Positions 1-64,000 of a DNA stretch of 64,000 bases are shown here, piece after piece. Source of the DNA: Deltaproteobacteria bacterium (GTDB taxonomy: Bacteria > Desulfobacterota > Desulfuromonadia > Geobacterales > Pseudopelobacteraceae); assembly GCA_016182975.1 (NCBI GenBank), contig JACPFJ010000002.1:1-64000 (forward strand), written 5' to 3'. The position numbers and the translations under genes are program-made. The notes under the pieces were generated by a model, which was not told the origin of the DNA, searched no databases, and saw only the letters and a list, made by a program, of their open reading frames with translations. How positions within the stretch are numbered: the first letter of the stretch is position 1; the number at the start of each line of letters is the position of its first letter.

Positions 1-19
1 GACTTTGTGCGCTGTCCAT
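1..19 (-). CDS. Partial IS200/IS605-type transposase (tnpA) start, runs off the left edge
   Basis: Only the first six codons lie inside the window (M-D-S-A-Q-S, leftward). A strong ribosome-binding site, AGGAGG on the minus strand at 25-30, sits five bases before the ATG. From memory, this N-terminus matches a widespread group of IS200-type TnpA proteins (Y1 HUH single-strand transposases). The GC hairpin at 104-122 upstream fits the left end of such an element. Six codons cannot prove the family, so this is an inference from start sequence plus hairpin. Confidence 0.5.
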
Positions 20-103
20 GAAGGCCTCCTTTTCTGTAAACTTTGAGCGGTTCACAGTTAGGGAGGCTTTCTTACATTGCCGAAAAAGTCAAACTCTGGG
101 AGT

Positions 104-122
104 CCCCCGGCAAAGCCGGGGG
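104..122. repeat. Perfect GC hairpin at the IS left end
   Basis: Eight-base stem (CCCCCGGC / GCCGGGGG) with loop AAA. It lies two bases beyond the stop codon of the DUF499 gene and about 85 bases upstream of the presumed tnpA start. It may serve as the TnpA recognition hairpin and may also terminate transcription arriving from the DUF499 gene. Confidence 0.75.
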
Positions 123-123
123 T

Positions 124-2640
124 TTACCTAGATGAAATTACCAGCTTGTTTGACCATGTCACAGGATTTCCCGTCTCATATTGCTGTGAGGGATCGACAA
201 CAAGATACTGAACTCGAAGGGCATTTGTCTCCAGGAACACTTCACCAAGAACGGGGGATGCCCCAGAGACAGGACCGTCCACTGCATAATGGACTCGTGG
301 AACGGGTCCGGCATTCTGTGTCGTGATCCGCAGCCGGACACGTCCAGTATCGTCCGGCTCTCCCTCTGGAGTTACCTGAACTGAGGTCTTTTTCCTTTTT
401 GGTTTTTTCGTGATGTAACCATTCCCAAGGTCTTCCCATTTCCCTCGGTTACAGGCAAGTGCCCTCAACTGCTCGAGTCCGCGAGGTGGAAGCCAAGGCA
501 TACCGGCCTCTTCGTCTGCCCGGTCCACAATGTCCGACCAGCGAGCGTCATCCTGGCCTACCGGCCACAAGATGGTTTCTGCCCGATCACGTATCGCATC
601 AAAGTTCACATCAATGTCGAGATATAACTTCAATGGATCGCTGGTCAGTGTCTTCTCAATCTGTTCCTCTCCTACGAAAGGACGGGTGACATCCCGTGTA
701 ATATCAAGAGGCTTTGACGCAAGCTGTGGTGACCGTCCGGGGCGATTAATCGGGAAGAGAATCTTGTCAAAGAGGTTAAGTACCGTGGATGTAAAATCCT
801 GTTCGTAAGTCTCTCGCTTCCTTTCCAACTCCCCGCGTTGAGTGTGCCCCGGCCGAATCCGAACGTCGGCCTTAATCGCTGCAAAAAGCTGTCTTGCTGC
901 TTTTTCAACGCTTCCCATTTGGGTTTTATCCCCGGTCAATACACAAACATTATTCTTCTGTCCGAGAGATTCGAAGAACCTCTGGACCTCCTCTGGCGGA
1001 ATTTTTGAGTCTGGGCTTACAACAAGGAGAATCCTGTTCCTACGGACCTTATCGATGACTTCATCCAGCTTCGGCAACGGAATGACCTCGTCATACACCG
1101 TTTTACGCACCGGCTTAAACATATCTTTAAGTTTCGTACCGATGAGCTCATCGATTTTCGGCTCTGGCGCATCTTGGGCAATGCTCTGAAGAAGCTTGGT
1201 AAGGTTTTCCTGGCGGTCGAAATAGTATCTCCCTTCGGGGGTATGGTGGAGATACCATGCGCTACCATCGAGTGCCTCAAAGGCGGCATTAAACTCCGCT
1301 GTTCCATGGACCGGTGTCAGGAGGCACTCCATAGCTTCCTCTTTAGTCAGACCCTTTACAGCGTTCACCGCAGTAGAAAGACTGGCCGTTAGTAGAAGTG
1401 AGGCCACCTGAGACCCGGTATCGTATCCAGCCTGGAGGTCTATGAGCTGGGCATGCGCCGACACGTTCGCATCCCACAGGTCTTTCGCAATGACATCACG
1501 CATCCCAGAAATTTCTGTCAGCTTTTCCCGAACGTCAGCAATTGTCAGGTCGAAGTGTTGTGCTCCGATGAGGTAGACATCATTGTTTTGGCGTTTCCAC
1601 ACGGAATTGAGGAGCCGTGATATCAGCTCCATCAATCCTCTTGTCTGTTTAAATTTTTCGTTTTCTTTGAACAACGCGACGAGGTTCTTTAGGCGGGGAT
1701 GAAATGGATAGGTGTTTGCGATTTCATCAGCAATTGCTTCTGATCCCCGGTTGGCCACTCTGGAACGAGACGCTTCCTCAAGCGTTCGCCCGAAGTGAGA
1801 CGCAATGTCCCCGATTACTGCTGCATCAGGTAGGTTCTTGAAGAGGCGTTTCTTGAGGATGTCATAGATTTCATTTCCTGCAAGGTCGACTGGAGTAATG
1901 TTCCGCTCTTGTCTGCCGATTTCCTGTCGTGCATCATCCAACGCCTTGTTTATCAGCTTCGTCCCAGTATCGTAAGTCGCCGCGAGGTCGGACACTACAA
2001 CGCATACATTCGCTTTCTTGCCTGCGGCCGTAAGCATGTTGGCAAAGGCACGGGTTGCGATATCAGCAATTGTCCCGTTGCCGACCTTCTGGGTATCGAG
2101 ATAGTGGAAGTAAGGGGGTAACTCATCAAGCAGGATTAGGATGGGTTTGTCGCAATCGAAAAGCCTTAACCATGCCTTCTCGTCCGGGGCTTTCGGTCCT
2201 GAAGCCCAGAAGTCTTGGAAGATTTCCGGCTTTCCAAGCTGTTCGGCAATTTCCCCCCAGTAGAAGTGGTGAGGGTTGTTCCGGCCGTTAAATGCAGCAA
2301 TAACCGCGGTATCGAATGCATCTATATAAGGAATTTCGGCGCAGTAAGTAGTGCGGAGGCCTGGGGATTTGGCGAGAAGACCGATTCCAACAAGGAGGTG
2401 CGTCTTACCACCGCCCATGGCCTGCTTCAGGTGAAATATCGCCTGATTTGATTTTCCCGCCAGGCGACTGATACCTTCCGCGACAAGAGTCCTCATGCCA
2501 TCTGTTATATGAGTCCGTTCAAAAAAGAGGTGCCCATTTTCTTCAGTCGATATCAGCTCGTCGAGTTGCTCAATTTGGTCGCTCACCCGTACATCGAGAG
2601 CACCATCCTGCAGTTCACACGCGTCCCGTACTGTTCTCAT
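124..2640 (-). CDS. DUF499-family P-loop ATPase, defence-associated type, possibly 3'-truncated
   Basis: 838-residue protein with a Walker A motif (AMGGGKTH, residues 74-81) and a Walker B motif (ILILLDE, 167-173), the layout of DUF499 ATPases. Such proteins are usually encoded beside DUF1156-type DNA methyltransferases and helicases in predicted anti-phage or restriction-like loci, and are distantly like the BREX ATPases BrxC/PglY. No partner gene lies in the window; the neighbour to the right is unrelated. The start is set by AGGAGAG six bases upstream of the ATG. The stop codon (TAA, 124-126) sits right at the presumed IS200 left end, so the C-terminus may have been cut or altered by the insertion. 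The family is fairly sure; the defence role is inferred from known associations. Confidence 0.75.
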   Translation of the reverse strand: MRTVRDACELQDGALDVRVSDQIEQLDELISTEENGHLFFERTHITDGMRTLVAEGISRLAGKSNQAIFHLKQAMGGGKTHLLVGIGLLAKSPGLRTTYCAEIPYIDAFDTAVIAAFNGRNNPHHFYWGEIAEQLGKPEIFQDFWASGPKAPDEKAWLRLFDCDKPILILLDELPPYFHYLDTQKVGNGTIADIATRAFANMLTAAGKKANVCVVVSDLAATYDTGTKLINKALDDARQEIGRQERNITPVDLAGNEIYDILKKRLFKNLPDAAVIGDIASHFGRTLEEASRSRVANRGSEAIADEIANTYPFHPRLKNLVALFKENEKFKQTRGLMELISRLLNSVWKRQNNDVYLIGAQHFDLTIADVREKLTEISGMRDVIAKDLWDANVSAHAQLIDLQAGYDTGSQVASLLLTASLSTAVNAVKGLTKEEAMECLLTPVHGTAEFNAAFEALDGSAWYLHHTPEGRYYFDRQENLTKLLQSIAQDAPEPKIDELIGTKLKDMFKPVRKTVYDEVIPLPKLDEVIDKVRRNRILLVVSPDSKIPPEEVQRFFESLGQKNNVCVLTGDKTQMGSVEKAARQLFAAIKADVRIRPGHTQRGELERKRETYEQDFTSTVLNLFDKILFPINRPGRSPQLASKPLDITRDVTRPFVGEEQIEKTLTSDPLKLYLDIDVNFDAIRDRAETILWPVGQDDARWSDIVDRADEEAGMPWLPPRGLEQLRALACNRGKWEDLGNGYITKKPKRKKTSVQVTPEGEPDDTGRVRLRITTQNAGPVPRVHYAVDGPVSGASPVLGEVFLETNALRVQYLVVDPSQQYETGNPVTWSNKLVISSR

Positions 2641-2706
2641 GGCCTCTCCTGATTATTGCACCGATGATATGGAAATCTTATTTTGACCTGTCGCCGCACA
2701 TACTCA

Positions 2707-2744
2707 AAAGCCGCCTTCAGCACCATGCTGACAAGGGCGGCTTT
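2707..2744 (-). promoter_or_regulatory. Long leader hairpin upstream of the DUF499 gene (attenuator-like)
   Basis: On the minus strand a 9-bp stem AAAGCCGCC/GGCGGCTTT encloses a second perfect stem TCAGCA/TGCTGA, and four Ts end the structure. It lies between the predicted promoter and the DUF499 ATG, so it could act as an attenuator or the end of a short leader RNA. The U tract is short, which makes termination uncertain. Confidence 0.45.
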
Positions 2745-2819
2745 CGTCAAATCAATACGTTACCTCTGCGTTCACACTCCATCACCAATCACCCCATAAC
2801 ACCGCAAAATTACGCAAGT

Positions 2820-2848
2820 TTAATACACCTTTTCCGCCTTGATGTCAA
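2820..2848 (-). promoter_or_regulatory. Sigma-70-type promoter for the DUF499 gene
   Basis: TTGACA (2843-2848) and TATTAA (2820-2825) on the minus strand are separated by 17 bases. The predicted transcript starts near 2813 and has a leader of about 170 bases that includes the hairpin at 2707-2744. Confidence 0.55.
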
Positions 2849-3085
2849 CGGGAAAGCCTTACATGCACTGACTCCCACACTGTCCTCCAGGCTCCATCTT
2901 TGGTCACCTTTTGAGGCACTTTTTGGGGTGCCGTGGATTTCGGAAAAACTACCGCGTCAGGCTTGCATTTAGCCCCCCCCCCCGGCTCACTCCACCAGTC
3001 CCATGCGCGCCCAACCGCCACCCAACCCGGCAACCCCAAGCCCGAGGCACCCCGGCGAGGCGTCTCCACGTTCCGTCTCGCCCTT
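2849..3085. other. Non-coding stretch with an 11-C tract
   Basis: No convincing gene is visible between the DUF499 promoter and the hydrogenase-operon terminator. The stretch holds a run of eleven C residues (2973-2983) and a small hairpin, GGCAC/GTGCC (2915-2932). Open frames here have no usable ribosome-binding site. Confidence 0.6.
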
Positions 3086-3113
3086 AAAAAAAGGGCCGTG
3101 AAACCCATGGCCC
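3086..3113 (-). terminator. Intrinsic terminator of the hydrogenase/tusA operon
   Basis: On the minus strand GGGCC, an 11-base loop and GGCCC are followed by seven Ts. It lies about 35 bases after the tusA stop codon. Confidence 0.8.
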
Positions 3114-3148
3114 GGCCCGGCTTACGGCATGTTTACTGAGTTGACTGC

Positions 3149-3370
3149 CTAAAACTGAATCTGGCAGCGCTTTGCCGTCCCTTCTTGCTTGAACCAGAGC
3201 AGGGTCTTCTTGGAACGGCTGCACCAGTCGCGGACATCCTTCTCGAACGTGGGGCAGTCGGCCACGACCTCGAGTACATCGGCAGGCTTCATCTTCACCG
3301 CCATGACCGTTACCTTCAGGGTCGGTTGCGGGCACTTCAGCCCGCGTGCGTCTAGTTGTTGTACTGCCAT
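3149..3370 (-). CDS. TusA/SirA-family sulfur-carrier protein
   Basis: 73-residue protein with the family signature C-P-Q-P at residues 13-16, whose cysteine carries persulfide sulfur in TusA proteins. It also has the usual beta-alpha-beta-alpha-beta length. TusA-like proteins pass sulfur to tRNA thiolation, molybdenum cofactor work or dissimilatory sulfur metabolism. It is the last gene of the hydrogenase/HdrA operon, 12 bases after mvhD, with its own AAGGAGG site, so a link to sulfur or redox chemistry of that complex is possible. Two further cysteines (C39, C50) are present. The specific partner is unknown. Confidence 0.85.
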   Translation of the reverse strand: MAVQQLDARGLKCPQPTLKVTVMAVKMKPADVLEVVADCPTFEKDVRDWCSRSKKTLLWFKQEGTAKRCQIQF

Positions 3371-3382
3371 TTAGTGCCTCCT

Positions 3383-3841
3383 TCAACGTGGAATGGATAA
3401 CGGACCAAGATTGGTGACGGTTTCTACCATCTCGGTGATGACCTGTACGTATTTTTCTCCCTCGCCGGCCGAAACGTAGTCGAAGCGGCAGCGCTCGCGC
3501 ACGATGCCCATCTGCTCCAGTATCCGCGCCAGCATGGCGTGGCGCTGGGCGGCCCTGAGGTTTCCCTCCTTGTAATGGCAGTCTCCGGGGTGGCAGGCCA
3601 GGACGATGACACCGTCCGCCCCTCCCGCGAATGCCTTGAGGATGAACTCGGGATCGATCCTGCCGGTGCACATGATCCTCACGATGTTCACGTTGGGGGG
3701 ATAGGGGGTCTGCGCAGCCCCCGCCTTGTCCGCCCCGGCATACGAGCACCAGTTGCAGAGAAAACCGATGATACGCGGCTCAAACTGCGCAACTATAGAT
3801 GAATCCGGATCAACATTCAAGCGTTCCGCATGGGCGTTCAT
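3383..3841 (-). CDS. mvhD: MvhD/FlpD-type iron-sulfur subunit
   Basis: 152-residue protein of the MvhD family, which carries a [2Fe-2S] cluster and passes electrons between an MvhAG hydrogenase and an HdrA-type flavoprotein. Visible cysteines are CNWC (29-32), C58 and the CHPGDC motif (83-88), as in the family. The start codon overlaps the hdrA stop in an ATGA arrangement (3838-3841), so the two genes are translationally coupled. A much longer reading frame continues upstream through hdrA, but only this C-terminal part resembles a known protein. Confidence 0.88.
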   Translation of the reverse strand: MNAHAERLNVDPDSSIVAQFEPRIIGFLCNWCSYAGADKAGAAQTPYPPNVNIVRIMCTGRIDPEFILKAFAGGADGVIVLACHPGDCHYKEGNLRAAQRHAMLARILEQMGIVRERCRFDYVSAGEGEKYVQVITEMVETVTNLGPLSIPR

Positions 3842-5793
3842 TTCAGCACCCCCTCGATCTCCACCAGGATCATCTCGTTGGTGAAGTGGTTGGACTTGAC
3901 GGCGCCCACCGGGCAGGCGGCGACACAGGTGCCGCAACCATGGCAGAGCACGGCGTTCACCACCGCCACCCCGTTTTCCGCGTCGAAGCCGATCGCCCGG
4001 TAGGGGCAGACCTTCATGCAGACCTTGCAGCCGGCGCATCGCTCCGGATAGACCGAGGCGAACAACGGATCGAGCTCTATCTTGCGCCCAAGGGCCAGTT
4101 CGGAAAGGACATAGCCGGACGCGGCCATCCCCTGGCCGGTGGCGCGCTGGATATCGGTCGGGGCCTGGCAGGCGCCGGCCAGGTAGACGCCGCGCATCTT
4201 GCTGCGGGCGGAATCCATCCTGCCGTGCAGCTCCTCGAAAAAACCGAAACGGTCGAGGGGTACATCCAGCTGTGCCCCCAGCCTTTCCGCATCGGCATTG
4301 GGCACCACGGCGGGGCAGAGCACCACCAGGTCGGCGTTGATCGCGTTGCCGTTCCTGAAGCGCATCATCTGGCGGCCCTCCTCGTTGACGACAGCAATGT
4401 CGGCGATGTCGCGGTAGCGGATGAACGAGGCGTTCGGGTTGTTCCGGGCGGCACGGTGGAGGGCGTATTCCTCCTTGCCGGGCGAGACGATCTCCTTGTA
4501 GAGGTGGCGGATCTCGGCTTCCGGGAGCTTCGACTCCAGCAGGTGGTTGAACTTGAAGGCGTACTGGCAGCAGACGCCGGAGCAGTACGGCTGGTGGTCG
4601 TCGTCCAGTGACCCGACGCAGTGAACGATTGCCACGGAAGCGGGCGCCTCCCCGCCGGATGTGACGATCTCGCCGGCGGTCGGGCCGTTGGATGCCAGCA
4701 TGCGCTCGAATTCGAGGGCGGTGCGGACATCCGCAAGTCGGCCATAACCGAGGTTTTCGAAGCCGGAGCAGTCGTAGAGCGACGAGCCGGTGGCGAGGAT
4801 GATGGCGCCTACCTGGCGCTCGATCAGTTTCTCTACGTCGTCGTAGACGATGACCCCCTCGCCCATGGGGCAGGCCGCGCCGCAGGCGGTGCAGTCCGAC
4901 CCCTGGGTGAAGCGGGTGCAGAGGCCGGGGTCGAGGTAGGGGGCACTGGGGAGCGCCCCCATGAAGGTGAAGCCGATGGCCTTCTTCTCGTCCATACCGC
5001 AGTTGAAGGGGTTGGGGGCACTGACCGGACAGGGGTCGAGGCACTCGCCGCAGCCGATGCACTGGTGGGTATCCACGTAACGCGGCCGTTGCCGGACCTT
5101 TACCACGAAGTTGCCGAAATAGCCGACCACCTCGCTCACCTCGGCCATGGTGAGAAGCTCGATGTTGGCGGCGTGCTCGCCATGCAGTATCTCTCCCATG
5201 AGCGGTTCCAGCATGCAGGGGCCGCACTCCATGTTGGGGAACAGCTCCTCGTACAGGACCGGCAGCCCGCCGATGACCGGCGTCTTCTCCACCACTGTCA
5301 CCTTTCTCCCCGCCTCGGCCAGGGTCAGGGCCGCCTTGAGTCCTGCCGGGCCGGCGCCGATCACCAGCACTGCCGGAGATGCCTCCAGTTCCTGTTTCTC
5401 CAGCATCTCGTGCAGCTCCACCCGCTTGAGCGCCGCCTTGAGCGCCAGTGCGGCCTTTTTTGCGGCCTTCTCCGGGTCCTCGGTAACCCAGGCGATCTGC
5501 TCGCGGATATTGACCATCTGCATCAGGTAGGGATTCATCCCGGCCTGTCCCATGACCCGCATGAAGGTGGCCTCGTGTTCACGTGGTGAACATGCGGCGA
5601 TCACGATCCGGTCGGGCTGCTCGTCCCGAAGATCCTGCTCCAGAAACGACTTTCCTTCCTCCGAGCAGAGAAACGGGCAGGTCTTGAAATAGGCGATCCG
5701 CCCGCTGGCCGCCAGGCTCTCCCTGACCCTGTTGCTATCGATCCTGTCGCTTATGTTCGTCCCGCAGTTGCAGAAGTATACGCCGCTCTTCAT
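3838..5793 (-). CDS. hdrA: HdrA-like FAD/iron-sulfur oxidoreductase
   Basis: 651-residue HdrA-type subunit. It has an N-terminal cysteine region (C8, C10, C39, C43, C68), a Rossmann FAD site (GAGPAG, 146-151), a ferredoxin-like CIGCGECLDPCP motif, a further CTACGAACP cluster and two C-terminal [4Fe-4S] motifs (CAGCKVCMKVCP, CHGCGTCVAACP). In methanogens HdrA bifurcates electrons from MvhADG hydrogenase to heterodisulfide and ferredoxin through HdrBC. No hdrB or hdrC is present here, so the electron acceptor differs or is encoded elsewhere. It overlaps the protease gene upstream and mvhD downstream by four bases each. Flavin-based bifurcation is an inference from the family. Confidence 0.88.
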   Translation of the reverse strand: MKSGVYFCNCGTNISDRIDSNRVRESLAASGRIAYFKTCPFLCSEEGKSFLEQDLRDEQPDRIVIAACSPREHEATFMRVMGQAGMNPYLMQMVNIREQIAWVTEDPEKAAKKAALALKAALKRVELHEMLEKQELEASPAVLVIGAGPAGLKAALTLAEAGRKVTVVEKTPVIGGLPVLYEELFPNMECGPCMLEPLMGEILHGEHAANIELLTMAEVSEVVGYFGNFVVKVRQRPRYVDTHQCIGCGECLDPCPVSAPNPFNCGMDEKKAIGFTFMGALPSAPYLDPGLCTRFTQGSDCTACGAACPMGEGVIVYDDVEKLIERQVGAIILATGSSLYDCSGFENLGYGRLADVRTALEFERMLASNGPTAGEIVTSGGEAPASVAIVHCVGSLDDDHQPYCSGVCCQYAFKFNHLLESKLPEAEIRHLYKEIVSPGKEEYALHRAARNNPNASFIRYRDIADIAVVNEEGRQMMRFRNGNAINADLVVLCPAVVPNADAERLGAQLDVPLDRFGFFEELHGRMDSARSKMRGVYLAGACQAPTDIQRATGQGMAASGYVLSELALGRKIELDPLFASVYPERCAGCKVCMKVCPYRAIGFDAENGVAVVNAVLCHGCGTCVAACPVGAVKSNHFTNEMILVEIEGVLK

Positions 5794-6278
5794 GGCCGTC
5801 CCCTCTTCAAGGCAAAATCCCGCACGCCGCAGAGCCGCAGCACCTCTGCAACCGCCTGCGGCAGCGCGCCGCTTACTCCCTGGGTCAGCTCCTCGCCGAA
5901 TTGCTCCACCTCGGCGGCCTCGATCCCGATGATCTCGATGCTCTCCGGCATCGCCAGACCCAGATCGCGTCCCAGCGCCAGGGCCGTGGAAAGTTCGCCG
6001 TCGTGCGTGCAGAGCGTATTGCGTGTCGTCGCGGGCGAATCAAGGGAGAGACGCATGATCGTTCCCGGCGGATGAGCGCCGCTCTTCATGGCATCCACGA
6101 TGATCGCCCGGTCGTAACCGGCTATGGCCTCCATCAGCCTTAAGCCCCCGGCGTACGCCTCGGTCATGTCGATCCCGGCATCTGCCGGGAGCCGCTCTCT
6201 CACCAGCGCCGCGACCTTGATCCCAACGCTGTCGTCGGAGAGGATCGGGTTGCCCAGCCCGACCACGATGGTCCGCAT
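5790..6278 (-). CDS. Hydrogenase maturation endopeptidase (HyaD/HycI family)
   Basis: 162-residue peptidase of family M52, which trims the C-terminus of the [NiFe] large subunit after nickel insertion. The family start GLGNPILSDDSVG is at residues 7-19, with D16 as the likely nickel-sensing acidic residue. A second conserved acidic/histidine region follows in the middle (VDAMKSG, THDGELS). It lies directly behind the large-subunit gene with a one-base TGATG overlap, as expected for a dedicated protease. Confidence 0.88.
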   Translation of the reverse strand: MRTIVVGLGNPILSDDSVGIKVAALVRERLPADAGIDMTEAYAGGLRLMEAIAGYDRAIIVDAMKSGAHPPGTIMRLSLDSPATTRNTLCTHDGELSTALALGRDLGLAMPESIEIIGIEAAEVEQFGEELTQGVSGALPQAVAEVLRLCGVRDFALKRGRP

Positions 6279-7762
6279 CAGCCCCTGCTCACCGTGCGGA
6301 TGATCCCGCCTATGGCGTCGCGGATGTGTACCCTGAGCGGCATCCTCCCCACGGCCGCGTGCGTGGCGCAGGAGAGGCAGGGGTCGTACAGGCGGAAGGC
6401 CATCTCGATGCGGTTCAGCATCCCCTCCTCGACCACCTTTCCCTTGGTGATGAGCCGCTCGGCCGCCTTCCTGATCGACATGGTCATGGGGGCATGGTTG
6501 TTGGTGGTGCCGACGATCATGTTGACCCTGGTCAGGACGCCGCGTTCGTCGGCCTCATAGTGGTGGGTCAGCGTGCCGCGCGGCGCCTCGACGCAGCCGA
6601 CACCGCTGCCGGTGATCGGACCCGGCTTGGTGCGCAGCTCCGGCGAGGTGATCTCCGGGTCTTCCGCCAGCTCCAGCATGCGCTCGGCGGCGTAGAGCAG
6701 CTCCACCAGGCGCGCCCAGTGGGTCGCCAGCCGGAAGTGGACCGGCCGGTACCTGTTGTTCACTCTTCCACTCCCCAGGGTCTCGTAGAGGCGTTCGAAA
6801 TGTTCCTGCGCCCGGGGTGTCGCCATACCGTCCGAGACGTTCAGGCGGGACAGGGGCGAGGCCGCATACACCCCGCTGTAGGGTCCGTCCACGAAACCCT
6901 TCCAGCCGACCGCCTTGAGATAGGGATACTTCAGATAGCTCCAAGGCTCCACCCGCTCGGCAATGTGGCTGGCATAATCGCGGGCATGGTACTTGACCAA
7001 CTCGGCGCCGTCAGGCGCCACCACCCGCACCATGCCGTCGTAGAAATTCACCCGGTTGCGCTCATCCACCAGACCCATGTAGTAGGTTGCATGGGAATAG
7101 GTGTCGGAGGTGACCAGATCGAGATAGGCCGGGTTCTTGAGGACGATATCGTCGAAGACCTTGAGTGTGAACAGGGCAAACTCGACGTTCTGCTTTGCAA
7201 TCACTACGATCTCGTCGCGTTCCGCGGCCGTGATCGGCCGGCTCCAACCTCCGGGGAGGCCGGCCACCGGGTGGATGCTGCGCCCGCCCACGGTCTTGAT
7301 GACATGGTGATTGCGGGCGCGGCAGTCGATCACCTGCCTGCCGATGTCGAGCCCGACCTTCCTGATCACGCCGAGGATGTTGCGTTCGCCCGGCGGCGCA
7401 TCCGGCCCGATGATGAAATCCGGTCCTCCCAGGGCATAGAAGTGGGTGGTGTGGTCGGTGACGTAGAACGCCGAGTAGAGCAGCTCGCGCACCTTTTTGG
7501 CGGCGCTGGGCGGATCGGCCCCGAAGAGGGCGTCCAGGGCCTTGCTGGCCGCCATGTGGTGCGCCTCGGGGCAAACGCCGCAGATGCGGTTGGTGATGAC
7601 CGGCATATCCTCGGCCAGACGCCCTACGCAGAACTGCTCGAAACCGCGCAGTTCCGGCACCTGGAAGTAGGCGTTGGCGACATCCCCCTCCTCGTCCAGG
7701 AAGATGTCGATCCTGCCGTGCCCTTCCAGCCTGGTGATCGGATCAATGGAAATACGGCTCAT
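6278..7762 (-). CDS. mvhA: [NiFe] hydrogenase large subunit, group 3 MvhA-like
   Basis: 494-residue catalytic subunit. The nickel ligands are present in both motifs: RICGVC (59-64, C61 and C64) and DPCLSCATH (460-468, C462 and C465). The 26 residues after H468 are the probable peptide removed by the neighbouring protease. Length and motif wording fit the F420-non-reducing (methyl-viologen-reducing) group. It oxidises or forms H2 in the cytoplasm and hands electrons to the small subunit. Its start overlaps the small-subunit stop in an ATGA arrangement. Confidence 0.92.
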   Translation of the reverse strand: MSRISIDPITRLEGHGRIDIFLDEEGDVANAYFQVPELRGFEQFCVGRLAEDMPVITNRICGVCPEAHHMAASKALDALFGADPPSAAKKVRELLYSAFYVTDHTTHFYALGGPDFIIGPDAPPGERNILGVIRKVGLDIGRQVIDCRARNHHVIKTVGGRSIHPVAGLPGGWSRPITAAERDEIVVIAKQNVEFALFTLKVFDDIVLKNPAYLDLVTSDTYSHATYYMGLVDERNRVNFYDGMVRVVAPDGAELVKYHARDYASHIAERVEPWSYLKYPYLKAVGWKGFVDGPYSGVYAASPLSRLNVSDGMATPRAQEHFERLYETLGSGRVNNRYRPVHFRLATHWARLVELLYAAERMLELAEDPEITSPELRTKPGPITGSGVGCVEAPRGTLTHHYEADERGVLTRVNMIVGTTNNHAPMTMSIRKAAERLITKGKVVEEGMLNRIEMAFRLYDPCLSCATHAAVGRMPLRVHIRDAIGGIIRTVSRG

Positions 7763-8751
7763 CTGCTCACCCTCCCCCCGATGATGGAACCGGGCAGGCT
7801 GTACTTGTAGAAGCTGCCGGCGTAGTCCGGCACGCTATCCAGCAGGGCCTCGACCCTGGCGGCGATCTCCGCCTCGCTCTTCCCCTTGCAATCGCCGATT
7901 GCGAGGATCGAGCCGAGGGCGGCAACCATCCTGGCCCCCTGGTCGCTGGTCCCCTCGGGAGGGCCGTAGCAGCCACTGCAGGGCATGTTGGCCTGTGGGC
8001 AGGGGGCGCCGCAGCCGTCCCTGGTGGCTATCCCCATGCAGAGCAGTCCCTGCTCCAGCAGGCACCGCTCCGCTACCGGGGTGATCTCCCAGTTGCGGTG
8101 GAAGCGCTCGATCCGTTTATCCTCCTTGACCCGGGCGCACTCGTCGCAGACCGAGAGCCGGCCGGCGCCGATAACGCTCCCCGGCGGCGGCAGCGGCGCA
8201 CCGCTCAGGACGGCCTCGACCACGGCCCAGATCTGGTGCGATTCCGGCGGGCAGCCGGGGATGTAATAGTCGACCTCGGTCACCTGCGAGAGGGTCCTGA
8301 CCCTGTCGCCCATGGCCGGAAGGGTCAAGGTACCCTCGGGGACCGCGTTTGAGGGGGATGGAACGATTTCCTGGGGGTTGTCGATGGTGGCGTTGTCCAG
8401 ATAGACGGTCCGCAGCAGTTCATGCCTTGAACTCAGGTTGTCGAGGCCGGGGATACACCCTTCAGAGGCGCAGGAGCCAAAGGCGATCAATACCCTTGAT
8501 TTTTTGCGGAGGAGATGGGCCATCTCCTCGTTCTCCGTGGTGCGGATGGCGCCGTTGAACAGGGTGATGGCGATGCCCTTGTCCGGCAGGGCCTCGATTG
8601 CACTCTTCTTGGTGTCGAGCAGGCAGGGACAGAACATGAAATCAAAGGCGGCGTCCAGATCGAGGATCTTTTCGTGGATATTTACCAGCGCGATCTCGCA
8701 GCCGCCGCATGAGGCGGCCCAGTACATGGCCAGTTTCGGTTTATCCGACAT
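7759..8751 (-). CDS. mvhG: [NiFe] hydrogenase small subunit, MvhG-like
   Basis: 330-residue iron-sulfur subunit without a Tat signal, so the complex should be cytoplasmic. The first cluster motif is CGGC (15-18). Later cysteines (FGSCASEGC; CDEC; and a cysteine-rich C-terminal part including CGAPC and CSGC) provide ligands for three iron-sulfur clusters. GGAGGG upstream sets the ATG. It opens the hydrogenase gene block mvhG-mvhA-protease-hdrA-mvhD-tusA. The uma2 gene ends only 17 bases before it, so the promoter may lie upstream of uma2. Confidence 0.9.
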   Translation of the reverse strand: MSDKPKLAMYWAASCGGCEIALVNIHEKILDLDAAFDFMFCPCLLDTKKSAIEALPDKGIAITLFNGAIRTTENEEMAHLLRKKSRVLIAFGSCASEGCIPGLDNLSSRHELLRTVYLDNATIDNPQEIVPSPSNAVPEGTLTLPAMGDRVRTLSQVTEVDYYIPGCPPESHQIWAVVEAVLSGAPLPPPGSVIGAGRLSVCDECARVKEDKRIERFHRNWEITPVAERCLLEQGLLCMGIATRDGCGAPCPQANMPCSGCYGPPEGTSDQGARMVAALGSILAIGDCKGKSEAEIAARVEALLDSVPDYAGSFYKYSLPGSIIGGRVSR

Positions 8752-8768
8752 CTCGCCCTCCTTGCATC

Positions 8769-9353
8769 CTAAGCCGCAAACAGTTCCGCCAGATCGATCA
8801 CCAGATCACCAAGCAACGGGACTTCGACCCTGTCACGGCTTCCATACACGTCCGGCCGGCCGTACGCGCCGGCGTCATCGAGCTTGAAAACCATCGTGGT
8901 CCGGTCCGTGGGGTGCATGACCCAGTATTCCTTCACCCCCACCCGCTGATAGAGATAAAATTTGTCCTTCAGGTCATGCTCGGCCGTGTTCGGTGACAGG
9001 ATCTCGATCACCAGGTCAGGCGCCCCCTTGCAGCCGCGGTCGTCCAGCTTTTCGGGATCGCAGATCACCGCGATGTCCGGCTGGACCACCGTCCCGATCT
9101 CGGCATCACCCTGCCCGCTGAAGTCGGGCAGACGCACGTCGAAGGGAGCGGCGTATACCTCGCACTGCCTGCCGTGAAGGTGATTTGAAATCTGTCGAAA
9201 CAGTTCCCCGGAAAGCTTCTGGTGTATCCTCGACGGAGCCGGCGACATGCTGTACGCCACCCCGTCGATCAGCTCCCAGCGCTCCTCGTCGGGCCAGGTG
9301 CAATAGTCGGCGTAGGTCCATTTGTGATCGCTCTTTTCCAGTGGGTTTCCCAT
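8769..9353 (-). CDS. Uma2-family (DUF820) restriction-endonuclease-like protein
   Basis: 194-residue protein with a PD-(D/E)xK nuclease fold. The motif PDIAV is followed by PDLVIEILSP and a YLYQRVGVKEYW segment typical of Uma2 proteins. These are abundant in cyanobacteria and scattered elsewhere; their biological role is unknown. The start was moved to the ATG at 9353 because GGAGGTG stands just before it, while the in-frame ATG at 9389 has none. It is directly upstream of the hydrogenase genes on the same strand. Confidence 0.85.
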   Translation of the reverse strand: MGNPLEKSDHKWTYADYCTWPDEERWELIDGVAYSMSPAPSRIHQKLSGELFRQISNHLHGRQCEVYAAPFDVRLPDFSGQGDAEIGTVVQPDIAVICDPEKLDDRGCKGAPDLVIEILSPNTAEHDLKDKFYLYQRVGVKEYWVMHPTDRTTMVFKLDDAGAYGRPDVYGSRDRVEVPLLGDLVIDLAELFAA

Positions 9354-9377
9354 ATGACACCTCCGTGGATGCAATGA

Positions 9378-9383
9378 AGCATA
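9378..9383 (-). promoter_or_regulatory. Extended -10 promoter candidate for uma2 and the hydrogenase genes
   Basis: On the minus strand TATGCT is preceded by TGT, an extended -10 pattern. It lies between the terminator at 9402-9443 and the uma2 start. No good -35 was seen, so the call is weak. Confidence 0.3.
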
Positions 9384-9401
9384 ACACATGAAACCGCGAC
9401 A

Positions 9402-9443
9402 GAAAAGAAAAGACCTCCGAGGTCTCGAAAACCTCGGAGGTCT
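9402..9443 (-). terminator. Intrinsic terminator of the large lipoprotein gene
   Basis: A 12-bp perfect stem (9412-9423 with 9431-9442), with a 7-base loop, is followed on the minus strand by TTTTCTTTT. It lies 30 bases after the stop of the 2244-residue protein. Confidence 0.85.
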
Positions 9444-9472
9444 GATGCGTCCGAAAATGTCGGCTTTTCCCC

Positions 9473-12400
9473 CTACCCCGCCTGTGCCTCAGCAGGCCTG
9501 CGCGCCCTGCCGGCAAGCCGCCGCCCGAGCAACCAGGCAGCCGCCAGCGCAAACAGCAGTCCGGCGAGCAGCGGGTATTTGACGGCGAAAATAAGCGGCG
9601 TCAGTGCAAAGCGCATCAACATCCTCAGGGTGTCATGCTGGGCGATAAAATCCGCCACCGGCGGGCTGTAGTGATAGTAGAACCTCACAAAAGCGGTTCC
9701 AGGCCCGGACTTGAGCAGGACATCGTCGCGGAAGTGCCGCAGAACCATGACGTGCGGGTCGAGATAGCTTCCGTAGGCCGCCGTGGCGATGAAGCAGCCG
9801 CCACCGCCGCCACCGCCACTGGAGGGTGGCGGAGTTGTTGTTCCTGTGGTGGCGCTGCTGGTTGCCTCCGAGGTCACAACCACCGGGTCCACGATCGAAC
9901 CGAGCGCGGGGTCGCTGTCGTAAGGCCCGTTATCGGTAATCACGAATTTCAGCGTATTTCCCGTCAGGGTAGCGCCGGTCAGCGCAATCCATTCGCCATT
10001 GACAACCTTGTAAAATACCGGGCTTGCCGGCAGCGAGTCGAAGGTGATCTCCGCGGTGATCGTCTCGGGGGCTGTGGTGCTGAGCCCGCCGACCCTGAAC
10101 TGCATCCCGGATTTTGGGGTAACGCCGGCCGGTTTGTTACCGGATGTCAATTGCTGCGTTGTCAGCGAGGCGCAGACGACATCGGTGAGTTCCGTTCCAG
10201 AGGCGTTTGTGACTTTGGCGAAAAAGTTCAGTCCCACGCCGTTCAATGAGAGCTGCGAGGTAACAAGCGATGTGGAATCTTTCAGCGTAAGCGAGCCGCT
10301 ATAACTCTTTGCGACGGTCGGGTTGAACGTGACGCTGAAATTTTTGGACTCGCCGGCAGCAAGCGCTAATGGAGCAAACAGGTTTGTTGAAAATCCTTCC
10401 TTTGGTGTCGTTATGGTATCGATATTGAGAGCTGCTGACCCGGCATTCTTGAGCGTAAAGCTTAGAGTTTTTGTAACGCCTTCATATACCGACCCGAACA
10501 ATGCAGAAGTAACCGTGGTGTTGTTCAGATTGAAAGTGAGACTGCCAGACAAAGTCTGACTTCCGGCTGTACCGGTTACCTGGACAATGTACGGGCTGGT
10601 GGAGGAATCAAACAGAAGGCCGATGGAAGAACTAAAAGGTCCTGATGAGGTTGGTGCAAATTTGACCTTCAAAGTAGTCGAGGCACCAGGATTGATAGAG
10701 AGGGGAAGTGTCGGTAACGATACGATGGAAAATGGTGATGATGGATTATCAATGCTGGTGAGATTTACCGGCGACGTTCCGTTGTTTATTACCTCAAGAT
10801 TCATTGTCTGGGATTCGTTCACGGCGGTTGAGGGGAATGTCAGGGTTCCCTTCGGGTTGGTATCAATGGTATACGGCACGCCGAAACCTTGCAGCGCGAT
10901 GTTCTGAACGCCGCCCGTAACGTTGATGGCGTCGGAGGTGATGTTGAACGAGCTGAGGAAGGTTCCAACCGAGGTGGGAACGAACTGGACGTACACATCA
11001 TAGCTGGTTGCCGGCAGGAGCGTGACTGGCGCCGCGACGGTCGGGGCATTCCCGGTATAGATCAGCTTGAACAGCGTGCTAGCCGGATTGGAAAGGCCGG
11101 TGATGTTCAACGGTGAGCTGCCGCCGTTGGTAAGCGTCAGCTTGAGGGTGTTCGACAGGTTCTGCGTAACACTGCCGAAATCGAGTTGAGATGCAGTTAC
11201 GGTAAGTTTCGGCCCGGTGCCGTTGCCGCCAAGAACAATGGCTTGATCACCGCCGTCAGTGCTGACGGTGAAGCTGCCGTTAAATGGGCCGGCGTCAGAA
11301 GGCTCGAACTTGATATCAATGTTCGTCTGTCCGCCGGCGGGGATGGTAGTGGGGGTGCTGACAAACGAATACCCCTTGGGAAGCGAGCCCAGGCTCTTGA
11401 TGTCCATCTGCCCATCGCCGTCGTTGTATAGGGTGATGGACTTGGTGAGAGTGTTCCCCACCGCCAGGGTGCCAAATTCAAGTTCATTATTGGAGAGGTT
11501 CCGCATGATCGGAGCCACCCCCTTACCCTTGACCAGGACGGACCTGGAAACCCCGGTATCACTGGTCACCGTCATGGTCTGCGAGAAATCGCCCCTGGTC
11601 GTGGGCTTGAAATCGACCCAGTAGGCATCCGACTGTTTGGCCTTGATCCAGGAGCTTAAACCAGACCACCAATAGGTAATGTTAAAAGGGGCGTTCATGT
11701 CGTTTGTGGTAACGTAATAATCCTGATCGCCGTCATTTTCGATTTTGATCTGTTTGGTTATGCCGGCGGTGCCGGCCTTGACACTTCCAAAATCAATCTC
11801 AGTCAGTGCCGGAGTAGCCACACCCGTAGCGGCATCGATGATTTTCATGCTGCTCGGCACGGTTGAAGCCGTGATATTAAAGACCTCCGGCGCCCCGGGT
11901 AAATGGTCGAAGAAAATATCTATCTTGTCGGTGAATGTCCCTGCGGTGGTCGGGGCAAATACTAACTGGAACTGCTTCTTTTGCCCCTGATTTATGGTGT
12001 AGTTATCGGAAGTAAGTACAGTCAGGCCATTGGCAAGATCCCTCAATTTGAATGGCGAGGTATAGTTCGCTGGAAGTGAAAAACCGGTAATCGTAATAGG
12101 AAGGATGCCGGTATTGGTGATTTCGATTATCTGAGTCGCCTGCTGGTTCGTCTGAACATTGGCAAATGTCATGCGGGGATTGGCAGCTGCCGGTATTATC
12201 GACATCGAAGGTGCAACAATCGTTGCCTTAACCACAACCGTCTGGTTGCCGGCGGGCGAATCGGTTTTGATGGTGAAGCTGCTGTTATATGAATTAGCGG
12301 CGGCTGAGTTGGCAGTAACCAGAAAGGTATAGGAAGCGCCGGGCAAAATCAGGGCGGGTGATGCGGGTGTTGGCAAGGCTCCGGCTCCCGTGACGCTGAA

Positions 12401-15400
12401 TGGTGCGGCCGGCTGAACGATGTCGGTGATATTGAATTGGGTGGTTGTGGTATTTGTCAGGGTGACAACCTGGACTGACGCCTTATTGGTTGCAATAGTG
12501 CCGAAATCCACGAGACTGGTGTTCAGGAGAGGACTGGTAACCGTTACGGTGAATGTTTTCTGGACCTTGGTTCCGTTCACATCCTGAACCTGCACGGTAA
12601 AGCTGTAATCACCCGGCACCACGGTCGTGCCGGAGAGGACACCCGTATTGGCATTCACCACCATGCCGAACGGCAACCCGCCGTTAACCACCGACCAGGT
12701 ATACGGGGAAATACCGCCGTTATTGGTGGTGAAGGCAAAAGAATATGCGGTATTGGCAGTAGCCTTCGATGGTGAACCGTCTCCGGAGGTAGGTGTAGCG
12801 ATATCGAGCGCAGGGTTGACTGTAATGGACAACGCCTTGCTGCTGATTGCGCCGGCGGCATCGGTAACCGAAATTGTGGGGGTGAATGTTCCAGTATTGG
12901 TTGCTGTTCCGCTGATGGTTCCACTGCCGGTGTTAAATGTGAGGCCGGGAGGCAGACCACCGGAAATCGACCAACTGACTGGCAGGGTACCACCGGTCAT
13001 GCTGATGCTCTGCGAATAAGCGAGACCGAGGACGCCATTTGCCAGACTGGTGGTCAGGATGGTCGGAACCGGGTTGATGGTGATGCTGAGCGGCGTCTGA
13101 GCGGTCTGACTGCCGCTGTCCGTCGCCTGTACCGTAAAGGAATAGATGCCGCTTCCGGATGGCGCGCCGCTTAACGTCCCGTTGGCCGCAAGGCTTACAC
13201 CCGGCGGCAATGCGCCGGAGATAACAGCCCAGGTGTACGGTCCGGTTCCACCCGCGGCGCTCAAGGTATGGTTTGGCGAACTTACGTAATCAACCCCTTG
13301 GGTCCAAGCACTCAGCTCTGTTGTGGTTACGCTCACCGCGCCCACGCGCAGCGTGAAGGTGCGCTGTGCACTTACCGCGGGCGTGCTGCTGTCGGTAACG
13401 GTGACCGTTACCGAATAGACGCCGGCGGCGGGGTTGTTTCCGGATATGAGACCGGTGGTCGGACTGATTGCAAGCGCGGCGGGGAGGCCGGTGGCGCTCC
13501 ATGTGTATGGATAGACCCCTCCTGCGGCCACGACCTGATAGGAATATGAACCCGCCGTGCCCGCATCCGGCAGGGCCGACGTGGTAACGCTCAACGGGTT
13601 GGTGCCTACGCCGCTGCCGCTGAAATACAGCACCGTGTTGCCGCCGTTGGACGAAATGGAGGTCTTGAAATTGTTGCTCGGATTGCCGGTATACGATCCG
13701 GCGGCCGTGGGGCTGAAACGGATGGTCATGTCGTAGGCGGTGCCGGGGCTTACGGTGACCGGTTTGGGGGTAACGAACGAAAAGGGCGCATCCGGGCTGG
13801 TCATGGCGCTGATGGTGAGCGTCGTGTTGCCGTCGTTGCGCAGCTTGATCGGGATGTCCTTGATCTGTCCGACCGCGACGCTGCTGAAATCGAGGGCCCC
13901 GTTCAATATGGGGTTGCCGCTGCCGTCGGCGATAACCAGTTGCGGCAGGGTGGAGTATTGCAGCAACTGCCCCCAGAGGTCGCCGTTGGCCGGATCGACC
14001 GCGTTCTTCCAGATGATCAAAAACTGGCGGTAATCCACGTCGCCGAAGGCGAGGGCCGGTGCGAGTTGGTTGCCTTCATCGACGTTGATGGGAACGTTGC
14101 CCCCGGAGAGGTTCCCCTGCGGGTCGACAAACTGGCCGTACAGGTCGATGTTGGAGATGTTGGCGTTCTGGTTGCGCGCGTCCTCCCAGATGAGGAGATG
14201 ACTCTGGTTGACGCTGTCGAAGGCCGAGGCGGGCGAAGTCTGGTCCCCGACGGCGTTTGAGGCCAGTATAAGGTTGCCGTACGAAACAAAGTTGGTCAGG
14301 TCGAACAACTGGGCATTGACGTCCTTGCCGGTGGTGGCGAAGGTGGTCGAATTCTGCTCCTCCCAGGCTACCAGCATCCGCTTGGCGGCCGGATCGATCG
14401 ACAGGGCCGGGTGAAAGGCGGAACTGCCGAGCTGGGTATCGAAATAGGTGTTGTTGATCAGCCGGCGCAGCACGATCTTCTGGGAGGTGTCGCTTCCCTT
14501 GGTGAACGTCGCGGTGTAATTGCAAAGCCCGGTATCCGAGTCCTTGGCGTATGCGATGGTCAGGGTCTCGTCGTGCTGGACCCCGCTCCAGAGCATGAAC
14601 GATTCGCCGTCCAGCGGGTTGTAGGCCAGCTTGGGCTTGGATTCCTTTTCGTTTATGGTCCAGACGTACCTTATCGAACCGCTGCCGCTGGTGTTCTCCT
14701 TCAGAGCCGCCTCGGAGTAATTGCTGATGGCCCCTTTCGTCTTGTCGGCCGCCACGTCCCTGTACGCCACCATGCTTGTGCCGACGTGGTTGGAAGGGGA
14801 GTAGGCGATCGGACCGAAGCTGTTGGGGCACCCCTGCCCGACGACCGGGCCGATCAGGTTTTTCACCGGGGTGTATTGCACCGTCACGCTCGGATTGGCG
14901 CCGATCAGCGTGTTGCCGTTGTTCTTCAGGGTGGCCAAGAGGGTGTTGCCGGTGATGGTGATGTCGAAATCGGCCGTGCGGTTGACGCTGTTGCCGTCGG
15001 TGATGGTGACGCTGTAAGGGGCGGAGTTGGCCAGGCTGTAGACGTTGCTGATGATTATCGGGGACCCCGCCTGCCAGACGGGGGCGTTCCATGTGGTGGT
15101 GCTGCGCTGAAAGGAAGTCCAGTAAGCGGTCGGAAGCCCGATCAGATTCGAACCGGTCAGAACAGCGGCGCTGACCGCGATCCCCTGGCGCACCTGCGTG
15201 GTGGCGGTGGCCGGTATGACCCGGTTGTTGTCTATGAAGAAATAGGCCAGCGCCAGGCTGGTCTGTGCCCCGGCCGGAGCGATCGAGAAGCTGTTGTTGG
15301 CGGCGAACGCCCCGCCCCCGGCATTGGTCGAGCCGTTGTTGGTTACGTCGGAATTTGCATAGGTGATGGTGAGGTTGCTCGACAGGCCGATGGCGTTGGA

Positions 15401-16207
15401 GGAGGAGCCGAGGGTGATCACGCTGGTGGTGTCGGTGGCGCTGGGGTTGAGCGGCGACACGGAATAGCCGGTGACCGGCGTTCCATCGGGCAGAGTAATG
15501 CCGGTAACTGCATTGGCGTTTAGCAAGGTCTTCGTGTTGCCCGATGTCCAGGTGGGGGTTGTGGTGTAGGTCGTGGCGCTTGCTGCGGGATAATCGTCGG
15601 AATCGTAATTGCTGGTGCCGAGCCACCCTACGGTAAAGGTGTTTCTGAAGTCGTTGTAGATCACCTCCGGCTCGATCTGGGAAGGGTCGGCCAGGTCGAG
15701 GTGCTCGGAGATCGCAAAAGAGCCGGCAACATCGGGGAGTCCGGCATTGTTGACGAGCCGTCCGTAAATCCGGCTGTACCCCGCCGAGGTATCCGCATAG
15801 ACGACCAGGTAGTTATTGCTGCTGTAATCGAAGGCCACCTTCGGCTGCCACTGGTTGCCGGCGCCGCTGGCTATGGCAAAGGGTGCGCCGCAGACCGGAG
15901 TTGTCGCCTGCAATCCGGCCCCAGGAGTCGAGGCGTCGCAAAGCTTGCCGTAGACGTCGGCATTACCGGCCTGATAATCACTCCAGACCGCGAGGTACTT
16001 ATTGGCGTTGCGGTCGTAGGCAATAGCGGGCTGTTCCTCGTTGTCGGTACCTGAGGTCACCTGGATGGCGCTTCCCGAGACCCCCAGACCGACCTGCTTT
16101 TTCACCCCGGCAGCCGGATCGTTTCCGGAGCCGGAGCATCCCGAAAGAAAGACAACTAACAGCGCCGAGAGGGCAACGCTTTGGCGAATCAGTTTCAGCA
16201 ATTTCAT
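9473..16207 (-). CDS. Giant lipoprotein with Ig-like/ASH repeats and CFI-box C-terminus
   Basis: 2244 residues. A signal peptide ends in a lipobox (LSGC, C24), so the N-terminus is probably lipid-anchored. The first third has repeated modules with 'LVVWxD...YG' wording that look like beta-propeller blades. The middle has putative-Ig (He_PIG-like) domains, and long tracts on both sides consist of ASH/choice-of-anchor-D repeats ('DFGSV', 'F.PT..G.F', 'I.SD'). A Gly-rich linker leads to CFIATAAYGS (from residue 2138), the CFI-box C-terminal motif common in Geobacter, then a hydrophobic segment and a basic tail. Likely a cell-surface or matrix protein; no enzyme motif was seen. GGAGG precedes the ATG. 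Confidence 0.8.
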   Translation of the reverse strand: MKLLKLIRQSVALSALLVVFLSGCSGSGNDPAAGVKKQVGLGVSGSAIQVTSGTDNEEQPAIAYDRNANKYLAVWSDYQAGNADVYGKLCDASTPGAGLQATTPVCGAPFAIASGAGNQWQPKVAFDYSSNNYLVVYADTSAGYSRIYGRLVNNAGLPDVAGSFAISEHLDLADPSQIEPEVIYNDFRNTFTVGWLGTSNYDSDDYPAASATTYTTTPTWTSGNTKTLLNANAVTGITLPDGTPVTGYSVSPLNPSATDTTSVITLGSSSNAIGLSSNLTITYANSDVTNNGSTNAGGGAFAANNSFSIAPAGAQTSLALAYFFIDNNRVIPATATTQVRQGIAVSAAVLTGSNLIGLPTAYWTSFQRSTTTWNAPVWQAGSPIIISNVYSLANSAPYSVTITDGNSVNRTADFDITITGNTLLATLKNNGNTLIGANPSVTVQYTPVKNLIGPVVGQGCPNSFGPIAYSPSNHVGTSMVAYRDVAADKTKGAISNYSEAALKENTSGSGSIRYVWTINEKESKPKLAYNPLDGESFMLWSGVQHDETLTIAYAKDSDTGLCNYTATFTKGSDTSQKIVLRRLINNTYFDTQLGSSAFHPALSIDPAAKRMLVAWEEQNSTTFATTGKDVNAQLFDLTNFVSYGNLILASNAVGDQTSPASAFDSVNQSHLLIWEDARNQNANISNIDLYGQFVDPQGNLSGGNVPINVDEGNQLAPALAFGDVDYRQFLIIWKNAVDPANGDLWGQLLQYSTLPQLVIADGSGNPILNGALDFSSVAVGQIKDIPIKLRNDGNTTLTISAMTSPDAPFSFVTPKPVTVSPGTAYDMTIRFSPTAAGSYTGNPSNNFKTSISSNGGNTVLYFSGSGVGTNPLSVTTSALPDAGTAGSYSYQVVAAGGVYPYTWSATGLPAALAISPTTGLISGNNPAAGVYSVTVTVTDSSTPAVSAQRTFTLRVGAVSVTTTELSAWTQGVDYVSSPNHTLSAAGGTGPYTWAVISGALPPGVSLAANGTLSGAPSGSGIYSFTVQATDSGSQTAQTPLSITINPVPTILTTSLANGVLGLAYSQSISMTGGTLPVSWSISGGLPPGLTFNTGSGTISGTATNTGTFTPTISVTDAAGAISSKALSITVNPALDIATPTSGDGSPSKATANTAYSFAFTTNNGGISPYTWSVVNGGLPFGMVVNANTGVLSGTTVVPGDYSFTVQVQDVNGTKVQKTFTVTVTSPLLNTSLVDFGTIATNKASVQVVTLTNTTTTQFNITDIVQPAAPFSVTGAGALPTPASPALILPGASYTFLVTANSAAANSYNSSFTIKTDSPAGNQTVVVKATIVAPSMSIIPAAANPRMTFANVQTNQQATQIIEITNTGILPITITGFSLPANYTSPFKLRDLANGLTVLTSDNYTINQGQKKQFQLVFAPTTAGTFTDKIDIFFDHLPGAPEVFNITASTVPSSMKIIDAATGVATPALTEIDFGSVKAGTAGITKQIKIENDGDQDYYVTTNDMNAPFNITYWWSGLSSWIKAKQSDAYWVDFKPTTRGDFSQTMTVTSDTGVSRSVLVKGKGVAPIMRNLSNNELEFGTLAVGNTLTKSITLYNDGDGQMDIKSLGSLPKGYSFVSTPTTIPAGGQTNIDIKFEPSDAGPFNGSFTVSTDGGDQAIVLGGNGTGPKLTVTASQLDFGSVTQNLSNTLKLTLTNGGSSPLNITGLSNPASTLFKLIYTGNAPTVAAPVTLLPATSYDVYVQFVPTSVGTFLSSFNITSDAINVTGGVQNIALQGFGVPYTIDTNPKGTLTFPSTAVNESQTMNLEVINNGTSPVNLTSIDNPSSPFSIVSLPTLPLSINPGASTTLKVKFAPTSSGPFSSSIGLLFDSSTSPYIVQVTGTAGSQTLSGSLTFNLNNTTVTSALFGSVYEGVTKTLSFTLKNAGSAALNIDTITTPKEGFSTNLFAPLALAAGESKNFSVTFNPTVAKSYSGSLTLKDSTSLVTSQLSLNGVGLNFFAKVTNASGTELTDVVCASLTTQQLTSGNKPAGVTPKSGMQFRVGGLSTTAPETITAEITFDSLPASPVFYKVVNGEWIALTGATLTGNTLKFVITDNGPYDSDPALGSIVDPVVVTSEATSSATTGTTTPPPSSGGGGGGGCFIATAAYGSYLDPHVMVLRHFRDDVLLKSGPGTAFVRFYYHYSPPVADFIAQHDTLRMLMRFALTPLIFAVKYPLLAGLLFALAAAWLLGRRLAGRARRPAEAQAG

Positions 16208-16465
16208 ACAAACCTCCGGAAATACTACGGTGCAATTTGAAAAAAGACGTCATAAACCAAAAACACAGAGAACCCTCTCGGAAAACGCCAATATATATCA
16301 ATTCTGAAACGGTAATACCGCCGCCCGCATAGCCACATCTTGAGCCCGCGATTCTTTAGTATCGGCATCAACTACACCGACCTTTAGCCATATCCGTAAC
16401 TATCCGATCGGCCAGCGCAATGAGGCAAGGCCGGCATATGACAGTGGCATTGAACGCCGGCAATG
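16208..16465. other. Intergenic region upstream of the giant lipoprotein gene
   Basis: No gene is visible. It must contain the promoter of the giant lipoprotein gene, since a terminator closes the upstream gene at 16466-16489. No consensus sigma-70 or sigma-54 pair could be assigned with confidence. Confidence 0.5.
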
Positions 16466-16489
16466 AAAAAGGGCAACCTACTTGCCCTT
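16466..16489 (-). terminator. Intrinsic terminator overlapping a stop codon
   Basis: On the minus strand AAGGGCAA and TTGCCCTT form an 8-bp stem with a 5-base loop, followed by further Ts (16466-16468). The stop codon of the 105-residue lipoprotein gene lies in the loop. Confidence 0.8.
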
Positions 16490-16795
16490 GATCCTCTGCT
16501 GCGCCTCATTGGTAAGATTCTTTTTGGAATCGATATGAAGGAGGCTGCCGGAGATCACATATTGCGCCTTTTTGTCCATGTAGAACACGACCGGCTGGTT
16601 GTCCATCCTTATCGAAACCTCGATCACGCCCGGAATCTCTTTAAGGGGTACCACACTTACCACTTCAAACTTGACCGGCATGATTTTCTTGACCGCTTCA
16701 GCCACCTTTTCCTTGGAAGGGGTCGAGGTACTGCATGCGGTCAAAGCAAATAACATACCCGCAACTGCAATATTTTTAATCGCGTTGTTAATCAC
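16478..16795 (-). CDS. Small lipoprotein resembling the DsbC N-terminal (dimerisation) domain
   Basis: 105 residues from a GTG start at 16795. A longer frame exists upstream, but the signal peptide begins exactly here and a G-rich AGGGGG site lies 12 bases before. The lipobox LTAC (C21) predicts a lipoprotein. The rest (VKFEVVSVVPL..GVIEVSI....PVVFYMD) has the pattern of the cystatin-like N-terminal domain of DsbC/DsbG disulfide isomerases, but the thioredoxin domain is absent. A fuller DsbC-like protein is encoded at 31913-32698. It may be a periplasmic adaptor or chaperone. The similarity is judged by eye. Confidence 0.65.
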   Translation of the reverse strand: MINNAIKNIAVAGMLFALTACSTSTPSKEKVAEAVKKIMPVKFEVVSVVPLKEIPGVIEVSIRMDNQPVVFYMDKKAQYVISGSLLHIDSKKNLTNEAQQRIKGK

Positions 16796-16877
16796 TTGGT
16801 TACAAAACCCCCTGTATTTATGTGTGTTTCTATAGAGCTGAATAAATGGTCCTATGGCGAAACTGCCAGCCGAAATA

Positions 16878-17456
16878 TCAGTCAACAAAATCGGCGAAAT
16901 CCATTTTTATGACTGTAGTTGCCTTTGCGGTGTTGTTGAAGTCATCTTTAACGTTGAATGTTATGGAAAGGTAATAACTGTACATTTTGCCATCACCACA
17001 GGAAAAATTCGCCAGCAAACTGCTTTTTAAAGATTGTGAAGCAACCTGCACCGGCACTGACGCGCTGCCGCCGACGCTGATATTCAAATTTACCGGCTGC
17101 GAGGGTTGTGAAATGGCTGGCGCCCCGGCTGTGATCGGAGTAAATGAAAAATCAACGTTCTGAATGAGCAGGTTTTTTGAGCCGGAAGCGTTTGTAAGAT
17201 TGGGATATGCGTTAAAGGCTACCTTGACATTGATGCTATCCGCGATGGTCTGCGGAGTGGCATTGGCTGCATTACATGAGGTAACGGCGGCGCTGGTGCT
17301 GCTGTCCACCCATTTTGCAACATCGGCATTAACGATGCTCTTATCCGGCTCGGGAACCGGCAGATACCCATTGGTAAGACCGCCTCCGCCGCATCCCGCG
17401 GTCAGGCCGAATGAAAATACTATCCAGGCAGCAATACAGATTTGTTTCGTTTTCAT
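16878..17456 (-). CDS. Hypothetical lipoprotein, 192 residues
   Basis: The start at 17456 is set by AGGAG seven bases upstream; the longer in-frame ATG has no site. The signal peptide ends in a lipobox (LTAGC) followed by a Gly run and a Pro/Glu-rich linker. The remaining part is rich in Thr, Ser and Val with two cysteines (SSTSAAVTSCN, ANFSCGDG) that could form a disulfide, giving a beta-sandwich look. Function not recognised. It lies between pilQ and the DsbC-N-like lipoprotein on the same strand and may be co-transcribed with the pil genes. Confidence 0.7.
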   Translation of the reverse strand: MKTKQICIAAWIVFSFGLTAGCGGGGLTNGYLPVPEPDKSIVNADVAKWVDSSTSAAVTSCNAANATPQTIADSINVKVAFNAYPNLTNASGSKNLLIQNVDFSFTPITAGAPAISQPSQPVNLNISVGGSASVPVQVASQSLKSSLLANFSCGDGKMYSYYLSITFNVKDDFNNTAKATTVIKMDFADFVD

Positions 17457-17544
17457 AAATATCTCCTGAAAATGGCTTTGCAATAAACGATTTGTCATCC
17501 CCGAACATGAATGTCAGGGCGTAGATCCGGCGCTATGGCTGCTG

Positions 17545-20430
17545 TTAAATCGTCCCCAGAATCCTCGGTGTGATGAATATCAGCAGCTCCGTCTTTGTCT
17601 TCTGCTTCGAGTTCGACTTGAACAGCTTGCCGAGAAAGGGGATATCCATCAGGAACGGCACGCCGTCATCGGCCTCGGTGTCGCTGTCCACGTAGATGCC
17701 GCCGATGACCGTTGTCTCGCCGTCCCGCAGCAGCATCTCGGTCGTGGCCTGCTTCTTGTTGATCGGCGGCGCGGCGGTGCCGGTGCTTGCGCCCGGCGAG
17801 TCGTTCTTGGCGTCGATCTTCATGCCGATGGTGCCGTTGGGATTGATGTGCGGCGTCACCTCCAGCGACAGCGCCGCCTCCACGAACTTCGTCTCAACCT
17901 TGTCGGATGTGGACGACGTGTACGGTATCTGCTGCCCCTGGGTGATCCGGGCGGTCTTGTTGTTGAGCGTGGCCACCTTGGGTGTGGAGACGATCTTGAT
18001 CAGGCCGGCGCTGGCGGCGGCGTTGAGGCGCATGTCGAGCTGGATGTTGCTGGTCAGGGTCCCGAACGAGATCCCCATCGTACCACCGGGGCTCGCGCCG
18101 GTGCCCACCGTCGGCGGCGCGGACGTTAGACCGCCGAATCCGGTATCAAGGCTGTTGATCCCCAGGAACGAGGCGGAACCGTCGCGATAGTGCACGCCCC
18201 AGTTGACCCCCAGACTGCGGGTAAAGGTGGAGGTCGCCTCGACGATGCGCGCCTCGATCATGACCTGTTTTTCCGGCACATCGAGCTGGTCCTTCAGCTT
18301 GCGCATATCCTCGATGGCCTGGGGGATGTCCTTGACGATGACCTTGTTGGTGCGGGTATCCTGGGCAATGGTGCCCCGATCGCTTTTGAGCGCGGTGAAC
18401 TGGCCGACGATACTGCCGATATCGGCATAGTTGACGCTGAATGTTTCCGTCTTCAGCTCGATAGCCTTAAAGAGCTGTTTTTTGATTTCCAGTTCTTCGT
18501 CGGCCTGGGACTTGAACTTTCCCTTGCCCTTGATGATGATGATGTTGCCGTCCTCGCGCTTGTCGAGCCCCTTTGTATCCAGGATGATGTCCAGCGCCTG
18601 GTCCCAGGGGACGTTGACCAGCTTGATGCTGATGGTGCCGCCGACATCGTCGCCCAGCACGAAGTTCTTGTTGCTGACCTCGGCGAGAAGCTGGAATATC
18701 TTGCGTACCTCGGCATCGGCAAACTCCAGGGTCACCTTGCGCCCCTTGTACAATCTGGTCGAATGAAGCGGCCTTTCGGCTGGTTCGGCCGCCTGGGCAA
18801 GCTCGGACGGGATTTCGGCGTCCCTGGCCGGCGCTGCCTTGGCTGCCCGGGCGATCTGCGGGATGGGTTCCTTGGGTTCGGCGGCGGCCTTTTCCGCGGT
18901 CAGACCCTCGGGATGCTTGAAGTCCACGAAGAGCATGTCCCCTTCCTGCCTGAATTCGTATGGCGCGGCGGTGCGCAGCGCAATCCTGATCCTGGTGTCG
19001 GTCCCCTTACGGGTCTTGGCGAGGAGGGGGGTCACGCGCAGTACCGGCGAAATAAAACCCTGGGCTTCAAGCGAACGCTGGAGGCGTTTCGGCAGGCCGG
19101 CATTTTTTATGGTGAGGGTGACAAAACCGGGGGTTTTAACAGGAGCGTCTACAACAACATCGCCCGCAACCTTGACGGCAACCCTGGAAATGCCGTCGAT
19201 CACCTGGAAGTCGATCGCTTCGACACCGGCAGGCCCAACGTGGCGAACCTCGGGTTTGGAAACGCTTTTTACGGATGATGCGGGTGCTGCGGCAACCTGT
19301 GCCTCGGCCGGTTTTGCCTCTGGCTGGGGGGGCACTTCGGCCGCCTTTTCCGAGGCGGCCTCCACCGGCGGTGCCGCAGGGGATTCCGCAGCGGGTTTCG
19401 CATTCAGCGTAACCGTTATTCCCTCGTCGGACCCGCTTGCAACCGCTTCGGAGAAGCTGCCGTTCACCGCATCGAACACGATGCGTACTTTACCTGGATA
19501 AATTCCGATGCGGGCCAAGGCTATACCGGCCGCATTGATCGGCACGATACGGTTTGCGAGTGAGCTCTTCACGCCGAACAGGTCGATGACAAAGCGCTCC
19601 GGCTTGCTGAGACGGAACGACTTGAATTCTTTCGCCCCGCCTTGAACGGCAAGAAAAATGGCGCCGTCTTTGACGGAAACCGCCGTCAGGGAGCGCTGCT
19701 GCGCCACTTCGGGAGTTGCAGCCGGAGGAACCGGCTGTTCAGCAACTGGCGCAACGGCAGCGGGCGTTTCAAGCGGGGTCTTGGCGGGTTCAACCGGAGA
19801 TGCGGCCTCCGGCGCCGATGCAGCGGCAACAGGGGTTTCTGCGGGGGGTACGGCCGGTTCAGTCGGCGCTGCAACCGCCTCCGGGGGCGCAACAACCGGC
19901 TCCGGCTCTTTTGCGGCGGCCGGCTCCGCCGCGGGAACAGCCGCTGCGGCGTCGGCGGTTGCGGCCACCTGGGCAGACGGAGCGGGAAAGGAAATCGTCA
20001 GCTCACCCTTCTGATCGGGAGCGGTGGAGATGACCGCTTCGGCGTCCTTGGCAAGCTCGATGTCCACCCTTGTGAGAACACCGGCGTCCGTATCGTAACG
20101 GTTGACCGTGACGGTTTTGAAGTTCCCCTTGTCAATGACGAGCGGCGCAGTGACAGACCCCTGGGTTGTCTGGGAGAGATCCACTACAAGCCTGAGCGGC
20201 GCCGTGGTCTTGTAACTGGTATAGGTTGCCGGAGAGGAGAGCTTGATGGCGAGCTCGGTCCTGTCACCCTCACCCGATACGCTGATCGATTCGATGGCGG
20301 CAAGCTTTGGGTCGGATTTCCGGCCGCTCTCCGGGGCCGCATCCGCAATTCGGGCCATACAGGGAATGAAGCCCGCCATCACGGCGAGGACTAGCGCCAG
20401 GGCTATCGATTGTTTCGTCATCCACTTCAT
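17545..20430 (-). CDS. pilQ: Type IV pilus secretin PilQ
   Basis: 961 residues from the ATG at 20430 (AGGAG upstream; an earlier in-frame ATG has no site). A signal peptide is followed by AMIN domains separated by long Ala/Pro/Glu-rich linkers, then an STN/secretin-N region (RKVTLEFADAEVRKIFQLL) and the C-terminal secretin pore domain (VEATSTFTRSLGVNWG; ITQGQQIPYTS; TELLIFITPRIL). It forms the outer-membrane gated channel for the pilus. It is the last pil gene of the xre-pilMNOPQ unit, ten bases after pilP. It is longer than the usual 700-900 residues because of the linkers. Confidence 0.95.
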   Translation of the reverse strand: MKWMTKQSIALALVLAVMAGFIPCMARIADAAPESGRKSDPKLAAIESISVSGEGDRTELAIKLSSPATYTSYKTTAPLRLVVDLSQTTQGSVTAPLVIDKGNFKTVTVNRYDTDAGVLTRVDIELAKDAEAVISTAPDQKGELTISFPAPSAQVAATADAAAAVPAAEPAAAKEPEPVVAPPEAVAAPTEPAVPPAETPVAAASAPEAASPVEPAKTPLETPAAVAPVAEQPVPPAATPEVAQQRSLTAVSVKDGAIFLAVQGGAKEFKSFRLSKPERFVIDLFGVKSSLANRIVPINAAGIALARIGIYPGKVRIVFDAVNGSFSEAVASGSDEGITVTLNAKPAAESPAAPPVEAASEKAAEVPPQPEAKPAEAQVAAAPASSVKSVSKPEVRHVGPAGVEAIDFQVIDGISRVAVKVAGDVVVDAPVKTPGFVTLTIKNAGLPKRLQRSLEAQGFISPVLRVTPLLAKTRKGTDTRIRIALRTAAPYEFRQEGDMLFVDFKHPEGLTAEKAAAEPKEPIPQIARAAKAAPARDAEIPSELAQAAEPAERPLHSTRLYKGRKVTLEFADAEVRKIFQLLAEVSNKNFVLGDDVGGTISIKLVNVPWDQALDIILDTKGLDKREDGNIIIIKGKGKFKSQADEELEIKKQLFKAIELKTETFSVNYADIGSIVGQFTALKSDRGTIAQDTRTNKVIVKDIPQAIEDMRKLKDQLDVPEKQVMIEARIVEATSTFTRSLGVNWGVHYRDGSASFLGINSLDTGFGGLTSAPPTVGTGASPGGTMGISFGTLTSNIQLDMRLNAAASAGLIKIVSTPKVATLNNKTARITQGQQIPYTSSTSDKVETKFVEAALSLEVTPHINPNGTIGMKIDAKNDSPGASTGTAAPPINKKQATTEMLLRDGETTVIGGIYVDSDTEADDGVPFLMDIPFLGKLFKSNSKQKTKTELLIFITPRILGTI

Positions 20431-20440
20431 GCGGAGCTCC

Positions 20441-21010
20441 TTATTGTTTCCTGGGAAGGGTGATCCTGATATGCTCCTTGAGCACCCTGCCGTTATCATC
20501 CCTGAACTGTTCGAGCACATCCACGCCGGTGGTGGTAATCGCCGTTATCCGTCCCTCGTTTTTGCCGATCGTCATTCCGATTTTGAGCACATAGCCCTTG
20601 CCATTGGGGTCGGTCACCATTGCGTGGTTTTCCTTGCCGCCGGTAACGATGCCGATCAGCTTGAACTGGCTGACATCGAAGTTGTGGATCGGCAGGGTGG
20701 GCCTCAACGATCTCCGGACGCTCTCCTGGGAAAGGCTCGGCGCGGCCTTGGCCGCTGCATACGGCTTGAACGGATCCTTTTTTGTGCTGAAATCAAATTG
20801 GTTTACCTGCGGCGGAGGCAGCTTGAGAGCCGAGCTGACCGGTTTCTGAACAGGCTTGGCAGGCGGGGCGGCCGGCTTTGCAACCGCAGCGGCAGGTTGT
20901 GGAGCGGCAGGCTGCGGCTCCTTTTTATCGCATCCCGCAAGCGCGGCGGCAGCCCCCAACACAAGTATCAGCACGCATGAGCGGCTATTTCTTGTTAGGC
21001 TTTTTATCAT
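20441..21010 (-). CDS. pilP: Type IV pilus assembly lipoprotein PilP
   Basis: 189 residues with a lipobox (LAGC, C27), an Ala/Pro linker, and the PilP beta domain (KDPFKPY; FKLIGIVTG; ..YVLKIGMTIGKNEGRI). It links PilQ to the inner-membrane PilNO complex. Its 5' end overlaps the pilO 3' end by 26 bases, so translation is probably coupled. Confidence 0.92.
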   Translation of the reverse strand: MIKSLTRNSRSCVLILVLGAAAALAGCDKKEPQPAAPQPAAAVAKPAAPPAKPVQKPVSSALKLPPPQVNQFDFSTKKDPFKPYAAAKAAPSLSQESVRRSLRPTLPIHNFDVSQFKLIGIVTGGKENHAMVTDPNGKGYVLKIGMTIGKNEGRITAITTTGVDVLEQFRDDNGRVLKEHIRITLPRKQ

Positions 21011-21590
21011 CCTTCATCTCTTTCTTATCCAAGAACCGGAATGTTGTCGCCAGGCAGTTCACCCTGGTCATCATCCTGTTGTTGACGTTACGGATATCGG
21101 AAAACGCCACGTTGTTAATGTTGACGATGCGGGGGAGGTTGGCTACCGCGGCAAAGAAGTTGGCCACGCTGTAGTAGGAGCCGGAAACCGAGATGTCAAC
21201 CGGGACCTCGGCGTAAAAATCCTTGGGCGTCTCGCCCTTGGGCCTGAAAACGAGAAAGTCGAGGCCGGCGTTCTTGCCGAGGGTGGTGATGCTGGTCAGG
21301 AGTGACGGGATCTCCTTGGAGTTCGGCAGCTCGGTCAATGCCTGGGCCAGCTCACGGTTCAACTGCTCATATTCGGCCTTCAGCCGCGGCAGGTTGTTGG
21401 CGATCCTGGTTTTTTCCTCGATTTCGGCCTGCAGCTTGGCATATTCGGCTTTCAGGCTCGTATGTTCCTTGTACTTGGGGATGTACAGGAACCAGACCAT
21501 GGCGGCCGCCTCAAGCACGACAACGAGCACGAGAATGAGTATTTTCTGCTTGGTCGGCAGTTTGAGTATCTTTTCTACCTGTGGATCCAT
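20985..21590 (-). CDS. pilO: Type IV pilus inner-membrane protein PilO
   Basis: 201 residues from the ATG at 21590; AGGACGG lies seven bases before it, whereas the upstream TTG is too close to the site. One transmembrane helix (about residues 17-37) is followed by a coiled coil (KAEYAKLQAEIEEKTRIANN) and a ferredoxin-like PilO fold. It pairs with PilN to align the secretin with the motor. Confidence 0.92.
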   Translation of the reverse strand: MDPQVEKILKLPTKQKILILVLVVVLEAAAMVWFLYIPKYKEHTSLKAEYAKLQAEIEEKTRIANNLPRLKAEYEQLNRELAQALTELPNSKEIPSLLTSITTLGKNAGLDFLVFRPKGETPKDFYAEVPVDISVSGSYYSVANFFAAVANLPRIVNINNVAFSDIRNVNNRMMTRVNCLATTFRFLDKKEMKDDKKPNKK

Positions 21591-21620
21591 ATTCAATCCG
21601 TCCTGGCTGATATGATGCCG

Positions 21621-22202
21621 CTATTTGGGGGCATTCGGCGCCGGCGGCCCGGCCGGTTCGGGAGTAGGCTGCAGCTTGCAGACCAACTCGAAACGCTTCA
21701 GCTTGATCCCGCCGCTCTCACTCTGTTCCGAGACGACCAGTTCCACTCCCATGTAGTCGGAGGAGGCCTCAAGACTGCGCATGAATGTTGCAATCAGCTC
21801 TTCGGTGTAGGCAAGACCCGAGATCCTGATGTCGCTGCCGCTCTCGCCGTACCCGGTCAGCCACAACTGGTCTGGGGTGATGTCGCTCATCGTGGCCAGA
21901 CGCCGGGCCGGGCCGGTCTTGTTCTTGCGCAACTGGGCCAGGACATCCAGTTTTTTCTTGACCTGTTCCTTCAAGGTCTTGAGTTCTTCCAGCTTGCCTA
22001 TCTTCGCCTTCAGCTCGTTGATCCTGTTGTTGGCGGTATTGATATCGTTTTTCGTGGTGGATATCTGCATCCGTTTGAAGAAGTACATCGACATGACGAC
22101 CGCCGCCACCAGCAGCAGGCTGACGCAGAATATGACGATCTGCTGTATGGCCGATTCCTTCTTCTTGGCGGCCCGCACCGGTAACAGGTTGATCTTGATC
22201 AT
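21621..22202 (-). CDS. pilN: Type IV pilus inner-membrane protein PilN
   Basis: 193 residues. The N-terminus (MIKINLLP) is the short cytoplasmic motif that binds PilM. A transmembrane helix (about 22-44) and a coiled coil (NNRINELKAKIGKLEELKTL) follow, then the PilN fold. A Pro-rich tail ends the protein. Its ATG overlaps the pilM stop in an ATGA arrangement. Confidence 0.92.
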   Translation of the reverse strand: MIKINLLPVRAAKKKESAIQQIVIFCVSLLLVAAVVMSMYFFKRMQISTTKNDINTANNRINELKAKIGKLEELKTLKEQVKKKLDVLAQLRKNKTGPARRLATMSDITPDQLWLTGYGESGSDIRISGLAYTEELIATFMRSLEASSDYMGVELVVSEQSESGGIKLKRFELVCKLQPTPEPAGPPAPNAPK

Positions 22203-23254
22203 TTGTCCCCCACCCTCCTTATGGCAAGCCCGACGGTTACCGCCATGAGCGGTCCGATCTCCGCAAGGTATTCGGGGTCAAAATCCTTTTCATTGTATTT
22301 GAGCTTTGCAAAGGGCTCGATCATTTCCACCGGCAGCCCCAGCTTCTCGCTGATCGCATCCAGCAGGTTGCACACCTTCGAGCATCCGCCGCTCACGAAG
22401 ATCCGGGTAATCCTCTCCTCGTTGGCCGTCGAGTTGTAGAAGTCCAGCGAACGCCTGATTTCCTGGGTGATGGTTTCGTTGACCTTGGCGATCACATCCA
22501 TAAGCTCGCTGTTGCCGGTTTCACGGGCCAGCATCTTCATCGACTCGGCCTCGGGGGTGTTCAGCCCCATCTGCTTCTGGATCTCCTCGGTGTAGAGGTT
22601 GCCCCCCATCTGGACGTCCCGCGTGAACAGGGTGCCGCCGGATTTGACGATGTTGATGTTCATGACGCTGGCGCCGATGTTGATCAGCGCCAAGACCTCA
22701 TCCGGCCCGGCGTCGTGATTTGCCTCGAATGCATTCTGAACGGTGAAGGAGTCGACGTCCACCACCGAGAGATGGAGAGCGGCCTCGTTGAACACCGCAA
22801 CGTAGTCGTTGATGATGTCCTTCTTGCTGGCCACGAGCAGGACATTCATCCTGGTCGGGTCGGTGCTGTCTGGGGAGAGTATCTGGAAATCCATGTTGAC
22901 GTCGTTGATGTCGAACGGGATGTACTGCTCGGCTTCCCAGGCGATCTGGTCTTCAAGCTCCTCGGTCGGCATCGCCGGGAGCATGATCTTGCGGATAATG
23001 ACCGAATTTCCGGATATCGAGCAGGCGACATCCTTGACCTTTATGCCGAGACTTGCCACGAGATTTTTTATGGCGCTCACGATGGAGGCGCTGTCCATCA
23101 GCGAATTATCGACAATCGCTTCCGGAGGCAGCGGCACAAGGCCCACATTGAGGAGCTGATACGTACCCTTCTGCTCCTTGAGCTGCACCAGCTTGACCGA
23201 GTGGGAACCGATGTCTATGCCGATGACCTCTTTTTTCTTCTTCAAGAAAAGCAT
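22199..23254 (-). CDS. pilM: Actin-like type IV pilus assembly ATPase PilM
   Basis: 351 residues with the FtsA/actin-fold signatures: phosphate-1 IGIDIGSHSVKLVQL, an internal LINIGASVMNINIV segment and the adenosine motif IFVSGGCSKV. It binds the PilN tail in the cytoplasm and organises the inner-membrane platform. First pil gene of the unit, 18 bases after the xre gene. Confidence 0.94.
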   Translation of the reverse strand: MLFLKKKKEVIGIDIGSHSVKLVQLKEQKGTYQLLNVGLVPLPPEAIVDNSLMDSASIVSAIKNLVASLGIKVKDVACSISGNSVIIRKIMLPAMPTEELEDQIAWEAEQYIPFDINDVNMDFQILSPDSTDPTRMNVLLVASKKDIINDYVAVFNEAALHLSVVDVDSFTVQNAFEANHDAGPDEVLALINIGASVMNINIVKSGGTLFTRDVQMGGNLYTEEIQKQMGLNTPEAESMKMLARETGNSELMDVIAKVNETITQEIRRSLDFYNSTANEERITRIFVSGGCSKVCNLLDAISEKLGLPVEMIEPFAKLKYNEKDFDPEYLAEIGPLMAVTVGLAIRRVGDK

Positions 23255-23272
23255 ATTACATTCCTGTCAAGA

Positions 23273-23473
23273 TCAATCGAGAAAGACCTTGTTCTTTTCT
23301 TCAAGCGAATAACCCAGCGCCAGGATGATCTTTCGCATGGTCTCCAGACGGCACTGTTCCCCCCGCTCAACCCTGTCGATTGTAAGCGCCGATATCCCCG
23401 CCTTGCGGGCCAGTTCGGCCTTGCTCAACAGACGGGACTCCCTGATCGCCTTTACCCTGTTATTTGTCTTCAT
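23273..23473 (-). CDS. Small XRE-family helix-turn-helix regulator
   Basis: 66-residue protein that is almost only a Cro/CI-type helix-turn-helix (LLSKAELARKAGISALTIDR, then VERGEQ). AGGATG lies six bases upstream of the ATG. It sits between the riboswitch and pilM on the same strand, so it should share the riboswitch-controlled transcript. Its targets are unknown; control of the pil operon itself is a plausible inference. Confidence 0.88.
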   Translation of the reverse strand: MKTNNRVKAIRESRLLSKAELARKAGISALTIDRVERGEQCRLETMRKIILALGYSLEEKNKVFLD

Positions 23474-23596
23474 ACACGCATCCTATGAAATTGATAAAAC
23501 TTGCGCCACATTTACAACAAATAATATCAATGTCAAGTAATTTATATGAAGTTATATAACAAATTGGCAAACTCAAATGTTGCGCGACGCGAATGC

Positions 23597-23649
23597 AAAA
23601 AAGCCGGGTCGCCTATCTCTTTTGTAAAGGATATTTCGGCGACCCGGCT
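23597..23649 (-). terminator. Riboswitch expression platform: intrinsic terminator
   Basis: A 12-bp perfect stem (23602-23613 with 23638-23649) has a 24-base loop and is followed by six Ts on the minus strand. The 5' half of the stem is also the 3' part of the GEMM-I aptamer, so folding of aptamer and terminator exclude each other. This suggests ligand binding permits read-through into xre-pilMNOPQ (on-switch). Confidence 0.88.
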
Positions 23650-23714
23650 GTCTCGGTGAGACCCAATGGGCTTTCCGTCCCACCCTCGCGGGTGGTTTAG
23701 TATTATCGTGTATC
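23630..23714 (-). promoter_or_regulatory. GEMM-I riboswitch (cyclic dinucleotide; probably cyclic AMP-GMP, GEMM-Ib)
   Basis: The minus strand shows all GEMM-I landmarks: the conserved ACTAAACC segment, P2 with a GNRA loop (CCACCC GCGA GGGTGG), the core GGGACGGAAAGCC, the P3 helix (GTCTC/GAGAC) and the tetraloop-receptor region AGCCGGGTCGCCG, closed by GATA/TATC. The position that is G20 in the Vibrio Vc2 aptamer aligns to A here (GATAATAC), the change reported for GEMM-Ib riboswitches of Geobacter that sense 3',3'-cyclic AMP-GMP. The ligand call depends on this hand alignment. It lies in the leader of xre-pilMNOPQ. Confidence 0.9.
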
Positions 23715-23741
23715 TTGCTATTTAGCTTCCTGACATTTAAA

Positions 23742-23755
23742 GCATGGTCTGTGCC
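23742..23755 (-). promoter_or_regulatory. Sigma-54-type promoter before the riboswitch
   Basis: On the minus strand GG-N10-GC is exact (GGCACAGACCATGC), close to the TGGCAC-N5-TTGC consensus. The predicted start near 23730 puts the transcript's first base about 16 bases before the aptamer. An overlapping sigma-70 candidate exists upstream: TTGACT (23794-23799), 17 bases, TAGATA (23771-23776). rpoN and an NtrC-type activator are encoded in this window. Confidence 0.65.
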
Positions 23756-23803
23756 CTCCGGCATGGAAACTATCTACATGATTTGCACCTCGGAGTCAAC
23801 GAT

Positions 23804-24418
23804 TCAATAGGCATAGAGCACCTCGATATTCGCCTGCGCCGTGGAGTTGCTGGCGCGCTCCCCCTGTATCTCGACCCGGTAGATATACGGAAAATGCTGC
23901 GGGGTAAGCACCGACTGGGACTCGGCCACGCCGGCCCCCTCGAGCTGGAGCCCGCTGACATCCGTATTGCCGTTGACTGTATCCACGATCTTGGAGTAGA
24001 CGTAAAAGGGATTGCCCACTGTCGATTCCATGGTGTAACGGATATCAGGGTTGTCCTTGGAATTGAATGTCTTGCTGCATGCCGCCGGCCAGGCGCTGGT
24101 GGCCTTGGTCAGTTTTGTCTGGAGACAGCTCTGGGTGGCCTGCACCTGGAGGCTGACAGCCGTGAAACTGTTCTGGAGATCGGTCGTCAGGGTCGCGGAT
24201 GAATAGTTCCTCATGACAAACGGCAGGATCTCCTTGGTATATATCTCCGCACCGCCGTAGGATGCCTCCAGCGCCGTCCGGTACTTCTTGTGCAGCCCCG
24301 AAAGCTTGGTGCCCTGGGTAATCATATAGAGCAGCGCCATCACGATGGTCAGCGAGACCAGCGTCAGCATCAGCGATGTCACCAGGGCAAACCCTTTCCT
24401 GCTTGTAATGAATCTCAT
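23804..24418 (-). CDS. pilX: PilX-type minor pilin
   Basis: 204 residues with a prepilin-like start (RKGFALVTSL) and hydrophobic helix, and the 'ALEASYGGAEIY' wording found after the helix in PilX_N proteins. Position 5 of the mature helix is Thr, not the usual Glu, as in PilX/GspK-like tip pilins. Two cysteines (C98, C114) may form a disulfide. Last gene of the minor-pilin unit; 12 bases after pilW. Confidence 0.85.
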   Translation of the reverse strand: MRFITSRKGFALVTSLMLTLVSLTIVMALLYMITQGTKLSGLHKKYRTALEASYGGAEIYTKEILPFVMRNYSSATLTTDLQNSFTAVSLQVQATQSCLQTKLTKATSAWPAACSKTFNSKDNPDIRYTMESTVGNPFYVYSKIVDTVNGNTDVSGLQLEGAGVAESQSVLTPQHFPYIYRVEIQGERASNSTAQANIEVLYAY

Positions 24419-24430
24419 GGCTACCTTCCC

Positions 24431-25690
24431 TTACTGGTTAGTCAGCAGGTTTTTGGGGCGGACTATGATACGGTACTCCTTCCAGCGATAGTTTCTCATG
24501 TTTGCCGCCAGCGCATAGGCTGCCTTCGTGGCGTTGCTCCCGGTGTTGTGTATAAGGCTCTTTTCGCCATCATCCCCGATCGTTATTTCGTAATCGGATG
24601 TATACCCCGAGTCCTTCTTCCCGTTCTGTGCGATGATGTAGACCTTGACAACCTTCAGGCGATTGCGGATGTTGGAGATAGTAATATCGTCGTTGCTTGC
24701 CTGTAAAATGGCGGTTGCAACATCGCCTGATCCACTGACAGTAGAGCCGTCCGCATTGGACCAGGTATCGACAGAGCCGTTATTGTCCATATCCCACCCC
24801 AGGACGACCTGCATATCTGCAACGCAGTCGAGGATGGGCATGTAGGTGAGCTTCCCGTCGGCGTGCTTGACCGTGGTCTTGTACAGAACACCGGTGTTCG
24901 GAGCGCACATCGGGGGGACCTTGGCGGCGTCCTTTGGTTTGGCGACGAAATAGTCGGCGCGGTTGAAAGGGAAGCGGACCTTGTTCTCATCTGCGGTCCC
25001 GCTGAATTTGTAGAAACCATAAGCGGTATAAATCGCGTTTGCCTGGCTTGTATATACATCGAAAGCCGGTGAATTGATCTTGAACCACAATGTATCGTCA
25101 GAGGTGTTTCTCTCTATGGTAGTCGTGGGAGGATTTGAAAAACCTCTGCGAAGAACGACGAACCTTTCCTTGGAATCGGTGAAGTTCTCGGCATTCGACG
25201 TCCATGTATACGGCGCCGCCCCTCCGGCAACCGGCACGATGTAGGTCCATTTCTGGGAGGTATTGCTGGTCCCGACCGTTGTCGCTTTTATGGAGAGATA
25301 GTCAGTCAGGTTCAGGACGTTATATACCACGCTGCCGTCATCGGAAATATCACCGACCGTGGCGGTCACAAGGTCGTTACCGGCAACTATCGGGCGTGGG
25401 ACATGGTTCGTGGCATCGTTATAGGTTGAGGCGGGCTGTACCGAGGCCTCCGAATAGGATATCGGGGGAGGCGCCGTAAATAGCCCGACTCCGGCCTGCT
25501 GGAGGTCGTGGCGTAACATCTCCAAGCCGACGACCCCCTCGATGTTGCTCTCCTCGCGGCGCTGAACGGAGCTCGACTGCGAGAGGATGGTATTGAACGC
25601 GGAGCTCGTGACGAGGACAATCCCTATGAACAGGGCCATCGACACGATCATCTCGATCAGCGTAAAACCTCTATTTCCGATCCGGTTCAT
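24431..25690 (-). CDS. pilW: PilW-type minor pilin
   Basis: 419 residues from the ATG at 25690 (AAGGA upstream; the longer frame lacks a site). The prepilin motif NRGFTLIEM with Glu5 is followed by a hydrophobic helix (IVSMALFIGIVLVTSSAFN). The large C-terminal globular domain is typical of PilW, a component of the minor-pilin tip complex with FimU, PilV, PilX and PilY1. Neighbouring genes confirm the set. Confidence 0.88.
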   Translation of the reverse strand: MNRIGNRGFTLIEMIVSMALFIGIVLVTSSAFNTILSQSSSVQRREESNIEGVVGLEMLRHDLQQAGVGLFTAPPPISYSEASVQPASTYNDATNHVPRPIVAGNDLVTATVGDISDDGSVVYNVLNLTDYLSIKATTVGTSNTSQKWTYIVPVAGGAAPYTWTSNAENFTDSKERFVVLRRGFSNPPTTTIERNTSDDTLWFKINSPAFDVYTSQANAIYTAYGFYKFSGTADENKVRFPFNRADYFVAKPKDAAKVPPMCAPNTGVLYKTTVKHADGKLTYMPILDCVADMQVVLGWDMDNNGSVDTWSNADGSTVSGSGDVATAILQASNDDITISNIRNRLKVVKVYIIAQNGKKDSGYTSDYEITIGDDGEKSLIHNTGSNATKAAYALAANMRNYRWKEYRIIVRPKNLLTNQ

Positions 25691-25712
25691 GGCCTTCCTT
25701 CCAGTTCCCGCC

Positions 25713-26096
25713 TTACTTCGATAAGACAGCAGAAGCGTCGTGGGTATACCCAACATTTTTGTAACTCCAACGGACCTCTAGTTTAAGCATCTTGGAGTTG
25801 GAAAAACGGGGGACTTCGGTCCTGATTACCGAATAATTTTGGAAGCTGTTCAGGATCGGTCGCCTGATGACGGAGGTTCCCGCGTTTGTCGACATAAGAT
25901 CAAATCCCTTCGCAATCTGACGGCTTATTTCCTGGTCCGCAACAATAACAGCCTCGTTACGGAGCAGGTTGACCTTGTTCGTGCTGATGGCCAGATTTAC
26001 CGATTGCAACAGCCCCAGCAGACCCACCATCAGGATGATCACCGCGACCAGGAACTCGATCAGGGTGAAGCCGCCATCATTTTTGATTGCATACAT
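25713..26096 (-). CDS. pilV: PilV-type minor pilin
   Basis: 127 residues; prepilin site DGGFTLIEF and helix (LVAVIILMVGLLGLLQ). The LLRNEAVIVADQEI segment is typical of PilV. It overlaps fimU by 20 bases, so the two are translationally linked. Confidence 0.87.
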   Translation of the reverse strand: MYAIKNDGGFTLIEFLVAVIILMVGLLGLLQSVNLAISTNKVNLLRNEAVIVADQEISRQIAKGFDLMSTNAGTSVIRRPILNSFQNYSVIRTEVPRFSNSKMLKLEVRWSYKNVGYTHDASAVLSK

Positions 26097-26580
26097 CGCT
26101 GCTCCCCGATTTTTCTATTTTTCCAAGGTTTGTTCTTGCGTTGCTGACGACTATGCAGTCATATGCCGCGCCGCTGTATGCGGGATTGATGCGTACGGTA
26201 TTCCAGTCGCTGGTAAACCCCCTGATATCAAATTCTATTATTGAATCGGCAAGGCTGCCTCCGCTCAGCGTGGTCATCTGGTTCGCGACATTCTTTGATG
26301 TGATCACACGGCCACCGTCTTCGGTGTCCTCATTCAGTGAACTGTACTCCTTGAAGACATAGCTGTTGGGCTGAAACACGACGCTGTGCCGCTTCTTCGT
26401 ATAGACGGATTGCAGACGCGCATCGTTCAGGTCGGTTAACAGCTCCTTTGCCTGTTTCTCGATGTTCGCCTTCCGCACCCACTGGTTGAAGTTGAGCGTG
26501 GCGATGGCGGCCCCGATGCCGAGTACGGCGATCACGATGATCAGCTCGATCAGTGAAAATCCCTTGTTCCCGAGTTTCAT
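26077..26580 (-). CDS. fimU: FimU/GspH-type minor pilin
   Basis: 167 residues; prepilin site NKGFSLIELIIVIAVLG, then an N-terminal helix running into a GspH-like beta domain (DARLQSVYTKKRHSVVF). Two cysteines near the C-terminus (C147, C164) can close a disulfide loop as in pseudopilins. It begins the pilin genes, 27 bases after pilY1. Confidence 0.87.
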   Translation of the reverse strand: MKLGNKGFSLIELIIVIAVLGIGAAIATLNFNQWVRKANIEKQAKELLTDLNDARLQSVYTKKRHSVVFQPNSYVFKEYSSLNEDTEDGGRVITSKNVANQMTTLSGGSLADSIIEFDIRGFTSDWNTVRINPAYSGAAYDCIVVSNARTNLGKIEKSGSSDVCNQK

Positions 26581-26607
26581 GGGTCACCCCGGAGTATTAC
26601 CCGCGCC

Positions 26608-29600
26608 TTACTTCTCGCGCACATGCAAAAGCCTCTTCGCCGGCGGAGGGTTGGAGAAGAGCGACAACCCCTGGGCCGTCGGCGGTACCCCGGTGATAGG
26701 CGACGCCAGCCTCCTGCCGTCATAACGGGTGGAGCCGGGATTTTTGAAGGCCTCAGACAGCTTTACCTCTGAGAAGGCCCCGGTCGAGACCTGAATCAGC
26801 GCCTTGCCCTGCATCGCGCTCGCGGGAGGGGTCGCGCCGGTATCGTAGCGCACGGCCCAGAGCATGGTGCTTCCGCCGAACTTGCACAGGTCGCTGCTCG
26901 GCTTGAACGAGGTGAAGAAGACCGCCCCGTTTGGGGCGGCAAGCGGGTCGGTGATGATCCGCTCGGTCAGATAGGCGTTCGCATCGTCCTTGGCGTCCAG
27001 CTGGATCTTCCACCCCGGGGCGGTTGCGGCCAGGGTGGCGGCCGGCGCGGCGCTCTCGGCGGACTGGTCCACGATGGTGCCGCTCACCGCGTCGGTGCAA
27101 TTATGGTCGATGTCGTCCAGGGAACCACCGGCGACAACATCCTGCATGGTCCGGGTCGCGGTGGAGTAACAGGGCTCCTTGACGCCATAGATCGTCTGCC
27201 GCGTGGTTGACGGATCGTCGTTCTTGTAGAAGAAGCGGCCGGTGCCGAAGTAGAGCCACAGGTTATGATTCTTGCGGTCCTGGAGCTTGGTGATGGAGGT
27301 GGTCACCGGTCCCGTCGAGGAGATAACCGTGCTCAATTTCCACTGTTTGTTCACGTCGGCGTCCGCCGGGTCGTCGTGCTCCCGCGTCAGCAGGCGCAGC
27401 ACCCCCCCCTTGGTCCAGGTCGCCGGGGTCACTGAGGTATCCTTCTGGACATAGCCGATATACACGGCGTCGTCGCTGTAATAGCCGTTGGAATTCGAAT
27501 TGCTGCGGTCCGCGTCGATCCAGCTCGAGGTGAGCGTGCCGGCAAAGGCGTTTGCTATGCCGGTGTCGATGGTGCGCACCACCGTCCCTGTCTTGATGTC
27601 AACGACAAACAGGCGCAGGTTCTGGTCGGACTCCCCCTTGAACTGGTGCAGATCCGTGTCGATCGGGCCGGTCGGCCCGGATGCGAACACGGCATACCAT
27701 TTGCCGTTCTTTGTGTGGTCCGGCTTGCCGCTGGCATCCTTCTTGGCGATCCTTATGATGGCGGGGCCGGTGGTGGCGTATCCGAGATTTCCGCCGTAAA
27801 TCTCCCACAGGTACTTCGGCGCCGCAGGATCGGTCACGTCCAGGGCAAAGTATTGCGAATAACCATAGGCCGTATTCTGCGGGACCTTGACGCCGCTCGC
27901 GGCCCCGAAGCTCTTGGCGGCCCCGCCGATCCCCATGCCGCCTATGAGTATGGTACGCCAGGTGGAGCCATCCGTCTTCGTGCAGGCCGAGTAATCTGTG
28001 CTGCAACCGGTAGGAACGCCGATGCTCGCATCGAAGATGACCGGGTTGCGGTCAACGTAATAGAGATGGCTGTAGGCCGGGTCGTGATGATATTTCAGGA
28101 AGGGAACCGCATCCGAGGGGATGAAGGCCCACTCCTCGCGCCCGAGTTTGTCGGCGTCATCGGCAAGATTCCCGGCGGCGTCGTTCAACTGGGCCTTCTC
28201 GATCTTACCCTTGAGCTCCTTGAGGATACCCAGCTTGAAGGCGTGCAGCATGCCGTCGTTGGCCCCCACGAACGCCATGCCGCGGTTCTTGTAGGACGTG
28301 GTCTCGGTGAAGGTCGTGTACGATGTATCCCCGTAGCCAATTGGGGGGGGCTGGTTATAATTGTTGATCCTTAGATTCGAGACCAGCTTCGGCGTGGAGG
28401 AGATGATGTCCCCCAGCTTCCACTCCCGCGTGCAGAGATTGACCGCATTATTGCTGAGAGTGATGCATGTGCCCTCACCTGCCGCACAGTCGGCATCCAC
28501 CCCGCAGGCCTTCGCGGGCTTGGAGGAACAACCCTTGACGCTGTTGGTGGAAACCCCGCATCCTGTAATGGTAACCCTCCGGTCACGGTACGTGGTCCCG
28601 TCCGTGTGGTCGACCTGATCGATGCCGTGGACATAATCGATGAGTTTCGCTGTCTTGGTGTTATCCAGGACGCATGTCTCACCGGAAGGGCAGTCGGCAT
28701 CGGCGCTGCAGCTCGTCGTCAGGGTGACGGAGCAATGGGAGGTCTGCGCCACGCGCTGGAAGTTCGGCCAGGTATTGAGATAACCGTCAACTTCAAGCTT
28801 GCTGAACTTCCGGGGCGTGCTGCTGCTGGACGAGGCATATCCGGTATAGATCGTACGCGGATCGGTGGCGAGGTTCCGCTCCCACAGCATCCGCCCCGCC
28901 TTCCAGAGGCTCTTCACCACGTCCGGCGACAGAGCGGCGCCCCCCTCGTCCGGGGTGGACGAATCCGCGACACCATCCCCGTTGAGATCGGAATACTTGT
29001 TGACCAGGGTCTTCTTCTGCTCGGGGTCGAAATAAAACTGAATCACCTTGTCGTTTATCAGATTCAGCTTGTAATCCTTGGCAGTATCCTCGCGAATCGA
29101 TGTGTTCTGCAGGAAGGGGTCGAGATAATACCAATAGCTCTGCAGTTCGCCGATCCAGTTTACGGATGTGGGATCCGCATCGGAATCATTAATCTTGTCG
29201 AATTCCTTCTTGGGATAGAACAGGGCCTGCAGAAGCGTAGCGCCGCTCCCCTCGCTGTTGCTGAGGATCGAGGCCGCCGTTCCGGAGGCGGCGCCGCCGG
29301 CGATCTCCTCTAATACGCCCCGCACCACACTCCCCTGCGTGCCAGGGTCGACAGCCTGATAAAGGGTGGTTGTGCCGCCATTTATTGCTGTCTGGCTCAG
29401 GAGTGTCTTGGAATCGCATTCGCCGGCCTGGCCGTTTGAATCGCCGTTGAAGACCACATACGTTTTGATGCGCTCGTTGAATTCCGCCGGCGCCGTCGTT
29501 GACGCGGCGGCTTTGTCGAAGGTATTGATGTTGCGGTTGTAGGCGATCCAGGCCATGTTGTCGAGATTGCGGCTTCCGGCGTAGGAGGGGCAGGTTTCGG

Positions 29601-31857
29601 TCCAACTGGTGGAGCCCCCGGCCGCGGTATACAGCTTGGCCAGGTTGTCCACGCTCGTGTTGCGGTCGGCCGTTGACATGCCGTCGGAGATCAGCAGGAT
29701 GCTGTTGGTCTGACAGCGGTACTGGGAGGGGTTGCGGTTTTCGTTGAAATCTGCGCTGTTGATGCGCAGATCTGTCCTGCTCTTGCCGGTGGCGGGGACC
29801 TTGGCGAAATAGCCGATGGCGTTGTATAACGCCTCGGCAAAGGGTGTCCATGAACGCGCCGGGATATCATTGACCACTTTGACGAGACCCGTCGAGTAAT
29901 CGCCGACCCCGTCGGTTTTGCAAGTCTCTCCCGAGGGGCAATTGGCGTCGTTGTAGCAGACGGTGGCGGTCGTCGCGGAACAGTGCCCGGTGCCGATGTA
30001 GTGTTCGATCTTGGCGCCGTCGAGATTGCTCGTGCCAGCCGTTGTTGCATCACAGGTTCCGGGCGAGACGCAGTCGATATTAATGGAACAGACCTTGGTG
30101 GAGTCGTTGGAGCAGACCTTGGGTGCGGGGAGGGTCCCGGCGGTGGCCTCTGCGGCAGACCCGGCAAAGTTGAAGGTCATGACGCCTATGCGGACCCGCT
30201 TGCCGAATTCGCTGATGACACCTGAGGGAGCGGTGGCCCTTTTCAGCCTGACCGTCATGGTGCCGATCGGCTGGTTGAGCTGCCCCTCGACGCCGGTGCC
30301 GCTCAGGATGGCGGGGACGTTGTCGTACTGGCTGGTGTCCGACGGGGCGTCGGTCGGATCGATCACCGGCGTGGCGGTCATGTCGTTACAGAACTGGTTG
30401 TGGGTGGCGATCATCTGCGCGTCGGTCACCCCCGGAATGAGCGTCCAGCCGGCGGTCACTGCGGAGATGGAACAGCTGTTCGTAATCGTCTTGAAACAGC
30501 TGTTGCCGCTTCCCGGACAATCAGCATCGGTGGTGCATGCGTTGTCGGTCTTCTTGCACTGCATGAATGTCGCTGGCGAGCAGTCGGAATCGCTGGTACA
30601 GGCGGCGCCGTTGTAAAGGCATGTCCCCGCCGCTGCGGCGGCCTGTTTGTAGTAATACTGCCCCTCGTATTCGCTGCTGCACAACAGGGCGGCGTTGCCG
30701 GGGACGATGGCTGGAGGCCCGTCGATGCAGCTGTCCCCTGCGGCGCAGTCCGTTGCCTTAGTCGCCTCTGTGCAGACCTTGTCCGGATTGCTGGAGCAGG
30801 TCGCGTACTCGTCGTAGATATCGGGACACTGGTTCTTGACCGTATTGATGTCGTCGCCGCCGATCGCATGTCCCTCGCGCTTCTGCCAGCAGGCCTGCAT
30901 GCTCTGCTGGAAGACCACCTTGGTCTTGGTGACCGCCGTTGTCCCGGACGTGGAGGCCAGGCAATCCTCGACCGTCTGCTTTATCTCCGCGTTGCCGCCG
31001 CTCACGATGGCGTTTACCGCCGCCTGACACTTACCCTGATCATAGTTTCCCTTGTAGATGTCGAGATAGGTCTGCCCCCCCGGCGATGGGGCCGATTTGT
31101 TTACCGGGTCATAGAGCCCGCGGACGCCAAAGGTGATCCCCAGGGAGGTGTTGGTGTTGTTCGTTTCCGGGCTGTTGTAGTTGACGAAGTTGGCGGTGTT
31201 GGCCTCCTTGATGAAGGAGTTGCCGACGCAACCGCGGGATTCGGCCAGAAGGTGGGTCCCGTTGTATTTGCCGCCGGTGAGGATTCCCTTCTGCACGTCG
31301 AACTTGGAGGCGGTGAGCCAATTGAGGTAGTTGCCTGTTGCCTTGAAGACAGTCGCCTTGTTCGCGGCGGAATAGATCACGCACAGCTGTCCGCTTATGG
31401 ATTTTGCCGTCTCACCGCTACCCGGCGAGCAACTGTACGCAGTCGAATCCTCCTGGAACTCGCCCATAGTTTCGTAGGTATAGTCACCGACGTACTTGTA
31501 AAGCTGCGAGCTGACGAAATATCCGACATAGGTCTTTGTGCTGTCATAGGTCTGGTCGTAACAGTAGTACGGCTGGCGGCCATTGGTGAACACGCAGCTC
31601 TCGCCCGATGGACAGCCAGCATCCGCGGTGCAGTATGTCGCGGTGGTGGTCGAGCACCTCTTCCTGCCGGTGTCCGCGTAGGCGAGATCGAACATGCTGG
31701 CCGAGTTGTCGATGATCATGAGGAGGTTCGGCAGGATGCTCTCCTGGATGAAGGGGGGCGTCACGCAATAGTCGTTCATCACGGCGGCCCCGGCATGGAA
31801 AGGGGCCAGCAATGCGAACATGGCAATTGCAACAACCGTATGAAGCGCTTTTCTCAT
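26608..31857 (-). CDS. pilY1: PilY1-type pilus tip adhesin with cysteine-rich inserts
   Basis: 1749 residues from the ATG at 31857 (GAGG upstream), far longer than the usual 1000-1200. A signal peptide precedes a von Willebrand A-like region (LLMIIDNSASM; SILLISDGMSTADRN) and the C-terminal PilY1 beta-propeller (AFVGANDGMLHAF; WAFIPSDAVPFL; LYYVDRNPV). About eight short cysteine modules of the form C-x(6-8)-C-x2-D-x-D-C-x2-G-x2-C are inserted in the N-terminal two thirds (for example near 31600-31660, 30490-30630, 29930-29990, 28670-28735). It works at the pilus tip in adhesion and assembly. The neighbouring disulfide isomerase fits the high cysteine content. Confidence 0.92.
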   Translation of the reverse strand: MRKALHTVVAIAMFALLAPFHAGAAVMNDYCVTPPFIQESILPNLLMIIDNSASMFDLAYADTGRKRCSTTTATYCTADAGCPSGESCVFTNGRQPYYCYDQTYDSTKTYVGYFVSSQLYKYVGDYTYETMGEFQEDSTAYSCSPGSGETAKSISGQLCVIYSAANKATVFKATGNYLNWLTASKFDVQKGILTGGKYNGTHLLAESRGCVGNSFIKEANTANFVNYNSPETNNTNTSLGITFGVRGLYDPVNKSAPSPGGQTYLDIYKGNYDQGKCQAAVNAIVSGGNAEIKQTVEDCLASTSGTTAVTKTKVVFQQSMQACWQKREGHAIGGDDINTVKNQCPDIYDEYATCSSNPDKVCTEATKATDCAAGDSCIDGPPAIVPGNAALLCSSEYEGQYYYKQAAAAAGTCLYNGAACTSDSDCSPATFMQCKKTDNACTTDADCPGSGNSCFKTITNSCSISAVTAGWTLIPGVTDAQMIATHNQFCNDMTATPVIDPTDAPSDTSQYDNVPAILSGTGVEGQLNQPIGTMTVRLKRATAPSGVISEFGKRVRIGVMTFNFAGSAAEATAGTLPAPKVCSNDSTKVCSINIDCVSPGTCDATTAGTSNLDGAKIEHYIGTGHCSATTATVCYNDANCPSGETCKTDGVGDYSTGLVKVVNDIPARSWTPFAEALYNAIGYFAKVPATGKSRTDLRINSADFNENRNPSQYRCQTNSILLISDGMSTADRNTSVDNLAKLYTAAGGSTSWTETCPSYAGSRNLDNMAWIAYNRNINTFDKAAASTTAPAEFNERIKTYVVFNGDSNGQAGECDSKTLLSQTAINGGTTTLYQAVDPGTQGSVVRGVLEEIAGGAASGTAASILSNSEGSGATLLQALFYPKKEFDKINDSDADPTSVNWIGELQSYWYYLDPFLQNTSIREDTAKDYKLNLINDKVIQFYFDPEQKKTLVNKYSDLNGDGVADSSTPDEGGAALSPDVVKSLWKAGRMLWERNLATDPRTIYTGYASSSSSTPRKFSKLEVDGYLNTWPNFQRVAQTSHCSVTLTTSCSADADCPSGETCVLDNTKTAKLIDYVHGIDQVDHTDGTTYRDRRVTITGCGVSTNSVKGCSSKPAKACGVDADCAAGEGTCITLSNNAVNLCTREWKLGDIISSTPKLVSNLRINNYNQPPPIGYGDTSYTTFTETTSYKNRGMAFVGANDGMLHAFKLGILKELKGKIEKAQLNDAAGNLADDADKLGREEWAFIPSDAVPFLKYHHDPAYSHLYYVDRNPVIFDASIGVPTGCSTDYSACTKTDGSTWRTILIGGMGIGGAAKSFGAASGVKVPQNTAYGYSQYFALDVTDPAAPKYLWEIYGGNLGYATTGPAIIRIAKKDASGKPDHTKNGKWYAVFASGPTGPIDTDLHQFKGESDQNLRLFVVDIKTGTVVRTIDTGIANAFAGTLTSSWIDADRSNSNSNGYYSDDAVYIGYVQKDTSVTPATWTKGGVLRLLTREHDDPADADVNKQWKLSTVISSTGPVTTSITKLQDRKNHNLWLYFGTGRFFYKNDDPSTTRQTIYGVKEPCYSTATRTMQDVVAGGSLDDIDHNCTDAVSGTIVDQSAESAAPAATLAATAPGWKIQLDAKDDANAYLTERIITDPLAAPNGAVFFTSFKPSSDLCKFGGSTMLWAVRYDTGATPPASAMQGKALIQVSTGAFSEVKLSEAFKNPGSTRYDGRRLASPITGVPPTAQGLSLFSNPPPAKRLLHVREK

Positions 31858-31912
31858 GGCGTACCTCGCGTCCCGTCGTCTGGTCAACGTGGTCGGGATC
31901 TCACCTTTACGG

Positions 31913-32698
31913 CTACTTCCCTTCCAGCATCCTCTTCAGGCTCTCCGCATCCCGCATCCCTACCTCGACCTTGCCGTCCGGCATGACCATGGTCGGCGTG
32001 CCCGATATGCCGTTGGCGTTGGCGAATTTTACGATCGCATCGACCGCTGCCTTGCTGCTCTCCCTGGTCGGCTTGGGCACCTCCTTCCCCTCGAAGGCCT
32101 TGTCGAAGATCCGTTGGTCCCTGGTCTCCAGTATCGTGCGCGACTTGTCGTAGGCCTGGGGATGCATCGCCAGCGGCATGAGCATGACGTGGATCGCCAC
32201 GTCCGGCGCGATCTTCTCGAGCTTTCTAAGCTCCACGTGCAGCTTGCGGCAATAGGGACAGTCCGGGTCGTCGAAAACGTACAGTTTCTTCGCACCCTTG
32301 GGGTTACCCATGATGAACGCATGCTCGGCCGGGATGCTCTTGGGGTCGATGGAGGTGACCTGTTTCGGTTGCGGCAGGTTCTGCTTGTGGGCGGCAACCG
32401 GCTGGAGGGTCTCGATATCGACGAGGACCCCTTGCAGGATGTGTTTCTTGCCGTAATCGAGGAAGAACAGCCCCTGCTGCCCCCCCTTTTCAACGAGCAA
32501 TTCGAACAGCCCCCTGGCAGGGGCCTGCTTGACGGACTTGACCGTAACGCCGGTCTTTTTCAGCAGCTCGCCGGCCTCCTTCTCGGTCAGCGAATGGCAT
32601 GATGCGCACTCGCCGCCGCACCCCTCCTTGGCCATGGCGAACGATGGCGAGGCAATAAGGACGGAGACGGCAAGGGCGAAGAGAAGTTCTTTCAGCAT
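31913..32698 (-). CDS. DsbC-like thiol:disulfide isomerase with a CxxCH motif
   Basis: 261 residues: signal peptide (cleavage near ALA-type site about residue 21-23), then CASCH (31-35), a c-type haem-binding pattern, then a DsbC-N-like domain and a thioredoxin fold with active site CPYC (147-150) and cis-Pro loop SGTPTMV. DsbC-type enzymes repair wrong disulfides in the periplasm. First gene of the pilY1-fimU-pilVWX unit, behind a sigma-54 promoter candidate, so pilus proteins are its likely clients. Whether haem is really attached is unknown. Confidence 0.85.
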   Translation of the reverse strand: MLKELLFALAVSVLIASPSFAMAKEGCGGECASCHSLTEKEAGELLKKTGVTVKSVKQAPARGLFELLVEKGGQQGLFFLDYGKKHILQGVLVDIETLQPVAAHKQNLPQPKQVTSIDPKSIPAEHAFIMGNPKGAKKLYVFDDPDCPYCRKLHVELRKLEKIAPDVAIHVMLMPLAMHPQAYDKSRTILETRDQRIFDKAFEGKEVPKPTRESSKAAVDAIVKFANANGISGTPTMVMPDGKVEVGMRDAESLKRMLEGK

Positions 32699-32738
32699 GA
32701 GTGATTCCTTTCCAGAATGGATGTATGTGCTTGTTACA

Positions 32739-32752
32739 GCAAAAACGGTGCC
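32739..32752 (-). promoter_or_regulatory. Sigma-54-type promoter of the dsbC-pilY1-fimU-pilVWX unit
   Basis: On the minus strand GGCACCGTTTTTGC fits GG-N10-GC exactly, followed by T as in TTGCT. The predicted start near 32727 leaves a leader of about 28 bases before the ATG at 32698. Confidence 0.75.
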
Positions 32753-32871
32753 TCATTTTACCGGCTTCCAACCGGCTGATATTTATGTGACATTAAATAT
32801 AACCTTCAGGCAGCTATGCAAATTTTTCATAGTCTGGAGCGGGTCGGCCGCAACAGCCGCGCAATTTTTGC

Positions 32872-34236
32872 CTACTCGATTCCGAACTCCTTGAGTTTGT
32901 AGAGCAGCGAACGGTGGCTGATCTCCAGTATTCTGGCCGCCTGGGTGCGGTTGCCCCCGGTCCTGGCCAGGGCCTTGCGGATCAGGTCGCGCTCGATGGC
33001 CTCCTCGGCCTTCTTGATGGAGAGGTCCTCATCCATTGGGGATACCTGGGGACTCGCCACCTCGCGGATTCCGCCGGGCAGGCACGCCGCGGAGAGGCAA
33101 TCCCCCTCGCAGAGGATCATGCCGCGCTCGATGACGTTCTCCAGTTCCCGTATGTTGCCCGGCCAATTACAGGCCATCAGGCTTCTCATGGCGTCCGGTG
33201 CGATCCGTTTCGGCGGCCGCTGCATGTCCTCTGCGTATTTCGCCATGAAATGCTCGGCCAGAAGCGGGATATCCTCGACCCGCTCCCGAAGCGGCGGCAA
33301 CTGGATGGAAAAGACGTTCAGGCGGAAAAAGAGGTCCTCGCGGAAGCGCCCTGCCCTGACATCCGTCTCCAGGTCGCGGGAGGTGGCCGAGATCACCCGC
33401 ACGTTGACCTTGCGTGACGAGGCGGCGCCGACCCGTCGGATCTCCTCCTCCTGCAAAACCCGCAGCAGCTTGACCTGGAGTGCGGGCGGCATCTCGCCGA
33501 TCTCGTCCAGAAAGAGCGTCCCGTTGTCGGCCTGCTCGAACAATCCGCTCTTGTCTCCGGATGCGTCGGTGAAGGCTCCCCGTACATGGCCGAACAGCTC
33601 GCTCTCCAGCAGGTTCTCGGGAATGGCGCCGCAGTTGACAGCCACGAACGGTTTCACGGCCCGAATACCGCTCTCATGAATTGCCCGTGCCACCAGCTCC
33701 TTGCCGGTACCCGACTCCCCCAGGATGAGGACCGTTGTCTTCAGGTCGGCCACCTTGCGGATCTGCCCGAAGATCTCCTCCATGGCGCTGTTTCGGCTGA
33801 TAATGCCGCGGAAGGCGGCCTTTCCCGCCACGACCCGGCGCAGACGGCTGTTTTCCTCCTTGAGGCGCTCGCGCTCCTCGGCCTTTTTCAGCACCATCAC
33901 GATCTCATCCTTCTTGAAGGGCTTGGAGATGAAATCGTAGGCCCCCATCTTCAGACACTCCACGGCGGTATCGACCGTGCCGTAGGCCGACATCATGATT
34001 ATGGCCGATGGGACACGTTCCTCCAGAGCCCTGGCGAGAAAGGCCTTGCCGTCCATCTCCGGCATGCGGATGTCGCAGAGGACGAAGTCGTAGACCTTCT
34101 CGCGGGCGCGGCGCAGCCCTTCGTGTCCATCCGCCGCCGTATCTGCCTGGTAGCCCTGGCGGGCCAGCAGCAACGCCAGCATGTGACGCAGGTTTTCCTC
34201 GTCGTCTATGATCAGGATATGTTTTTCGCCTGCCAT
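32872..34236 (-). CDS. NtrC-family sigma-54-dependent response regulator (PilR-like)
   Basis: 454 residues: receiver domain (D11, D12; phospho-acceptor D55 in CDIRMP; SKPF lysine), AAA+ domain with GESGTGKE Walker A, the GAFTDA loop that contacts sigma-54, and a C-terminal Fis-type helix-turn-helix ([20 protein letters not shown]). It activates RpoN promoters when phosphorylated. It lies just upstream of the minor-pilin unit and behind its histidine kinase gene, so control of the two sigma-54 pilus promoters is a natural inference. Many paralogues exist in this group, so the name pilR is not assigned. Confidence 0.93.
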
Positions 34237-34262
34237 TAGTGCACTCCTTCCAACGCAGCATA

Positions 34263-34311
34263 AGCAGCCAGCAGCCAGCAGCCAGCCGCTTGCCGCTAGC
34301 CGCTAGCCGCC
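34263..34311. repeat. Seven tandem heptamers at the kinase/regulator junction
   Basis: The + strand reads three units of AGCAGCC, then AGCCGCT, TGCCGCT, AGCCGCT and AGCCGCC in phase. The kinase stop codon (34296-34298) falls inside the array, so its last residues and stop are set by repeat units. Confidence 0.75.
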
Positions 34312-35804
34312 GCCGGCAACCAGAGCGTGAAACAGCTCCCCTTGCCCGGAGCGCTCCTGACGGTTATCCTGCCGCCAACGCCCTCGATGATCCGCGCCGA
34401 TATGGCCAGACCGAGGCCGGTCCCTTTTCCCGGCTCCTTGGTGGTGAAAAAGGGTTCAAAGATGCTCTTTATGTGCTCTTCGGGGATGCCGCAACCGTTA
34501 TCCAGCACCTCAAGGCAGACATAACCCGCAGAAGGCCCCGTCAAGGCCGCGCTGCTATCCCTCACCCCTCTTATGGCAACTCTTCCCCCGCACGGCATGG
34601 CATCCCGGCTGTTGAGCATGAGATTGATCAGCACCTGCTGAAGCTGGTGCGGATCGACCAGGGCCTGCGGAAGCGCATCCTCGAACCAGGTGGAGACCTT
34701 GATACCCTTGAATGCCCCCTGCTGGATCAGCAGTCCGGCGGAATCACGCACCAGTTGCGGGATGTCGGCGGCTTCGACGGCGCTGGCGCGGGGGCGGGAG
34801 TAATCCAGCAGGCCGCGCACGATGCGGTCGATGCGGGCGCAATCCTGGGTGATGCGCCGCGTATAGTCCTGGATGGCGGCATGCCCCGTCTGCTCGCCGG
34901 CCAGGAGCTCGGCGTAACCCATGATGGAGGCCAGCGGGGTGCCGATCTCGTGGGCCATCCCCGCCGCCAAAAGCCCGATGGAGGCCATCTTCTCCGAGCG
35001 CAGCGCCTCTTCCCTGGCCAGGCGCAACTCTGTGTTGGCCTGCTCCAGGGCGGTCATCTGCGCGGTGACCTGACGGTCCTTTTCGAGGAGCGCATCCGAC
35101 ATCTCGTTGAAGGCCACGGCCAGCCGGGCCAGTTCGGCGCTGCCGGAGACCCGCACCCGCTGGCCGTACTGCCCGCCGGTGATCCTTTCGGTGGCGGTCA
35201 AAAGGCGGCTGACCGGCGCCACCACGATGCGCGAGAGGATGAAGGCCCCGAAACCGAGCAGCAGGATGAAATCAATGGCGAAATATGCCAGATAGAGTTG
35301 GCGGGAGCGGTTCAGGCGTTCCTTCTCGGCAGAGAGCGAGAGCGCCAGCCCCGCCTTTGCGGCCACTGCGCCGCTGCGGGTGACCGGCGCCACACAGACG
35401 ATGCCGGCGCCGTCGGGGAGAACATAGCTCCCCTTGGCAACCTCTTCCAGCCCGGCGAATGGCTGGTAGATATCGCCGTTTTCCCGTCCCGCGGTGAAGA
35501 TGACCTTGCCGCCCGCATCCAGCAGTGTGAGGCGGATGAAGGACGCATCCTCCGCCAGCTTCTGGGCGTAGACCGCGGCCGGGGAAGCGGAAGGGATCAT
35601 CCCGTCGGGATAGGCGGGAATCACATCCGGCAATTGGCTGATGAAGGTCGCCAGGAGCATGCGGGCATGATCGCCCTTCTGGGCATAGAGGTCGTTGGCG
35701 GCGGTGCGGAAGGCGAACAGGCTGAAGAGCAGCCATGCCATGAGCAGCAGGCAGCTCAGGAAGGCCAGGATGGAAACGGTAAGGCTGGGCCGCAACTGGC
35801 GCAT
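34296..35804 (-). CDS. Membrane sensor histidine kinase, partner of the NtrC-type regulator
   Basis: 502 residues: transmembrane helix 1 (about 10-32), periplasmic sensor region (about 33-168), helix 2 (about 170-192), HAMP-like linker, a coiled coil, HisKA with phospho-His H285 (MAHEIGTPLAS), and an ATPase domain (N box NLMLNSRDAM, G boxes DNGCGIP and GTGLGLAIS). It should phosphorylate the regulator encoded 60 bases downstream. The signal is unknown. It follows pilD by only three bases, so kinase and peptidase are co-transcribed. Confidence 0.92.
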   Translation of the reverse strand: MRQLRPSLTVSILAFLSCLLLMAWLLFSLFAFRTAANDLYAQKGDHARMLLATFISQLPDVIPAYPDGMIPSASPAAVYAQKLAEDASFIRLTLLDAGGKVIFTAGRENGDIYQPFAGLEEVAKGSYVLPDGAGIVCVAPVTRSGAVAAKAGLALSLSAEKERLNRSRQLYLAYFAIDFILLLGFGAFILSRIVVAPVSRLLTATERITGGQYGQRVRVSGSAELARLAVAFNEMSDALLEKDRQVTAQMTALEQANTELRLAREEALRSEKMASIGLLAAGMAHEIGTPLASIMGYAELLAGEQTGHAAIQDYTRRITQDCARIDRIVRGLLDYSRPRASAVEAADIPQLVRDSAGLLIQQGAFKGIKVSTWFEDALPQALVDPHQLQQVLINLMLNSRDAMPCGGRVAIRGVRDSSAALTGPSAGYVCLEVLDNGCGIPEEHIKSIFEPFFTTKEPGKGTGLGLAISARIIEGVGGRITVRSAPGKGSCFTLWLPAAASG

Positions 35805-35807
35805 GGT

Positions 35808-36584
35808 CTAGCTGCCCAGGCTGAAATACCACTGGATGATCCGGCGGCCGTAAAAGACGTAGAGCACCGCGGCAAAGGCCAGGTAGGGACCGAAGGGTAT
35901 GGCCAGCTTTGAATCCCTTTTCTGGAGCATCATCATCGAGACCCCCACCAGCGAGCCGAACAGGGAACCGACGAAGATGATGAACGGGATCGCCTTCCAG
36001 CCGAGGAAGGCGCCCATCATGGCCAGGAGCTTGATGTCACCCCCCCCCATCCCCTCCTTGCCGGTCAGGCGGTGATAGCCCCAGGCAACCAGGAGCAGGC
36101 TGCCCCCCCCCAGCAGGATGCCGGCCAGCGAATTCAGCCACCCCAGCCACGGCAGGAAGAACGAGAAGAGAAAACCGATCACGATGCCGGAGAGAGATAT
36201 CTCGTCCGGGATGATCTGGTGCTCGATATCGATGAAGGTGATCACCACCAGGGCCGAACAGAAGATGAACAGGGCCAGAAAGGTGAGCGACGGGCCGAAG
36301 CGGAGAAAGAGCGCCAGGGTCAGAAGACCGTTCAACATCTCCACCAGCGGATACCGGAGCGAGATGCGGGCGCCGCAGCCGCGGCATTTCCCCCGCAGCA
36401 GCAGGTAGCTGACCAGGGGTATGTTGTCGTACCAGCGGATCCGGTATGAGCAGTTGGGGCAGTGGGAAGGGGGCGATACGACCGATTCGTCCCGCGGCAT
36501 GCGGCAGATACAGACGTTGAGGAACGAGCCGACCACGGCGCCGAGGATGAAGGCGATGATGGAAAAATAGAGATTCAACGTCAT
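35808..36584 (-). CDS. pilD: Prepilin peptidase / N-methyltransferase PilD
   Basis: 258 residues from the ATG at 36584 (AGGA five bases upstream). It has the N-terminal DiS_P_DiS domain with paired cysteines (CPNC and CRGC), multiple membrane helices, and the two catalytic aspartate motifs of type IV prepilin peptidases (FIDIEHQIIPD and GMGGGDIKL). It cleaves and methylates the pilins encoded at 23.8-26.6 kb and pilin-like proteins elsewhere. Two runs of nine G (minus strand; 36040-36048 and 36103-36111) lie in the coding region, the first in the catalytic GGGD motif. Confidence 0.94.
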   Translation of the reverse strand: MTLNLYFSIIAFILGAVVGSFLNVCICRMPRDESVVSPPSHCPNCSYRIRWYDNIPLVSYLLLRGKCRGCGARISLRYPLVEMLNGLLTLALFLRFGPSLTFLALFIFCSALVVITFIDIEHQIIPDEISLSGIVIGFLFSFFLPWLGWLNSLAGILLGGGSLLLVAWGYHRLTGKEGMGGGDIKLLAMMGAFLGWKAIPFIIFVGSLFGSLVGVSMMMLQKRDSKLAIPFGPYLAFAAVLYVFYGRRIIQWYFSLGS

Positions 36585-36594
36585 GAGCATCCTG

Positions 36595-38337
36595 TCAATC
36601 GAAACTCTCGGCAAAATACCTGGTTATGGCGCTCTTGAGGTATATCTCGACCTCGGCGGCGGTGGAGAAGCCTAGGCACGCCTCGGCGATCTCCTTTGCG
36701 CGCTCCCTGGTGCAGCGCCGCAGGAGCTGTTTGACGCGCGGGATGGACGTGGCGCCCATGGACAGCTCGTCGAAGCCGAGCCCGAGCAGCACCGGCAGGT
36801 AGAGCGGATCACCGGCCATTTCGCCGCAGATGCAGGCATCGATGCCCGCCTCGTGGGCGGTCTCCACCACGCGCCTGAGTGAGCGGAGCACGGCCGGGTG
36901 GAGCGGCTGGAACATTGCCGCCAGGTGCTCGTTGGTGCGGTCGATGGCCAGGGAATACTGGATCAGGTCGTTGGTGCCGACGCTGAAAAAGTCCGCCTCC
37001 CTGGCCAGTTGATCGGCCATGACCACCGCCGAGGGGATCTCGATCATGATCCCGATCCGGATGTCCCGGTCATAGGCATGACCGGCGTCATTCAGTTCAC
37101 CCATCGCCTCCGCCAGTAGCGCCCTGGCCCGGCGCAATTCCTCCAGCCCCGAGATCATCGGGAACATGATGGCTACCCTGCCCCCCGCGCTCACCCGCAG
37201 GATGGCCCGCAACTGCTTCTTGAATTCGTCCGGCATGCTCAAGGCGAGCCGGATGGCCCGCATCCCCAGGGCCGGATTCTGCTCGCCCAGGAGGTCGATA
37301 CCGTCGAGCAGTTTGTCTCCTCCGGCGTCCAATGTCCTTATGGTGAGCGGATGGGGCGCGACCGCCTGCTGCATGGCGCTGTAGACCCGGTACTGCTCCT
37401 CCTCGGCCGGCATCTCCGGGCGGTTCATGAATAGCATCTCGGTGCGGTACAGCCCGGCCCCCTCGCCACCGTGCCTGAGCACCGACGCCCCTTCCTCGGG
37501 GATCTCCACGTTTCCCCTGAGCAGGATGCGGTGGCCGTCGAGCGTCTCCGGCGGGAGTGAGGCGCTCTTGAGCAGCTCGGACTCGACATATTCGTAATGC
37601 CGTTTGCGCTGGAGATAGTCGAGGAACGTGTCGCGGTCCGGGTTGACGATCACGCAGCCGCCGATGCCGTCCAGGATGGCCGGACTGCCGGACAGAAGCG
37701 GATCGGCGATGCCGTCGACACCGACCACGGCCGGCAGCTCAAAGGCCCGCGCCAGGATGGAGCTGTGGGAGGTCCGGCCGCCGATCTCGGTGACGATGCC
37801 TATGATGCGGCCGCGGTCCATCTGGAGGATATCGGCCGGGGTGAGGTCGTGTGCGGCGATGATGGTCTGCCCGCCATCATGGGAGATGGGGGCGTGCGGC
37901 TCGCCGGTCATGTTGCGCAGGATCTTCTCGATGACCGTCTCGACGTCGCTGATGCGCTCGCGCAGGTAGGGATCGTCAATGCCGGCGAAGAATTCGCGGT
38001 ATTTGTGGAGGGTGCGGCGCAGGGCCCCCTCGGCGTTGATCAGGCCGCTTTCGATGTTTGCGGCGGCTTCGGCGAACAGGCGCTCGTCCGCCAGGATGAG
38101 GAGGTGGGTATCGATGAAGAAGAGGTGTTCGTCGCCGATGGTCGTCCGGAGCTGTTCCTTGAGCAGCTCCAGCTCGTCGCGGGTGCGGACGATGGCCCCC
38201 TTCAGGCGGTCGATTTCTGTGCTGACGCCGGCCTCGCCGACTTCGTATTCGTCCACGCCGAGACGGCGGCGGTCGATGACCCGCATCCTCCCCACGGCAA
38301 TGCCGGGCGAGGCCGCAACGCCGGAGTAGAGCCGCAT
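36595..38337 (-). CDS. ptsI: PTS enzyme I (phosphoenolpyruvate-protein phosphotransferase)
   Basis: 580 residues from the ATG at 38337, chosen because GAAGAG precedes it; an ATG at 38358 inside the HPr gene would add seven residues. It contains the PEP-utilising domains, the phospho-histidine motif GGRTSHSSILAR and the C-terminal PEP-binding barrel (DFFSVGTNDLIQY; CICGEMAGDP). There is no N-terminal GAF domain, so it is not the PtsP type. It phosphorylates the HPr encoded two bases upstream. No sugar permease lies nearby; the likely role is regulation. Confidence 0.93.
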   Translation of the reverse strand: MRLYSGVAASPGIAVGRMRVIDRRRLGVDEYEVGEAGVSTEIDRLKGAIVRTRDELELLKEQLRTTIGDEHLFFIDTHLLILADERLFAEAAANIESGLINAEGALRRTLHKYREFFAGIDDPYLRERISDVETVIEKILRNMTGEPHAPISHDGGQTIIAAHDLTPADILQMDRGRIIGIVTEIGGRTSHSSILARAFELPAVVGVDGIADPLLSGSPAILDGIGGCVIVNPDRDTFLDYLQRKRHYEYVESELLKSASLPPETLDGHRILLRGNVEIPEEGASVLRHGGEGAGLYRTEMLFMNRPEMPAEEEQYRVYSAMQQAVAPHPLTIRTLDAGGDKLLDGIDLLGEQNPALGMRAIRLALSMPDEFKKQLRAILRVSAGGRVAIMFPMISGLEELRRARALLAEAMGELNDAGHAYDRDIRIGIMIEIPSAVVMADQLAREADFFSVGTNDLIQYSLAIDRTNEHLAAMFQPLHPAVLRSLRRVVETAHEAGIDACICGEMAGDPLYLPVLLGLGFDELSMGATSIPRVKQLLRRCTRERAKEIAEACLGFSTAAEVEIYLKSAITRYFAESFD

Positions 38338-38338
38338 G

Positions 38339-38605
38339 TCACTCTTCGCCGAATCCATTGGTTATCAGCTCTCCGATGGTCTGCATGGCCTCGTCCTCGT
38401 CTGCGCCGTTAACCGTAAGGCGGACCGTGCTCCCTTTCGAGGCGGCCAGCATCATGATACCCATGATGCTCTTGCCGTTCACCTCCACCCCCTCCCGGGC
38501 CAGCTTGATCTCGGAGGTAAAGCGGCTCGCCGTCTTGACCAGCAGCGCCGACGCCCTGGCGTGCAGGCCGAGCTTGTTGACGATGATAAATTCCTTCTGG
38601 AGCAT
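38339..38605 (-). CDS. ptsH: PTS phosphocarrier protein HPr
   Basis: 88 residues with phosphorylated H15 (GLHARAS) and a Ser46 region (NGKSIMGIM) that HPr kinase can modify. An hprK gene is in fact encoded at 40905-41879, so both phosphorylations are plausible. It starts the unit ptsH-ptsI-pilD-kinase-regulator. Confidence 0.95.
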   Translation of the reverse strand: MLQKEFIIVNKLGLHARASALLVKTASRFTSEIKLAREGVEVNGKSIMGIMMLAASKGSTVRLTVNGADEDEAMQTIGELITNGFGEE

Positions 38606-38700
38606 GGATTGCCTGGTTCCTTATGGATGAATGAATTTCATTAAAGCTGTTGACAACCGAGTTCATAGCATGTCGCCGCCGGGCGGTCAAGGGATCGGAA

Positions 38701-38754
38701 GAGTTTTGAGTTTTGGGTTTTGAGTTTTGAGTTGTAACCCAAAACTCAAAACTC
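38701..38754. repeat. Heptamer array forming a 19-bp perfect inverted repeat
   Basis: Five units of the GAGTTTT/GGGTTTT type (38701-38735) are followed by the complementary arm (38736-38754); 38701-38719 pairs exactly with 38736-38754. It lies six bases beyond the deacetylase stop codon and upstream of ptsH, so it may terminate or protect the deacetylase transcript, although no U tract follows. Confidence 0.85.
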
Positions 38755-38759
38755 TGTTT

Positions 38760-39551
38760 TTACCGCAGTTCGTAATCCGACAACCGCACGAAGCGGAAGC
38801 CCCGCCGTTTCAGTTCCGGTATCGCCGCGATCACTCCGGCAGCGGTCCCGCCTTCCGGATGATTCATATGCAGGATGACGATATCGCCCGGCGCCGCCCT
38901 GAGCAGCGCCGCGTGCACCTGCTCCCCGCGGTAGGTCGCTCCGGCATCCCCCAGAATGGAGAAGCCGATTACCTCGTGTCCCAACCGGCCGGAAACCTCA
39001 ACCGCCACCTCGTCGTAGTACGCCGTGCCCGAGCGGTAATAACGGGGCCTGGTTCCACTCAGGCTCGCGATCTTGCGGGCATTGCGCTCTATCTCGTCCA
39101 CCAGTTCCCTCGCGTCCCTTGTTCCGTCCAGGCCGTACACGCCCCGGCCGGAAACGGAGGCGGGACGATGCGCCAGGCCGTGGTTGGCGACCTCGAACAG
39201 CGGATTGGCCGCCAGTCTCGCGAACTGCCCCGGGTTGGCGTCGATCCAGCGAGCATTCATGAAGAGGGTGGCGGGGATGCGCTCCCGCTCCAGGTAGCCG
39301 ATCAGGGCGCCATCATAACCCCTTCCCCTGGGGCTGCCGCATGCATCCAGGGTAAGCGCCACCACCTTCTCCCGCGTCTTCAGCCTGGTCCGTACCCCGC
39401 TGACCGTTTCTCCCCATTCACGGGGCACGCGGCCGGCATATTCGGCGCCAAGACGCTCCCGCAGGGCTTCGTACGGCTCGTCTCCGGGACCAGCAGCAGC
39501 GGGCAAAACCGTGCAGACAGCCAGCAGCAGTGCAAGGGATAAAAGCTTCAT
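38760..39551 (-). CDS. Secreted polysaccharide deacetylase (NodB homology)
   Basis: 263 residues from the ATG at 39551 (AAGGA upstream). A signal peptide (LLSLALLLAVCTVLPAAAG) is followed by a NodB-fold deacetylase core: LTLDACGS supplies the motif-1 aspartate, NHGLAHR the metal histidines, YRSGTAYYDE motif 3 and ILHMNHPEG the C-terminal histidine motif. It probably removes acetyl groups from a cell-wall or exopolysaccharide substrate in the periplasm. It stands between PTS genes with no obvious functional link. Confidence 0.85.
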   Translation of the reverse strand: MKLLSLALLLAVCTVLPAAAGPGDEPYEALRERLGAEYAGRVPREWGETVSGVRTRLKTREKVVALTLDACGSPRGRGYDGALIGYLERERIPATLFMNARWIDANPGQFARLAANPLFEVANHGLAHRPASVSGRGVYGLDGTRDARELVDEIERNARKIASLSGTRPRYYRSGTAYYDEVAVEVSGRLGHEVIGFSILGDAGATYRGEQVHAALLRAAPGDIVILHMNHPEGGTAAGVIAAIPELKRRGFRFVRLSDYELR

Positions 39552-39648
39552 CGCGGAGCGGTCCTTTCGGTAACCCGTTAAAGCAGCGAGGGCGAAGCAG
39601 AAAAACCTTGCTTCGCCCCTACCCTGTCGATCCGTCAGCTTTCTGAAA

Positions 39649-40041
39649 CTACCTGAGAAATTCACCGGCGATGATGATCCCATCGCGGCCGGACCTGTGC
39701 AGCTCGGCGGCCAGTTCCGCTACCCCCAGGCGGGCGCGCTTGGAGCAGAATTCAATCATCATGGGAAGATTGGCCCCGGTCACCACCTCGATCTGCCCCT
39801 CCTTGAGAAACGACATGGCCATGTTGGACGGTGTCCCGCCGAAAAGGTCGGTCATGATGATCGCTCCATCCGCGCTCACCCTTTCCACTGCGGCAATCAC
39901 GCGCGACATGATCTCATCGGCCCGTTCCTCGGGGGCGACCTCCACCTGTTCGCAGCATTCGATCCGGCCGACAATCATCTCGGCCGACCGCATGAGCGCA
40001 CCCGCCAAACCCGCATGTGTCACAAGAACCAATCCCGTCAT
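39649..40041 (-). CDS. PTS EIIA component of the mannose family
   Basis: 130 residues with the EIIA-Man fold and phospho-His H9 (LVLVTHAGLAGAL), and TDLFGGTPSN. It overlaps rapZ by four bases. Without EIIB/C/D genes next to it, it is likely the output domain of a regulatory phosphorelay fed by HPr. Confidence 0.9.
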   Translation of the reverse strand: MTGLVLVTHAGLAGALMRSAEMIVGRIECCEQVEVAPEERADEIMSRVIAAVERVSADGAIIMTDLFGGTPSNMAMSFLKEGQIEVVTGANLPMMIEFCSKRARLGVAELAAELHRSGRDGIIIAGEFLR

Positions 40042-40901
40042 TGCTGCCCCTTTTCAATATCCCTGTGTGTTATTCGTACCGTCGGCCACAAATTCTGCAG
40101 ATGCATTCCCGTGGCTTCCGCAATTGTCACCGAGCGATGCCGCCCGCCGGTACAGCCGATAGAGATGGTCAGATAGGCCTTGCCCTCCTGACTATGCGCC
40201 GGCACGACCTCGTCAAGCAACGGAAAAAAATTGTCCAAAAAAGCCGCGGTCCGGGGATTGTCCAGGATGTGTTCGCGCACCTTGTCATCCAGTCCCGAAC
40301 CGGCCTTCAACTCCGGCAGAAAAAAGGGATTGGGAAGGAAGCGCACATCCATGACAATGCTCGACTCCAGGGGGATGCCGTAACGGAACCCGAACGACTG
40401 CACCTCGATGACAAACGGGTTCTCCCCGGCCTCGCCCCTGACGATGCGGAGTATGAAATCCTTGAGTTGATGTACATTGAATTCCGAGGTATCCACGATG
40501 CGTGTCGCGATCTGCCTGAGTTTGGCGAGTCGCTCCCGTTCTATCCTGATGCCCTCGGTTACGCTGCACTCCTCATCGATCGGGTGGCGGCGGCGGGTCT
40601 CGGAAAAACGGCGCACCAGCGTCTCATCGCTGGCGTCGAAGAAGAATATCTCGATACTGTGGCCGGCCTTGTCGATCCTCTGAAAGACACCCTCGTATCC
40701 CTTGAAAAACTCGCGGCCACGGATATCTGCCACCAGCACGATCCCCTTGAACGTCTCGCCCGATTTGCCGATCAGGTCAACAAAGCGCTTGAACAGGCGC
40801 ACCGGAAGGTTATCGATACAGTAGAAGCCCTCATCCTCCAGCGCCCTTACCGCCGTTGACTTGCCTGAACCGGACATGCCGGTGATTACGATTATGCGCA
40901 T
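40038..40901 (-). CDS. rapZ: RapZ/YvcJ-family P-loop protein
   Basis: 287 residues, Walker A GMSGSGKS (8-15), then the C-terminal domain with the conserved GCTGGRHRSV motif. In enterobacteria RapZ is an RNase adaptor controlling glucosamine-6-phosphate synthase; in other bacteria the family binds nucleotides with less clear roles. Its place between hprK and EIIA next to rpoN is a well-known conserved order in proteobacteria. Confidence 0.93.
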   Translation of the reverse strand: MRIIVITGMSGSGKSTAVRALEDEGFYCIDNLPVRLFKRFVDLIGKSGETFKGIVLVADIRGREFFKGYEGVFQRIDKAGHSIEIFFFDASDETLVRRFSETRRRHPIDEECSVTEGIRIERERLAKLRQIATRIVDTSEFNVHQLKDFILRIVRGEAGENPFVIEVQSFGFRYGIPLESSIVMDVRFLPNPFFLPELKAGSGLDDKVREHILDNPRTAAFLDNFFPLLDEVVPAHSQEGKAYLTISIGCTGGRHRSVTIAEATGMHLQNLWPTVRITHRDIEKGQQ

Positions 40902-40904
40902 GAC

Positions 40905-41879
40905 CTATTCCACCTCATTCCCCAACGGCCGCACCTCCATGCGGGAGAGCAGGCGTTCCTGAAAATCACGGGCCGAGTGGTATCCCATCCCCTTGAGGAG
41001 GAAGTTGCGGGCCGCCACTTCGACAATCGAACCAAGGTTGCGTCCGGGCCGCACCGGGATCATGACGTGGGGGATATCCACGCCCAGGATGGTGCTGCGG
41101 CGGTCATCCAGCCCCAGCCGGTCGTACTCGTGGTTGGGATCCCACTCCACCAGTTCCAGCATCACATCGATGATCTTTTTCTCGCGGATGGATGAAACCC
41201 CGTAGAGATCCTTGATGTTGATGATCCCCAGACCGCGGATCTCCATCAGGTGCTGGATGGTCTCATCGGACTGCCCCACCAGGGCCGAAGGCATCTTCTT
41301 CTTGATGAAGATCATGTCGTCGGCCACCAGCCGGTGCCCCCGGATAACCAGGTCAAGCGCGCACTCGCTCTTGCCGATTCCGCTTTTGCCGGTCAGCAGG
41401 ATTCCTACCCCCAGGACGTCAACCAGTACGCCATGCAGATGGGTCGTGGGGAGCAGCCGTTCTTCGAGAAATTTGGTTATCAGCGAGATGAAGGTGGAGG
41501 ACTGATGGTGCGTGCCGAGAACGGGGATACCGGCCGTTTCCGCGGCTTCGAGAAAAAAACCGGGCGGGGCCAGATCCTTGGTGATGATGAAGCATGAGAT
41601 GGGAAAGGCGCACAGTGTCCTGACACTCTCCACAGCCAGCCGGTCATCGATCTGGTTGAGATAGGAGATCTCGGTGTTGCCGAGCACCTGGATCCGGTCG
41701 GGATGCAGGTGCTCGGTATAACCGGCAAGTGCCAGGCCAGGCTTCTGGATGCGTGAACTGTAGATACGATTGCCCAATCCCCGCCCGCCTGCGAGCAGGC
41801 TCAGGCCGAGACCGTACTCGGTGTCATCCAGGGTTTCCTGTATGGAAAGGCTGATTCCGTCCAATAAAAATACCGTCAA
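40905..41879 (-). CDS. hprK: HPr kinase/phosphorylase
   Basis: 324 residues in the open frame. Walker A GKSGIGKS, the HPrK signature around RLVADDMIF and the C-terminal GLDDRRSTILGVDIPH region are present. It phosphorylates HPr on Ser46. The start is unclear: the frame can only begin at TTG codons (41879 or 41864), neither with a ribosome-binding site, and a hexamer repeat array lies directly upstream. The N-terminal domain appears complete from QETLDDTEYGLGL onward. Confidence 0.9.
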   Translation of the reverse strand: MTVFLLDGISLSIQETLDDTEYGLGLSLLAGGRGLGNRIYSSRIQKPGLALAGYTEHLHPDRIQVLGNTEISYLNQIDDRLAVESVRTLCAFPISCFIITKDLAPPGFFLEAAETAGIPVLGTHHQSSTFISLITKFLEERLLPTTHLHGVLVDVLGVGILLTGKSGIGKSECALDLVIRGHRLVADDMIFIKKKMPSALVGQSDETIQHLMEIRGLGIINIKDLYGVSSIREKKIIDVMLELVEWDPNHEYDRLGLDDRRSTILGVDIPHVMIPVRPGRNLGSIVEVAARNFLLKGMGYHSARDFQERLLSRMEVRPLGNEVE

Positions 41880-41882
41880 TAA

Positions 41883-41948
41883 AGGTTGAGGTTAAGGTTG
41901 AGGTTGAGGAAGGTTTGATGTTCTTGACCTCAACCTGAACCTCAACCT
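41883..41948. repeat. Hexamer array forming an imperfect 22-bp inverted repeat
   Basis: Units of GTTGAG/GTTAAG run from 41883 to about 41910, and a complementary arm of CCTCAA/CCTGAA units lies at 41927-41948, with a single mismatch over 22 bp. It fills the gap between the hpf stop (41956) and the hprK start, exactly where hprK's ribosome-binding site should be. Confidence 0.8.
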
Positions 41949-41955
41949 GCTCCTC

Positions 41956-42501
41956 TTACGCCCGTTGCGGCGCGATCAGGCCGAAATTGCCGTCTTTTCT
42001 GCGATAGAGCACATTGAGATCACTGCTGACGGAGTCGGTAAAGACGAGAAAATCCTTGTGCAGCAGGTCCATCTGCATGACCGCCTCTTCAACCGACATC
42101 GGCTTGGCGGTTTCGGTTTTCGTCCTGATAACCACCGGCTCGGCGCTGGTCTCGATACTCTCGGCCTGGAAGATCTTCTTGGATATCTGCCGTCCCCGCT
42201 CCTCACCGTTGGGCTTGTGGGCCTTGATCTTCTCCTTGTAGCGCTTGAGCTGGCGTTCGATCTTGTCGATGACGGCATCAACGGCGGCATACATGTCGTT
42301 GGTCGCCTCCGAAGCCTTGGTATTGACCCCCTTGGCATTGATGACGATCTCGACTATGTGGCGGATCTTCTCCACCGAGAAATAGACCTGTGCGCTGACC
42401 GGTTCGTCGATATATTTCAACACGCGCCCAAGTTTTTCCTCGGCGTAAGATTTTATGGCGTCACTCTGCTCCATCTGCCTGAATGTCGTTGTTACCTGCA
42501 T
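41956..42501 (-). CDS. hpf: Ribosome hibernation-promoting factor, long form
   Basis: 181 residues from the ATG at 42501 (AGGAGGAAGTT upstream). The N-terminal S30AE/RaiA-type domain (VTTTFRQMEQSDAIKSYAEEK; AAVDAVIDKIERQLKRYK) and a C-terminal dimerisation domain (MSVEEAVMQMDLLHKDFLVF) define the long HPF that forms 100S ribosomes in slow growth. Position just downstream of rpoN is the classic rpoN-hpf-PTS order. Confidence 0.93.
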   Translation of the reverse strand: MQVTTTFRQMEQSDAIKSYAEEKLGRVLKYIDEPVSAQVYFSVEKIRHIVEIVINAKGVNTKASEATNDMYAAVDAVIDKIERQLKRYKEKIKAHKPNGEERGRQISKKIFQAESIETSAEPVVIRTKTETAKPMSVEEAVMQMDLLHKDFLVFTDSVSSDLNVLYRRKDGNFGLIAPQRA

Positions 42502-42555
42502 AACTTCCTCCTCGTGTGTTGTTGGTTGTAAGTTGTTTCCCAATGAAAAATCGGA

Positions 42556-43995
42556 TCAAAAGTGCCTTTTTCTTTCAGAAGAGGAACCCAGTCTCAGCAA
42601 TTCCCGGTACTTGGTGACCGTGCGCCGGGCAATATTGACCGTCTGACTCGAGAGCATCTCGGCGATTTTCTGGTCAGAAAGCGGTTTCCTCGGATCTTCC
42701 TTTTCTATGATATCACGGATACGGTTCTTGACACTCTCGGATGCAACGAAATCCCCCTCGCTGGTGGAGAGGCCACTGTTGAAGAAGTACTTCAACTCAT
42801 ACAGTCCCTGAGGGGTCTGCATGTACTTGTTGGTGGTGACGCGGCTGATGGTGGACTCGTGCATGCCGATGTCGTCGGCCACGTCCCGCAGCACCAGGGG
42901 GCGCAGATACTCGATGCCGCGGTCAAGGAACTCGCGCTGGAACCTGACAATGCTCTTGGCCACCTTGTGGATGGTGCGTTGGCGCTGCTGGATGCTTTTG
43001 ATAAGCCAAAGCGCCGAGCGGATCTTCTCGCTGATGTACTCCTCGGCCTTGGAATCCACCGAACCGTTGCCGCGCGCATCGGCGTAGTATGGATTCACCT
43101 TCAGGTTCGGCAATCCCTCGTCATTCAGCATCACCAGGTATTCATCGCCAACCTTGTAGACGAAGATATCCGGAGAGATGTAGTGAACATCCTCGGAACC
43201 GTAGATCCTGCCCGGCCGTGGATCGAAACCGCCAATGATCTTGGCCGCGATCAGCACCTGGTTGAGGTCAACCCCAAGTTGCCGGGCGATCTGCTTGTAC
43301 TTGCGGGTCTCCAGGTCTTTAAGGTGGTTGAGCAGGATACGTTCCACCAGACTCCCCTGCATCCCCAGGAAGCGGGCCTGTATCAGGAGGCACTCCCGCA
43401 GGTCACGGGCCGCCACGCCGGTGGGATCGAACTCCTGGATGCGTTCCAGAACAGACAGCACCGTTTCCTCGTTGGTGGAGCATGCACTGGCGACCTCCTC
43501 CAGCGAGGCGCGCAGGTATCCGCCTTCATCGACATTGCCGATGATCTCTTCCCCGATATGGAGTTCATTCCCGGCAAAGTGTCCCATGTGGAGCTGCCAC
43601 AACAGGTGATCGATCAGGGTTCCCTTGCGTGTCAGCAGGTTTTCGAAGGAGGGGCGCTCGTCATCGCCGCTGTACTGCTCACCGGAACTGTAATTGTATC
43701 CGTCAAGATAGCTGTCCCAGTCACGCAGAGTGTCCTCGCCGGCCTCAACCTCACGGAACTCGTCCTTTTGCTCAACCGGTTCAACCTCTTTCTCGGCAGC
43801 CTCCAGCGGTTCCGACTCGCGGATATCTTCGGCCTCGACGCTTTCCTCCAGGAGCGGATTCTCCTCCAGCTCCTGGCGCACTACGTCCTGAAGCTCGATG
43901 CGAGTCAACTGGAGCAGTTTGATGGCCTGCTGCAACTGGGGAGTCATCACCAGCTGCTGCGTCATCTTCAGTTGTTGGCGCATCTCCATTGCCAT
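42556..43995 (-). CDS. rpoN: RNA polymerase sigma-54 factor RpoN
   Basis: 479 residues. It has a Gln/Leu-rich N-terminal activator-response region (QQLVMTPQLQQAIKLLQL), an acidic stretch (about 50-100), the core-binding domain, the helix-turn-helix (DVADDIGMHESTISRVTTNK) and the C-terminal RpoN box (ARRTVTKYRE). It recognises GG/GC promoters at -24/-12; two such candidates stand before the pilus units in this window. It follows lptB, the common gene order in proteobacteria. Confidence 0.96.
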   Translation of the reverse strand: MAMEMRQQLKMTQQLVMTPQLQQAIKLLQLTRIELQDVVRQELEENPLLEESVEAEDIRESEPLEAAEKEVEPVEQKDEFREVEAGEDTLRDWDSYLDGYNYSSGEQYSGDDERPSFENLLTRKGTLIDHLLWQLHMGHFAGNELHIGEEIIGNVDEGGYLRASLEEVASACSTNEETVLSVLERIQEFDPTGVAARDLRECLLIQARFLGMQGSLVERILLNHLKDLETRKYKQIARQLGVDLNQVLIAAKIIGGFDPRPGRIYGSEDVHYISPDIFVYKVGDEYLVMLNDEGLPNLKVNPYYADARGNGSVDSKAEEYISEKIRSALWLIKSIQQRQRTIHKVAKSIVRFQREFLDRGIEYLRPLVLRDVADDIGMHESTISRVTTNKYMQTPQGLYELKYFFNSGLSTSEGDFVASESVKNRIRDIIEKEDPRKPLSDQKIAEMLSSQTVNIARRTVTKYRELLRLGSSSERKRHF

Positions 43996-44041
43996 GAAAC
44001 AATCCTACGAACAGAAAGTGGATATGGAAAACTGCAAAAAA

Positions 44042-44782
44042 TCAGAGACGGAAATCGTCTCCCAGGTAAATCTCGCGTGCCTTGCGACTGGCCGTGATCT
44101 CCTCGGGTGAACCGAATGCCAGCACCTCTCCGTTGCTCAGGATGTATGCCTCGTCGCAGACACCCAGGGTTTCGCGCACATTGTGGTCGGAGATGAGCAC
44201 GCCGATCTGCCGCTCCTTGAGCGCTACGATCAGGTTTTGTATGTCCGCCACGGCGATTGGGTCGATTCCGGCGAAGGGTTCGTCCAGCAGGATGAAGGCC
44301 GGATTCGTTATCAGCGCCCGTGCTATCTCGACACGCCGACGCTCGCCGCCGGAGAGGGCATAACCCTTGGCACCGGCGATACGGGTGAGGCCGAATTCCT
44401 CCAGAAGCTCTTCCATCCTCAGTATGCGGGTATCCCTGTTGGGCTCCACCGTCTCCAGGATGGCCAGCAGGTTGTCGGCCACGGAGAGTTTGCGAAAGAC
44501 CGAGGCCTCCTGCGGCAGATAACTGATGCCCCGCCGTGCCCGTTGGTACATGGGCAGCCTGGTTATTTCATCATCGCCGATAAAGACCTGGCCGGCATCG
44601 GGCTGTGTCAATCCGACCACCATGTAGAAGGTTGTAGTCTTGCCCGCGCCGTTAGGCCCCAACAGCCCGACCACTCTGCCCGCCTCGATTGAGAGGTCCA
44701 CCCCTCTCACCACCTGGCGGCCTGCGTAGCTCTTCTTCAGGCCGCTGGTCCGGAGCCTGAGCTTGTCTGCGTGGAGCTGCAT
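44042..44782 (-). CDS. lptB: LPS export ABC ATPase LptB
   Basis: 246 residues from the ATG at 44782, one base after the lptA stop; a longer frame runs into lptA. Walker A GPNGAGKT (42-49), signature [15 protein letters not shown] and Walker [11 protein letters not shown] are intact. It powers LPS extraction together with LptF and LptG, which are encoded at 51.8-54.1 kb on the other strand. Confidence 0.95.
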
Positions 44783-44783
44783 T

Positions 44784-45287
44784 TTATTTTTTGGCCGGAG
44801 GGTGGATGACCGCATTGACACGTGAATCGCCATCACCCGAGACAAGGCTTTTGTCCTCATCAACAAAGTAAACAATCGTCTTGCCGGAGATGCTGTCCGG
44901 CCCCTGCATAACCTTGGGGTTGCCGGTCAGGGTGATGCGTCCCTGCTTGCTGTCGTAGACGGCATGCGCTGCCGTTCCGATGCGGTTTTCCTGAATTATG
45001 CGCACATCGCCGTCCGCCTCGATCTTTTCCACGTCACCCTTTTCGTTGCCGTAGTTGATGATGATCTTGTCGGCATAGATGGTGAGGTCGCCTTGTTTCG
45101 CCACCACCTTGCCGGTGAAAATGGCCGTCTTGCCCTTGTTGTCGGCCGTCATCTCGTTGGACTTGATAGAGATGGGCAGGGCCGTGCGGTCCTTGCGTGA
45201 CGGACTCCCGACTGAAGCGGCCAACACCGTGGAGGTTGCCAGGCAGCATACGATTATGATCACGGATATGGGTTTAATATATTTCAT
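44784..45287 (-). CDS. lptA: LPS transport periplasmic protein LptA
   Basis: 167 residues with a signal peptide ([14 protein letters not shown]) and an OstA beta-jellyroll ([36 protein letters not shown]). It forms the bridge that carries LPS across the periplasm. Located between lptC and lptB. Confidence 0.92.
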
Positions 45288-45353
45288 ATCTATCTGTTCC
45301 TGTATGACAGCCTGAGCTCAGTGAGAAGCCGTTTTTGACCTCGTCCCATGGTG

Positions 45354-45920
45354 TTACAATCCCGCCACCGTGGCATCGACCGACCTGTGAAAGCGGGCCT
45401 TCTGGTCCATCACGTCGAACTCCATTCCCTTTGCGGCCAGCGCCAGCCGCTGGTGACGAAACAGAACCGGTTCGGCGGTCCGGAACTGTGACGTGGCGGC
45501 CAGGTAGTCGACGGACTCGGTCTCGACGCTGGCTCCCGACTCTGTAGTCACATGAACCTTGCCACGCAATCTGACGTTTCTGCTTTTGCTGGAATACTCC
45601 CCCTGTGCAGCCGTCACCACTATGGCGCCGACGGAACGGGTTTTGGCAAATTCCATGCGGATGCCGGAAAGAAAGGCCACTTCACCGTTCTTGTCGTAGT
45701 CGGCCCTCTCGGCAACGAGCTCCCAGACAGTCGTGCCGTCGCTCATCTCGGTGAAGCGGGCTTTGTGCATGGCCACATCGATGTTCTGGGGAAGCTGCTG
45801 AAGGACCGGCTTCGGTAGGGCCTGTTTCGAGCCTTTCATGGAAATGGCGGTCACGATACTGATGATCGTCGTCATGAGAAGAATAGCCAGAACAAGCCTG
45901 ATGTTTCCGAGTGACACCAT
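45354..45920 (-). CDS. lptC: LPS export protein LptC
   Basis: 188 residues from the ATG at 45920; a TTG 42 bases upstream is the alternative, and neither has a strong ribosome-binding site. One N-terminal membrane helix (IRLVLAILLMTTIISIVTA) is followed by the periplasmic LptC beta-jellyroll (WELVAERADYDKNGEVAFLS). It hands LPS from LptBFG to LptA. Order kdsD-kdsC-lptC-lptA-lptB-rpoN is conserved in proteobacteria. Confidence 0.87.
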   Translation of the reverse strand: MVSLGNIRLVLAILLMTTIISIVTAISMKGSKQALPKPVLQQLPQNIDVAMHKARFTEMSDGTTVWELVAERADYDKNGEVAFLSGIRMEFAKTRSVGAIVVTAAQGEYSSKSRNVRLRGKVHVTTESGASVETESVDYLAATSQFRTAEPVLFRHQRLALAAKGMEFDVMDQKARFHRSVDATVAGL

Positions 45921-46006
45921 ATCGACGAAACTATAACATTGTGATGGTGGGCTGTCCAGCAAAACGTGCCAACCCGGAGCCTGTTGGCACAGAGCTTGAA
46001 TAAATC

Positions 46007-46531
46007 CTACAATCCTGCCAATTCATAGCGCGCGACAACCTCGTCCCATACGCCACGCCCCTTGAGGATCAGGTCGCAGACCTCGCGCACCGCTCCCTTT
46101 CCTCCGCCCAGGGAAGCAACGTAGTGCGCCGCCGCCCGCACCTCGGCAAGCCCGTCCAGCGGTGCGGCGGCGAACGCCACCCGACGCATGACCGGCACAT
46201 CGATGATGTCGTCTCCCATGTATGCGATGCGGCTGTCATCCAGGCCGGTCTTGCGCTTTACATCCTCGTAGCTTTCCAGCTTCCTCAGGGCGCCCTGGTA
46301 GACCAGGGCGATCCCCAGTTCCCGGGCGCGAATATCCACGACCGGTGAGGTGCGGCCGCTGATGATGCCGACCTCGATGCCGTAACGCTGGAGCATCTTG
46401 ATGCCGTGGCCGTCCTTTACATTGAAGCATTTCGTCTCGATACCGCCGCCGTCGTAGATGATGCCGCCATCGGTCATGACGCCGTCCACGTCGAGCAGCA
46501 GCAGTTGTATGTTCCTGAGTATGTCGTTCAT
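46007..46531 (-). CDS. kdsC: KDO-8-phosphate phosphatase KdsC
   Basis: 174 residues, HAD fold with the catalytic motif DVDGVMTDG, motif 2 ISGRTS and the metal motif YMGDDIIDVPVM. It removes phosphate from 3-deoxy-D-manno-octulosonate 8-phosphate for the LPS core. One-base overlap with kdsD (TGATG type). Confidence 0.94.
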   Translation of the reverse strand: MNDILRNIQLLLLDVDGVMTDGGIIYDGGGIETKCFNVKDGHGIKMLQRYGIEVGIISGRTSPVVDIRARELGIALVYQGALRKLESYEDVKRKTGLDDSRIAYMGDDIIDVPVMRRVAFAAAPLDGLAEVRAAAHYVASLGGGKGAVREVCDLILKGRGVWDEVVARYELAGL

Positions 46532-47496
46532 CAGGCGATACCCGCACGCAGGATATCATGCAGATGGATGATCCCGCAGGGAACGGCGCTTGCGTCGTCC
46601 TCGAACACGAACAGCGACGTGATGGAGTGATGCTCCATGATTTGAAGCGCCGCCGCGGCCAGTTCGGAGCGTCTTATCCGCTTGGGATTGAGCCTCATCA
46701 GCCCCGCGGCCCGCTGACCGAGGATGTCATAGCCCTTCTCAAGGGAGCGGCGCAGGTCTCCGTCGGTGATCACCCCGCGCAGCGAACCGTCCGTGCCGCT
46801 GACGCCGGTCACGCCCAATCCCTTGGCGGTGATGACGAACAGGGCGTCCTTCATCAGCGTATCTTCCGACACGAGTGGAACCGCCTCGCCGGCATGCATC
46901 AGGTCCTCGACCCGCAGGAGCAGTTTCTTGCCCAACGAACCGCCAGGATGGAAGATGGCGAAGTCCTCGGCCTTAAAGCCCCGTTTGACCAGGAGAACCA
47001 CAGCCAGGGCGTCTCCCATGGCCAGGGTGGCGGTGGTGGATGCCGTCGGCGCCAATCCAAGGGGGCAGGCCTCCTCTTTTACGGATACGTCCAGGAATAC
47101 GTCGCTGCTGCGGGCAAGGGTCGAGGTGCCATTGCCGGTCATGGCAACCAGATGGGCGCCCAGCCTTTTGATCACCGGCAGGATGCGCAGCAACTCCTCG
47201 GTCTCGCCGCTGTTGGATATGGCAATGACGACATCGCCGGTCATTATCATACCCAGGTCGCCGTGGATTCCCTCGGCAGGATGGAGGAAAAAGGCGGGCG
47301 TGCCGGTCGAGGCCATGGTGGAGGCGATCTTCTGGCCGATCAGCCCCGACTTGCCCATGCCGCTCACCACCACACGCCCCCTGCTGGCCAGGATCAACTC
47401 CACCGCCCGCTCAAAGGAGCTGTCGATCCGCTCCATCATGGCCAGGAGCGCCTCCGCCTCGGTCCGGATGACCCGTCGCGCCTCTTCCAGTATCAT
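46531..47496 (-). CDS. kdsD: Arabinose-5-phosphate isomerase KdsD/KpsF
   Basis: 321 residues: an N-terminal SIS sugar-isomerase domain (VVVSGMGKSGLIGQKIAST; ISNSGETEELL) and two C-terminal CBS domains. It converts ribulose 5-phosphate to arabinose 5-phosphate, the first step to KDO. Upstream lies a divergent promoter region shared with the M24 peptidase gene. Confidence 0.94.
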   Translation of the reverse strand: MILEEARRVIRTEAEALLAMMERIDSSFERAVELILASRGRVVVSGMGKSGLIGQKIASTMASTGTPAFFLHPAEGIHGDLGMIMTGDVVIAISNSGETEELLRILPVIKRLGAHLVAMTGNGTSTLARSSDVFLDVSVKEEACPLGLAPTASTTATLAMGDALAVVLLVKRGFKAEDFAIFHPGGSLGKKLLLRVEDLMHAGEAVPLVSEDTLMKDALFVITAKGLGVTGVSGTDGSLRGVITDGDLRRSLEKGYDILGQRAAGLMRLNPKRIRRSELAAAALQIMEHHSITSLFVFEDDASAVPCGIIHLHDILRAGIA

Positions 47497-47688
47497 GCCC
47501 TGCCCCGCTTATCCCGTAACACGGTATATGGTTGTAGTCGTGAATACTAAACCGACCGAAATCGGCTCCATGCACATATTAAAAAAGTCAGTAAACACCA
47601 AAACCGGAAAAATAGCAACCACATCAACCATACCCGGGACGCCCCTGCACAAGAGAACGGAAGAAGCGGCTGACCTCGCGCTGACGCC

Positions 47689-47717
47689 TTGAACTTTTTT
47701 TATTTTCAGACTATGTA
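47689..47717 (+). promoter_or_regulatory. Sigma-70-type promoter candidate of the M24 peptidase gene
   Basis: TTGAAC (47689-47694), 17 bases, TATGTA (47712-47717), about 50 bases before the chosen ATG. The rest of the 270-base divergent gap with kdsD shows no gene. Confidence 0.45.
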
Positions 47718-47767
47718 TGAGATCGGAAATCTGTAACTGAATGAGAGTCGAAAGGAATCCGCAAACC

Positions 47768-48964
47768 ATGCGCCTCACCCCCGCAACCGAGCTGGAATAC
47801 CGCTGTAAGAAGCTGCAGGAACATATGGCACTGGAAGGCCTGGACGCCGTCATCATCGTGCAGAACGCCGACCTCTTCTATTTCACCGGCACGGTGCAGA
47901 GCGGCAACCTTTACGTTCCCGCAGAGGGGCAGCCGATCTACATGGTGCGCAAGGAGGCCGGCCGCGCCCGGATGGAATCGGGGCTAAGGGAGGTGGTCCC
48001 CTTTGGCTCGATGAAGGATATCCCCGGGATCCTGGCAACCTACGGCTATCCCGAGCCCGGGCGCATCGGCCTGGAGTTGGACGTGCTCCCGGTCAACCTC
48101 TTCGAGCGTTACCGCAAGGTGTACCCCAGCGCAGGCTATCGTGACGCCACCCCGCTCATCCGCCGCGTACGCATGATCAAGTCGCACTACGAAATCCACG
48201 TGATGAAGGATGCCGCCGACCAGGTGGACCGGGTCTACCGGCGCGCGGAAGAGGCCATCCGCGAGGGGATGACCGATATCGAGCTGGCGGCCGAACTGGA
48301 GTATGTTGCCCGCAAGATCGGTCATACGGGCCTGATCCGCATGCGGGTCTTCAACGGCGAGATGTTCTACGGGCACACCTTTTCGGGTTCCGACAGTGCC
48401 GTGCCCTCCTATCTGGACGCCCCTCTGGGCGGAATGGGGCCAAGCCCGGCCTTCGGCCAGGGCGCCAGCTTCAAACAGATCGGGCGGGACGAACCGATCA
48501 TCGTCGATTTCGTCGGCTGCGTGGACGGATACTTCGTCGATCAGACGCGTGTCTTCGCAATCGGAGGATTGTCCGACAGGCTCCGCACGGCCTACGACGA
48601 CATGCTGCGGGTGCAGGAACGGATGAAGGAGAGTGCCGTTGCGGGTACCACATGGACCCGGCTCTATCAAGAATGCCTGGGCCTGGCAGTGGAACTGGGC
48701 TACGCCGACAACTTCATGGGCTTCAGAGGCTCGCAGGTCTCCTTCATCGGCCACGGGCTGGGTGTCGAGGCCGACGAGTATCCCTTTATTGCCCGGGGCT
48801 TCGGGGATATGGTTCTGGAGTCCGGCATGGTCTTTGCCTTCGAGCCCAAGGTGGTCTTCCCCGGCGAGGGTGCCATCGGTATCGAAAACACCTTCTATAT
48901 CAGCAACGAGGGCCTCAAGCAGTTGACCCACTCCAGCGAGGAACTGGTAATTTTGCCCCGCTGA
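47768..48964 (+). CDS. M24-family metallopeptidase (Xaa-Pro aminopeptidase-like)
   Basis: 398 residues from the ATG at 47768, which has AAGGAA upstream; an ATG at 47741 has none. The N-terminal creatinase-like domain is followed by the pita-bread peptidase fold. Expected metal-site segments are visible: IVDFVGCVDGYFVDQTRVF (aspartates), GHGLG (histidine) and AFEPKVVFPGEGAIGIENT (glutamates). It should cleave X-Pro bonds or a related amide in the cytoplasm. Confidence 0.88.
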   Translation: MRLTPATELEYRCKKLQEHMALEGLDAVIIVQNADLFYFTGTVQSGNLYVPAEGQPIYMVRKEAGRARMESGLREVVPFGSMKDIPGILATYGYPEPGRIGLELDVLPVNLFERYRKVYPSAGYRDATPLIRRVRMIKSHYEIHVMKDAADQVDRVYRRAEEAIREGMTDIELAAELEYVARKIGHTGLIRMRVFNGEMFYGHTFSGSDSAVPSYLDAPLGGMGPSPAFGQGASFKQIGRDEPIIVDFVGCVDGYFVDQTRVFAIGGLSDRLRTAYDDMLRVQERMKESAVAGTTWTRLYQECLGLAVELGYADNFMGFRGSQVSFIGHGLGVEADEYPFIARGFGDMVLESGMVFAFEPKVVFPGEGAIGIENTFYISNEGLKQLTHSSEELVILPR

Positions 48965-48982
48965 CGCCCCTGAAAATTTTTG

Positions 48983-49012
48983 TTGCTTTTTATCCATCCT
49001 GTCGAGTATAAA
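48983..49012 (+). promoter_or_regulatory. Promoter candidate of the citrate synthase gene
   Basis: TTGCTT (48983-48988), 18 bases, TATAAA (49007-49012). It implies a leader of more than 200 bases before the ATG at 49230. A nearer promoter could exist but was not identified. Confidence 0.4.
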
Positions 49013-49229
49013 TACGGCACATAATTGTATACAGTATCCTAAAAAGAGATTTGTTGTTGCGGTATCCATTTGATCCAGAAGACTTTTTTGTTGGCAGCCA
49101 TGGGCAGAATCCCTTCATTCACCTGGCATCATGCAAGGGGCCGCGGCATAGGGAGGGCTTAACCATACCGACCAGTCCGGCATCAGTGTTGATTTCAGTT
49201 CAACCCCACCACGAAAGGAGAGTATCAAG

Positions 49230-50558
49230 ATGGCACTAAAAGAGACGCTCAAGCAGAAGATCGAGGAGTTCCGCCCCCGAACCACCAGACTCACCAAGGA
49301 ATTCGGCAAGGTGATCATCGACCAAGTCACCATCGACCAGTGCATTGGCGGCGCCCGCGACATCCGCAGCCTGGTGACCGACATCTCCTACCTCGATCCG
49401 CAGGAAGGCATCCGTTTCCGCGGCAAGACCATCCCCGAGACCTTCGAGGCGCTCCCCAAGGCCTCCGGCTCCAATTACCCCACCGTCGAGTCCTTCTGGT
49501 ACTTCCTGCTGACCGGCGATGTCCCCACCCAGGCCCAGGTTGACGGTGTGGTGGCCGAGTGGAAGGAGCGCCAACAGGTTCCCCAGTATGTGTTCGACGC
49601 CCTCCGCGCCCTGCCCAGGGACAGCCATCCGATGGTTATGCTCTCCGTCGGCCTGATGGCCCTGCAGAAGGACTCCAAGTTCGCCGGTTTCTACAACTCC
49701 GGCAAGTTCAACAAGATGACGGCATGGGAATACGTCTACGAAGACGCCAGCGACATCGTGGCCCGCATCCCGATCATAGCCGCCTTCATCTACAACCTGA
49801 AGTACCGTGATGACAAGCAGATCGCCATTGATCCGAGTCTCGACATGGGCGCCAACTTCGCCCATATGATCGGCCAGAGCGAGCAGTACAAAGACGTGGC
49901 CCGCATGTACTTCATCCTGCACTCCGACCACGAGTCCGGCAACGTCTCGGCCCACACCACTCACCTGGTGCACTCGGCCCTGTCCGATCCCTACTATGCA
50001 TACTCCGCCGGCCTGAACGGCCTGGCAGGCCCGCTGCACGGTCTTGCCAATCAGGAGGTTCTCGACTGGACCATGAAGTTCCAGGAGAAGTACTGCAAGG
50101 ATGTCGAGCCCACCAAAGAGCTCATCACCAAGGCCCTCTGGGATACCCTCAACGCCGGCCAGGTCATTCCGGGTTACGGTCACGCCGTTCTGCGCAAGAC
50201 CGATCCCCGCTACATGGCCCAGCGCGAGTTCTGCCTCAGCACCCCCGGCCTCAAGGACGACCCGCTGTTCAAACTGGTCGCCATGATCTTCGAGACCGCT
50301 CCGGGCGTCCTCACCGAGCACGGCAAGACCAAGAACCCCTGGCCGAACGTCGATGCGCAATCCGGCGTCATTCAGTACTACTATGGCCTCAAGGAGTGGG
50401 ACTTCTACACCGTCCTGTTCGGCGTCGGGCGTGCCCTGGGCTGCATGGCCAACATCACCTGGGACCGCGGCCTCGGCTACGCCATCGAACGTCCCAAGTC
50501 CGTCACCACCGCCATGCTGGAGAAATGGGCTGCCGAGGGCGGGCGCAAACTGTCCTAA
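49230..50558 (+). CDS. gltA: Citrate synthase, eukaryote-like type
   Basis: 442 residues; GGAG lies ten bases before the ATG. Active-site regions are present: SDHESGNVSAHTTH, the GPLHGLANQEVL histidine loop, GYGHAVLRKTDPR, and the final aspartate region. Length and wording match animal mitochondrial citrate synthase rather than the usual bacterial enzymes, as described for Geobacter. It condenses acetyl-CoA and oxaloacetate at the entry to the TCA cycle, the acetate-oxidation route of these bacteria. Confidence 0.95.
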   Translation: MALKETLKQKIEEFRPRTTRLTKEFGKVIIDQVTIDQCIGGARDIRSLVTDISYLDPQEGIRFRGKTIPETFEALPKASGSNYPTVESFWYFLLTGDVPTQAQVDGVVAEWKERQQVPQYVFDALRALPRDSHPMVMLSVGLMALQKDSKFAGFYNSGKFNKMTAWEYVYEDASDIVARIPIIAAFIYNLKYRDDKQIAIDPSLDMGANFAHMIGQSEQYKDVARMYFILHSDHESGNVSAHTTHLVHSALSDPYYAYSAGLNGLAGPLHGLANQEVLDWTMKFQEKYCKDVEPTKELITKALWDTLNAGQVIPGYGHAVLRKTDPRYMAQREFCLSTPGLKDDPLFKLVAMIFETAPGVLTEHGKTKNPWPNVDAQSGVIQYYYGLKEWDFYTVLFGVGRALGCMANITWDRGLGYAIERPKSVTTAMLEKWAAEGGRKLS

Positions 50559-50585
50559 ACGGCTTTTTCATCAGATGCAATTCGA

Positions 50586-50615
50586 GGGGATGCGGCAACG
50601 CATCCCCTTTTTTTT
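50586..50615 (+). terminator. Intrinsic terminator of gltA
   Basis: Nine-base perfect stem GGGGATGCG/CGCATCCCC with GCAA loop, followed by eight Ts. Confidence 0.92.
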
Positions 50616-50626
50616 ACAATCCATAC

Positions 50627-50654
50627 TTGCAATTAATCAAAAGTGGGGTATAAA
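50627..50654 (+). promoter_or_regulatory. Sigma-70-type promoter of the rubrerythrin gene
   Basis: TTGCAA (50627-50632), 16 bases, TATAAA (50649-50654), directly after the gltA terminator and about 55 bases before the start codon. Confidence 0.6.
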
Positions 50655-50710
50655 AGGATAAATTTTGTCGCATTTGCTGCGGCAATTCAGAGACACGCAG
50701 AGGAGGCATG

Positions 50711-51289
50711 ATGAGCGCATCAGTCAAGGGAACCCGCACGGAGCAGAACCTGCTCAAATCCTTCGCCGGCGAAAGCCAGGCGCGCAACCGTTACACCTAT
50801 TTCGCCGCGGCCGCAAAAAAGGAAGGCTACGTCCAGATCGCCGACATCTTCGAGGAGACCGCCAGCCAGGAGAAGGAACACGCCAAGCGTTTCTTCTCGT
50901 TCCTGGAAGGGGGCGACCTGGAGATCACGGCCTGTTTCCCATCCGGGAAGGTCGCTGCCACGGCGGAGAACCTGCTGGCGGCCGCCACGGGGGAGCACGA
51001 GGAGCACACCCAGCTCTACCCCGGCTTCGCGTCCGTGGCCCGCGAGGAAGGCTTCCCCGCCATCGCCGCCCTCTGGACAGCCATATCGGTCGCCGAGAGG
51101 CAGCACGAGAAGCGCTACCGCGACCTATTGGCCAACATCGAGGCCGACCAGGTCTTCGAGCGTACCGAGGATGTCGTCTGGCGCTGCCGCAACTGCGGAT
51201 ATCTCCATAGCGGCAAGAGTGCGCTGGAGGTATGCCCCGCCTGCGTACATCCCAGGGCGCATTTCGAGATCTTGGGCGAGAACTGGTAA
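50711..51289 (+). CDS. Rubrerythrin
   Basis: 192 residues from the second of two adjacent ATGs (AGGAGG lies four bases before it but only one before the first). The diiron four-helix domain carries the ExxH-type ligands (SFAGESQARNRY; EETASQEKEHAKRF; ATGEHEEHTQLY; SVAERQHEKRY). The C-terminal rubredoxin-like site is CRNC and CPAC. It reduces hydrogen peroxide in anaerobes. The superoxide reductase gene follows 48 bases later, so the two probably form one oxygen-defence unit. Confidence 0.93.
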   Translation: MSASVKGTRTEQNLLKSFAGESQARNRYTYFAAAAKKEGYVQIADIFEETASQEKEHAKRFFSFLEGGDLEITACFPSGKVAATAENLLAAATGEHEEHTQLYPGFASVAREEGFPAIAALWTAISVAERQHEKRYRDLLANIEADQVFERTEDVVWRCRNCGYLHSGKSALEVCPACVHPRAHFEILGENW

Positions 51290-51337
51290 TTCAATGGCCT
51301 TGAACCCGGCCAACCATTCAAAAAGGAGGAACAAAAA

Positions 51338-51718
51338 ATGCCTAACCTGCTTGAAGTCTACAAATGCGAACTGTGCGGCAACATCGTAGAGGTCATCCAT
51401 GGCGGCGGCGCGGCCCTTGTCTGTTGTGGTCAGGACATGACGCTCATGACCGAAAATACCGTCGATGCCGCCAAAGAGAAGCATGTGCCGGTGATCGAGA
51501 TCGTCGACAACGGCGTCAGGATCAAGGTGGGGAGCGTACCGCACCCGATGGAGGAAAAACACTACATCGAATGGGTCGAGATCATTGCCGACGGCACGGC
51601 CTACCGCCAGTTCCTGAAACCGGGCGGGACACCCGAGGCCTTCTTTCCCCTGATACCCAAGACCCTTACCGCACGGGAGTACTGTAACCTGCACGGGCTC
51701 TGGTCCGCCAGGTCCTAG
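51338..51718 (+). CDS. Desulfoferrodoxin (superoxide reductase)
   Basis: 126 residues with a strong AAGGAGG site. The N-terminal desulforedoxin centre has CELC (10-13) and CC (29-30). The C-terminal neelaredoxin centre has [17 protein letters not shown] and CNLHG, giving the Fe(His)4Cys site. It reduces superoxide to peroxide, which rubrerythrin can then remove. Confidence 0.94.
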
Positions 51719-51746
51719 GTTTTCCCAGGCACGCACGACTCCTCTC

Positions 51747-51780
51747 AAACCTGCCAGGCTTCGCAAACCTGGCAGGTTTT
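51747..51780 (+). terminator. Intrinsic terminator of the rubrerythrin/superoxide reductase unit
   Basis: A 12-bp perfect stem (51747-51758 with 51768-51779), 9-base loop and a short T run. Its arm layout resembles the hairpin at 9412-9442. Confidence 0.85.
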
Positions 51781-51833
51781 CCATTTCAGCCCCTCTCTTT
51801 ACATGCCAGCGGTTGTCATGTATCATCGCTCCA

Positions 51834-52982
51834 ATGAAGCGCATCCTCAGTCTGTACATAATCCGCGAGATAACCTCGCTTTTCATCCTGAGCATCGCGG
51901 TCTTCACCCTGATCCTGCTCCTGGGACGGCTGATCAAGCTGACTGAACTCGTGCTCGCGCGCGGCGTCCCCCTGGCGGAGATCGGCAGGATGATCGCCTA
52001 CCTTCTCCCCTCCTTCCTGGTCTTCACCATCCCGATGGCCTTTCTGCTGGCGGTGCTGCTGGCCTTCGGGCGTCTCTCCGCCGACAACGAGATCACGGTC
52101 ATGAAGGCCGGCGGCATCAGCCTGGCGCAACTAATGCCGCCGGTTCTTTTATGCGGCCTGGTTGCCGCGGCTCTGACCTTTGCGGCCGGCACCATCGGCA
52201 TACCCTGGGGCAACAGCGCCTTCAAGCGCCTGAGTTTCGAGGTGTTGAAACAGAACGTGTCGCTGACCATCCGCGAAAAGGTCTTCTGGGACGATATCCC
52301 CGGCATCGTGCTCTACACCGAGCATTACGACGAGGAGCACAACTCCATCAAGGGGGTCATCATCCACGATGAGCGCGACAAGCGACGCCCCCTGACCATC
52401 TTCGCCGCAGACGGGCTGATCGGGTGCGCCCCCAACCTGCGGGACATCTGTCTCGTACTCCATAATGGCAGCGTCCATGCGGCGGGCAAGGGGGGCGACT
52501 ACAGGCTGGTCAATTTCGGTGAGTACGTCATGACGGTGGGGGGCACGGACAAGGGTGCCGCCATCGGCCGCAACGAGCTCGACATGGGGATCGGCGAGCT
52601 GCTGCACCATATCGGCAGCCCTGCCACGGCTGCGGCAACAAGATTCAAGATGCGGGCCGAGCTGCACGGCAGGTTCGCGTTTCCCTTTGCCTCGCTGGTA
52701 TTTGCCGTTGTGGCCGTGCCGCTGGGCATGCAGAACCGCCGCTCGGGGAAATCGGGCGGATTTTCAATCAGCATCGCCGTTCTGCTGGCCTATTACATGC
52801 TCCTGTCGCTCATGCGGACACTGGCCGAAAAGGGGAGCATTCCCCCCGCCCTGGCCATGTGGCTCCCCAACATGATCTTTCTGGCGCTGGGGTGGTTCAT
52901 GCTGCGGATGTCCTCCCTTGAGCTGGGTTTCCGTATCCCCGCACTCGGCACCCTGCTGCGGACAAGGAGATCGGCCGACTGA
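51834..52982 (+). CDS. lptF: LPS export permease LptF
   Basis: 382 residues of the YjgP/YjgQ family from the ATG at 51834 (weak ribosome-binding site). Three N-terminal membrane helices, a periplasmic jellyroll domain and three C-terminal helices (RFAFPFASLVFAVVAVPLGM) are visible. It pairs with LptG and LptB to extract LPS from the inner membrane. One base separates it from lptG. Confidence 0.92.
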   Translation: MKRILSLYIIREITSLFILSIAVFTLILLLGRLIKLTELVLARGVPLAEIGRMIAYLLPSFLVFTIPMAFLLAVLLAFGRLSADNEITVMKAGGISLAQLMPPVLLCGLVAAALTFAAGTIGIPWGNSAFKRLSFEVLKQNVSLTIREKVFWDDIPGIVLYTEHYDEEHNSIKGVIIHDERDKRRPLTIFAADGLIGCAPNLRDICLVLHNGSVHAAGKGGDYRLVNFGEYVMTVGGTDKGAAIGRNELDMGIGELLHHIGSPATAAATRFKMRAELHGRFAFPFASLVFAVVAVPLGMQNRRSGKSGGFSISIAVLLAYYMLLSLMRTLAEKGSIPPALAMWLPNMIFLALGWFMLRMSSLELGFRIPALGTLLRTRRSAD

Positions 52983-52983
52983 G

Positions 52984-54063
52984 ATGAGCATCCTCAACCG
53001 CTACATAGCAGCCGCCTGGCTGCGGTTGTTCGCCCTTTGTCTCGGCAGCTTCGTGTCGGTCTACCTGGTGCTGGACATGATGGACAAGATCCCGCGCTTC
53101 ATCCGCGCCGGCGGAGCGGCCGGCGACATCCTGAGTTTCTTCGCCTGCAAGCTGCCCGAGATTATCGGACAGACAGCCTCGTTCGCCATCCTCATGACCA
53201 CCCTGCTGACCCTCGGTATCTTCTCACGCAACAGCGAGGTCATCGCCATGCGCAGCTGCGGCGTAAGCCTTCTGCGCATCTCCCTTCCCATGCTGGCCCT
53301 CGGCCTGGCCGCCAGCTTCGTCCTGCTGGCCAATGCCGAGCTGGTCGTGCCCAGAAGCTTCGAGCGGATGGAATACATCGAACGGGTGATCATCAAGAAA
53401 CAGAACATCAACGCCTTCTTCAAGCGCAACAACATCTGGTTCCGTTCCGACAGCATGATTCTCCAGGCACAGATGTTCGAACCGCAGGCGAAAATGCTCA
53501 AGGGTGTCATCATCTGGACATTGGACACCACCATGAATCCTCTCGTCCGCATCGACGCCGAGGCGGCCCAATTCCGGGACGGTCGTTGGACCCTGCTGCG
53601 TCCGCTGCAGAAGGACTTCAGCCAGGGGCACGGTTTTTCGCTGAGTTCGGCCCCGACAATGGATATCGCCCTGAACCTGAAGATCGACGACCTGCGGGTG
53701 CTGGACAACAACGCCGACAACCTGAGTTTCCGAAAGCTGAAGGAATATGCCGACAACCTGCGGAGCGGCGGCTACCAGGCACACCGCTACCTGACCATGA
53801 TGCACGCCAAGCTCTCAGCTCCCTTCGCGGCCTTTGTGATGGTCATACTGGGGATACCCTTCGCCCTCAGGAACAGCCGTTCAGGTGGCATCGCCCTCGG
53901 CATCGGGGCCAGCATCGGCATCGGCTTCGCCTACTTCGTGGTCAACGCCCTGCTGCTCTCCTACGGCCGCAACGGCGTGCTGCCGCCCCTGGTGGCCGCC
54001 TGGGGGGCGAACCTCATCTTCGTGCTGGGAGGGATCTGGCTGGCGATGACGGTGCGGGATTGA
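52984..54063 (+). CDS. lptG: LPS export permease LptG
   Basis: 359 residues from the ATG at 52984; AAGGAG lies 12-13 bases before it and the frame further upstream overlaps lptF. It has six membrane helices with a central periplasmic domain, as in LptF (SAPFAAFVMVILGIPFAL in the C-terminal part). Cognate lptCAB genes lie at 44.0-45.9 kb on the other strand. Confidence 0.92.
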   Translation: MSILNRYIAAAWLRLFALCLGSFVSVYLVLDMMDKIPRFIRAGGAAGDILSFFACKLPEIIGQTASFAILMTTLLTLGIFSRNSEVIAMRSCGVSLLRISLPMLALGLAASFVLLANAELVVPRSFERMEYIERVIIKKQNINAFFKRNNIWFRSDSMILQAQMFEPQAKMLKGVIIWTLDTTMNPLVRIDAEAAQFRDGRWTLLRPLQKDFSQGHGFSLSSAPTMDIALNLKIDDLRVLDNNADNLSFRKLKEYADNLRSGGYQAHRYLTMMHAKLSAPFAAFVMVILGIPFALRNSRSGGIALGIGASIGIGFAYFVVNALLLSYGRNGVLPPLVAAWGANLIFVLGGIWLAMTVRD

Positions 54064-54064
54064 A

Positions 54065-54099
54065 ATTCTGAGTTTTGAGTTCTGAGTTTTGAGTTTAAA
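54065..54099. repeat. Five tandem heptamers after lptG
   Basis: ATTCTGA, GTTTTGA, GTTCTGA, GTTTTGA, GTTTAAA in register. It fills most of the gap between lptG and the IPT/TIG gene. No complementary arm is present, unlike the arrays at 38.7 and 55.1 kb. Confidence 0.75.
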
Positions 54100-54122
54100 G
54101 CAAACCTGAAATTGGAGGGAAT

Positions 54123-55091
54123 ATGCTCAATATCCAACGGGTTACGGTGATAAAGATGCGGAGTTCGTGCCTGCTGCTGGCGGCGATTGCCTGCCTCGCC
54201 TGGAGCGTTCCGCTCTCCGCCGCCGAGCGGCCGCAGCGTTCCAAGGCGGTGGCCGCATCTGCCCCCCCTGTGGTAGCCCAGGCCGCGGCGCAGGTTCCTC
54301 CTCCCGCCATCCTCAGCATCATTCCGGCCCAGGCGGAACCGGGGGAGAGGGTGATGATCTTCGGCTCCGCCTTCGGCGATTCGGTCAGCGCCTTTCTGGG
54401 AAGTGTCGAGATCCCGTCCAGGGTCATTGACGGCAGGCAGCTCGAATTCATCATCCCCTCGCTCAAGCCGGGGTTGTATGCCCTCTATCTCAGGCGGGGC
54501 GACGGCGTCACCGGGAGGACCTACAACTTCACGGTCCTGCCGCTCAGGCCGGTGCTGGACGAGCTCTCCCCAGACCGGGTCAGTTCCTGCGCCCAGGGGA
54601 GGGAACGGGATATTACCGCCCTGGGACGCAACTTCAGCGAGGGGTCGCTGCTGCTCTTCGACGGCGCCGTCATCAGGAGCCGCTTCATCTCGCCCGAGGC
54701 CATCGGCTTCACCCTGCCGCAGGTGGCGGGAGGGCTGCATCAGGTCATGGTCAGGAATTCGCCCGAAAACACCTCGGTGGCGGTGGGGGTGACCATCGAG
54801 ACCAAGCCGGAGATCAGCCAGGTAACGGTGGGGAGGGAGAACGTGAACTCCTACGAGTTAATCATCGAGGGGAAGAACTTCCAGCAGAACTCGTCGCTCT
54901 ACGTGGATGGACAACGGATCGGCGGCCGCGGCGGGGCCGAGGCGTCCGCGCGGGACAGGCTGGTCTTTGTCGACTGCACCCGGCTGATCTACCAGCGCTA
55001 CCCCTACTCCCCGGTCAACAAGGATTTCCGCATCCAGGTGTTGAATCCGGGGGGCGAGGCGAGCCAGATCGTCAACGTTACCGCGCCGTGA
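54123..55091 (+). CDS. Secreted IPT/TIG-domain protein
   Basis: 322 residues; GGAGGG precedes the ATG. A signal peptide (about residues 1-34, ending LSA-A) and an Ala/Pro linker precede Ig-like IPT/TIG domains (AILSIIPAQAEPGERVMIFGSAF; VLDELSPDRV; PEISQVTVG..YELIIEGKNF). No enzyme motif; two cysteines (C155, C298). It probably sits in the periplasm or on the surface. The downstream neighbour is convergent. Confidence 0.8.
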   Translation: MLNIQRVTVIKMRSSCLLLAAIACLAWSVPLSAAERPQRSKAVAASAPPVVAQAAAQVPPPAILSIIPAQAEPGERVMIFGSAFGDSVSAFLGSVEIPSRVIDGRQLEFIIPSLKPGLYALYLRRGDGVTGRTYNFTVLPLRPVLDELSPDRVSSCAQGRERDITALGRNFSEGSLLLFDGAVIRSRFISPEAIGFTLPQVAGGLHQVMVRNSPENTSVAVGVTIETKPEISQVTVGRENVNSYELIIEGKNFQQNSSLYVDGQRIGGRGGAEASARDRLVFVDCTRLIYQRYPYSPVNKDFRIQVLNPGGEASQIVNVTAP

Positions 55092-55096
55092 CGGCG

Positions 55097-55174
55097 GTTC
55101 AAAGTTCAAGGTTCAAGGTTCAAGGTTCTGGGTTCGGGGTTTTAACATTGAACATTGAACATAGAACTTTGAAC
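55097..55174. repeat. Heptamer inverted-repeat array between convergent genes
   Basis: Six GTTCAAG-type units (55097-55138) face four TTGAAC-type units (55145-55174); together they can fold into a hairpin with arms of about 30 bases and a few mismatches. It separates the IPT/TIG gene (+) from the RND gene (-) and could terminate both. Confidence 0.8.
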
Positions 55175-55179
55175 AGTTT

Positions 55180-57858
55180 CTAACGTCTTCCCCACAACGT
55201 CAAAAGCGCCGGCAGAAAGGCCAGGAAGACCGCTACGCTGGCCACCATCCCCAGGGACATCACCGCGCCGATACTGAAGACCCCCTGGTGGTGGGCCACC
55301 ATCAGGGCGCCGAAGCTGAAGAGGATGGTCAGGGCGTTGAGGAACACCCCCACGCCGGCGCTGCTGAAGGCCACCTGGGCCGGGGTCTCGCTCCCCTGGC
55401 GGTAGCGGTTGATGATGTAGATGGCCGAGTCGATCCCCACCCCCAGGATCAGCGGCAGCACGATGATGTTGGCCGAGTTGAAGCTCACCCCGAACAGACG
55501 CATCCCCCCCACCATCATGAGCAGCCCGGCCCCTAGCGGCAGGGTGCCGATCAGGGCGAAGCGGACGCTCTTGAAGTTGATCAGGAGGATCGCGGCGATG
55601 CCGAGAAAGGCGTAGATGAAGGCCTTGAGATAGGAATCCCTGAGCACGGTCAGGGACTCGTAGACCATGACCGGCTCGCCGGTGGCGTTGGGGACGACCG
55701 ATTTGACCTGGCCGACGAACTCCTTGAGCGGCCCGTGCTCGAAGATCTCCTTCCTGGGGGCCACCTGGAGCAGCAGCTTGCCGCTCTTCCCCGCGAAGCG
55801 CTGCCTGAGCTCCGCCGGCACGTCGGATTCATTGATGGGGGCGGCCTCCAGGCCCTGCTTCATCATGGTCAGCTTGGCCGGCAGCTCGGCGAACATCCCC
55901 CCCTGGAACTCCCGCAGCATCCCCAGGGCATTCCGATCCTTCTCCTTCTCCAGCGACTTGAAGAAACCGTCCAGGGTGGCCAGGAAGGCGCCTACCGGCC
56001 TGGCCTCGGCGGCCTTGCGCGACTCCAGGGCGTTCTTCAGCCGTTCCACCCGGTTACGGAAAGCCTCGAACACCGCGGGCAGCTCCATCGGCCGCAGGTT
56101 TTCCTCGTAGGGCACCGGCCGCACCTCTGCCATAAGCCGCTTCAGGGCCCCCAGCTCGGCCAATTTCTCCTCCTGTCCGTAGGGCACGAAGGTCAGGATG
56201 CTCACCACGTGATCAACCGCCGGCAGCTTCTCCAGGCGCTCGGTGAGCCTTTTGGCCTCGCCCTTGTCCCCTGCGATCGCCACCGCGAAGTAGCCCGAGT
56301 TCTCCTTACTTCGCATCAACCGGTAGGCGTACTCCACCGACTGCAACCCCTTAGCCTGCAGGTTCATCAGGTTATAGTCGAAGCGCATGGTCAGGGTGGG
56401 ATAGAGGCAGATCAGGACCAGCACCAGGGTCGCGGCCACGACCGCACGCGGCTTCTCGAACAGGGCGCGGGAAACGGGGTGCCTGCTCAGGTCCACGTCC
56501 CGTTCGCTGTCCCGTTGCGGGCTGTAGTGAAGGCCCGGCTTGCGGTAACGCTCCAGGAGGATCAGCATGGCCGGCAGCACGGTAAAGGTGGCGATGACGC
56601 AGATCACAACCCCGCCGGCGGCGATGATCCCCAGTTCGGCGATCCCCTTGAAATCGGTGAAGGCAAAGGTGGCAAAGGCAAGGGCAACGGTGGCGGCGGC
56701 CATGACGATCGAGCGCACGTTGGTCGTCAGGCCGGTCTCGATGGCCTGCGGGCCGCCCGCCCCCCCCCGCAGCTCCTCCTGGTAGCGCAGCACCACCTGG
56801 ATGCCGTACTCGATCCCCAGGCCGATCAGCATGATGGCGAAGACCATGGAGAGGATGTTGAGGTGCCCCACGGCCAGGGTGGCGAAGCCGAAGGAGAGGC
56901 AGATCCCGACGATCAGCGAGACCATGGCGGCGATCACGTTCAAGAGGCCGCGGAAGGCGAACAGGAGCAGGACCACCGTCAGGGTGAGCGACAGCGCGGT
57001 GGCGATCCCCATGTCGCGCTGGCTGGTGGCCATCTCCTCGTACTCCAGCACCGGCACGCCGGTCAGCCCCCCCTTGATCCCCTTGAATTCGGGCCTTTTC
57101 AGGACCTCGTCCAGCGCGCCCCTGGCGGCCTTGATCGCCTTCTCGGCCGGGACGAAGCTCCCCTGCTCCTTGACCGGCAGCATGGTGATCACCTGCTGCC
57201 GGCCGGCGCTCTCCAGGGCCGAGGGCGGGCCGTCGCCCCCACCCTTGAGGAAGGAGTCCATGGAGAGGCCGCTGCCCTTGCCGTCAAAGGCCTTGAAGCC
57301 CCTGTCCAGCGTGCTGAGCATGAAGGTCAGGCTTTGCAGCGCGGCCGGGTCGTCAGTCTCCAGGTATCCGTCGATCTGGCGGGTCAGGCTGGTGAAGAGT
57401 GTCTGCACCGAGGGGGAGGCGGCCAGGTCCTTCAGGACCGGGGCGGCCATGGTCAGGGTCTGGCGCAGGCGTTTGATGTCCTCCAGCGGCATGAACAGCA
57501 GGCCGTTCCTGCGGAAGAAGGGGAGCCCGCCGGGGTAGAACACCTCGCGGAACACGCCCTTTTCCCGGTTCAACCGCTCATGGAGCGCATCGGCGGCGCG
57601 GGTGCTCTTCTCGGCGTCGTCCGACTCGATCACGGCCACGATCTCTTCCTGGTCGCCGAATTCGGCGCGGTAGGCGCGGTAGTCCACCTGGAAGGGGGCG
57701 TTCCTGGGCATCAGGTCGTCGCGCCCGGTGAGGAACTCCATGTTCCGTTTGGTGTAGATCAGGGAGAGGACGGAGATGAGCAGGGCCAGGGCCAGGATCA
57801 GGCGCGGGCGTTTGGAGACGAAGGCGAACAGGCGGCCGGTTTTGCGTGAATCGGGCAC
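55180..57858 (-). CDS. MMPL/RND-family exporter, HpnN-like
   Basis: 892 residues with the two-fold RND layout: helix 1 (about 17-35), a large periplasmic domain, a five-to-six-helix bundle (about 280-420), helix 7, a second periplasmic domain and a final helix bundle. Segments such as LIGLGIEYGIQVVLRY and LILGVGIDSAIYIINRYRQG are typical of the MMPL/hopanoid transporter group. It would move a lipid toward the outer membrane. No hopanoid gene is nearby, so the substrate is uncertain. Confidence 0.85.
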   Translation of the reverse strand: MPDSRKTGRLFAFVSKRPRLILALALLISVLSLIYTKRNMEFLTGRDDLMPRNAPFQVDYRAYRAEFGDQEEIVAVIESDDAEKSTRAADALHERLNREKGVFREVFYPGGLPFFRRNGLLFMPLEDIKRLRQTLTMAAPVLKDLAASPSVQTLFTSLTRQIDGYLETDDPAALQSLTFMLSTLDRGFKAFDGKGSGLSMDSFLKGGGDGPPSALESAGRQQVITMLPVKEQGSFVPAEKAIKAARGALDEVLKRPEFKGIKGGLTGVPVLEYEEMATSQRDMGIATALSLTLTVVLLLFAFRGLLNVIAAMVSLIVGICLSFGFATLAVGHLNILSMVFAIMLIGLGIEYGIQVVLRYQEELRGGAGGPQAIETGLTTNVRSIVMAAATVALAFATFAFTDFKGIAELGIIAAGGVVICVIATFTVLPAMLILLERYRKPGLHYSPQRDSERDVDLSRHPVSRALFEKPRAVVAATLVLVLICLYPTLTMRFDYNLMNLQAKGLQSVEYAYRLMRSKENSGYFAVAIAGDKGEAKRLTERLEKLPAVDHVVSILTFVPYGQEEKLAELGALKRLMAEVRPVPYEENLRPMELPAVFEAFRNRVERLKNALESRKAAEARPVGAFLATLDGFFKSLEKEKDRNALGMLREFQGGMFAELPAKLTMMKQGLEAAPINESDVPAELRQRFAGKSGKLLLQVAPRKEIFEHGPLKEFVGQVKSVVPNATGEPVMVYESLTVLRDSYLKAFIYAFLGIAAILLINFKSVRFALIGTLPLGAGLLMMVGGMRLFGVSFNSANIIVLPLILGVGIDSAIYIINRYRQGSETPAQVAFSSAGVGVFLNALTILFSFGALMVAHHQGVFSIGAVMSLGMVASVAVFLAFLPALLTLWGRR

Positions 57859-57903
57859 AGCGGGCTCCTTGGAATTGATGCAAACGATTAAAAATATAGA
57901 GAT

Positions 57904-57929
57904 GCCGTCAAAAAGTCAATCCTGACGGC
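57904..57929. repeat. Inverted repeat GCCGTCA-N12-TGACGGC upstream of the RND gene
   Basis: Perfect 7-bp arms, 46 bases upstream of the RND start codon. It could be an operator or an RNA hairpin in the leader. No regulator gene is adjacent. Confidence 0.4.
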
Positions 57930-58048
57930 TTAGCGGTAATCGGCGTGCCAGAGTGAGTACCGAGGCCCACCCCGCCCCTCTAAGGGATTCCAGGAGACAC
58001 TGCGGCAAATATTTCTGCAGGCATTCCAGGTTCTGACCCTCGGCTGTA

Positions 58049-58076
58049 TTTACAAACGGCCATCTTGCGCTAAAAT
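58049..58076 (+). promoter_or_regulatory. Sigma-70-type promoter of the 79-residue gene
   Basis: TTTACA (58049-58054), 16 bases, TAAAAT (58071-58076), about 36 bases before the ATG at 58112. Between 57930 and 58048 no gene or other signal was seen. Confidence 0.5.
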
Positions 58077-58111
58077 TATTTGAATGGAACCAAGGGAAGG
58101 GAGGAGTCTCT

Positions 58112-58351
58112 ATGTCGATCTCGATACGCAATTTCACGGGAAGCGAACCCAATACAAAGCAATGTCGTACGGAACGCATTGTGGACGATTTATCTCGATG
58201 CCTGGCCAACAACGCAAAATGCAAATACGCCCTTCCGGCCGGCTCCACGAGCACCTACTGCCTGCACCCGGCTCACGGGGATTTTGAAAATACGGTTTTC
58301 CTCGACACACCCAGGAATCCCATGAAGGCCATAACAGTTACGAAGAAGTAG
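58112..58351 (+). CDS. Small cysteine-containing hypothetical protein
   Basis: 79 residues. It has a good promoter candidate and a strong GGAGG site six bases before the ATG, so it is probably real. Four cysteines (C18, C30, C37, C50) occur with basic and histidine residues around them (NNAKCKYALP; STYCLHPAHGDF), which could bind metal or zinc. No signal peptide and no recognised family. It is convergent with the 53-residue gene at 58442-58603. Confidence 0.6.
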   Translation: MSISIRNFTGSEPNTKQCRTERIVDDLSRCLANNAKCKYALPAGSTSTYCLHPAHGDFENTVFLDTPRNPMKAITVTKK

Positions 58352-58441
58352 CGTCAACATCTTGCAAGCACTCGCGCTACGCCACTCCCTCAAGCCATCG
58401 AAAACATGACAACGTGGAGTCGGCCTCAGGGCGTTTGCCCG

Positions 58442-58603
58442 TCAGACTTTGCGCCCCTTGCGGCCGGCCTGAACCTTGCCGTGGGGGGTTATGACGTGGG
58501 CGTTGTGGTTTGCCGCGCGGCGGATCATCTGTTCATGCTTGCCGGGCATGGTCATCTGTGTCATGCGCCGCGCCCTTTTCATCGGTCGTTTCATGCCTCT
58601 CAT
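58442..58603 (-). CDS. Very small basic, Met/Arg-rich protein (53 residues)
   Basis: The frame runs from ATG 58603 to TGA 58442. GGAGG (58612-58616) lies eight bases before the start, and an extended -10 box (TGTTATACT on the minus strand, about 58638-58646) stands further upstream. The protein is extremely basic: the first half alternates Met, Arg and Lys (MRGMKRPMKRARRM), and the end is GKVQAGRKGRKV. It may bind nucleic acid or ribosomes. No known family recognised. It is divergent from yjbQ. Confidence 0.55.
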   Translation of the reverse strand: MRGMKRPMKRARRMTQMTMPGKHEQMIRRAANHNAHVITPHGKVQAGRKGRKV

Positions 58604-58686
58604 CCTCGCCACCTCCTTTCCTTGTTCTTCCTATTAAAGTATAACACGCTTAGGGTTTCGACATGAAGCATACCAAGGAGGAATAC

Positions 58687-59088
58687 ATGCTGCACACCGC
58701 GGAATTGAGCGTCCCGACCGACCGGCGCACCCGCTTCGTCGCCATCACCCGGCAGATCGCCGATGCCGTGAATCGTAACGGCTGGCAGGAGGGGGTGCTG
58801 ACGGTCTTCGTACCCCACACCACCGCAGCGGTGACCATCAACGAGAACGCCGACCCGGACGTGGCCGGGGACATGGAGGCGTTCAGCGACGAGCTCGTCC
58901 CGCAGAGCCCGCGATTCCGCCACGCCGAGGGTAATTCGGACGCGCACATCAAGGCCAGCCTCTTCGGATCGTCTGTGCAGGTGATTGTGCGGGGTGGTAA
59001 ATTGTGGCTGGGGACGTGGCAGGGGGTCTATCTCTGCGAGTTCGACGGTCCCAGGGAGCGCAAGGTGTACCTGGCGTTCATGGGGTAA
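58687..59088 (+). CDS. YjbQ/UPF0047 family protein
   Basis: 133 residues from the ATG at 58687, which has AAGGAGG five bases upstream; the ATG at 58663 would add eight residues with a weak site. The family motifs FVPHTTAAVTINENADPDV, NSDAHIKASLFGSS and GTWQGVYLCEFDGPR are complete. UPF0047 proteins have been reported with secondary thiamine-phosphate synthase activity; the true role is uncertain. Confidence 0.92.
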   Translation: MLHTAELSVPTDRRTRFVAITRQIADAVNRNGWQEGVLTVFVPHTTAAVTINENADPDVAGDMEAFSDELVPQSPRFRHAEGNSDAHIKASLFGSSVQVIVRGGKLWLGTWQGVYLCEFDGPRERKVYLAFMG

Positions 59089-59115
59089 GGTAGTATAATT
59101 TGCAAATCAACGGAG

Positions 59116-59134
59116 AAAAAAAGCGGCCTCGCTT
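59116..59134 (-). terminator. Intrinsic terminator of the 95-residue gene
   Basis: On the minus strand AAGCG-AGGC-CGCTT is followed by more Ts (seven-T run). It lies six bases after that gene's stop codon. Confidence 0.6.
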
Positions 59135-59139
59135 ATCAT

Positions 59140-59427
59140 CTATCCGGCTGCCTTTTTCCTGTGTTCGATGACGCTGTTCTCTATCTCCACTTCGCGGATG
59201 ATCCTCTCGGCCTCTTCGCTCGTCAGTCCGACGCCCGGCCTGTTTCCCATCCAGTGGGTGACATCGGCGGCGGGAGGATCGAGCAATTCCGGCAAGGCAG
59301 GACCCGGTACGTAGCGGCCACTCACGAAGAGGGCGGCCTTGAATGCGCCCGCCTCCCTGACCACGGCAAAATCGGCCTTCATGCCGTTGGAGAGTATTTT
59401 GGTAAGGACCGTGCGTTTGTAGATCAT
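59140..59427 (-). CDS. Hypothetical protein, 95 residues
   Basis: Start at ATG 59427 (GGAGG eight bases upstream). The sequence is acidic near the C-terminus and begins MIYKRTVLTKILSNGMKADF; there is a Pro-rich middle (VPGPALPELLDPPAADV) and a helical end (SEEAERIIREVEIENSVIEH). No signal peptide or known domain recognised. It is divergent from the moxR cluster, with about 93 bases between the starts. Confidence 0.65.
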   Translation of the reverse strand: MIYKRTVLTKILSNGMKADFAVVREAGAFKAALFVSGRYVPGPALPELLDPPAADVTHWMGNRPGVGLTSEEAERIIREVEIENSVIEHRKKAAG

Positions 59428-59520
59428 GAAAATCGCCTCCACACCCTGGCAACAATATTGTAATATTATTCCATAAAATATATTCTATCTTATCGGTCAA
59501 GAAACCTCGAGGTTAAATCA

Positions 59521-60465
59521 GTGAGTCCATCCCAGCAAAACAGACCCATTACAACGATGCTCGACACGCTTTCCCGCGACTTCCTCCAGGGAAAGGAGGA
59601 GGTGTTGCGCCTGTCGGCAATCGCGCTTTTGACCGGCGGGCACATCCTGATCGAGGATATTCCCGGCCTGGGCAAGACCACCATCGCCCTGGCCCTGGCC
59701 GGCATAACCGGCCTTTCCTTCGGCCGGGTGCAGTGCACCAGCGACCTGCTTCCCTCGGACATCACCGGTCTGTCGATGTTCAGCCGCGAGGAGGGACGCT
59801 TCACCTTCCTGCCGGGACCGATCTTCAACAACATCGTCCTTTTGGACGAGATCAACCGCGCCATGCCCCGCACCCAGAGCGCCATGCTGGAGGCCATGGA
59901 GGAGCGGCGTGTGACCGTGGAAGGGACAACGCACCCGCTGCCCGACCCGTTCATGGTCTTCGCCACCCAGAACCCGTCGGACCAGAGCGGCACCTTCCCT
60001 CTCCCCGAGTCCCAACTCGACCGTTTCCTGCTCTGCACCGGCGTAGGCTATCCCCCGGAACAGTTGGAGAAGGGGATCATCTCCGGCGGGGGTATACGCG
60101 AACGGATTGGCTCCATCACCCCGGTGGCGACAGCCGGGGACATCCTCGCCGCGCGCCGCGCCGTGGCGGAGGCGGTCTACCTCTCCGATGCCGTGGTCGG
60201 CTACATCTACGCCCTGGTGGCCGCCACCCGCAACCACGAGCGAATACAGACCGGCCTCTCCACCCGGGCCGCCATCAACCTGGCCCAGGCGGCGCGGGCG
60301 GCCGCCTTTCTTGAGGGGCGCGACTTCGTGGCGCCCGAGGACGTGAAGGGGGTCGCCGTGGCCGTCTGCGCCCATCGCCTGATCCTGCGGCCCGAACATG
60401 AATCTGCCCATCCGGGAGAACTCCTACGCGCAATAATCGCCGAAATACCGCTGCCTTTGGCCTGA
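59521..60465 (+). CDS. MoxR-family AAA+ ATPase
   Basis: 314 residues from a GTG start with GAGG nine bases upstream. Walker A GLGKTT (49-54), Walker B IVLLDEINRA, sensor NPSDQSGTFPLPESQLDRF and the C-terminal helical lid are present. MoxR ATPases act as chaperones in the assembly of other complexes. It heads the conserved moxR / DUF58 / transglutaminase cluster. Confidence 0.93.
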   Translation: MSPSQQNRPITTMLDTLSRDFLQGKEEVLRLSAIALLTGGHILIEDIPGLGKTTIALALAGITGLSFGRVQCTSDLLPSDITGLSMFSREEGRFTFLPGPIFNNIVLLDEINRAMPRTQSAMLEAMEERRVTVEGTTHPLPDPFMVFATQNPSDQSGTFPLPESQLDRFLLCTGVGYPPEQLEKGIISGGGIRERIGSITPVATAGDILAARRAVAEAVYLSDAVVGYIYALVAATRNHERIQTGLSTRAAINLAQAARAAAFLEGRDFVAPEDVKGVAVAVCAHRLILRPEHESAHPGELLRAIIAEIPLPLA

Positions 60466-61325
60466 AGATCAGCACGGCCGGCGCGCTCTACATCGTCATC
60501 ACCCTGTTGTTGGGCTTTTCCGCCGTCAACACCGGCAACAACCTGCTCTTCCTGGTGGTATCGGGGCTCCTGGCCTTCATGTCCGTCACCGGTCTGGCCG
60601 GAATGTCCAATATCAAGGGACTGGTTCCGGAACTCATCCCGCCCGAGGAGGTCTTCGCCGGCGTGCCGGCCCCCTTCCGGCTGCGCATCCGCAATACCAA
60701 GCGCTACATCCCCTCCTTCCTGATCAGGATCGAGTGCCCGGACGGCCAGGGGTGCATCATCCCGCTGGTAACGCGGGGAGGTTCCGCCGAAGGCAATCTG
60801 ACGCTCACCTTTGCCGGGCGGGGGCTCGCCGGCATCGGCGCCATCCCCGTCAGTTCGCCCTTTCCGGTCAATTTTTTCAACCGTTACTGGATCTTCCCGG
60901 AACAGCGCAGCATCATAGTCTTTCCGCGTCTCAGCCGGGGGATGTCGGCCGGAGACGGCCGCGAAGCGCGGCGAGCGGGGAGCAGCGTCCGCCAGGAGCG
61001 TGGGGTGGACGGAGAGCTGGAGCGTATCGCCCCCTACTCGGGGAGCGAGCCGCTGCGGATGATACACTGGAAGCTCTCGGCGCGCGGTGACGAGTTGCTG
61101 GTCAAGGAGTTCGGCCGTCAGTCGGCTCACCCCCTGATCATCGACCTCGACGCCCAACCGGATCTCGACCTGGAGGAGCGCATCTCCCGCGCGGCCTGGC
61201 TGATCAGGCGCTGGGTGCGGGAGCGCCCGGTTGGGCTCAGGCTGGGCAGCCTCATCATCCCAGCCGAGGCCGGGCAACGCCATGGCATCAAGCTGCTGAC
61301 TGAACTGGCGCTGTATGGGGGGTAG
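60462..61325 (+). CDS. DUF58 protein, probable CTG start
   Basis: 287 residues if read from CTG at 60462, which overlaps the moxR stop as CTGA. This mirrors the ATGA overlap usual in this cluster and gives the normal DUF58 beginning (KISTAGALYIVITLLLGF). No ATG, GTG or TTG exists earlier in frame after the stop at 60399. A later TTG (60507) would cut off half the first membrane helix. The DUF58 signature (SGSEPLRMIHWKLSARGDELLVKEF) is intact. Two N-terminal membrane helices and a cytoplasmic vWA-like domain are expected. It works with MoxR and the transglutaminase in an unknown envelope process. Confidence 0.82.
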   Translation: MKISTAGALYIVITLLLGFSAVNTGNNLLFLVVSGLLAFMSVTGLAGMSNIKGLVPELIPPEEVFAGVPAPFRLRIRNTKRYIPSFLIRIECPDGQGCIIPLVTRGGSAEGNLTLTFAGRGLAGIGAIPVSSPFPVNFFNRYWIFPEQRSIIVFPRLSRGMSAGDGREARRAGSSVRQERGVDGELERIAPYSGSEPLRMIHWKLSARGDELLVKEFGRQSAHPLIIDLDAQPDLDLEERISRAAWLIRRWVRERPVGLRLGSLIIPAEAGQRHGIKLLTELALYGG

Positions 61326-61356
61326 GCTTCCAGCCTGCCCCCCGAAAGTTATCCAT

Positions 61357-63276
61357 ATGAACCTGAGACTCTCGAAAATAATCGCCGCGCTCTCCTATTG
61401 CGTTGCCCTGTGCGGGATCGTGCCGCTCTTCCCCTGGCTCACGACGGCGCCGCGCCTGGCCATCGCGGCCGGCATGATCGCCGGCATCTGGCAGGAGCGG
61501 CGCGGCGCCTGGCCGCTGAAGAACTGGTGGCTGAACGCCGCCGTCGTCCCGGTCTTCCTGTTCTACGCGGCCCAGTTCAGCCGCGCCAACCCGGCCCAGC
61601 CCGTGGTGAGCGTGCTGGCCGTCATGCTGGCGGTCAGGCTCGGCGGCGAGAAGAGCGGCCGGCATTACCTGCAGATACTCGCCCTGTCGCTCTTCTGCCT
61701 GGCCGCATCCTCCCTGTTCGACCTCAGCCCGGCATTCCTCGTCTACCTGGCGCTTCTGCTCCTCCTGGTGGCGGTCAGCCTGGTGCTGCTCACCTTCCAT
61801 GCCCAGGACAGCCGCATGACGCTTGCCCGGCCCGACCTGCGCAAGGTGCTGGCGGCGGGTCTGCTGATGCCGCTGGCCTCGCTGCCGCTCCTGCTCTTTT
61901 TCTTCCCGCTGCTCCCCCGCACCCAGCTCCCGCTCTGGAACATCCTCCCCCCAACGGCCCACGCCACCGGATTCAGCGACAGGATCGAGCCGGGACGCGC
62001 GCAAAACGTCGCTGAATCCAGGCTGACGGTCTTCCGGGCCGAGATGCCCCGCCTCCCCCAACGGCAGCTCTACTGGCGCGGCACCGTCTTCAACCGGATC
62101 GTGGGGAACCGCTGGATACGCGACGTGGCGATGCCGGCGGAGCGGATCGGCTACAGCGGCCCGCGCATCGTCCAGAACATCTATCCCGAACCGGGAAGAT
62201 CCCGCGCCCTGTTCGCCCTGGATGCGCCCGCCGCAATCACGCTCCCCCAGGTCAAACGCTTCCCGGACGGTACGTTCGAGCAGCAGGGGGCCGCCGGCAA
62301 AAGGCTCGGCTACGCGGCCGAATCGGTCATCGCCGGTATCCTGCCCGTTGCCGCGGCCCCGGAGCGCGCCTTCTACCTCAGGCTCCCCGACGGCATCCCG
62401 CCCCGCATCCTCACCCTGGCGGAGGAGATCCGCCGCCGCGGCGACTCGGATGTCGGCCGGCTGGAGCTTCTGGAGGTCCATTTCCGCAACGGCAACTACC
62501 GCTACACCATGCAGGGGCTGCCTGTAGGCGTTCATGCCCTGGAGCAGTTTCTGTTCGAGAAGAAACAGGGACACTGCGAGTTCTTCGCCTCTGCCTTTGC
62601 CCTGCTGCTGCGGGGGGCCGGCGTTCCCGCGCGGCTGGTGGGGGGCTACCTGGGGGGCGAGTACAACGAACTGGGGGGGTATTACCTCATCAGCGAGGAT
62701 ATGGCCCATGTCTGGGTGGAGGCATACATCGCGGACCGGGGATGGGTGCGGGTCGATCCCAGCAGTCTTGCGCAGAACGCGGGCGCGGTGTGGGGCGGGC
62801 CGAAAAAACGCGGCCTGCTCGACAAATTCCGCCTGACGCTCGACTCCTTCAACCATTCCTGGAACCGCACGGTCATCACCTACGACTTCGAGCGCCAGGT
62901 GGAGGCCGCCCGCGGCGCAGGCAAACGGCTGCAGGGGCTCGATGCGCGCAAGGTCCTCAAGGCGTCCCTGCCGGCTGTTCTGCTGCTGGCGGGAGTGAGC
63001 GGCGCGATCCTCCTGGCACTCCGCCGGAAAAGTCTGCTGCCGTCCCGGGAGGAGCGTCTGCTGCGCTCCTTTTACCGCCGTCTGGAGCGGGACTGCGGCA
63101 TCGGGGTGGAACGGGGCAGTCAGGGGTTGTTCGAGCTGGCAACGGCCAGCGGCAACGGCAGGGTTCGGGAGTTCGTGGAGATCTACGCCGGCGCGGTCTA
63201 CCGGGATCGAAGAGTGACGCCGGGTGAATACGGGCAGCTGAAGCGGATGCTGCGGGAGGGGTTCCGAAATGGATAG
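61357..63276 (+). CDS. Membrane transglutaminase-like protein (TgpA family)
   Basis: 639 residues from the ATG at 61357; the upstream frame overlaps the DUF58 gene. Several N-terminal membrane helices (about 8-165) precede a periplasmic region with a transglutaminase/cysteine-protease core: catalytic Cys in KKQGHCEFFASAF, His in DMAHVWVEAYI and Asp in VRVDP. A last membrane helix (SLPAVLLLAGVSGAILLAL) and a DUF4129-like cytoplasmic tail follow. Together with MoxR and DUF58 it forms a conserved three-gene set of unclear function. Confidence 0.9.
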   Translation: MNLRLSKIIAALSYCVALCGIVPLFPWLTTAPRLAIAAGMIAGIWQERRGAWPLKNWWLNAAVVPVFLFYAAQFSRANPAQPVVSVLAVMLAVRLGGEKSGRHYLQILALSLFCLAASSLFDLSPAFLVYLALLLLLVAVSLVLLTFHAQDSRMTLARPDLRKVLAAGLLMPLASLPLLLFFFPLLPRTQLPLWNILPPTAHATGFSDRIEPGRAQNVAESRLTVFRAEMPRLPQRQLYWRGTVFNRIVGNRWIRDVAMPAERIGYSGPRIVQNIYPEPGRSRALFALDAPAAITLPQVKRFPDGTFEQQGAAGKRLGYAAESVIAGILPVAAAPERAFYLRLPDGIPPRILTLAEEIRRRGDSDVGRLELLEVHFRNGNYRYTMQGLPVGVHALEQFLFEKKQGHCEFFASAFALLLRGAGVPARLVGGYLGGEYNELGGYYLISEDMAHVWVEAYIADRGWVRVDPSSLAQNAGAVWGGPKKRGLLDKFRLTLDSFNHSWNRTVITYDFERQVEAARGAGKRLQGLDARKVLKASLPAVLLLAGVSGAILLALRRKSLLPSREERLLRSFYRRLERDCGIGVERGSQGLFELATASGNGRVREFVEIYAGAVYRDRRVTPGEYGQLKRMLREGFRNG

Positions 63277-63304
63277 TCCGGGGAACCGCATTCACGGAGG
63301 CAAC

Positions 63305-63832
63305 ATGAGCACCCCCGTCAGCATCGGTGTCAGCTCCTGCCTCCTGGGGGAGCGCGTGCGCTACGACGGCGGCCTCAAGCGCAACAGTTATATTTGCGAT
63401 GAATTGAATCGGATTTTCCGATTGATACCGGTCTGTCCCGAGGTGGGGTGCGGCCTGCCGGTCCCGCGCGAGGCGATGCGCCTGGAGGGGGACCCGGCCG
63501 ACCCGCGCCTGATGACCATCAACGGCCGTATCGACCTGACCGCCAGGATGCAGGCCTTCTGCGAGGCAAAGGTAGAGGGGCTGGGACCGGAGAGGCTGTG
63601 CGGATTCATCTTCAAACGAAATTCGCCCAGTTGCGGGATGTGGCTGGTCGGGGTCTACAACGACGACGTCCCCATCGGATCGGGGAGCGGCCTGTTCGCC
63701 GCCGCCGTGGCCAGGCGCTTCCCCCTCTTGCCGGTGGAGGAGGAGGGGCGCCTCGACGACCCCCTTATCCGCGAGGGTTTCATCGAGCGGGTCCTTGGCT
63801 ATAGCCGCCGGAAAGATTCACAGGTTGGATAG
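63305..63832 (+). CDS. DUF523 family protein
   Basis: 175 residues from ATG 63305 with GGAGG upstream; the longer frame overlaps the transglutaminase gene. The family's N-terminal VSSCLLGERVRYDG, PVCPEVGCGLPVPRE and KRNSPSCG motifs are present, giving four or more conserved cysteines that may bind a metal cluster. There is no DUF1722 domain fused to it. Function unknown; relatives of this family have been linked to tRNA or cysteine metabolism only tentatively. Confidence 0.9.
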   Translation: MSTPVSIGVSSCLLGERVRYDGGLKRNSYICDELNRIFRLIPVCPEVGCGLPVPREAMRLEGDPADPRLMTINGRIDLTARMQAFCEAKVEGLGPERLCGFIFKRNSPSCGMWLVGVYNDDVPIGSGSGLFAAAVARRFPLLPVEEEGRLDDPLIREGFIERVLGYSRRKDSQVG

Positions 63833-63871
63833 CCGGCAAAAAAACTGGCGGACAGCGGCAATCGCCGTACG

Positions 63872-63902
63872 TAACCGCTTCCCGTAAGGAAACCGTTATT
63901 TT
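63872..63902 (+). terminator. Possible terminator after the DUF523 gene
   Basis: An imperfect 11-bp stem (63872-63882 with 63888-63898, two mismatches) is followed by a short T run. The remaining bases up to 64000 show no convincing gene on either strand. Confidence 0.4.
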
Positions 63903-64000
63903 CTCCTCCCTCTTCTTCAAGGTTTCCATAGACAATCCACTACTCCGCATGAAACTCCGGTAAAATATTTTTACAGCATCACTTCTCATCGACACCCCCA

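Follow-up and report, generated by a model that had tools for sequence, protein, structure and literature searches.

The closest described relative of the element reported here is the riboswitch preceding the pilM operon of Geobacter metallireducens, a c-GAMP ON-switch in which aptamer and terminator are mutually exclusive, as studied by NMR and ITC (PMC9262584, NAR 2022). This pilM riboswitch serves as a model for co-transcriptional ON-switching and is presented as the element that controls the pilus operon of Geobacter. In G. sulfurreducens, a regulator gene and pilMNOP are under the control of a GEMM-Ib riboswitch and belong to a regulon activated by GacA, a GGDEF enzyme of the Hypr type (PMC6456294, eLife 2019). 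When gacA is missing, the expression of the regulator and of pilMNOP falls weakly (2–3-fold), that of omcST falls likewise, and that of pgcA and omcAHG falls 10–16-fold (PMC6456294). Residue A20 is the determinant of cGAMP recognition in these aptamers, an A20G substitution in the switch of Gmet_0970 shifting its ligand to c-di-GMP (PMC6456294). As regards transcription initiation, the study of the RpoN regulon of G. sulfurreducens provides a sigma-54 consensus (TTGGCACGGTTTTTGCT), a type also found in the locus described below, and an RpoN/PilR promoter for pilA, and its main text does not include pilM (PMC2725144). The promoters located before and behind the G. metallireducens switch are not described in the part of PMC9262584 used here and, in the same way, the corresponding part of PMC6456294 gives neither the promoter class of pilM nor any bypass promoter.

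The window, i.e., the whole 64-kb stretch of DNA that was analysed, comes from a genus different from that of the G. metallireducens switch and carries an orthologue of it; the pairing of riboswitch and pilM operon is therefore already published, and both elements are GEMM-Ib transcriptional ON-switches located before a pilM operon. Taken as a whole, the locus probably consists of a GEMM-Ib cGAMP ON-switch that follows a sigma-54 promoter and acts as a booster over a downstream promoter. The sequence features underlying this reading are the aptamer, its A20, the overlapping terminator, a sigma-54 motif found in half of the orthologues and the conservation of a downstream motif; the ligand, the activities of the promoters, the binding of Xre and the identity of the activator are what we infer. 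The features of the locus, all of whose switch, promoter and operon elements lie on the minus strand, and the sigma-54-related genes of the window are as follows.

23741–23756, minus strand: sigma-54 –24/–12 element GGGCACAGACCATGCT (sequence and spacing test in orthologues)
23635–23714, minus strand: aptamer of the GEMM-I (c-di-GMP-I) family, GEMM-Ib type (RF01051; A20)
23630–23633, minus strand: 3' strand of P1, TATC (sequence and MFE folds by transcript length)
23597–23649, minus strand: intrinsic terminator, 12-bp stem followed by T6 (helix 94% paired over 31 orthologues)
23542–23559, minus strand: AT-rich, partly palindromic box TTATATAACTTCATATAA, candidate Xre operator (conserved block upstream of TTGAC, about 106 loci)
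23509–23536, minus strand: predicted downstream promoter, TTGACA (23536–23531), 16 nt, TAAATG (23514–23509) (conservation of TTGAC)
23273–23473, minus strand: xre, first gene of the operon, 66-aa HTH_3 protein (Pfam HTH_3, E 3e-10)
22199–23254, minus strand: pilM (PilM_2, 2.7e-84)
21621–22202, minus strand: pilN (Pfam PilN)
20985–21596, minus strand: pilO (Pfam PilO)
20441–21010, minus strand: pilP (Pfam PilP)
17545–20520, minus strand: pilQ secretin, start codon uncertain (Secretin, AMIN, STN)
32872–34236, minus strand: sigma-54 activator (AtoC/NtrC type) that may regulate the upstream promoter
34296–35804: histidine kinase, partner of the candidate activator
42556–43995, minus strand: rpoN, sigma-54 (Sigma54_DBD 9.2e-64, TIGR02395 7.1e-135)

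The only Rfam family that exceeds its gathering score anywhere in the 64-kb window is RF01051, which matches positions 23711–23635 of the minus strand (45.4 bits for a gathering score of 35, E 1.1e-5, model positions 1–87); the 5' strand of P1 (GATA) occupies 23714–23711. The equivalent of position 20 in Vc2 numbering is an A at 23701, which assigns the aptamer to GEMM-Ib, and C21/U22 lie opposite G45/G46. These features (A20 and the CU/GG closing pairs) are invariant in all 31 intact orthologous switches. One of these 31 (L007, JACMKU010000046.1) is carried with a Geobacterales xre-pilM locus by a contig labelled Chitinophagaceae, which is probably mis-binned. The GEMM-Ia switches Vc2 and Cd1 share the fold and the Rfam family but have a G20 with G-C/C-G closing pairs, whereas the switch of the window has an A20 with C-G/U-G; furthermore, Cd1 is an OFF switch whereas the logic here is that of an ON switch. 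The preliminary description, whose coordinates are correct although no strand was given, had recognized a GEMM-I aptamer of the Ib type and is borne out on both counts, by the covariance search and by the residue at 23701.

The intrinsic terminator is built on the 3' strand of the aptamer, as had also been proposed. Its stem pairs AGCCGGGTCGCC (23649–23638) with GGCGACCCGGCT (23613–23602) over 12 of 12 positions, encloses a 24-nt loop and is followed by T6 (23602–23597, minus strand), and AGCCGGGTCGCC is at the same time the 3' strand of the aptamer and the 5' strand of the terminator. Likewise, TATC (23633–23630) can pair either with the GATA of the aptamer or with a GATA located inside the terminator hairpin. 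When growing transcripts are folded, the MFE structures still show the stems of the aptamer at lengths of up to about 120 nt, and the terminator hairpin takes their place from 124 nt, the energy going from –30.9 kcal/mol at 120 nt to –38 and then to –52 at 130 nt; as these folds include neither tertiary contacts nor ligand, they show only that two folds compete for one strand. Over the two stems of the aptamer and that of the terminator, which make up the three helices of the model, 96.9% of the cells are paired with 17 two-sided changes, whereas the pairing drops to 42–70% when the helices are slid. This overlap supports the terminator-based ON-switch logic put forward at the outset, and the process can be pictured as follows. 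RNA initiated at the upstream promoter would fold into the aptamer, whose 3' strand (23649–23638) and TATC would also be needed by the terminator. If the ligand is bound, the strand would be held in the aptamer and the polymerase would continue into xre-pilMNOPQ; if it is not, the 12-bp terminator would form and transcription would halt at 23602–23597.

The distribution of this arrangement was examined in 110 pilM loci gathered from Geobacterales genomes. A combined aptamer and terminator model, built from ten sequences including that of the window (which scores 139 bits as one of the training sequences), detects this element ahead of xre-pilM at 32 of the 110 loci. As these loci are related, the counts given here and below are not independent and the p-values are only indicative. 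Two copies, L139 and L241, look decayed: in the former, the 5' half of the aptamer is gone whereas its 3' part and the terminator are retained, and the latter has a degenerate 5' part. The gene xre precedes pilM in 107 of the 110 loci, irrespective of the presence of a switch. Its product shows weak family matches to HipB/RstR-like repressors. The order that had been proposed, in which read-through reaches xre first and pilMNOPQ after it, agrees with the HTH_3 match of the former and the Pfam assignments of the five pil genes.

About 124 nt of AT-rich leader separate the T6 of the terminator from xre. Within this region, a TTGAC motif is found 58–74 nt before xre in 106 of 107 xre-pilM loci (7.4 expected from shuffled sequences), including all 31 switch loci that were scored as well as loci devoid of the switch; where a switch is present, the motif is always located 3' of the terminator. 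The alignment of the 107 loci also reveals a conserved TGTAAAT about 15 nt past TTGAC and an AT-rich, often palindromic box before it. In the window, the –35 element is perfect and the –10 element is imperfect (TAAATG, the conserved –10 consensus being TAAAT), and a simple consensus promoter scan of the window does not call this promoter, so that the case for it rests on its conservation. The motif probably serves xre-pilMNOPQ as a promoter whose activity would depend on neither RpoN nor the ligand. Furthermore, the best 14-mer palindrome of the AT-rich box scores 11.15 (9.60 for shuffled sequences), and this box is possibly an Xre operator. In the leaders of pil switches, intact or decayed, TTGAC lies within 200 nt past the terminator in 33 of 33 cases and a strict promoter pattern in 25 of 33; the same features are found in 3 and 0, respectively, of 38 other GEMM-Ib leaders, and a downstream promoter was therefore rejected as a common trait of GEMM-Ib leaders.

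These data bear on the manner in which the operon is gated. According to a strict AND gate, sigma-54 and its activator would start all transcripts, the riboswitch would decide whether they pass the terminator and nothing else would transcribe xre-pilMNOPQ. Half of the orthologues have a correctly spaced sigma-54 motif, and rpoN and an activator-kinase pair are present within the window, which is in line with such a gate, but the TTGACA-N16-TAAAT motif between terminator and xre, with its TTGAC in 106 of 107 loci and its presence in loci without switch, and the mere 2–3-fold drop without gacA in G. sulfurreducens (PMC6456294) make it unlikely. A strict gating of pilus assembly by RpoN together with a dinucleotide is thus unsupported, as the predicted sigma-70-type promoter behind the terminator, whose motif is conserved, would bypass both controls. 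This promoter is, in predicted form, the start site downstream of the aptamer that the preliminary description had itself named as contrary evidence. The small decrease of pilMNOP is what a bypass would predict and could also have other causes. According to the preferred reading, the predicted downstream promoter would transcribe xre-pilMNOPQ irrespective of ligand and RpoN, and the riboswitch would be a ligand-gated booster over a basal, probably autoregulated transcription; judging from the conservation of the promoter motif, the switch probably boosts transcription and is not its only gate.

The ligand of the switch is most likely 3',3'-cyclic AMP-GMP, judging from A20, the orthology with G. 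metallireducens and the presence of a Hypr GGDEF protein. The genome (66% complete) encodes a receiver-GGDEF protein (L080) of the Hypr, cGAMP-producing type, with a Ser at the selectivity position in GHLVGSQV, whereas eight other GGDEF proteins of this genome that match the same motif have an Asp. Among PDB chains, the closest is 6d9m, in which a GGDEF domain from Geobacter is part of a fusion; the two proteins are 69% identical over this domain. We read 6d9m, through its lysozyme fusion, as Gmet_1914, which is identified as a Hypr enzyme in PMC6456294. Close matches to L080 are found in 124 of 141 genomes. The genome harbours five GEMM-I elements, four of which are of the A20 type (that of the window, L003, L004 and L005) and one of the G20 type (L001). 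The latter (G000:C2:8103-8182), the only G20-type GEMM-I found in the genome, is located upstream of a gene for a sensor-like protein, and the cell seems to use both types of dinucleotide riboswitches. Were the Ib call wrong, the aptamer would sense c-di-GMP, as GEMM-Ia does, or both dinucleotides. Such a specificity would fit the Rfam family, which is identical for the two classes, the many ordinary GGDEF proteins and the G20-type element of the genome, and the omcST switch, which is cited as sensitive to both ligands (PMC6456294). It is nevertheless very unlikely, as A20 is found throughout the 31 intact orthologues, the orthologous switch of G. metallireducens binds c-GAMP (PMC9262584) and an A20G change turned a related switch to c-di-GMP (PMC6456294).

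The promoter that would feed the cGAMP switch lies just upstream of the aptamer. As previously stated for this locus, a GG-N10-GC element is found at 23756–23741 (GGGCACAGACCATGCT, with GG at 23755–23754 and GC at 23743–23742) and its predicted start, around 23730, lies 15–19 nt ahead of the aptamer. A consensus match in the window was rejected as evidence for sigma-54, the 63 matches with at most three mismatches comparing with 102 expected. Orthologous leaders were scored with a matrix derived from the published consensus (weights approximate; a score of at least 8 taken as strong), nine other spacings serving as control. A strong site occurs at the correct spacing in 17 of 32 pilM-switch leaders, as exemplified by AGGCATGTTTTGTGCT (L120), TGGCACACTGTCTGCA (L227) and TGGAACCTTACTTGCA (L235), whereas none of the other spacings yields more than 2 of 32; the sigma-54 promoter, at chance level in the window considered in isolation, is thus strongly supported by its orthologues. 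If the decayed L139 and L241 are left out, 15 of 30 leaders have the motif. In the other 15, the sigma-70 motifs are better (p 5e-4 in a rank test), for instance TTGACT-N18-TATAAG, suggesting that the promoter class has been exchanged before the same switch. Sigma-54-like sites are found at 15 of 30 pilM switches versus 4 of 38 other GEMM-Ib elements (Fisher, p 4e-4), and pilM loci without switch show no enrichment (10 of 76 at the correct spacing versus 8–22 of 76 at others). A sigma-70 promoter was also considered for the upstream position in the window and rejected, only a weak TTGACT-N19-GATAGT being seen. That the leader is instead fed by read-through from the co-directional upstream pilY1-pilW cluster, GG-N10-GC being fortuitous and the switch an attenuator within a long operon, is improbable: a same-strand ORF does end at 23804, about 50 nt before the element, and the motif by itself is at chance level, but its conservation is spacing-specific (17 of 32) and a sigma-70 promoter replaces it in the other leaders.

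The sigma-54 form is found in the genus of the window (family f1) and in most sampled genera of family f3, and the sigma-70 form in the remainder of family f1 and in family f4. This distribution, read from family labels and not from a tree, suggests at least two changes of promoter class.

The window also contains a gene encoding a DsbC-like protein and the pilY1-pilW genes, pilY1 being named from its position and size and not from a family match. A sigma-54 site, AGGCACCGTTTTTGCT (32753–32738, minus strand), lies about 40–55 nt upstream of the DsbC-like gene. In 14 of 30 relatives, this site scores at least 10 at the correct spacing versus 0–6 at other spacings, and most of the sites in the relatives are found 52–56 nt ahead of the start codon. 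As the DsbC-like gene has a sigma-54 site of its own, control of the pilus cluster by RpoN is plausible beyond the riboswitch leader. Downstream of pilQ, positions 9473–16207 (minus strand) encode a putative 2244-aa lipoprotein or surface protein with repeated sections. Elsewhere, L158 (G000:C36:116214-116339) and L157 are GEMM-Ib switches that follow strong sigma-54 motifs (AGGCACGCTTTGTGCT and AGGCACGGATTATGCT, respectively) and precede genes for small exported proteins ending in ISMRFSFAF and ISLKMGFSF.

A more complete scheme, on which we are evenly divided, would combine these elements: sigma-54 and sigma-70 promoters would have replaced one another at least twice within the order before a cGAMP ON-riboswitch, aptamer and terminator being unchanged, and this switch would be stacked on an Xre-autoregulated bypass promoter of the pilus-machine operon, so that the dinucleotide, RpoN and Xre inputs would be added and not multiplied. 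No description of the sigma-54/sigma-70 exchange or of the conserved promoter behind the switch was found in the passages of the literature covered, and these features may be partly known. If the conserved promoter behind the switch is real, the switch would only boost expression, which would explain the weak effect of the loss of cGAMP on pilMNOP. If there are two promoters, reporters should separate the upstream one from the downstream one. Finally, the swap of promoter class before an unchanged riboswitch would, if true, clearly exemplify modular rewiring.
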